A DNA stretch of 22,211 bases, from the IMG/VR virus record IMGVR_UViG_3300027733_000224, positions 1-22,211 of that record. The stretch is one strand, 5' to 3'. This DNA is from a virus. The translations under genes were made by a program, and so were the position numbers. Below the pieces are notes generated by a model. That model was given only the letters and a program-made list of their open reading frames with translations, was not told the DNA's origin and did no database searches. Below are positions 1-22,211 of the stretch, piece by piece (position 1 is the first letter of the stretch; each line of letters starts with the position of its first letter).

Positions 1-780
1 ATCCTCCTGGTGAGTGTGCGCGAACACGACATTGCCGGCCGTTTTTCCAGCAGCGGAAGCGGCAGCGTTTTTGCCTCCGCCTAGCTCATGCACGAAGAAG
101 ATTTTCCCCAGCTTGATCCAGCCGGGCGGCAGACCCTGAATGTGATGCTCACCGCGCCCGTAGTAACTGATCCCGCGCTCCTCAAGGCGCAGTAGGACCT
201 TCGGGGAGATCAACTCCCGCAGGAACGTGGAGTCCCGTGTGTGGCGCATAGTCTGGTCAACAATCCAACGCTCCACTCGGTCTTCGTGATTGCCCTCAAT
301 GTAGTGGATCACCGCTCTCGGTGCGGCCTTTTGCACCTCGTCGAGAAACCAGTTTCCCGCAGCAATGTCCTCTTGCCAGCTGTATTCGGTTTGCGAAACG
401 TAACCGAGGACATGATGAGCCGCGAGGAAGCCGCCACACTCAATGATGTCTCCGTTTAGCACGATCTCATCGGGATTCCAATCGCGCAGGTCGCCAAGGA
501 ACGCTTCGACGGCCTGGCGGTCCATCATCTGACCATGCACGTCGTTCGCAATGATGCGGACAAAATCATCCTTTGCGGGTTTCGGTTTCGTCCTCGATGC
601 GTTGCCAGCGTATCGTGCCTTTTGCAAATCTCCATATTCAACCAGTAACTCATCGCGATCCTTTGTGACCGCCACAAGCTCCTGCTTGAGCTTCGACAGC
701 GCAGCGCGAGCCTTGGTCACTTCAGAAATCGCGTCGTTGTCAGAGACGCGCATGGCGGATAGGTCAATTCCTTCAGACAT
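1..780 (-). CDS. Calcineurin-like metallophosphoesterase (C-terminus cut by window edge)
   Basis: 260 codons are open from the ATG at 780 to base 1 with no stop, so the C-terminus is missing. Residues about 15-56 look like a charged coiled coil. From residue 73 the metal-binding motifs of calcineurin-type phosphoesterases appear in order: NDVHG (D80, H82), LNGD (D111), EGNHED (N164, H165), VHELG (H231) and AHTH (H255, H257). The fold is therefore well supported; the substrate is not. Family members hydrolyse phosphodiesters or phosphomonoesters with a two-metal centre, and phage members are variously linked to nucleic acid or nucleotide processing. The start overlaps the end of the upstream HTH gene by 8 nt, which supports this ATG and suggests co-expression. 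Confidence 0.85.
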   Translation of the reverse strand, partial: MSEGIDLSAMRVSDNDAISEVTKARAALSKLKQELVAVTKDRDELLVEYGDLQKARYAGNASRTKPKPAKDDFVRIIANDVHGQMMDRQAVEAFLGDLRDWNPDEIVLNGDIIECGGFLAAHHVLGYVSQTEYSWQEDIAAGNWFLDEVQKAAPRAVIHYIEGNHEDRVERWIVDQTMRHTRDSTFLRELISPKVLLRLEERGISYYGRGEHHIQGLPPGWIKLGKIFFVHELGGGKNAAASAAGKTAGNVVFAHTHQED

Positions 781-1171
781 ATTGCTTGGCAGTTTCGGGG
801 TTCATCACGACCGGCACCCACTCGTCAGGTTCAACCTCGACGTATTTTAGGCAACAAAGGTCTTTTGCATGGCGTCGGATTGTCTCCTCTCCCATGCCCC
901 ACTCTTGCGAAAGTTTTCTGACATCGAAACCGCGACCGAGCGGAAGCCGCTTGATGTATTTCGCAGCCGATTCTGCTGGACGCCGTGGAAGCACTCTCAG
1001 CTTGCTCAGGAGCAATCCCTGATCCTGTTGCGGTGCCGTTGGAACATGTCCCATTTCAGCGCGGACCTTGGCGACCTCTTCCGCTGGGACCGCCAGATTA
1101 TTGGCGATCCGGTAATTCGGCAAAGACGGATTCCGATTGATCGAGTTTTGAATGCGTTGAGTATTGTCCAT
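773..1171 (-). CDS. Helix-turn-helix protein, probable phage regulator
   Basis: A 132-aa protein starting MDNTQRIQ; the ATG at 1171 lies 1 nt after the stop of the zincin gene, so the in-frame extension up to 1291 is rejected. There are two possible DNA-binding segments: residues about 18-40 (RIANNLAVPAEEVAKVRAEMG, pattern like a small HTH) and residues about 82-106 (DVRKLSQEWGMGEETIRRHAK), followed by a short strand-rich tail (KYVEVEPDEWVPV) that could be a wing. No enzyme motif is visible. A DNA-binding role is inferred from the HTH pattern; the target is unknown. Its place just before the phosphoesterase gene suggests the pair is functionally linked or marks the boundary to another phage module. 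Confidence 0.7.
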   Translation of the reverse strand: MDNTQRIQNSINRNPSLPNYRIANNLAVPAEEVAKVRAEMGHVPTAPQQDQGLLLSKLRVLPRRPAESAAKYIKRLPLGRGFDVRKLSQEWGMGEETIRRHAKDLCCLKYVEVEPDEWVPVVMNPETAKQYV

Positions 1172-1172
1172 G

Positions 1173-1451
1173 TCATTCGTTGGTTTGCATTGATTCCAGT
1201 GCTGGAAACAAGAGATTGTCGAGGCAGCGGACCACCGCTTCCTCTTCAAATCGTTTGAGGTGTGACAGGCCAGCGACGGCAAAGCAAGCATGAATCATTT
1301 CATGGCGAAGCGTTTCGAGCGGATTAATCTTGGCAGACGGCCCGAGTCGAATGATCCACTCTTCAGGACTAAACGTGCCGTATTCTGCGAGGTCCAGATC
1401 CTCGATGACCTCGATGCGCTTGCCGCCGATTGTGACGTGATCAGGTATCAT
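1173..1451 (-). CDS. Small zincin-like putative metalloprotease
   Basis: A 92-aa protein starting MIPDHVTIGGK. A longer in-frame ORF begins at 1565, but that extension is low-complexity (Ser/Pro/Asn rich) and lies inside the preceding 62-aa gene; the ATG at 1451 leaves only an 11-nt overlap. The key motif is HEMIH at residues 50-54, the HExxH zinc site of metallopeptidases, followed by acidic FEEEA at 69-73, where a third zinc ligand could lie. The protein is much shorter than typical SprT or ImmA-type zincins, so it may be a minimal domain. Activity and substrate cannot be told from sequence. It is the last gene before the HTH/phosphoesterase pair and directly follows the lysis genes. Confidence 0.7.
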   Translation of the reverse strand: MIPDHVTIGGKRIEVIEDLDLAEYGTFSPEEWIIRLGPSAKINPLETLRHEMIHACFAVAGLSHLKRFEEEAVVRCLDNLLFPALESMQTNE

Positions 1452-1629
1452 TGGGCGTAATTTCCGCGCACATAGCGCCTTCCAGAAGCTCGCTAAGGTC
1501 GATGGCGAAGTCGGCTGCCGAGTATTGTTGAGACTTGGCGAGTTTTCCGGTTTTGATGATGTCACTTAGCCATTCGCGAAGAGAGTGGAGCGTTTCCATT
1601 TCTTCCTGTGAGATCATGTAGACCTTCAT
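1441..1629 (-). CDS. Small hypothetical protein in lysis cassette
   Basis: A 62-aa protein, MKVYMISQEEMETL..., with no recognised family. It is predicted soluble, mainly helical and slightly acidic, without signal peptide or membrane segment. Its ATG at 1629 overlaps the stop of the holin-like gene as ATGA, and its 3' end overlaps the zincin start by 11 nt. The double overlap in the same direction is the main evidence that it is a real gene. Confidence 0.6.
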   Translation of the reverse strand: MKVYMISQEEMETLHSLREWLSDIIKTGKLAKSQQYSAADFAIDLSELLEGAMCAEITPNDT

Positions 1630-1820
1630 TTTGGTGCTTTTTTCTTAAGCAGACTCCAGATCGTTAAAAGCCCGACTGTGATACCGACGACAAGCGAAAA
1701 GATCCGCATTCCCCATTCGATCTGTTCTTGCATGCTAGTCAGCACTGCAAGCGCATTTACGGTCATTCCACAAATTCCCATTACGAGCTTCGACCCGACT
1801 GTGAGATGATCTTCGTTCAT
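1626..1820 (-). CDS. Two-TM holin-like membrane protein
   Basis: A 64-aa protein with two hydrophobic segments, about residues 10-28 (VGSKLVMGICGMTVNALAVL) and 38-57 (MRIFSLVVGITVGLLTIWSL), and a basic C-terminal tail LLKKKAPK. Small size, two membrane spans, a charged C-terminus and an ATGA overlap with the upstream muralytic enzyme gene match class II holins, which open the inner membrane so the endolysin can reach the wall. No sequence family was recognised, so holin is inferred from topology and context. The 57-aa protein at 2567-2740 is a competing candidate; one of the two could be an antiholin. Confidence 0.65.
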   Translation of the reverse strand: MNEDHLTVGSKLVMGICGMTVNALAVLTSMQEQIEWGMRIFSLVVGITVGLLTIWSLLKKKAPK

Positions 1821-2293
1821 GCCGGTTGCAGCTTGTAGGAGGTTCCGTTTACGGTTGCCGGAATGCTTGGCCAGATTTCATAGGTGACCTCGTGCGCGTC
1901 GGTTCCTCCGTGATTCGGATTCGGATCCAGTCCGATGGCTTGAGCTGCGGCTGGCGATAGCTCTCCAATCTTCCGGCGAGGTCCAATGTCGGCCACTACG
2001 CAATCAACTGAGCGGCCTCGATAGCTGGCGCGTGCTTTGCAGCCCATGACGATGCCTCTGGTGCGCTGGATGATGAGCGGAGGGACCACAATAAACGGGA
2101 CAACGTCTGCATCGATGGAGCGGCCATTGAAGCGCAGCGTTGTGTCCGGTTGCCAGCATGGATCGTGATGTGGATTGCTTCCGCCATCGCAGTCAATCGC
2201 GGCCTTGGCTGTCCACCAGGCGCGCTCTTGCCCGGTCGATTGCTCAAGCCGGATGTCGCATCCTTCGATTTTTCCGATGCTGGTTGAGTTCAT
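1817..2293 (-). CDS. GH75 chitosanase-like muralytic enzyme, probable endolysin
   Basis: A 158-aa protein with the pattern of glycoside hydrolase family 75, known mainly from fungal chitosanases: AAIDCDGG at residues 31-38, DPCWQPDTTLR at 44-54, a VVPFIVVPP strand at 64-72, then VVADIGPRRKIGELS at 99-113. D102 and E111 are nine residues apart, the spacing I recall for the two catalytic acids of characterised GH75 enzymes. The C-terminal NHGGTDAHEVTYEIWP also fits. There is no signal peptide, so export would need a holin. Placement between membrane peptides, with ATGA overlaps on both sides, argues it is the lysis enzyme. Whether it cuts peptidoglycan or another glucosamine polymer cannot be told; the family call is from motif recognition. 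Confidence 0.75.
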   Translation of the reverse strand: MNSTSIGKIEGCDIRLEQSTGQERAWWTAKAAIDCDGGSNPHHDPCWQPDTTLRFNGRSIDADVVPFIVVPPLIIQRTRGIVMGCKARASYRGRSVDCVVADIGPRRKIGELSPAAAQAIGLDPNPNHGGTDAHEVTYEIWPSIPATVNGTSYKLQPA

Positions 2294-2373
2294 GGCGTGT
2301 TATCCGGTGGGGTGTAAACCAGCACGTCCCAGAGGACGTAGATGATCGTCAACACCCATTGGGCAAGGATCAT
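2290..2373 (-). CDS. 27-aa single-span membrane peptide
   Basis: A very short ORF encoding 27 residues, mostly one hydrophobic stretch (MILAQWVLTIIYVLWDVLVY), then a TPPDNTP tail. Its ATG overlaps the stop of the lipoprotein gene as ATGA, and its own stop overlaps the ATG of the GH75 gene in the same way. Two precise coupling overlaps plus a membrane-span composition are unlikely by chance, so I call it a gene despite its size. It could be a spanin partner, a pinholin-like peptide or a translational coupler. Confidence 0.6.
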   Translation of the reverse strand: MILAQWVLTIIYVLWDVLVYTPPDNTP

Positions 2374-2570
2374 TTGTCCGAGTGGATGGTTGCGTATGTG
2401 CGGACCGCTAGGCCAGCGAGCGGCACGGCGGAAGGATCAATCCCACCCTTGATCTCGGTCTTTCGAACAGTGCCGTCCAGCAGCGTCTCGGTGATCGTGG
2501 TCGATGGGGCGCAGGACGAGAGTGACCAGACAAGCGCAAAGGCTGCGGCGAGGTAAACGAGAGTTCTCAT
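2370..2570 (-). CDS. Small lipoprotein, possible o-spanin (Rz1-like)
   Basis: A 66-aa protein with an N-terminal lipoprotein signal: hydrophobic LAAAFALVWS and lipobox LSSC with the modified cysteine at residue 20, followed by Ala at +2, which would allow outer-membrane sorting under the usual rule for Gram-negatives. The mature part is about 47 residues, with TITETLLDGTVRKTEIKGG. A tiny lipoprotein inside a lysis cassette resembles outer-membrane spanins, but it lacks the Pro-rich character of Rz1 and has no overlapping inner-membrane coiled-coil partner. The 127-aa coiled-coil protein upstream lacks a membrane anchor. ATGA overlaps on both sides support the start. The lipoprotein call is firm; spanin is inference. 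Confidence 0.7.
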   Translation of the reverse strand: MRTLVYLAAAFALVWSLSSCAPSTTITETLLDGTVRKTEIKGGIDPSAVPLAGLAVRTYATIHSDK

Positions 2571-2740
2571 GGTTTTCCAGTGGCGTTGTAGTCCTTTGAA
2601 ACGTAGCCCATGATGGCGATGGCGACCGGAACTACCCAGGTCTTCCAGTCTTCAAGTTTGGCTCCGTTCTGGAGGATGTTGGTCAATGCTACGAGCGCAG
2701 CAGTAATGACCCCGGCGATGGTTGTTTTGAGATTCTTCAT
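2567..2740 (-). CDS. Small membrane protein, holin candidate
   Basis: A 57-aa protein, MKNLKTTIAGVITAAL..., with a first hydrophobic segment at residues about 7-22 and a second at about 36-46 (WVVPVAIAIMG), separated by a charged linker QNGAKLEDWK. It looks like the short two-segment holin-type proteins common just before phage lysis enzymes. Its ATG overlaps the stop of the 127-aa gene (ATGA), and its stop overlaps the lipoprotein start (ATGA), so start and frame are well supported. Function is inferred from size, topology and position. Confidence 0.65.
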   Translation of the reverse strand: MKNLKTTIAGVITAALVALTNILQNGAKLEDWKTWVVPVAIAIMGYVSKDYNATGKP

Positions 2741-3120
2741 AGTGCTTCAAGTTCGGCTTGTTTGGCAGCGATTTCCGCCGCGATTTCGAGTTTGCGTTTT
2801 TCCACGGAAGGTAATTCGGCAGCGGAGAGAACTTGCTCGATGGCGGAAACTGTGGCAGCGTCATCGAAATCGGCGTCCTTGATGGCATCCTTGATCGAGT
2901 CAATCAGCGAATTCTTCGCGGTGAGCTCGGCTTGGATGAGTTCGGCTTGAGTCTCCAGTTCAGTTACTTTCGCAAGTGTGCCGGAATTGACATCATCAAT
3001 GATATTAGGCCAATCTTCCAGCTTGATCGGGCGCGGTTGAGAGTCGTGGGTTTCGAGAACGTGCGCCCCTTTGAATGTGCCGTCTTCATTACCGCGAATG
3101 AGGATTTCGTATGGTGTCAT
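2737..3120 (-). CDS. Coiled-coil protein following tail fibre gene
   Basis: A 127-aa protein. The N-terminal 50 residues (MTPYEILIRGNEDGTFKGAH...) look like a small globular domain, perhaps ending near NIIDDVNSG. From about residue 52 to the end there is a long helical, heptad-rich stretch full of Ala, Glu and Lys (VTELETQAELIQAELTAKN, then KRKLEIAAEIAAKQAELEAL). No membrane segment or signal is seen. Directly after the 559-aa fibre gene, with an 8-nt gap, it could be a fibre chaperone or minor fibre component; being ATGA-coupled to the lysis genes it might instead belong to them. No family recognised. Confidence 0.65.
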   Translation of the reverse strand: MTPYEILIRGNEDGTFKGAHVLETHDSQPRPIKLEDWPNIIDDVNSGTLAKVTELETQAELIQAELTAKNSLIDSIKDAIKDADFDDAATVSAIEQVLSAAELPSVEKRKLEIAAEIAAKQAELEAL

Positions 3121-3128
3121 AATGGTGA

Positions 3129-4808
3129 TTATTGAGCGACCCAGTTGGTGCCGTTGTAAAATGCTTTAGTGGTGATTGCGCCTCCCCCTACGAGAGTGGC
3201 TAGGAAAGTTGGAGCCAAGGCATCGGTAACGTATGCCGTATCTCCAACAGTTCCGGTTGGAAGCGTGGCGACGGTGTAGCCCTTAAGCTTAACCGCTGCT
3301 CCAGCGATAAATTTTCCGGTGCTTGTAGTAGTCCCCGCCACAAGCATATTGGTCGCGCCAGCATCGGTTGTGGTGCCAATGGAGACACCGCCGCTGGAGT
3401 TCATGTAAAACGCATTTGAAGGCGCATCGTTAGCCATTGAAAATGGCGTTGCAGTAATGCTGCTGTTTGTATCGTTTAAACGTTGAATGGAAAAACGATT
3501 TGACAAATTCCCGAAACGCATCACTCGCAATCCGGTAGTGTTACCTGTCGCATTGACATACATCCACCCTTCTTGCACTCCTTGCGCTGTAACGTAGGAG
3601 CCTCCTGCCGAACCGGTCGCACTAGGGTTTCCAGAAACTGTGAAAAACGCCCTTCCGGCAGTATCTGTCGTAAATGTTACTGATTCCGTAAGTGATCCAG
3701 TTGCTCCAAAAACCTGACCAGATGTGGCGCGTGTGAATGACGGTGTGGTGATCGTCGGACTTGTGAGTGTCTTGTTCGTCAGGGTCTCTGAGCCTGTCAG
3801 TGTTGCCAGTGTGCCGCTCGTCGGCAATGTGACACTAGTCGATGCAGTCGTCGTCAGAGTCAGCGCAAAGTTTCCGCTCGTCGTCAGATTATTCGCAAGC
3901 GAAAGATCGCCAGACAGAGAAACTGTCCGCGCTGTTCCAGTGCCGTCTTTGATCCCGAATCCACCTGTGGCACCATAAATTGCAGTGCGTCCTGCTACAA
4001 CCGTCGGAGCAGTGCCTTGCAGCATGACAAAATGCCCAGCCGCACCTCCTGTCGGAATGCTGGCAAAGTGTCCGGTATTGGTAGCATCGCCGCTGACGTT
4101 TGCTGTGCCGTCGAAGGCAAGTCCAAAGATATTCCTTGATGTAGCCAGCGCGGTTGCCGTGGCGACGTTTGAGGTAGTCAGGGCGAGCGTGCCTGATGCG
4201 TTTGGAAACGCGATGGCACGGTTGGCTGTCGGACTGTGAGAGAGCGTGGTGGTCGAAGCTCCGTCGTAAAGTTTGAAAGTCGAGCCTGATTGGATGTGAC
4301 CCGCAATTGTGTAGATGTTACCACCTGATCCTTCTGTCCAGATCACGCCTGTTTCTCCGCTTATTTTAATGTCGCCATCCGATGTAACCGTCGCAACATT
4401 AATATCTCCAAAAAAAGCTCCGCCAGTGGCGTCCCGCAGAACAAGCTTGTTTGCCGTCGCTGCGCTAGTTGCGTCGGTGATGTCAGCACTGACATGAGTG
4501 TGGACCAATGCCGCATAAACCGTTCCGAAATAACTTGCTAGAGTCGCCTTGATATTCGCCCATGTGACTTTTTTGAGCGCGTTGGATGCTGCCGAGTCGG
4601 TCAATGGCATTGTGTCAGCGTCAACCGGCGTCGTCTTCGCTGTCGCTGCGGTTAGAACTGCGCCGATGCTCGCGTTTGTGATAACGGCATCGGCCCCGGC
4701 TGGGCCTACTCCAGTATTGACAGTAAATGTCCGTTCTTCTCCATCTTGAGTGATTGAGAAGTTTCGAGTGTTTGCTCCCTCGTTGATGATAAATGATCGT
4801 GCCGACAT
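3129..4808 (-). CDS. Tail fibre / receptor-binding-type structural protein
   Basis: A 559-aa protein rich in Thr, Ser, Ala and Gly, with the low-complexity beta-repeat look of trimeric phage fibres. Near the N-terminus is a short GVGPAGADA collagen-like piece. The centre holds repeated segments such as LTTSGNFALTLTTTAS and the phage-fibre signature LTGSETLTNKTLTSPTI (about residues 333-350). The C-terminal 50 residues (YTVATLPTGTVGDTAYVTD, then ITTKAFYNGTNWVAQ) form a tip domain seen at the end of many phage surface proteins. Host-surface recognition is inferred. The start follows the stop of the 115-aa gene with no gap (TAA-ATG), and the last tail gene position fits a fibre. Confidence 0.8.
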   Translation of the reverse strand: MSARSFIINEGANTRNFSITQDGEERTFTVNTGVGPAGADAVITNASIGAVLTAATAKTTPVDADTMPLTDSAASNALKKVTWANIKATLASYFGTVYAALVHTHVSADITDATSAATANKLVLRDATGGAFFGDINVATVTSDGDIKISGETGVIWTEGSGGNIYTIAGHIQSGSTFKLYDGASTTTLSHSPTANRAIAFPNASGTLALTTSNVATATALATSRNIFGLAFDGTANVSGDATNTGHFASIPTGGAAGHFVMLQGTAPTVVAGRTAIYGATGGFGIKDGTGTARTVSLSGDLSLANNLTTSGNFALTLTTTASTSVTLPTSGTLATLTGSETLTNKTLTSPTITTPSFTRATSGQVFGATGSLTESVTFTTDTAGRAFFTVSGNPSATGSAGGSYVTAQGVQEGWMYVNATGNTTGLRVMRFGNLSNRFSIQRLNDTNSSITATPFSMANDAPSNAFYMNSSGGVSIGTTTDAGATNMLVAGTTTSTGKFIAGAAVKLKGYTVATLPTGTVGDTAYVTDALAPTFLATLVGGGAITTKAFYNGTNWVAQ

Positions 4809-5156
4809 TTAATCTGTTGTCTGTTCGATAATTTCCCAAGTGCCTGAAAACTCTGTGCGAATGGTCCCGTCAGTAGAGGTCGTTTCGAGGTCGTAAGAAT
4901 AAACTCCAGCGGCAAGCGTGACGGTGGAAATCGCGCTGATTGTAAATGCCCAATTTGCTGCGCTAGTTATTACAATTCCGGTCGTTGACGAGTCAAGCGT
5001 GAGTGATGTTGATGTTGCGCCCGAGAGCTTGAATTTGATGCGGACCCTTGAAAGGTTCGACGTGTGCAATGACTCGGTGATGTTGGTCGCTGGGAACGTG
5101 TCGCCCTTGACGACTGGCGACCAATCCCACTTTAATGGTTTGAGGTTGAGTGCCAT
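4809..5156 (-). CDS. Baseplate/tail-tip beta-sandwich protein, hypothetical
   Basis: A 115-aa protein, MALNLKPLKWDWSPVVKGDTFP..., with alternating hydrophobic strands and Ser/Thr. The opening (strand, then VKGDTFPATNIT, then RVRIKFKLSG) resembles the N-terminal domain of small phage baseplate or fibre-anchor proteins that start with a KGDT-type turn, but I cannot assign a family. The end TDGTIRTEFSGTWEIIEQTTD fits a beta-sandwich. Immediately upstream of the fibre gene, it probably connects or anchors the fibre; that is inference. Confidence 0.6.
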   Translation of the reverse strand: MALNLKPLKWDWSPVVKGDTFPATNITESLHTSNLSRVRIKFKLSGATSTSLTLDSSTTGIVITSAANWAFTISAISTVTLAAGVYSYDLETTSTDGTIRTEFSGTWEIIEQTTD

Positions 5157-5160
5157 TAGC

Positions 5161-6003
5161 TTAGGATGCCATCAGCGCTATGTAGAGGCGGGTATCGTTG
5201 GCAGCAGCCGTAAAAACGATATTAGCTAGTAGCTCCGCGATGCCGGAATTGTTTGCGATCAATGCTTTTCCGCCAGCAATGATCGGAATCTTGACCGTTG
5301 ATCCGACTGCCATGACGACGCTGCCGGATTCGCAGTAGACAAGAAGCCCCTGGTTGGCGGTCGGGTTAGCGTATGCGACACCCTCGAAATCAACCGTGTC
5401 TCCGCTCCATCCAGTGGCATCCAGACCGCCAGCAAGCGTCGCCGCTGCAAAGCTGCCGTTGGTCATCGTCTCGGTCGTTTCGATGTCATTTCCAGCTTCG
5501 CCAGCGGTCAGTGCCGTGACGGTCATGGTGTCACCGGCGCCAGCCGATGCGGAGGCAGTCAGGTTGGCGGTCGTTGCAGAGCCATAGACGGTGCCTGATC
5601 CGGCGCCAGCGGTGACGGCGACGATCAGGTTGTCAATTGAGTCGGAAGCGGTCGCACCGATCTTGACCTCATTGGCCGTGGTGGTGACTGCGGCCCGCCA
5701 TGTATAGGTTTTCGCTCCAATCTTGACCGTTTCGGCAGCGACCGCATTACCCGAAAGCGTCAACGTTTGAGTCGCTGCAACCGCTGCGGAAGTCGTGTTG
5801 CTGGTGGCGAGTGTATCGCCGTTTACCGTCCCGGTGTGGGTGTTGAGCTTGAGGTAAAGTTGGGCGACAAAAGCAATTGTCGATGCGTTTAAGCTCATCG
5901 AGGTTGCACTTGATCCCAAGGCGGCTGTTTGAGTGATCCAGGTCCGTGATCCGGTTCCGACTGCATCCAGCCCGAAGGTCGCCTTTGCGGAGGTGATAGC
6001 CAT
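5161..6003 (-). CDS. Tail structural protein with repeated beta domain
   Basis: A 280-aa protein dominated by Ala, Thr, Gly and Ser. Residues about 78-195 form a module found in several phage structural proteins: AAETVKIGAKTYTWRA, then NLIVAVTAGAGSGTVYGSAT, then GDTMTVTALTAGEAGNDIET and TNGSFAAATLAGGLD. The C-terminal third (VDFEGVAYANPTANQGLLVY onward) looks like a second beta-rich region. No enzyme motif. The start at 6003 lies 34 nt after the TTGACATTCGC element ending the previous gene. Likely a tip or decoration protein of the tail; the exact role is unknown. Confidence 0.65.
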   Translation of the reverse strand: MAITSAKATFGLDAVGTGSRTWITQTAALGSSATSMSLNASTIAFVAQLYLKLNTHTGTVNGDTLATSNTTSAAVAATQTLTLSGNAVAAETVKIGAKTYTWRAAVTTTANEVKIGATASDSIDNLIVAVTAGAGSGTVYGSATTANLTASASAGAGDTMTVTALTAGEAGNDIETTETMTNGSFAAATLAGGLDATGWSGDTVDFEGVAYANPTANQGLLVYCESGSVVMAVGSTVKIPIIAGGKALIANNSGIAELLANIVFTAAANDTRLYIALMAS

Positions 6004-6040
6004 GCCGCTGATTTCGCTTAAACGTGGCGAATGTCAATTT
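6004..6040 (-). promoter_or_regulatory. TTGACATTCGC element, copy 5
   Basis: Core TTGACATTCGC at 6037-6027 on the minus strand. The upstream gene stops at the TGA inside it (6036-6034). A dyad follows: TTCGC, nine bases, GCGAA. The ATG at 6003 begins 34 nt after the first T. The tail GCGAAATCAGCGGCATG closely matches copy 2. It reads like a -35 box, but no TATAAT-like -10 lies 17 nt on. Confidence 0.55.
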
Positions 6041-6243
6041 TTTGGATAGTTCCTAGCGTCGTCGCAGCAGCCGGAAATCGGAGCGAGCGATGATGGATGA
6101 GTGTTTTCGATTTTTGTGAAGAAATCCTTGGCTGACTCTGGGTTGTTTTCGTTTCCAGCAATACAGGCTCGGCAATTTCTAGGTAACGGCTTTCCACCGT
6201 GGTAACCAAGATTGCATCCATTTTGTAAGTATTTACAGTTCAT
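6034..6243 (-). CDS. Small cysteine-rich protein
   Basis: A 69-aa protein with six cysteines: C3 and C10 near the N-terminus (MNCKYLQNGC), C24 and C27 (NCRAC is at 23-27), and the pair CC at 59-60 (ISGCCDD). The spacing could bind zinc or form disulfides, but no known finger fits. It fills the space between two tail genes, starts 6 nt after the upstream stop, and its stop codon sits in the TTGACATTCGC element. Two other minus-strand frames are open here; this one is chosen for its position and cysteine pattern. Function unknown. Confidence 0.5.
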   Translation of the reverse strand: MNCKYLQNGCNLGYHGGKPLPRNCRACIAGNENNPESAKDFFTKIENTHPSSLAPISGCCDDARNYPKN

Positions 6244-6249
6244 ACTTAA

Positions 6250-6753
6250 TTAAGTTTCAAAATACGCTCCATTTCCTTGATCTGTCGAATAAACCGTGAT
6301 CAGAGCGACTGGCGTTGACGCACATCCATTTTGAGTTCCCGGCGAAATTGTTTGTGTCACCGTTACTCCTTTGTATGTAATTATCAATTGACAGTATCCA
6401 CTACCGTGTCTTGGAGAAAACCATCCAGCGTAACACTCTATGTTGTAACTTGTCGTCCACAATCCCGCAGTTCTAGCTGCATCAACTCTGACGTTTATTC
6501 TTTCAAAACCATTTTGGCTTTGGTCATCTTTTGGCCCGCTACTGCCGGGCAACCATCGAACATACAATCCGCTATCTCCGCAATTGTATCCAACTTGTTC
6601 TCCAAAAGCCGTTGTGTTGGTGTCTAGGTCATACATCCCTGTGCCGCCCCAGTCGTATTTGATCTCCAATTCAGTTGCATAATTGCAGCAAGTGCAACTA
6701 GGCAATCCACCTCTAGTCACTACTTTACCCGATAATGTTTTTATTATGGCCAT
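6250..6753 (-). CDS. Putative tail-associated protein, cysteine-containing
   Basis: A 167-aa protein starting MAIIKTLSGKVVTRGG. The longer ORF to 6861 is rejected because that extension lies within the end of the 354-aa gene; the ATG at 6753 comes 1 nt after that gene's TAG. Near the N-terminus is PSCTCCNYA (residues about 18-26). The remainder is strand-rich with aromatic residues and further single cysteines, for example GYNCGDSGLYVRWLPG and YNIECYAGWFSP, suggesting an Ig- or jelly-roll-like fold. No family recognised. Position among tail-tip genes is the only hint of role. Confidence 0.6.
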   Translation of the reverse strand: MAIIKTLSGKVVTRGGLPSCTCCNYATELEIKYDWGGTGMYDLDTNTTAFGEQVGYNCGDSGLYVRWLPGSSGPKDDQSQNGFERINVRVDAARTAGLWTTSYNIECYAGWFSPRHGSGYCQLIITYKGVTVTQTISPGTQNGCASTPVALITVYSTDQGNGAYFET

Positions 6754-6754
6754 T

Positions 6755-7819
6755 CTAATCGCATTCCGAAGTTTGCAGCCATACTGGAATCGTTCCATTA
6801 TGACCAAGCACATGAGTTCCACTTCCTGGATTTGATAAAATAACCCAATCGGTCCCATCATTGTAAAGCATGTCGCCTTGGTATCCGTCTCTTATTTTGA
6901 CTTCCACAACTGATGCGGTCGCAGTAACGTCAAGTCCATTGCCGGATTTGATCGCCTTGATTTTTACGCTGTTATCAGCAAGGGCGGAAAGGTCTTTGAC
7001 TAATGCTTCTATCTTGTAAGTTGATGGAGACGCATTTTCAAGCATCCTCATTTTAACCGTCAGATCTCCTTCATTGCTAAGCTCTTTAATCAAAGGAACA
7101 ATCCCCGTGCTAGTCGGAGAGGCATTTTGAAGAGTTCGCAATTGATGCAATGAGTTTTGCTTATCAAATCCAAAATAAAGTGGAATTTTTTCACCAATGT
7201 TTTTGATACGATCAATCTGATTGGGAAAATGCTTATCACCTGTCCATCGACGTATGACTTTTGGAGCGGGAGGATCGCTTCCTTCCGCCTCTTCAAACTC
7301 TGCAAGCAGCCAATAGTATACGCCGTCTATGGGGGTTTGATTGTAATCAACGGACTCAGGCACATGATGAGTGCTTTTTTTCTTTTCTGTTTCAAATACA
7401 ATAGTCGGAGCATCAGTTGGAACACCACGATCATCGGTTTCCGATTTCATGTAAAGATACCCAGTTGGTTGAGTGATTTCAACTTTAGGAATTTCCGCAG
7501 GAGGTTGGACGTCAATTTCTATATCGTTAATCGTTGGCGTCATGTAATACAACGAACCATCAGTTTCTGGGTCGTTAAGAAGTTGCTGGTATGTTAAATA
7601 GCCAGGGGAAACAGTTACTTTCCAAGCCCCTTCGTTGTAAAATGGATTTGAAACCCAAAGGTTCGGTTTTGTGTCTGGTAAAAACTGATTAGAAGAAGTT
7701 TCAAATTGCCTCATGGTCAACCGCTGGATGCAGTCGATCAACTGGTTATACATCAACGCCGTAAATGGCTGGCCAGAATTGGCCCGTCGGGGAATAATAA
7801 TTGGAATAGCTGATTTCAT
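6755..7819 (-). CDS. Tail-tip protein with short internal repeats
   Basis: A 354-aa protein. The N-terminus MKSAIPIIIPRRANSGQPFT leads into a mostly beta central region. Residues about 225-290 carry a roughly 30-residue tandem repeat: QLRTLQNASP (226-235) and IVPLIKELS (240-248) recur as KMRMLENASP (256-265) and IEALVKDLS (270-278), then a partial VKIKAIKSG. The C-terminus (DGYQGDMLYNDGTDWVILSN, then NGTIPVWLQTSECD) resembles ends of other phage surface proteins. The start at 7819 lies 2 nt after the stop of the previous gene. Structural role near the tail tip is inferred from location and composition; no enzymatic motif seen. Confidence 0.6.
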   Translation of the reverse strand: MKSAIPIIIPRRANSGQPFTALMYNQLIDCIQRLTMRQFETSSNQFLPDTKPNLWVSNPFYNEGAWKVTVSPGYLTYQQLLNDPETDGSLYYMTPTINDIEIDVQPPAEIPKVEITQPTGYLYMKSETDDRGVPTDAPTIVFETEKKKSTHHVPESVDYNQTPIDGVYYWLLAEFEEAEGSDPPAPKVIRRWTGDKHFPNQIDRIKNIGEKIPLYFGFDKQNSLHQLRTLQNASPTSTGIVPLIKELSNEGDLTVKMRMLENASPSTYKIEALVKDLSALADNSVKIKAIKSGNGLDVTATASVVEVKIRDGYQGDMLYNDGTDWVILSNPGSGTHVLGHNGTIPVWLQTSECD

Positions 7820-7821
7820 TA

Positions 7822-8664
7822 TTATGGCTTTTTATAAAGATCAGCATCCCATGCCTCACCTTGAGGAGAAAGCTGCCAAGTCTTCGACCACGTTTTGACA
7901 GTATTGATTCCGCTTTTTGTCCGATTTTCAGATGCTCCGTTAAATAGCCAGTTCCGTGTGGTAAATGACGGTGGATCTCCATCTGGTTCTGAAATATATC
8001 CCAATGCGCTCAAGTCCTCACCAGAAATTCCTTCTTTCGTGTTGGCAGTCTTTGACCATTCAACGGCTGAGGCTTGGTAAGTCTTAATGCCTTTTTCAAA
8101 GATGAGCTTATACCACTTGATTGCAGTGTCAGTATAAAGAGTTTCAATATCTAATCCTGTATTGTTATCAATGATTGTAATTGCTCCAGACTTTTTTGGA
8201 AATGGGTCGATTCTAGCAGTTCCAGCAATCAATGCTGCCATTGCTTTTATTTCATTTCCAGATGTATCTTTAATCAGTGTCGGATGACTCATTAGATCCT
8301 TTTCCGTAAGATTGGCATTGAGCGAATATGAAACCTCTGTTTTCTCATCGCCAAACTCAAAAGACTCTGCCGCGATACCTCCATAATCTACCAATACCTT
8401 TGTCATTCCTCCCGGCTGATGCTCATGACGGGCATTTTGGACGGTAAGGAAACTCCACTCGTTGCTAAGATCTGGATAAATAGTAGTAACTGGAGTTCCG
8501 CGAACCAGTTTTGATTGAATTGCTGCGCCAGAGAAATCGAACTTCCGACAGGTGAATGTTTGAGAACCAGTCCACTTTCCTGTCTCATCACATCCTGCCG
8601 AGAAATCAGGACCAGGTCGAAGCTCGTTTGCTGTTAATCCGAAAACGATTGATTGGCTGCTCAT
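7822..8664 (-). CDS. Putative distal tail protein after tape measure
   Basis: A 280-aa protein whose ATG overlaps the tape-measure stop as ATGA, the position usually held by distal tail or minor tail proteins. The sequence is beta-rich with an early cysteine pair region (FSAGCDETGKWTGSQTFTC) and a central block VKVLVDY-like strand (TKVLVDYGGIAAESFEFGD). The C-terminal part (TFTTRNWLFNGASENRTKSG preceded by EPDGDPPS) is polar and ends WDADLYKKP. I do not recognise a family. The role is inferred from position only. Confidence 0.6.
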   Translation of the reverse strand: MSSQSIVFGLTANELRPGPDFSAGCDETGKWTGSQTFTCRKFDFSGAAIQSKLVRGTPVTTIYPDLSNEWSFLTVQNARHEHQPGGMTKVLVDYGGIAAESFEFGDEKTEVSYSLNANLTEKDLMSHPTLIKDTSGNEIKAMAALIAGTARIDPFPKKSGAITIIDNNTGLDIETLYTDTAIKWYKLIFEKGIKTYQASAVEWSKTANTKEGISGEDLSALGYISEPDGDPPSFTTRNWLFNGASENRTKSGINTVKTWSKTWQLSPQGEAWDADLYKKP

Positions 8665-9752
8665 CCTAAAATTGCGATTGGGTTTTTATAGTAGATGCGC
8701 TGAAGAATATCGGTCTGTGCTTTTGTCTCATCGAGAAGCGGCGCTCCATTGTTCATGCCAGTAGACTTATCTCCTCCAAATCCGAATACTCCTTTGATCA
8801 TATCTTCTACGCCCAGCGACTTCATGATGCCTCTGCCAATAGACTTGCCAATCGACTGAAACGTCTCATCAAGAAACTTAGCCATTCCGATTTTGCGGAT
8901 AGTATCAACAATATCATTGAAGTCTTGAATCATAGGTTGAACTATTTCGCCGAGTGTCTTGAAAGCTGGAGCGAGCTGTTGGGCAATACTTGCCAAGTTG
9001 TCAACCATGCTCGTCCCGTTGTTCATGGATTCGCCAAACGCCCCTTCCATAAACGACTCTGCCAGCAGCATCTTGACCGCTTCAAATCGACCCAGCATCC
9101 GGTCGCCCATGTTGTCCATCGCGGCGAGCGTGATTGAGCTGGTGTTCGCCAAATCCCCGAGAACGTCGCGGGCCTCTGATAGTGCTTTTGGAAGGTCTTG
9201 AAAGATGCGTAGAACCTTATATCCAGCTTTCCCTCCAAAGATCGTGGTGGAAATATCCTCCATTTGTCCCGGCGCGAGCTTGGACTTCATCTCATCCATC
9301 GCATTCATGATTTTATTCATTCGTGCGATAGGGTCCATACCCTGAAAGCTGCCAGAGTTAAGACCAATTCCTCTCAGTGCATCTTGCATTGCCTGATCAC
9401 CGTGACCAGCCGCATAGAGGTTTTTTTGCATCGTTCCGAGCATCTTTCCAGCATCCACCGACTCCATGCCGGCCATTTTGAATGCTTGCCCGAGTGCCAT
9501 CAAATCGTCGGTCGTCGCTCCGGTCTGAGTTGAAAGGTCAACAAGCTCTCCAGCCCAGTCCATCGTTTGCATTGCCGCCTCTGGAAGCATAGTTATTACC
9601 TTGCCGAGAAGGTCGGTCATTCCAGCTCCGATTTGACGCGCCCCGCCAATGGCGACCTGCTTGCCAAATCCTTTCATCATGCCACCAAGTCCAGACAATC
9701 CTTTTTTTACGGATGCGCCATCGAAGCCAAGTTTGAAAGTTGTTCCTACCAT
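8661..9752 (-). CDS. Tape measure protein (short)
   Basis: A 363-aa protein in tape-measure position between the G/GT chaperone genes and tail-tip genes. The N-terminus (MVGTTFKLGFDGASVKKGL) and the Gly/Met-rich amphipathic helices that follow (GGARQIGAGMTDLLGKVITM, then DWAGELVDLSTQTGATTDDL) match the N-terminal domain of phage tape measures, with long helical stretches thereafter and MIKGVFGFGG near the end. At about 0.15 nm per residue, the usual rule, the tail would be near 55 nm, short for a siphophage. It overlaps the end of the frameshifted chaperone by 7 nt. Confidence 0.85.
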   Translation of the reverse strand: MVGTTFKLGFDGASVKKGLSGLGGMMKGFGKQVAIGGARQIGAGMTDLLGKVITMLPEAAMQTMDWAGELVDLSTQTGATTDDLMALGQAFKMAGMESVDAGKMLGTMQKNLYAAGHGDQAMQDALRGIGLNSGSFQGMDPIARMNKIMNAMDEMKSKLAPGQMEDISTTIFGGKAGYKVLRIFQDLPKALSEARDVLGDLANTSSITLAAMDNMGDRMLGRFEAVKMLLAESFMEGAFGESMNNGTSMVDNLASIAQQLAPAFKTLGEIVQPMIQDFNDIVDTIRKIGMAKFLDETFQSIGKSIGRGIMKSLGVEDMIKGVFGFGGDKSTGMNNGAPLLDETKAQTDILQRIYYKNPIAILG

Positions 9753-10344
9753 AAGTCAGGGAGTTCGTGAGTTGCGAGTTGTTCAAATTCCGCCAGTAGT
9801 TCCGGCGATGGGTCGAAGAAGTTCCGCCATTGAAAGCGTGTGCCGTTCCGCATCGCGTCGGCGTGAATGAGTTGCAGCACTTCCGACAAGCAAGTGTCGT
9901 AAAGCAAGGCATCCGGCGCGATCCCCATGCGGAGCGCGAAGAGTTTGATTTGCGCTAGGAAGCATGGGCTAGCGCATCCTCCTTTCCCGGCGACTCGCTT
10001 TCCACCATTGCGGCACGGATGGATTCAAGTCGCTCTTGGACGCCAGCGGACGCAACCGAAAACTCATCCTCGGTTTCGAGCATAAAGGAAACGATCTTCG
10101 CTTTACGCTCTTCCGGTGTGTCTTTTCTGAGTTGCTGGATCTCTTCCGGTGTTGCCGAACCGATCAGCAGAAGTTCGCCCATTGCTTCGACCGTTGATTG
10201 CTCAGTATTGCTTGAATCGAAAAGCGAGTTGCGCCAGCTTTCGAGGATCGAATATCGGATGGGTGAAAGCATGACGGCTTTGCCTCCGATTTCAAGCTGC
10301 GGCCCTGTCCATACTTTTGATAAGAGGTCTTCGCGTTTATTCAT
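9746..10344 (-). CDS. Tail assembly chaperone GT, -1 frameshift product
   Basis: Slippage at GGGAAAG (9988-9982) moves ribosomes from the G frame to the -1 frame, which stays open to 9746. It adds 78 residues to the first 121: after the slip the frame reads GGCASPCFLAQIKLFALRMG and continues into a T-like domain with SEVLQLIHADAMRNGTRFQW and ends HELPDLW. In lambda the G and GT proteins coat the tape measure during tail assembly, and the ratio is set by slippage at the same heptamer. The T domain has no convincing independent start; the ATG at 9928 lies inside the domain. A product of about 199 aa is predicted; efficiency is unknown. Confidence 0.75.
9955..10344 (-). CDS. Tail assembly chaperone G-like protein
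   Basis: A 129-aa protein, MNKREDLLSKVWTGPQLEIG..., in the position of lambda gpG between the tail tube region and the tape measure. It is helical and acidic in its second half (TPEEIQQLRKDTPEERKAKI), typical of these chaperones. It has one of the few Shine-Dalgarno-like sequences here, AAGGA about nine bases before the ATG. Its last codons contain the slippery site used to make the longer GT form. Function is inferred from synteny and the frameshift. Confidence 0.75.
   Translation of the reverse strand: MNKREDLLSKVWTGPQLEIGGKAVMLSPIRYSILESWRNSLFDSSNTEQSTVEAMGELLLIGSATPEEIQQLRKDTPEERKAKIVSFMLETEDEFSVASAGVQERLESIRAAMVESESPGKEDALAHAS
9982..9988 (-). promoter_or_regulatory. GGGAAAG -1 ribosomal frameshift site
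   Basis: In the G reading frame the codons are CCG GGA AAG (9990-9982), so the heptamer is G GGA AAG, a correct X XXY YYZ slip site and the same heptamer as in lambda G/GT. The -1 frame is open from here to 9746. AGGAGG overlaps and follows the site, rather than lying upstream as a dnaX-type stimulator would. Confidence 0.75.
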
Positions 10345-10349
10345 GTTAT

Positions 10350-10910
10350 TTATCCTTGGAGTCTTGAAAGAAGTTCATTGCGCTGCCACACTGGAAGCTG
10401 TGAGTCGATCAGCGCGGATGCCTCATCTCGGCGCATGAAGACAGCGCGGCGGGCGGCGTGGTAAAGGTTGAGGCAAACTGATCGGTTGGCGACGAACGCG
10501 AGAATGTAACTTTCTACTAGCGTTGGGAACTTGGTGACGAATGCGTCAATGTCCTCGATCCTGCGGAGTCCCGGCAAGGCGACTCCCTGCGCGGTGAGGT
10601 AGTCAACGGCGTGATCCAACCATTCACCTGCCGATAAACGTCCATCTGGCCGAGCTTTTATGAATGAACAAATCTTTGCAAACGGATGATCGTTGTGAAG
10701 TCCTTCAGAATTTCCCCAATACGCCATCAGCTTTTCAGTGATGTGCTTTCCATCGTTGCTTGAAGCTGAAAGTGAGAACGATGCGTAGGGTTTTGCTCCG
10801 TCATGCTCGATCACTCGAACAGGGCATTCCCGAACAAGCGGAATTGCGCATGCCATAATTGCCGCTGCTAGGTTGATATCCCCGGTCTGGATGTTGCTTT
10901 CTCCTTTCAT
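10350..10910 (-). CDS. Hypothetical protein between tail tube and chaperone genes
   Basis: A 186-aa protein, MKGESNIQTGDINLAAAIMA..., mostly helical. N-terminal half: IPLVRECPVRVIEHDG then KPYASFSLSASSNDG, which could be a small alpha/beta domain. The C-terminal half has repeated aromatic and basic helices (ESYILAFVANRSVCLNLYHA, then RRAVFMRRDEASALIDSQLP). No membrane span or catalytic motif. It sits 14 nt after the tail tube gene and 5 nt before G. Conserved lambda-type maps have no fixed gene at this position, so I assign no function. Confidence 0.6.
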   Translation of the reverse strand: MKGESNIQTGDINLAAAIMACAIPLVRECPVRVIEHDGAKPYASFSLSASSNDGKHITEKLMAYWGNSEGLHNDHPFAKICSFIKARPDGRLSAGEWLDHAVDYLTAQGVALPGLRRIEDIDAFVTKFPTLVESYILAFVANRSVCLNLYHAARRAVFMRRDEASALIDSQLPVWQRNELLSRLQG

Positions 10911-10924
10911 TGATTTTTACCTGA

Positions 10925-11353
10925 TTAAGTCAAGGTCGTTGGTGATCCAGCGGCGACGAACATATTGTAAATGCCGGTGAGTGATCCTGTTTCAAATCCA
11001 GTCGCCGTGCCGCTCGTTTCGCCTCCCGTAATAATGATTGCAGCTCCGGTAGCTGGCGTGCCGGTAAAGAACTCTGTCAATCGGGTGCGGCTGTTTTTGG
11101 TCGTGTTCAAAAGCGTAATTGTTGCTCCGACGCTACCGATCAGTCCAGTTCCCTTTGTGGCAACAATGCCGTCAAGCGTCACATCCTTTTTCTGATTGTA
11201 GACGGCAAATCCAACATCGCACCCAATATGATCCGGCGCGGTGGCTTGTTCAGAAGTCGCGGTAAAAGTAGCGGTGCCAGCGTAAAGACCGGAAGCGGCT
11301 GATTCGTCGGCAAGTCCGTATTGGGCTGTAGAGTAGACGGTGGCGAGTGACAT
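10925..11353 (-). CDS. Major tail tube protein candidate
   Basis: A 142-aa protein starting MSLATVYSTAQYGLADESAA; an ORF extension to 11386 would overlap the previous gene by 20 nt, so the ATG at 11353 is preferred. The sequence is beta-rich and low in charge, with YAGTATFTATSEQATAPDHI, GTKGTGLIGSVGATITLLN-like strands and a Gly/Thr-rich end. It lies after the tail terminator candidate and before the G/GT pair, the place of tail tube genes in lambda-like phages. A TTGACATTCGC element lies 108 nt upstream. The tube assignment rests on order, size and composition; no diagnostic motif seen. Confidence 0.55.
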   Translation of the reverse strand: MSLATVYSTAQYGLADESAASGLYAGTATFTATSEQATAPDHIGCDVGFAVYNQKKDVTLDGIVATKGTGLIGSVGATITLLNTTKNSRTRLTEFFTGTPATGAAIIITGGETSGTATGFETGSLTGIYNMFVAAGSPTTLT

Positions 11354-11366
11354 AGTGGTGGGAAAT

Positions 11367-11804
11367 TTACGCAATTGGAGCTGCAATGACGGTCAGTCCG
11401 AATCGAGTGATTCGCCGTCCTTCGTTTGGTTCCGTTGTCGGATTACCGGCGCGAATGTCAAACACTGCGAAACCGTTGCGACCATGCAGGTAGCTGATGC
11501 AATCTCGGTTTCCTAGGATGTTGAAAAGATCCCGGCGCATCGTTCGCTCGGTATCGGTTGGCGTGCCGGATTGGTCCTCGTCTACCGGGACGGTGTGAAG
11601 CTCAACCGCAATCTCGTAAGCGGAAACCCCGTGAAGGATTACGCCGCCTTGTTCGGTCGTGGTCGCGCCCGTTTCGTAGATGGCGAGGAACGGCGGTGTA
11701 AGGTCTTCATGCTCGCCCATCGTCACGACGGTCACGGGTGACAAGCTGAAGAACTCAGGCAACTTGAGGTTGACCCATTCGCGGATTGATTCGTTGAGGT
11801 TCAT
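11367..11804 (-). CDS. Tail terminator-like protein (gpU position)
   Basis: A 145-aa protein starting MNLNESIREWVNLKLPEFFS, ATGA-coupled to the 245-aa gene; the extension to 11849 is rejected. The alpha/beta pattern, with VAVELHTV-type central strands (SAYEIAVELHTVPVDEDQSG), a helix rich in Arg (TERTMRRDLFNILGNRDC) and a final strand RRITRFGLTVIAAPIA, matches the small minor tail or tail terminator family that caps the tube. The codons for FDIRAGNP contain one copy of the TTGACATTCGC element. Function is inferred from fold pattern and position. Confidence 0.6.
   Translation of the reverse strand: MNLNESIREWVNLKLPEFFSLSPVTVVTMGEHEDLTPPFLAIYETGATTTEQGGVILHGVSAYEIAVELHTVPVDEDQSGTPTDTERTMRRDLFNILGNRDCISYLHGRNGFAVFDIRAGNPTTEPNEGRRITRFGLTVIAAPIA
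11438..11464 (-). promoter_or_regulatory. TTGACATTCGC element, copy 4 (inside a gene)
   Basis: Core at 11461-11451, inside the tail terminator-like gene, where it encodes FDIRA. It shares TTTGACATTCGCGCC and AATCCGA with copy 2. No start codon follows within 40 nt; the tail tube ATG is 108 nt downstream. The dyad is weak (TCG and CGA only). It is the least certain of the five as a regulatory site. Confidence 0.35.
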
Positions 11805-12538
11805 GGCTTTTGCTTTTTGTCCTGCGCCCGCAAGGCGGATTGATACCATTTCACTGTTTTATTGAGTCCGAAGTTGATGGCCTTGGTCGTCGCCCCGGCT
11901 TTGACAACCCAGCTAGATGCGGTATGTTTAGCTGTGTTTGAGATTTGAGAGCTTGGCGTGAATGAGGATTGAGGCTTTGTCGCACGTCCGAAATGGGAGT
12001 GCTTTTGCGCGAATGACATGAAGTTTTTGCCAATTGTGATCTTTTCTGCTCCAGTTTGAAATCCAGAGAGAATCATCCCGGCCCCTAGCCACCCACCCTT
12101 GGCAATGTAGGCTTTTTTGAAGCGTGTCTTCATTGCCTTCTTGAATACTGCCTCGGTGCAAATCCTTCGTTCCGAAATTGGAAGGGTGACCGTCCGTTTG
12201 TTTTTTCGTGTTCTCTTTGAATCAATCCAAGAATTGACGGCTTCCGGTGAAGACAATCCCTTGTGGTCTTTGCCGATGCTTGGAACGATCAAAATGACCT
12301 TCAGAGCGTCCGCGACCATTGCTCCTTCTTGTTTGCCCTTGGCCCATGTGATGGCTCCTTGCTTGCCCTTGGCACCCATCTTTGACTTGCCAAAAACGGC
12401 AGTCTCGAAAGCCATTTCCCGGCAAGTCTGGACTCCCCATCGTGCGATTGCTTGAGCGTTAGTATCCCCGAACGCCTTTGCGTAGGTTTTCAGTGACCTC
12501 TCAAGCTTTGGCCGATCAAATGTCGCTTCGATCTTCAA
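11801..12538 (-). CDS. Minor tail / neck protein, basic
   Basis: A 245-aa strongly basic protein, MKIEATFDRPKLERSLKTYA..., with many Lys (KSKMGAKGKQGAITWAKGKQ; KRTRKNKRTVTLPISERR reversed in no way and seen around residues 105-125). The N-terminal pattern of a short strand, a KLERSLKTYAKAF helix and AIARWGVQTCREMAFETAV resembles HK97 gp10 or lambda Z-type tail completion proteins, but it is longer. Its ATG overlaps the previous stop (ATGA) and its own stop overlaps the next ATG. Role in joining head and tail is inferred from order. Confidence 0.55.
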   Translation of the reverse strand: MKIEATFDRPKLERSLKTYAKAFGDTNAQAIARWGVQTCREMAFETAVFGKSKMGAKGKQGAITWAKGKQEGAMVADALKVILIVPSIGKDHKGLSSPEAVNSWIDSKRTRKNKRTVTLPISERRICTEAVFKKAMKTRFKKAYIAKGGWLGAGMILSGFQTGAEKITIGKNFMSFAQKHSHFGRATKPQSSFTPSSQISNTAKHTASSWVVKAGATTKAINFGLNKTVKWYQSALRAQDKKQKP

Positions 12539-12846
12539 GCCTTTGTAACCTGGGTGAGTGTGATCGTCGTAAGCGTAGCACCTTTGCTGACCGAATCGAC
12601 GCGGAACGTCAGACTGCGGGCGGTCGCAGACTTCTTAAGAATGGTGGTCGCTGGGAGAGCGGAAGTCAGGCAAACGGCGGAAAGCGTCTTGCTGATCTCG
12701 TATCCGCCCTCTTGAAAATCGCTGCCGTCAGTGACCTCGTTTAGAACGCATGAAAGGGTAACTGTCCCGATCACTACGTCTTCCTGTCCGATCATCGGCG
12801 CGGCCTGAGCAAACATGGCCGTGGCGAACGCTGAAACTAAGCTCAT
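12535..12846 (-). CDS. Head-tail joining candidate, first gene of tail block
   Basis: A 103-aa protein, MSLVSAFATAMFAQAAPMIG, with a helix followed by strands (EDVVIGTVTLSCVLNEV, RSLTFRVDSVSKGATLTTI). The helix then a small beta-barrel pattern and size fit the lambda FII or neck-type head-tail joining proteins; family not confirmed. It is the first gene after the glycosyltransferase insert and starts 34 nt after the first T of element copy 3, a possible promoter for the tail genes. ATGA overlap with the next gene. Confidence 0.55.
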   Translation of the reverse strand: MSLVSAFATAMFAQAAPMIGQEDVVIGTVTLSCVLNEVTDGSDFQEGGYEISKTLSAVCLTSALPATTILKKSATARSLTFRVDSVSKGATLTTITLTQVTKA

Positions 12847-12884
12847 GCGTTCGGTATCGCCTAGCCGGGGCGAATGTCAAAACT
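12847..12884 (-). promoter_or_regulatory. TTGACATTCGC element, copy 3
   Basis: Core at 12880-12870. The glycosyltransferase stop TGA (12879-12877) lies inside it. The dyad TCGCC, seven bases, GGCGA follows, and the next ATG is 34 nt after the first T. Placed between the sugar-modification insert and the first tail gene, it could restart transcription after the capsid terminator. Confidence 0.55.
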
Positions 12885-13437
12885 CGGGAGCTGCGGTCGT
12901 CATTGCGTCGTGTGTGTAGTAGTGGAGAACCTTGTCAACGTGGAAGCCCGTCTTGATGCGCTGGCGAGCTTGCTGGCACCAAATCAGATCTTCACCGTAG
13001 TTTGATTCCCCAAACTGGCACCCAGCGACCTTGAGACGGCTCCACGCGCAGACGTGCCACGGTGCTCGAAGAGTAACCCCTCCCGGTGTGAATTGTCCGT
13101 CCTGATTGTTCAGCCCGAAATCTACCTCGGATTCCAGCCCGTTGTAAATTGCTCGCTGCCGGAAGGTGATCACGTCCGCTCCGATTTCGATGGCTGCAAG
13201 GAGGCTTGAAATGTAGTCGTCCGAAATATCGTCATCGTCGTCAACGAACGCGATATATTGGCCGCGCGCAATGTCAGCCAGTGCTTGCCGTTTTGATCCT
13301 ATTGTCCTGCGTCGATTGTCGCAGAAGCAAAGATGCTCGACCGGCAAATCACCGATCTGGCTTGAGAGCTTGCTTTGTAGTTGGGCAAGTTGGATTTCCC
13401 GGCCTGGAATCGTTGGTGTTAGGATGCTGAGTTTCAT
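12877..13437 (-). CDS. Family 2 glycosyltransferase
   Basis: A 186-aa protein with a GT-A nucleotide-sugar fold: the N-terminal strand MKLSILTPTIPGRE, RRRTIGSKRQALADIARGQY (residues 42-61) positioning the donor, then YIAFVDDDDDIS with the metal-binding DxD acids at 66-70, and NYGEDLIW at 146-153 as the usual GED/ED motif before the catalytic helix. It would transfer a sugar from a nucleotide donor in the cytoplasm. It is shorter than most full family members, and the acceptor is unknown. Its stop falls inside element copy 3. With the larger fused protein upstream it forms a two-gene sugar-modification insert in the structural module. Confidence 0.85.
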   Translation of the reverse strand: MKLSILTPTIPGREIQLAQLQSKLSSQIGDLPVEHLCFCDNRRRTIGSKRQALADIARGQYIAFVDDDDDISDDYISSLLAAIEIGADVITFRQRAIYNGLESEVDFGLNNQDGQFTPGGVTLRAPWHVCAWSRLKVAGCQFGESNYGEDLIWCQQARQRIKTGFHVDKVLHYYTHDAMTTAAPEF

Positions 13438-13534
13438 GGTCTTTCTTTTTGAAAATTAGGTCAAAGTTTTCGCGGCCCTGTTTGCTCATGGCCTTGCTTT
13501 GCATTCGATCTCCAGTAATTGGATTGCGATTCAT
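13349..13534 (-). CDS. Small ORF overlapping the glycosyltransferase, uncertain
   Basis: 61 codons, MNRNPITGDRMQSKAMSKQG..., starting ATGA-coupled to the stop of the large fused protein and running 89 nt into the next gene in another frame. The first 30 residues are basic and look plausible; the overlapped part is Pro/Asn/Thr rich and may be meaningless. A run of eight A's (13541-13534) sits just before, so -1 slippage would fuse it to the C-terminus of the upstream protein. It also fills the 93-nt space between the two sugar genes. Confidence 0.35.
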   Translation of the reverse strand: MNRNPITGDRMQSKAMSKQGRENFDLIFKKKDHETQHPNTNDSRPGNPTCPTTKQALKPDR

Positions 13535-15723
13535 TTTTTTTCGTTAGTTGCGATCCAGCATCGTCCTAGCGTTTTGTAGTTGATATTAAGATCGGATAAT
13601 GCTCGACTCACCCCGTCGCTGTCAATGTCGTGTCCCGCGAAGATTCCGCCAGCTTTGATTTTAGGTAGCCATGATTTGATGTCGGCCTTGGCTGATTCGT
13701 AATTGTGAGCTGCGTCGATAAACACGGCAGAAAAATGACCGTCTGGAAAAAGCGATGCAGCGGTAGTTGAATCGCATTCGACCACGTTCACCATATCAGC
13801 GATCTTCGCGGCGCGAAGGTTCTCGTCAAACTCTTTGCGGATGGATTCCAACCCGGTTTCAGCATCGCCTTGAAAGCTGTCAACCGCCGTTATCTTGACT
13901 GACTTCCCAAGGTCTTGAATCCGCTGCGCCAAGTGGACCAGTGATTTACCTTTCCACGATCCGACCTCTGCAAAGTAATCACCATCGTTGAGCGATTGAG
14001 CGATCAACGCATAGGTATCGCGGAAGTCGAACCATCCTGGAATGTCTGATGCGGTCTTGATCCCGGCGCGGAGTCTGTTTGCCATTCCATCGCCAGTTTG
14101 GTAATGATATCCTGCATTGGATCGCGCATAGGTTTCATCCATTTCAGCCTTACCAAATGCCGGATGCAAATGCTCAAAAATGATTTTGTCTCGGGCATCA
14201 ATTACAATGCCGTTTTCAAATGCTCGCTCGCTAAACCAGTTATCCGAGTGCATTGAAAAGAACTCAGGGTGAAACATGTAGCCCTGTTGCTTGTAGCGAG
14301 CGCGGGTTAGAATCGCCATGCAAAGCAGGTTATCGGTTCGATGGCCGTCGCTGACAGCAAGAACGGCGGGTTTCGATGCGTCTCCAATCGCATCAAGGAT
14401 CAGCTTGTCCCAGTGCATCGGCGGGTCGAAATCGTCCGACATTTGGACAAGAATCTGTCCTTTGGACTTAGCGGCAGCGGCGTTCCATGCTGCGACCGGA
14501 CCGTCATTACCGGCAACAAGAGCATGATTGTGAATGGCAAGGAATACGCCTGAAGGATCGGATGCATCCAGCCCAAAGATGTGCTCAATCGCATCAGGAT
14601 TTGCCGCCCGATTTAGCCAAGTCTGCCGCGCTTTGACTGCCTGAGGAACACGACCACGGGTGGCATGGAGAAGTGAGATTTTTGCGCCGGATCGGATAAA
14701 ATGGTTTGTCTCTATAGCGTCAGCCTCTGATTGATAGCCATTGACGCGCAGGGCCATGCCGTGAAGCGATTCCCCGAGGTAGCCGTAGTATTTACTCCTT
14801 AGGTTCCATTCAGCATCAGATGGGCGCGGAATCGACCGCATGGCCCGAGTGTAGGCAAGAGCATCTTCCGGTCTAGCAAGAGCGACCATGCAGTTTGCGA
14901 GTTCGCCGTATGCCTCGCGCCTGGATGGGTCGGTAGCAAGAGCTTGCAGCATCATTTGTGACCGCTGAGACGGATCCTGCGTAAGTTGTCCCGCCGCAAT
15001 GAAAAGCTCATACTTTTCCGCCGTTCCAATGTCCTCGGGAGCGTCGCGGAGGATGTTGCAAACCTCGGTCATCGCGTCTTCCATCCGGCCAACGGCGCGG
15101 AGGGACTGGAAAAGGTGGAATCGGTGCGAACCGGTGCGGTCTTCGGATGGGATGCTTTCGAGGATGCGTAGGTTCCTCTCGTTGTTCTCAGAGCGCGGTC
15201 CGCTCGGCATGTGAAGGATGTGCGCGTTTGTGATCCGCGCAAGCTGCGGCTCGGCATGAAAAGCCAGATGTTCATGGATTGGCGAACGCCAGGTTGCTGT
15301 TCCTTTTCGGATAATCCGTTCCCGAAATACGGTCAGGCCGTCCTCTGGCACATTGTAGGGGATTTCCAGCCCGACGCAATCATTCGGCATCCGCTCGATA
15401 GCATCACGGATGGCCGCGATTGATTCCGGCGAAATAACGTCGTCGGTGTCTGCCCACATGATTAGGTCGTGAGACGCGAGAGAAAATGACTGATTTCGAG
15501 CGGCAGCGAAGTCGTCAACATGCGGCCATTCCTGCATGAAGTTCCGGTATTCGGATACTCGGCAACCTCGATCCTCTGCGATCTGCAATGTCTGATCCGG
15601 CTCCTGGTTGCCGATTGCTCTTACAACGATGATCTCGTCGGCTAGCGGTTCAAACGAATCCAGAAATCGACTTATATATTTTTCGACGTTTCCGGCAATG
15701 ATGCAAAGGCTCAGTTTTTTCAT
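13531..15723 (-). CDS. Glycosyltransferase-glycosyltransferase-like-methyltransferase fusion
   Basis: A 730-aa protein starting MKKLSLCIIAGN; upstream ATG at 15780 is rejected because that stretch contains the capsid terminator. Residues 1-150 are a family 2 glycosyltransferase: DEIIVVRAIGN, ARNQSFSLA, MWADTDDVISP (about 89-99, metal-binding DTDD) and the HEHLAF motif near 150. Residues about 185-340 are helical and TPR-like. Residues about 347-555 form a second sugar-transferase-like region (ISLLHATRGRVPQAVKAR; LVQMSDDFDPP near 426-436). Residues about 560-730 are a class I SAM methyltransferase with EVGSWKGKS (586-594), ITAVDSFQGD, FIDAAHNY and FAGHDID. The likely job is to build and methylate a glycan; the acceptor is unknown. 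It lies right after the capsid gene. Confidence 0.85.
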   Translation of the reverse strand: MKKLSLCIIAGNVEKYISRFLDSFEPLADEIIVVRAIGNQEPDQTLQIAEDRGCRVSEYRNFMQEWPHVDDFAAARNQSFSLASHDLIMWADTDDVISPESIAAIRDAIERMPNDCVGLEIPYNVPEDGLTVFRERIIRKGTATWRSPIHEHLAFHAEPQLARITNAHILHMPSGPRSENNERNLRILESIPSEDRTGSHRFHLFQSLRAVGRMEDAMTEVCNILRDAPEDIGTAEKYELFIAAGQLTQDPSQRSQMMLQALATDPSRREAYGELANCMVALARPEDALAYTRAMRSIPRPSDAEWNLRSKYYGYLGESLHGMALRVNGYQSEADAIETNHFIRSGAKISLLHATRGRVPQAVKARQTWLNRAANPDAIEHIFGLDASDPSGVFLAIHNHALVAGNDGPVAAWNAAAAKSKGQILVQMSDDFDPPMHWDKLILDAIGDASKPAVLAVSDGHRTDNLLCMAILTRARYKQQGYMFHPEFFSMHSDNWFSERAFENGIVIDARDKIIFEHLHPAFGKAEMDETYARSNAGYHYQTGDGMANRLRAGIKTASDIPGWFDFRDTYALIAQSLNDGDYFAEVGSWKGKSLVHLAQRIQDLGKSVKITAVDSFQGDAETGLESIRKEFDENLRAAKIADMVNVVECDSTTAASLFPDGHFSAVFIDAAHNYESAKADIKSWLPKIKAGGIFAGHDIDSDGVSRALSDLNINYKTLGRCWIATNEKK

Positions 15724-15739
15724 TTTTTCTTTTACGCCC

Positions 15740-15770
15740 AAAAAGCCCCACCCCGTTTCCGAGGTGAGGC
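15740..15770 (-). terminator. Intrinsic terminator after major capsid gene
   Basis: On the minus strand an 11-bp stem, GCCTCACCTCG and CGGGGTGGGGC with two G-U pairs and otherwise Watson-Crick, closes a GAAA tetraloop, followed by five T's. It lies 26 nt past the capsid stop (15796). This is the only strong intrinsic terminator I see in the window. It should limit read-through from the highly expressed head genes into the glycosyltransferase genes. Confidence 0.85.
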
Positions 15771-15795
15771 GATTGAGCAACCAACCGAAACAAAA

Positions 15796-16692
15796 TCAGG
15801 TCGTTGGAGTCGTGAAGAGCTTCATGGCTCCAGTGACAGCGGTGGAGTAACCGTAGAGGCAGTGCAGGTTTGCAAAATACTTGCCCTGTGCGCGGCTCCA
15901 GTGGCGAGTGTAGAGAGCACTGATTCCGGTCTCGTCGTCAACCATCTGCTCGACTGCTTCGTAATCTCCCGCTGGGAGGTAGTTGCCGAGATCGCGCATG
16001 GCAAAGGCGATAGATTCTTGTCCGCAAGCAAATCCGGTAAGGGAAATGCTATTGGATGGAAGAACGTCGCTCATGTAGGTCTGAAGACCAAAGAGCATCC
16101 CAAGGTCGCCATTCTTGATCGCGGTATTGTCGCCACGGTTAAGAGCATTGACGATGTTGGTATCACCAAGAAGAGCACCTTCAATCACGGAGTTTCCGAG
16201 GAACGAATAGTTGCCACGGACACCGGCGATCTTCAATTGGCGTCGAGCCTCGATGAGCTGAGTGCGAGTGTAGTTTGCCGAAGCCGTGGTGATTACAGCG
16301 GCACCGAAGTTGGTTGTGGTAAGCAAAGACCAGATGTCGGTAAGAACAGCTTGCGCCATACTCTTTCCGAGTTGGTTTGCCCACTTGTCCCAACGTCCAG
16401 CGTTAGAGCTTTCAGCTAACTGCTGGAGAGTGAGGTCAATCGGGGTGATCTTGCGCTTGTCAAGAGTGACGGTGATTGCGGAAAGCGTTCCGCCGGTTTG
16501 CTCCATCACTGAAGTCGACTGCGTGAAGGTCGTGGTGGTAATATTTCCGAAGAGCGGAACAACGACTGCCGAACCCTCGCTTTTTACTTCCGAGCTAATG
16601 TCGGTTGAAAAGGCATTGATCGGAGTGAGAAGATCGATGAGAGCTTGAAAAGCAGTCTGACCGAAAAGGGTGTCATTAAATACTGTAGCCAT
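15796..16692 (-). CDS. Major capsid protein
   Basis: A 298-aa protein, MATVFNDTLFGQTAFQALID..., with the shape of HK97/P22-fold coat proteins: an N-terminal helical arm, then strands (EGSAVVVPLFGNITTTTFTQ), a long spine helix (GKSMAQAVLTDIWSLLTTT), the P-domain helix RTQLIEARRQLKIAGVRGNY, then YSFLGNSVIEGALLGDTNIV and LFGLQTYMSDVLP, and the C-terminal FACGQESIAFAMRDLG and KYFANLHCLYG strands. It follows the protease/scaffold gene, as in lambda. There is no Shine-Dalgarno sequence before the ATG (ACTACCACCATGG). A strong terminator follows. No separate decoration gene (lambda D) lies between scaffold and capsid. Confidence 0.85.
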   Translation of the reverse strand: MATVFNDTLFGQTAFQALIDLLTPINAFSTDISSEVKSEGSAVVVPLFGNITTTTFTQSTSVMEQTGGTLSAITVTLDKRKITPIDLTLQQLAESSNAGRWDKWANQLGKSMAQAVLTDIWSLLTTTNFGAAVITTASANYTRTQLIEARRQLKIAGVRGNYSFLGNSVIEGALLGDTNIVNALNRGDNTAIKNGDLGMLFGLQTYMSDVLPSNSISLTGFACGQESIAFAMRDLGNYLPAGDYEAVEQMVDDETGISALYTRHWSRAQGKYFANLHCLYGYSTAVTGAMKLFTTPTT

Positions 16693-16716
16693 GGTGGTAG
16701 TTGTTTAGATGTAGAG

Positions 16717-17160
16717 TTAAATGGAGAAAGATGCGCGGATTGCCTTTGCGTTAGCTTTCCAGTAGGATCGCTTTTCGTTTGGAGGTAAGGCATTCATAAT
16801 TGCAATGTGATCGACCGGAACCGACTCATTGTCAATTGCAAGTGGGGTATTTTGGCCGATTCCGGCGAGAGCTTCGACGACTGCGGCAGGGACGCTTCCC
16901 TTGGCGGTTTCAAGTTCAGCTTTGACGGTGACGAGTTCAGCGGTGATTGCGGCGGCGGATTCCTTGGCGGCGATGAACTCAGCGGTGATCGTGGCGAGTT
17001 CCGCATCCTTTTCCGCAACAATGGCGGATAGGCCAGAAACCTCGGTAATCTTCGCTTGTGCGTCGGCAAGTTCGGCGCGGAGTTGATCGTTCTCAGCAAT
17101 CTGAGCCTCAAGTTTTGCAACCTGGTCGTTGCCTGGAAAGAGAGCGGAAAGGAGTGACAT
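16717..17160 (-). CDS. Internal in-frame scaffold protein (Nu3-like), predicted
   Basis: In-frame start at residue 203 of the protease gene (MSLLSALFPGNDQVAKLEAQ) would give a 147-aa protein. It is a long Ala/Glu/Lys coiled coil (residues about 10-108, e.g. IAENDQLRAELADAQAKITE) followed by a short C-terminal domain ending PPNEKRSYWKANAKAIRASFSI, which fits a scaffold that binds coat protein. Lambda C/Nu3 uses the same nested design. TTGACATTCGC element copy 2 ends right at this ATG, supporting separate expression. No Shine-Dalgarno sequence is seen. Confidence 0.6.
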   Translation of the reverse strand: MSLLSALFPGNDQVAKLEAQIAENDQLRAELADAQAKITEVSGLSAIVAEKDAELATITAEFIAAKESAAAITAELVTVKAELETAKGSVPAAVVEALAGIGQNTPLAIDNESVPVDHIAIMNALPPNEKRSYWKANAKAIRASFSI

Positions 17161-17766
17161 GGCCGCTGGTTTCGGATTTGTGGCGCGAATGTCAAATATC
17201 GAATTTGCAAAGCCATTCTCGACTGCTTGAGCTGCGGTCATCCAAGTCTCAACCTTCATCATTTCGCGGATATTTTCGACTGGCATGCCTGTTCGATTTG
17301 AATAAATTACAGCAATATCTGTAGAAATTCCGTCAAGTAAATCTGCCGCAGCTCGGAGCTGATCGGCATTTCCTTTAACTGTATTCGATGCCTCATGGAT
17401 CATCATGCGAGCATGTGGAACCATGCGGACCTCATCGCAAGCCATGCAGATAACGCTCGCCATCGAAGCCGCCATGCCTGTAACGGTCGCTGTGACAACA
17501 ACGCCGCGCTCTTGAAGTGACTTGATCTCGTTGTAGATGTTGTAGCCGTCGAAGATGCTGCCTCCCGGTGAATTGATCTCCAGTTCCAGCGTATCTACGG
17601 CATTTTCAGCACAATTTGTTATTGTGCCAAAGTCGGCTCCGTTGGCAAATGCCGATGCACCAAATAGTTTACCGATTTCCTCTGTCAGCTTTTCGACCGA
17701 CCATGGCGTGACGGCATCGGTCAGTTTTACTTTGCCTGACTTGTTTTCAATCTTGAGAAGTTCCAT
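16717..17766 (-). CDS. ClpP-like prohead protease with fused scaffold domain
   Basis: A 349-aa protein starting MELLKIENKSGKVKL, 4 nt after the portal stop; the extension to 17877 lies inside the portal gene and is rejected. The N-terminal 195 residues match S49/ClpP-like phage proteases: ELEINSPGGSIFDG (61-74, oxyanion region), TGMAASMASVICMACDE with nucleophile S101, and PHARMMIHEAS with catalytic H124. Residues about 213-310 are a long coiled coil (KLEAQIAENDQLRAELADAQ) typical of scaffolds. This enzyme would mature the prohead by cutting portal and scaffold. See the internal start at 17160 for the scaffold form. Confidence 0.85.
   Translation of the reverse strand: MELLKIENKSGKVKLTDAVTPWSVEKLTEEIGKLFGASAFANGADFGTITNCAENAVDTLELEINSPGGSIFDGYNIYNEIKSLQERGVVVTATVTGMAASMASVICMACDEVRMVPHARMMIHEASNTVKGNADQLRAAADLLDGISTDIAVIYSNRTGMPVENIREMMKVETWMTAAQAVENGFANSIFDIRATNPKPAAMSLLSALFPGNDQVAKLEAQIAENDQLRAELADAQAKITEVSGLSAIVAEKDAELATITAEFIAAKESAAAITAELVTVKAELETAKGSVPAAVVEALAGIGQNTPLAIDNESVPVDHIAIMNALPPNEKRSYWKANAKAIRASFSI
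17161..17200 (-). promoter_or_regulatory. TTGACATTCGC element, copy 2 (inside protease gene)
   Basis: Core at 17195-17185, in codons for FDIRATNP. It shares 16 identical bases with copy 1 (GATATTTGACATTCGC) and the tail CGAAACCAGCGGCCATG resembles copy 5. The internal scaffold ATG is 35 nt after the first T. Its position before a nested start suggests function, not just coding constraint. Confidence 0.5.
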
Positions 17767-17770
17767 TTGA

Positions 17771-19519
17771 TTATTGTTCCATTGGTGGTAATGGCTTCCC
17801 GAATCCGCCCGGTGCTGCCCCGCCTGATGGCGCAAGCGTGATCGGACGACGGGAGCCTTTGTCTTCTTTCCATGCACCCTTGACGGCTGGAGTCATAGCG
17901 GGAAGTCCCGCTTCTTTTCTAAATTCAAATTCATCTTCATCCGACGGGGTGATTGCTCCAGCACGGACAGCGACACCGTAAGCGTCAAACTTGGCTTTGA
18001 GATTATCGAACTTCATGCGCTCGCCACCACCCGATAAGTCTATTGGATCTCCATTTTCGTCAACCTGTTGAGCCGATTCAACTGGTGCCACTTCGTTCGG
18101 TGTAAGCATAAACATTTCACGTTCCTCGATTTCGATTGGAACGCCATATTTTGCAGACGCTTCTTCTGATACAATCGCCGCGATTGCCTTACGGTTAGCG
18201 ACGGACCATGCGCGAGTCATTAGGAATTGATGCTCGGTCAGTCCTCGAGCCTCAAGAACTTCCGAAAGGTTACGCGAACCCGTGCGAAGCTCCTCAAGCT
18301 CCATCTTGGATTCACGTCCATCGTCAACCGAAAGGCGCGGCGGGCGAGAGAAGTCCCATGCCGTTGGATTTTGGAGAACCGGAACTCGGCCCTGATCAGC
18401 GAAGATCGAATAGGCCCATGAGACAGCACGTTTCGCAGCATACCAGAGTTGACCCTGCCGCTTCGTGACGAAGCGGCGACACTTCATAATCTCAGCTCGG
18501 GCATCGGTGCCTTGTCCAGTTCCCATCCAGACGGTATATGACCAGACTGGAATGATCGCATCTTTCATAAGCCGATTCTGGAAAGACTCCCAAACGTCTC
18601 CAGGATTTTCATGCTTCATCTGCTCGATCCGTTCCCCGTTCGCCATGTAAGACACCCCGCCTGGGAATGCCTTGGTGTAAAGCTCGTTGGCCTCGCCATT
18701 GCTGTTGACGGAAAGAGAGCTGAGCGGGTCATCAAGATCCGGCCCGCCAGCTTCGTTGAAGATCGTCAGGTGAAGCCGGGAAATAATCTGCTGGCGGATG
18801 CGCTCATCCTCGGTCGAGAACAGCGACATTTTCAAGGACTCCAGAGCGTGAGTAAATGCTGGAAGTCCGCGCCCCTGTTCGCAGTGAGTGGGATCGAAAA
18901 GATGAATAATGTCGGCGGCTGGTATGTCCTTGATCGACTCCTTGCCGTCTTTGCCCATATTAAACCGATATGCGGCGGGTCGTCCACCGGAGTAATAAAT
19001 CACGCCATCGCTGATCCTGTAACCAGCCCATGGTCCATCTGTCACGGTGTTTCCAGATCCCGAGTAGCAGCGATGCGACGGGATTAACTGAATTCTCGGG
19101 AAATTGTCCGCTCCTTTAATGAGCATCCAGAAGCAGTCTCCATCCCGGTCAATCGCAACTGACGAAAGCTCAAGTAGCTTCCACCAATCAAAGATTCCGC
19201 CTCGGGTGTCACATTGCGGATACCAGAAATCAGCTAGGAATTTTGAGACGGGTTTTCCGGCATCATGGTCGTCACCAGTGTAGGACGGAAGCCAAGCCTC
19301 GCCGACTGAGTAATCCGCCTTTTGCAGAACACAGGCTTTCGGCACTCCCATGTTCGTGAAAAGCCGATTTGACAAGGAGGAAAGCGTCCTGCGATCATTC
19401 GCTGGAATCAGACGTTCTATGTCATCATTCCGAACCGAGAACTGAGGACCACGGCGGGATGAACGATCAGCGGCGTGCGCGAACGTGAAGGGTTGACCGA
19501 ACTCGTTTACGATTGCCAT
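17771..19519 (-). CDS. Portal protein (lambda family)
   Basis: A 582-aa protein of the lambda gpB/HK97-like portal family, forming the dodecameric ring through which DNA enters and leaves the capsid. Visible blocks include SNRLFTNMGVPKACVLQKAD near residue 50, DRDGDCFWMLI with the usual WML strand, RIQLIPSHRCYSGSG, ADIIHLFDPTHCEQGRGLPA (a portal hallmark), the wing/stem helices KMSLFSTEDERIRQQIISRL, and KDAIIPVWSYTVWMGTGQGTDARAEIMKC (split here at positions about 318-346), then FVTKRQGQLWYAAKRAVSWA. The C-terminus is Gly/Pro-rich (GGAAPGGFGKPLPPMEQ). Start is 3 nt after the gpW-like gene stop. Length is near that of lambda B. Confidence 0.9.
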   Translation of the reverse strand: MAIVNEFGQPFTFAHAADRSSRRGPQFSVRNDDIERLIPANDRRTLSSLSNRLFTNMGVPKACVLQKADYSVGEAWLPSYTGDDHDAGKPVSKFLADFWYPQCDTRGGIFDWWKLLELSSVAIDRDGDCFWMLIKGADNFPRIQLIPSHRCYSGSGNTVTDGPWAGYRISDGVIYYSGGRPAAYRFNMGKDGKESIKDIPAADIIHLFDPTHCEQGRGLPAFTHALESLKMSLFSTEDERIRQQIISRLHLTIFNEAGGPDLDDPLSSLSVNSNGEANELYTKAFPGGVSYMANGERIEQMKHENPGDVWESFQNRLMKDAIIPVWSYTVWMGTGQGTDARAEIMKCRRFVTKRQGQLWYAAKRAVSWAYSIFADQGRVPVLQNPTAWDFSRPPRLSVDDGRESKMELEELRTGSRNLSEVLEARGLTEHQFLMTRAWSVANRKAIAAIVSEEASAKYGVPIEIEEREMFMLTPNEVAPVESAQQVDENGDPIDLSGGGERMKFDNLKAKFDAYGVAVRAGAITPSDEDEFEFRKEAGLPAMTPAVKGAWKEDKGSRRPITLAPSGGAAPGGFGKPLPPMEQ

Positions 19520-19522
19520 GGG

Positions 19523-19807
19523 TCAGAATGTCGTGAGTTGCGTTGTCGAGATTGGCCCGCCTTGGTCAATGCAGCCGACAACCCAGCGCAGCAGCGTAAG
19601 GCGTTGACCGTTCGTCATCGCGGATTGAGCAGTGAACATCTGACCATTGACGGTTGCGCTTGTAATCCGCGCCGATGCGTTTGGGTCTGTTGCAATCAAC
19701 AACGCAAGCGACGCAAATTCAGTGCGTATTGCCGCGCATGATGCAGCGTCGTCCTTTATCGCGGCATAAATAGTGTTTCCAGTGCTGGCAATGCTCACAC
19801 GTCCCAT
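19523..19807 (-). CDS. gpW-position head-tail connector
   Basis: A 94-aa protein, MGRVSIASTGNTIYAAIKDD..., between large terminase and portal, the position of lambda W. It has an N-terminal helical segment and a ARITSATVNGQMFTAQ strand pair followed by a final helix GQRLTLLRWVVGCIDQ, like the helix-beta-hairpin-helix of gpW, though longer. The gpW-type protein plugs the connector after DNA packaging. Preceded by element copy 1, whose hairpin abuts the ATG. Family call is by position and pattern. Confidence 0.6.
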   Translation of the reverse strand: MGRVSIASTGNTIYAAIKDDAASCAAIRTEFASLALLIATDPNASARITSATVNGQMFTAQSAMTNGQRLTLLRWVVGCIDQGGPISTTQLTTF

Positions 19808-19837
19808 TTCGCCTTACGGTGGCGAATGTCAAATATC
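19808..19837 (-). promoter_or_regulatory. TTGACATTCGC element, copy 1, with hairpin
   Basis: Core at 19832-19822, using the terminase stop TGA (19831-19829). It makes a perfect hairpin, TTCGCC, seven bases, GGCGAA, whose 3' arm touches the ATG at 19807. TAAGG in the loop/3' arm would be the Shine-Dalgarno-like part, so folding could hide it. The first T is 25 nt before the ATG. Confidence 0.55.
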
Positions 19838-21610
19838 AGACTCATGCTGCACCGGCGCGAAAACGCGGAACATCAGAGCGGCTGCGACTTGGTAAATCTC
19901 ACAATCTCGCGCATGGTTTGCGCCGATGCGCGTCCACTTTTTGACCTCGCGCCCGCGCATGTCCTTGTCGATGATAAGCCGTTCTCCGTTCAGGTGCTTC
20001 TCGTAGGTCGGCGGCGCGTCGTCGTGCCGTTGCCAGTCGGCTCCTTCGCCTTCAATCAGTCGTTGGAGGATGTATTGCAGCGGCTCGGTTGCAAGGTGCC
20101 AGCATTGCGCCCGCTGGCCGTCCTTGGCTTTCGCGTGCCACCTTTTCGAGTATAGGCGCGTCTCATGTTGGCCCTTCTTGGTCCCGGCCTTGATCTCCCA
20201 TTCCCAACCGGTCTTCCGGTTGCCGTCACCCTTAAATCCCTGCCAGCCGTATTTCGTGATGATCCCCGCCATGCGTTCCTGGTCGAATCCGACGTCAAGA
20301 AAAGTCAGCGCCGGATCCACTCCATATTTTTCGCGGATGCGATCGCACTCAGCATCGGTCGGGACGTAGCCGAAATACAGGAGTTTTGACGCGCCCCCTT
20401 CTGCCCATGCGCGAATTGCCATCCAAAAGTGGTCGCCGCCTGCGTCAATGGTCGCAAACCGCATCTTCTCTTCGTCGATCTTCCGCGCCTCTTCGTAGTC
20501 GCCAGCCGTGTAGCCGCTGGACCGCAGCACAATCGCCTTAGTTCCCTGCGACTCATTCCATCCGACCGCCCTGCGTTTCTGATGCCATTGCTTGAGCTGC
20601 GTATGGTCGCCAATCGCCATTTGTCTATCAGCGGTGATCTTTTGCAGGACATCATCGGCCCATGGAATCCACCAAATGGCACCGGCATCGAGGTGGAAGC
20701 CCTCATATCCTCGCAATCCGTTTTCGTTCGTGAGAATGTAGCCGTCATTTTCCTGATAGGAATCATGCAACATCCTTCGGTTCGCGGGCGTGTCGGCAAA
20801 CTCGGCTTTGCATTCCTCATTCGGACAGACGCGCTGGGTCGTATCCGCTGTCGCTTGGTCGTCGGGTGTGCCGTTCTCGCGCTTGATTTCATCCCAGCGA
20901 AGTTGCTCGAAAGTGAACGGATGCACGGCAGAGCATGACGGACATTGCCACGCGAAGTCCCATTTCCGGCACTTGTCATGCTCAAGGTGCAGCTCGGAGG
21001 TTTGACCGCCGCTGTCCTCGCTGGCGATTTCCCCGGCTTGGGATGCTAAGACAAACTTTCGGTTCTCGCGGTTGTGCGACCGTCCAAGCCACTCGCGGAC
21101 CATGCCGTGCTTCCACTTCCACGCCTCGTCACCGAGACCGTAGGTGATCGACTTCTCTTGGAAGTTACTCATGTTTGCCCCGCCAAAAAGCTGGAACATG
21201 TGCGGCCAGACGATGGCGTCCTTGCGGACGGCGTTACGAAGCTGGGATGGCCAGAGAGCTTTTAACGGTTCGCATCCTCGGAGCGATTTCAGCAGTCGCG
21301 TTTCCGCCCAAAGTTGAGCGTCCGAATCAGTCTGCGATGCGTAGAGGGTGGAGCCTGGAGATTCCGAAACGATCCAGCAGGTGATGGCCTCGAAAAACGT
21401 GGACTTCCCAGCCCCGGTCGGAAACAGCATGACCATGTGGCGGGTAACATAATCTGCAAAGCACCCCATCGGCTTGATTAGCCAGCGGGTTTGAGACGGA
21501 TCGAACATGCCCGAACGCTCGGAGTTTTCAACCGGGACATGCATCGCGGCCCAGTCTGCCGGATGGAGGTCAGACGGCGGGGATAGCGCAAAGCGGAACT
21601 CGTCACTCAT
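19829..21610 (-). CDS. Terminase large subunit, GpA family
   Basis: A 593-aa packaging ATPase-nuclease of the lambda GpA type. ATPase: Walker A FPTGAGKST at 63-71 and Walker B SITYGLGDEAW at about 154-164 (acidic D161, E162). A zinc-binding pair of CxxC-type motifs follows, CPSC at 223-226 and CPNEEC at 262-267. Nuclease: ATIDAGGDH with D389, LTFLDVGFD with D439 and NHARDCEIYQ with D569, the three acidic metal ligands. It would cut phage DNA and pump it into the prohead through the portal. The start overlaps the small subunit gene by 8 nt, and the stop lies inside element copy 1. Length is close to lambda gpA (641 aa). Confidence 0.95.
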   Translation of the reverse strand: MSDEFRFALSPPSDLHPADWAAMHVPVENSERSGMFDPSQTRWLIKPMGCFADYVTRHMVMLFPTGAGKSTFFEAITCWIVSESPGSTLYASQTDSDAQLWAETRLLKSLRGCEPLKALWPSQLRNAVRKDAIVWPHMFQLFGGANMSNFQEKSITYGLGDEAWKWKHGMVREWLGRSHNRENRKFVLASQAGEIASEDSGGQTSELHLEHDKCRKWDFAWQCPSCSAVHPFTFEQLRWDEIKRENGTPDDQATADTTQRVCPNEECKAEFADTPANRRMLHDSYQENDGYILTNENGLRGYEGFHLDAGAIWWIPWADDVLQKITADRQMAIGDHTQLKQWHQKRRAVGWNESQGTKAIVLRSSGYTAGDYEEARKIDEEKMRFATIDAGGDHFWMAIRAWAEGGASKLLYFGYVPTDAECDRIREKYGVDPALTFLDVGFDQERMAGIITKYGWQGFKGDGNRKTGWEWEIKAGTKKGQHETRLYSKRWHAKAKDGQRAQCWHLATEPLQYILQRLIEGEGADWQRHDDAPPTYEKHLNGERLIIDKDMRGREVKKWTRIGANHARDCEIYQVAAALMFRVFAPVQHESDI

Positions 21611-22145
21611 GCTCGGGATGTTCCGTCCAGAATTGGGAAAGCGCGTCGGAAAGCTGGCCTTGGATGTGGCGGATTCGGTCTTTCACGATGGGCCGACTGC
21701 GTTCAAGGGGAAGTCCAAGGCATAGCTGCGGGATTTCGTTCTCCATGACGCGGAGAGCGGCGGCAACAGCGGCTCCGATTCGGATGTCACGCTGGCCAAC
21801 TTCGTCCCGGCTGATTAATTGATTGAGTTCCTTGCGGACGGCAGCAGTAACCTTGAGTCCATCGAGCTGGGTCTTGAGGATCTTCGCATCGGTGATCGTA
21901 ATGCCCTTTGCCTTTAGCCCTTGCTCGATTTCGTCCAAAGTCATCGTGCCAGTGCTGGCTTTTGAAGATGGCGCGGAATACTGCGAACGCTCGTCAGCCC
22001 TCGGGCGGATTCCAGCCTTAAACTTTCGGAGTCCTTTCACGTCGTGCGCGTCAATACCGGCCTTTTTGGCCTCGTTGATTTGACCCAAACTCATCCCAAG
22101 TTCGGCAGCAATCACGCGAACGGTTTTTTGTTTTTTTGCCGGCAT
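21603..22145 (-). CDS. Terminase small subunit-like DNA-binding protein
   Basis: A 180-aa protein starting MPAKKQKTVRVIAAELGMSL. The open frame reaches the window end (22211), but the first 22 codons carry the TATAAT promoter candidate and look like leader, so the ATG at 22145 is chosen. The N-terminal RVIAAELGMSLGQINEAKKAG is a winged-helix HTH of the lambda Nu1 kind, which recognises cos or pac. The middle is low complexity, and the C-terminal half (ITITDAKILKTQLDGLKVTA; KELNQLISRDEVGQ) is helical, as in subunits that contact the large terminase. It directly precedes the large subunit gene with an 8-nt overlap. Confidence 0.75.
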   Translation of the reverse strand: MPAKKQKTVRVIAAELGMSLGQINEAKKAGIDAHDVKGLRKFKAGIRPRADERSQYSAPSSKASTGTMTLDEIEQGLKAKGITITDAKILKTQLDGLKVTAAVRKELNQLISRDEVGQRDIRIGAAVAAALRVMENEIPQLCLGLPLERSRPIVKDRIRHIQGQLSDALSQFWTEHPEHE

Positions 22146-22162
22146 TTGTAAGTGCTTGATTG

Positions 22163-22195
22163 TTACGGTATTATAAAAAAGAAAACGATAGTCAT
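22163..22195 (-). promoter_or_regulatory. Candidate late promoter upstream of small terminase
   Basis: A perfect TATAAT at 22175-22170 on the minus strand, in an A/T-rich run (CTTTTTTATAAT), 25 nt before the small terminase ATG. No good TTGACA lies 17 nt upstream (GATATG there), although ATGACT occurs with a shorter, 14-nt spacer. Transcription would start near 22163. The rest of 22146-22211 holds nothing else I can identify. Confidence 0.4.
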
Positions 22196-22211
22196 ATCCC
22201 GCGCGACGCAC

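Follow-up and report, generated by a model that had tools for sequence, protein, structure and literature searches.

Judged from its sequence and gene context, the GH75-type enzyme encoded in the lysis region of this virus is probably the phage's endolysin. The gene lies at positions 1817-2293 of the window, i.e. the whole stretch of 22,211 nucleotides that was analysed; the first-pass annotation, which had proposed a GH75 chitosanase-like lysin here, gave its coordinates correctly, and the strand is minus, the plus strand being interrupted there by in-frame stops. That GH75 is used here as a lysin finds support in two separate cases where other hydrolases take the gene's slot, together with closed genomes that hold no other lysin recognised by Pfam. 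Further support comes from a Pfam holin beside a bacterial GH75 gene and from the fusion of an M15 peptidase with GH75. The region is organised as follows:

1..1629, minus strand: conserved downstream flank with 62-aa, SprT-like and 132-aa genes and a metallophosphoesterase
1626..1820, minus strand: 64-aa protein with two predicted membrane segments, holin candidate; overlaps the 3' end of the GH75 gene by 4 bases (1817-1820)
1817..2293, minus strand: GH75-type enzyme, putative endolysin; 158 aa, acids D34, D36, D102 and E111
2370..2570, minus strand: 66-aa lipoprotein with lipobox LSSC, resembling a spanin in size and position only
2567..2740, minus strand: 57-aa membrane protein, holin-like, matching PHROG holin families weakly (E 0.014 and 0.047)
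2737..3120, minus strand: 127-aa protein between the fibre-like gene and the cassette
3129..4808, minus strand: 559-aa fibre-like protein upstream of the cassette, named from its place and size

Among solved structures, the best match of the window protein is the viral chitosanase V-Csn (phmmer against the PDB, E 1.2e-9), the two further rows with E above 0.5 being noise. The AlphaFold model (pLDDT 93.3) superimposes on V-Csn with Z 18.8 over 151 residues, and these two results together rule out a chance open reading frame. The next fold is kiwellin (Z 9.8) and expansins match at Z 8-9; among the matches listed, those below V-Csn (kiwellin, expansins, p97 domains) probably reflect a shared fold only. 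The family assignment is only partly borne out by the Pfam GH75 profile: a match exists (E 0.016), but its 15.9 bits fall under the cut-off of 27 bits, which is a limit set for detection and not a biological trait. The DPBB_1 profile ("Lytic transglycolase") scores nearly level on the window protein (E 0.04), and a protein of the V-Csn clade clears the GH75 cut-off with 29.5 bits. D102 and E111, to which the first-pass annotation had pointed, are present nine residues apart, and the phmmer alignment pairs them with D148 and E157 of V-Csn, which are catalytic (PMC9485262). Besides, D34 and D36 complete the GH75 acid set, and all four acids are invariant in an alignment of 30 sequences, window included, as are G37, P45, T51, P66, G84, G110, S113, A117, G129 and G130. 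The protein is 98% identical to the GH75 of the sister phage G001, and a PHROG search with it returned zero matches.

Together with the G001 sister, L007, L009 and L010, the window protein represents a short GH75 form of 158-161 aa. In the 30-sequence alignment this form lacks most of Domain-2, with domain limits as given in the V-Csn paper, where Domain-2 is described as one wall of the V-Csn cleft (PMC9485262). Therefore, we class the window protein not as a standard GH75 but as a short, divergent GH75 relative. The opener cleft of this form would suit a peptide-bearing glycan.

For host lysis, we propose that the double-psi beta-barrel GH75-type glycosidase would be made in the cytoplasm and that a small holin encoded alongside would let it through the inner membrane. 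The enzyme would then cut the glycan strands of the host peptidoglycan, presumably at the beta-1,4 glycosidic bond and with the inverting mechanism of GH75 and GH45, and the small lipoprotein may act at the outer membrane. The holin and spanin identities are putative, and the 57-aa and 64-aa membrane proteins have no firm family match in PHROG or Pfam. Viral GH75 genes are often preceded, at a distance of two genes at most, by a small membrane or lipoprotein gene (14 of 22 loci against 5.1 expected, P 2e-5); with either side counted, the figure is 16 of 22 (9.4 expected, P 0.002). These loci are non-redundant at 70% (from 31) and were scored by a crude hydropathy rule against the other genes of the same contigs. 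Exceptions to the cassette arrangement on inspection are L025, L026 and L022, which has DNA-metabolism genes around GH75 yet scored as a hit in this test; in L022 and L026 the gene lies outside a lysis cassette. In L010 (9947-13363), GH75 is preceded by a 367-aa lipoprotein and followed by a row of some ten small genes for membrane proteins or lipoproteins.

Beyond the cassette, the metallophosphoesterase (1-780) is incomplete at the window end and whole in G001. The window shares its lysis-to-early module with the sister phages L069-L072 (G001, G003), but the head genes differ, with a lambda-type portal and a GpA terminase in the window and a Mu-type portal in G001. The interval 12877-15780, which separates the capsid gene from the tail genes, contains glycosyltransferase-type genes, a methyltransferase and a TPR match; Glycos_transf_2 was found in two of 30 window proteins.

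The first exchange was found among relatives of the window that were fetched with the downstream metallophosphoesterase. In three of these eight loci (L093, L095, L096) the slot holds no GH75. In L093, a fibre-like gene (41% protein identity to that of the window over 382 columns) is followed by a 74-aa membrane gene, a 47-aa lipoprotein gene and a gene for a 160-aa CHAP protein; thereafter the genes of the window's flank appear (64-aa, 62-aa, SprT-like, 131-aa), and then the phosphoesterase. The 64-aa homologue directly after the CHAP gene is 73% identical, and once past the lysin gene the DNA of L093 immediately resumes its match to the window (2-1785, 79.6% identity). No relation was detected between the membrane and lipoprotein genes that precede the lysin in the window and those in L093; they may therefore be part of what was exchanged. 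By the Pfam cut-off, CHAP is recognised in L093 (4.6e-8) and L095 (9.4e-6, 26.5 vs 26 bits), whereas the match in L096 falls short of it (0.0024). The surroundings diverge more in L095, where a 119-aa membrane gene precedes CHAP and fewer small genes follow. The genome with CHAP at L093 (G830) ends in an exact terminal repeat of 123 bp.

The second exchange concerns a GH75 phage group with an SU10-type capsid, represented by the closed genomes G018 and G021, in which GH75 is followed by a protein of about 700 aa. Of 287 confirmed relatives of this protein the best 80 were retained; a purpose-built HMM found GH75 in three of these 80, and the upstream genes were inspected in 23. Among the closest relatives, the slot holds GH108 with PG_binding_3 in L097, L099, L100 and L104 and an M15/VanY peptidase in L098, all above cut-offs. 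For the membrane gene just before the lysin, identity to its G021 counterpart amounts to 83-86% in L097 and L100 and to 37-40% in L099 and L104; in L098 the position of this membrane gene is taken by an unrelated GTA_holin_3TM holin. L104 has one extra gene separating its lysin from the ~700-aa gene. In other relatives of the ~700-aa protein, L105 (3755-4303) and L118 (312-875), a small lipoprotein gene is succeeded by one for a 182-187-aa protein that Pfam does not match well and that is perhaps one more lysin type.

These exchanges also bear on the idea of the first-pass annotation that the enzyme is tuned to a host with N-deacetylated peptidoglycan, which is a special case of the endolysin reading and overlaps with it in our estimate. 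It would fit the measured GH75 substrate, a glucosamine polymer (PMC9485262). Against it, CHAP serves in sister phages that share the downstream flank, as do GH108 and M15 enzymes in the second group. No special host wall is therefore required, and neither the deacetylation idea nor the widened substrate range offered beside it in the first-pass annotation is needed; we consider the former unlikely.

The endolysin reading is also in line with the content of closed genomes. Exact 123-bp terminal repeats were found in G001, G018 and G021 among eight records tested (G013 over 40,000 of its 40,633 bases), and the three are therefore read as circular assemblies. Pfam scans of called proteins at E<=0.01, which left out small open reading frames, found no lysozyme, amidase, transglycosylase, CHAP or M15 in G001 (48 proteins), G018 (48), G021 (50) or the window (30). 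The earlier claim that GH75 is the only wall-degrading candidate thus holds, as far as Pfam detects, for the 30 scanned window proteins and the closed sister G001; a divergent lysin could escape Pfam, as the window GH75 itself does at E<=0.01. A PHROG search with the 50 proteins of G021 revealed no lysis family among the 25 families listed of 39. Searched family by family, 31 GH75 records (30 viral contigs, many of them fragments, and the window) gave no GH24, Amidase_2, M15_4 or GH108; the GH108 search detected the family in four control records known to carry it. GH19 and a CHAP match below cut-off occurred once each, both in G010. The doubtful GH75 matches L042 (also excluded from this set) and L058 were discarded.

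In G010, some 2.5 kb ahead of GH75, there are the GH19 endolysin (4.3e-11) and an Rz-like gene (5.5e-5, marginally under the cut-off), which means that GH75 is not always the sole lysin. Such a pair of enzymes is what one would expect if GH75 were an accessory that aids a second, unrecognised endolysin encoded elsewhere, and an Amidase_2 domain in a ~1576-aa frame of G822 as well as the pairing of two wall enzymes in M15-GH75 fusions could be taken the same way. We regard an accessory role as most improbable, since in the exchanges the other hydrolase replaces GH75 instead of standing beside it, and G001, G018 and G021 contain no other hydrolase by Pfam.

Cellular relatives give a comparable picture. 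GH75 follows an M15_4 peptidase domain within a single fused protein in a Burkholderiales MAG (L044) and in Herbaspirillum SJZ107 (L050); no further fusion occurs among 399 genomes of the same order, L050's own included, and such fusions are therefore rare. In L182, a bacterial genome of the same phylum as the Verrucomicrobia MAG L043, GH75 directly follows a GTA_holin_3TM holin (2.5e-6, above cut-off), the only firm holin beside GH75; the same holin family precedes the M15 lysins of L098 and L111. GH75 adjoins a CHAP-like gene in L045 (0.0015, below cut-off) and an SH3_3 protein in L046, and among the genes listed it has no wall-enzyme or holin-type partner in L043 and L047-L049. In L184, from the phylum of L043, GH75 stands behind an RHS repeat region in a polymorphic-toxin layout. 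These fusions and neighbours suggest the bacterial wall as the target.

Further observations concern individual cellular loci. Behind the RHS-GH75 C-terminal domain of L184 (1-2067) come a protein of 192 aa whose start resembles a signal sequence, an immunity candidate, and a second RHS-like fragment. The GH75 gene of L043 (9980-10588) is split, with an in-frame TGA inside the match. In 26 of 387 genomes of this phylum only a weak GH75-like match was found (E 1e-14 to 1e-10; L185-L196), mostly in open frames of ~250-815 aa, several with one membrane segment; we read these as a probable separate cellular DPBB/GH75 family.

In the literature, 142 viral GH75s have been treated as auxiliary metabolic genes, with chitosanase activity demonstrated for one of them (Wu et al., PMC9485262). 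In the main text of that paper the words endolysin, holin, peptidoglycan and lysis are all absent, and in the parts we consulted of a literature that includes PMC9485262, PMC12713726 and PMC8782336 and comes mostly from outside subscription journals, GH75 as a lysin was not found stated. A tblastn search with five GH75s against 50,697 phage records returned no GH75, the single weak match having E 0.4. As an auxiliary metabolic gene, GH75 would degrade chitosan or chitin for the host, or digest a fungal or arthropod polymer upon release at lysis. For such a role speaks the endo-chitosanase activity of V-Csn, which is nearly abolished in E157Q; this action on chitosan is also the one activity so far measured for any viral GH75 (PMC9485262). 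Likewise, some cellular GH75s look exported: by a crude test, five of nine Streptomyces or myxobacterial-type proteins have an export-like start, in a set left from 15 loci of which six had no called gene, with uncertain gene starts and one fragment. By contrast, such a start is seen in just one of 37 lysin-type GH75s (32 viral, and the bacterial L045-L049) by the same crude test. Since, in addition, the slot is exchanged with known hydrolases and closed genomes would be left without a recognisable lysin, a metabolic role is very unlikely. A secreted chitosanase was rejected for the window protein, which has no hydrophobic N-terminal segment or export signal by the crude test and whose gene sits in the lysin slot. 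In V-Csn the first domain starts at residue 1 in the published description (PMC9485262), which means that there is no signal peptide.

The endolysin claim is firm for the window type and weaker for V-Csn itself, owing to the context of its clade. In the V-Csn clade (25 loci, nine inspected), GH75 lies mostly among late structural genes, and small membrane genes adjoin it in some loci only. G822, which belongs to this clade and is apparently closed (an 86-bp repeat was seen with 40,000 of its 40,041 bases tested), has the Amidase_2 domain mentioned above 11 kb away from GH75, in a frame that we read as a virion protein; Amidase_2 is absent from eight of nine records searched. The presence of GH75 where related phages carry ordinary lysins suggests that the published "metabolic" viral GH75s probably burst the host cell. 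We give even chances to the wider view that viral GH75s, V-Csn included, form an unrecognised endolysin class of lysis cassettes rather than carbon-metabolism genes, and that bacteria, too, use the GH75 domain as a module for attacking cell walls (M15 fusion, RHS toxin-like C-terminus).

Viral GH75s, for which a crystal structure exists, serve as a showcase of auxiliary metabolism in soil viruses. Should they be lysins, 142 published genes would have to be read differently in ecological terms, the known substrates of GH75 would extend from chitosan to peptidoglycan, and a compact lysin fold of 158 residues would be at hand.

In comparison with known systems, the window protein resembles V-Csn (PDB 7TVL-7TVP) in the four catalytic-site acids, the fold, the viral origin and, as far as described, the lack of a signal peptide (Wu et al. 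2022, PMC9485262). It is about 66 residues shorter than the V-Csn-clade protein L039 (158 vs 224 aa), with a shorter C-terminus and Domain-2 mostly gone, and V-Csn was published as an auxiliary metabolic gene whereas the window GH75 sits in a lysin slot. The same double-psi barrel fold is found in the DPBB wall proteins expansin, MltA and RlpA, the latter two being lytic transglycosylases. Several DPBB wall proteins lack the N-terminal Asp pair of GH75, as reported in PMC9485262. The GH108, CHAP and M15 endolysins occupy the same place as GH75 in closely related phages, with folds and sequence families unrelated to it. Their action on peptidoglycan is established, whereas that of GH75 is a probable one.

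Follow-up and report, generated by a model that had tools for sequence, protein, structure and literature searches.

Leaderless mRNAs have been described for the middle and late genes of the Thermus phage phiYS40 (PMC3594737). The phage analyzed here is likewise a tailed phage in which many later genes would be expressed from leaderless mRNAs; phage and host are others, and leaderlessness is reported as a fact for phiYS40 and predicted here. In Deinococcus-Thermus, leaderless genes carry a −10 box that adjoins the ORF (PMC12340547), so that, as is predicted for the present case, the promoter core abuts the start codon. However, the genes in question are cellular and their −10 is strong, whereas the locus described below combines a strong −35 and a near-bare −10 with phage structural genes. 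In cluster K mycobacteriophages, finally, SAS/ESAS, a repeat containing AGGAG, occupies the position of the ribosome-binding site (PMC3203893). It resembles the present element in being a short repeat at a fixed distance before many phage genes, but the latter lies 23–24 nt upstream and has neither an AGGAG- or Shine-Dalgarno-like core nor a long inverted repeat. Classification as a SAS-like element was rejected, as both AGGAG and the ribosome-binding-site position are lacking.

The DNA under study is a 22.2-kb IMG/VR fragment, which in its full length is referred to as the window. Its minus strand encodes terminase, portal (lambda family), head protease, capsid, glycosyltransferase, and tail genes. 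The closest isolate is Verrucomicrobia phage P8625, with 20% (terminase), 25% (capsid), and 27% (portal) identity. As P8625 is the nearest isolate, the host is likely a member of the Verrucomicrobiota. Relatives residing as prophages were not found in two scans of genome collections (one for the capsid, one by portal alignment), nor did an integrase search among plasmids yield any; the host assignment is therefore based on P8625 only. The genome of one relative, G019, has a gene for an integrase-like protein (PHROG 1; L154, 3318–4439), so at least some members of the group may be temperate. Between the capsid and neck genes of the window (12877–15780) lie a gene for a fusion of a glycosyltransferase and a methyltransferase (749 aa) and a second glycosyltransferase gene; both are missing from some relatives, for example, G019 and G037. 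The head protease gene (16717–17877) contains a nested, in-frame, scaffold-like product that begins at ATG 17160 and has its own promoter-like element, which recalls the C/Nu3 arrangement of lambda.

The minus strand of the window contains the 11-mer TTGACATTCGC in five exact copies, beginning at 19832, 17195, 12880, 11461, and 6037, and the plus strand contains none, exactly as an earlier reading of the sequence alone had claimed. Dinucleotide shuffles of the window (n = 100) contained 0.09 copies on average and 1 at most, five being reached in 0 of 100. Although the chance expectation of 0.01 given by the sequence-only reading was slightly low, its conclusion stands: the five-copy repeat is not due to chance. 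Four of the copies precede a start codon, as had also been noted; the distance is shorter than the 25–35 nt initially given, the 11-mer being separated by 23, 24, 23, and 23 nt from the start codon, which thus begins 24–25 nt past the element. The fourth copy lacks a start codon at this fixed distance. A CGA recurs after TTGACA in all five copies, always beginning at base 22, that is, after a gap of 15 bases and not 17, and copies 2 and 5 do share the tail CGAAAyCAGCGG(C)CATG. Among the matches listed in a search of the published literature, appearances of the 11-mer seem unrelated, judging by title. The features of the five sites, with the first T of TTGACATTCGC numbered as base 1, are as follows.

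19822..19832, minus strand: putative extended −35 element of site 1, an exact match to TTGACATTCGC; the site is conserved ahead of the gpW-like gene in the majority of relatives, and its TGA doubles as the stop of the terminase large subunit gene
19809, minus strand: A at base 24 (= −11) of site 1; an A in 34/35 non-redundant base-35-start sites
19798, minus strand: predicted +1 of site 1, the G of the GTG of the gpW-like gene (19523–19798), base 35
17185..17195, minus strand: putative extended −35 element of site 2, within the head protease gene (16717–17877)
17160..17161, minus strand: predicted +1 of site 2 (base 35/36), with ATG 17160 of the nested scaffold-like product (16717–17160)
12870..12880, minus strand: putative extended −35 element of site 3; its TGA ends the glycosyltransferase gene 12877–13437
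12846, minus strand: predicted +1 of site 3, the A of the ATG of the 103-aa putative neck gene (12535–12846), base 35
11451..11461, minus strand: site 4, the internal copy in gene 11367–11849, covering codons TTT GAC ATT CGC (FDIR)
11427, minus strand: predicted +1 of site 4, ∼74 nt 5′ of ATG 11353, with Y34/R35 and A24
10925–11353, minus strand: gene following site 4, putative major tail protein, start codon ATG 11353
6027..6037, minus strand: putative extended −35 element of site 5; its TGA closes the upstream ORF 6034–6243
6003, minus strand: predicted +1 of site 5, the A of the ATG of the 280-aa tail gene (5161–6003), base 35

The fold prediction for the putative major tail protein was of low confidence (pLDDT 46) and gave no useful match, which renders this name provisional. 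For the gpW-like gene, the most likely start is GTG 19798 and not ATG 19807, because the N-termini of its relatives align at the former.

Portal-based searches for relatives yielded 36 and then 80 related loci, many of them common to both sets; in most, the early regions are incomplete. Absence of the motif from the corresponding junctions of related phages had been named by the sequence-only reading as evidence against its proposal; instead, IMG/VR relatives with 41–91% identical portals have the 11-mer, or a word close to it, at these junctions, while their flanks have diverged. As the flanks differ widely, the shared motif is not explained by a recent common origin of the entire region. Where the junctions were readable, the conserved sites were those of the gpW-like gene, the nested scaffold (with its ATG at base 36), the putative neck gene, the internal copy, and the tail gene. 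The element of site 5 is also found before tail-region genes in G019, G028, G037, G007, and G024, and as a variant in G016. Portal-anchored records contained up to five exact copies of TTGACATTCGC, all on the coding strand and none on the opposite one, and one-base variants, for example, TTGACTTTCGC, occupy equivalent sites in relatives. TTGACATTCGC is missing from one relative (L149/G033; portal 48% identical), which counts against the proposal. The same relative has a terminator-like hairpin immediately 5′ of its neck gene.

The geometry of the sites is strict. The start codon is found at base 35 (gpW-like, neck, and tail genes) or 36 (nested scaffold), and of the 58 distinct exact 11-mers of the relatives, 42 have ATG or GTG at offset 34 or 35, as against 0–8 at any other offset. 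Among the 35 non-redundant sites with a base-35 start, base 24 is an A in 34 (p ∼1e-20 from column composition, ignoring kinship) and base 34 is a pyrimidine in all 35, compared with 54% before other genes. This pyrimidine is followed by a purine at base 35, both in the start-adjacent sites (35/35) and in the internal ones (15/15), whereas the remaining spacer positions are mostly near-free in the 35-site logos. As the relatives are not independent, binomial p-values overstate the case and are only indicative.

In sigma-70 promoters, an A at −11 is the key base of the −10 element, and C/T followed by A/G constitutes a normal transcription initiator. All five copies contain the −35 hexamer TTGACA, and equating A24 with −11 results in a spacer of 16 bp, which is within the 16–18 bp range of sigma-70. 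A TATAAT-like −10 hexamer is lacking in the window lineage, which retains no more of it than the −11 A, and we therefore refrain from calling the element a canonical sigma-70 promoter; the initial observation that the window has no normal −10 box was correct, and a standard sigma-70 scan detected none of its five sites. In an AT-rich relative, −10-like sequences (TATAAC or TAAAAA) are present at bases 23–28. The logos contain no conserved purine-rich block resembling a Shine-Dalgarno sequence ahead of the start codon, as expected for leaderless mRNAs. GTG, which site 1 frequently uses, is less usual as the start codon of a leaderless mRNA and counts against this reading.

We consider it very likely that the five copies act as late promoters in a tailed phage with a probable Verrucomicrobiota host, and that its structural genes are probably expressed without leaders. 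TTGACATTCGC would serve as an extended −35 element, followed ∼16 bp further by an almost bare −10, of which only the −11 A is near-invariant, and transcription would start at the pyrimidine/purine step, at base 35. At four sites, +1 would coincide with the start codon within one base, which predicts leaderless mRNAs for the gpW-like, scaffold, neck, and tail genes. At site 4, the promoter would overlap the 3′-terminal part of the preceding gene and provide the putative major tail gene with a leader of ∼74 nt. Transcription start, leaderlessness, and host are what we infer from the sequences, as is the timing, called late because the genes served are structural. The element would represent an unusual phage late promoter, with a strong extended −35, a minimal −10, and the start codon as +1. 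The late-promoter proposal of the sequence-only reading has gained support from conservation at the junctions, fixed start spacing, the −11 A, and the initiator, and further from the frozen codons of the internal copy and from replacement words of the same geometry elsewhere (see below).

TTGaCA is common to all lineages compared, and the elements downstream of it are lineage-specific: GCGAAAC in L197, GGCCACA in L203, GTTAGA/TCTAAC in L194 and L208, and GTATCC..TTATTGGATAC in P8625. Over bases 12–30, unrelated sites within a genome had a similarity of 0.47, whereas equivalent sites of different genomes had one of 0.32 (permutation p = 0.0002, six genomes). This within-genome sharing suggests that the element is read in trans by a factor that is not the same in every lineage. 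P8625 (NC_029047), the genome paper of which does not mention promoters (PMC4642752), is like the window in having TTGaCA-N17-TATTGG-N7-ATG at matching junctions (portal 27% identical), and differs from it by a recognizable −10 and the GTATCC/GGATAC element. Five such sites with a TATTGG-like hexamer are present, with the ATG at base 37 in 5/5, and a further, non-leaderless site precedes gp16. The annotated start of P8625 gp13, TTG 9620 (L153, NC_029047; 9620–9656), is the TTG of the putative −35 box; its true start is likely ATG 9656.

That the promoters are read by a polymerase or sigma factor encoded by the phage, and not by the main RNA polymerase of the host, is a sub-case of the promoter reading which we regard as unlikely. 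It would accommodate the near-invariant 11-base block with its minimal −10, as well as downstream elements that are specific for a lineage and change together within a genome. However, TTGACA is the ordinary −35 consensus, and no non-structural gene is common to all near-complete relatives. Furthermore, neither Sigma70 region 2 (Sigma70_r2; control positive in 10 genomes) nor single-subunit RNA polymerase (PF00940; control silent) had a match in 14 related records, many of them fragmentary. Pfam and PHROGs searches assigned the non-structural genes of one relative to the usual functions of replication, integration, and methylation and detected no sigma factor. A basic protein of 61–73 aa (KRGxYxRR...; L154, 11328–11549) is encoded 5′ of the terminase genes in only five near-complete relatives; devoid of a family match, it is a possible candidate for a late regulator. 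The wider notion that the whole phage group uses promoters fused to start codons, with a common −35 and a lineage-specific downstream element that is read by a diverging, putative phage factor, is advanced tentatively, as we deem it somewhat less probable than its opposite.

Instead of a promoter, the 11-mer could be an RNA element within an mRNA leader, where it would aid initiation by the ribosome, or by a phage protein, 23–24 nt downstream. The strict spacing to the start codon and logos devoid of a Shine-Dalgarno-like signal agree with such a role. It is the internal copy that discriminates between the DNA and RNA readings, in favor of DNA: 15/15 internal sites keep Y34/R35 without a conserved start codon, and A24 is kept in 14/15, irrespective of whether the encoded residue is T, I, or N (F in the exception). 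The next gene starts 69–79 nt past the predicted +1 in 13/15 genomes measured; the start first selected in the remaining two was an in-frame one further upstream. The FDIR codons are frozen (TTT in 17/17 genomes, GAC in 17/17, ATT in 16/17, and CGC in 13/17), whereas most other conserved codons of the same gene are mixed across genomes; from codon usage alone, the four would be expected with a chance of ∼0.01–0.06 per genome. FDIR becomes FDNL (TTT GAC AAT CTA) in a lineage whose other promoters read TTGACAATCTA, and FDFR in one whose promoters read TTGACTTTCGC. Codon freezing, together with a protein change that follows the lineage, indicates that the DNA word, and not only the protein, is selected. 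The codons relax to TTC GAC.. or GAC ATC CGT in lineages that equip the following gene with a start-adjacent element of its own, which ties the function of the internal copy to that gene.

Other observations also speak against an RNA element. Portal, capsid, and several other structural genes start without the motif, and no Rfam match was obtained. A hairpin from the TTCGC..GCGAA inverted repeat (window copies 1, 3, and 5) was considered and rejected, as it is not conserved among relatives: TTCGC/GCGAA pairs in only 14–34 of 35 sites per position, and the locus thus lacks a conserved hairpin of the type used by the N4 virion polymerase. The mRNA leader, an alternative already named in the sequence-only reading, is therefore disfavored, with the element predicted to lie upstream of +1, no conserved hairpin, and an internal copy without a start codon; we consider it highly improbable. 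Least credible of all are a recombination boundary between modules and an uptake-like host repeat carried by the phage, also raised initially, to which copies at gene borders, often containing the stop codon of the upstream gene, would conform, but not the fixed start-codon distance, the restriction to a single strand, codon freezing inside a gene, or the replacement, in other lineages, by unlike words that keep the geometry.

The late-promoter reading gives a large group of phages, almost none of them in culture, a late-transcription signal that can be put to the test; dozens of related viruses have the same layout. According to this reading, structural proteins would be made from leaderless mRNAs, the start codons of several genes are corrected, and a promoter constrains the protein sequence of the gene it overlaps. 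If the reading for the phage group as a whole is true, promoter words would co-evolve genome-wide and dictate amino acids in overlapped genes. As these words differ by lineage and yet are shared within a genome, they could reveal how a late transcription machinery changes its specificity, and P8625, together with its host, makes the system experimentally reachable.
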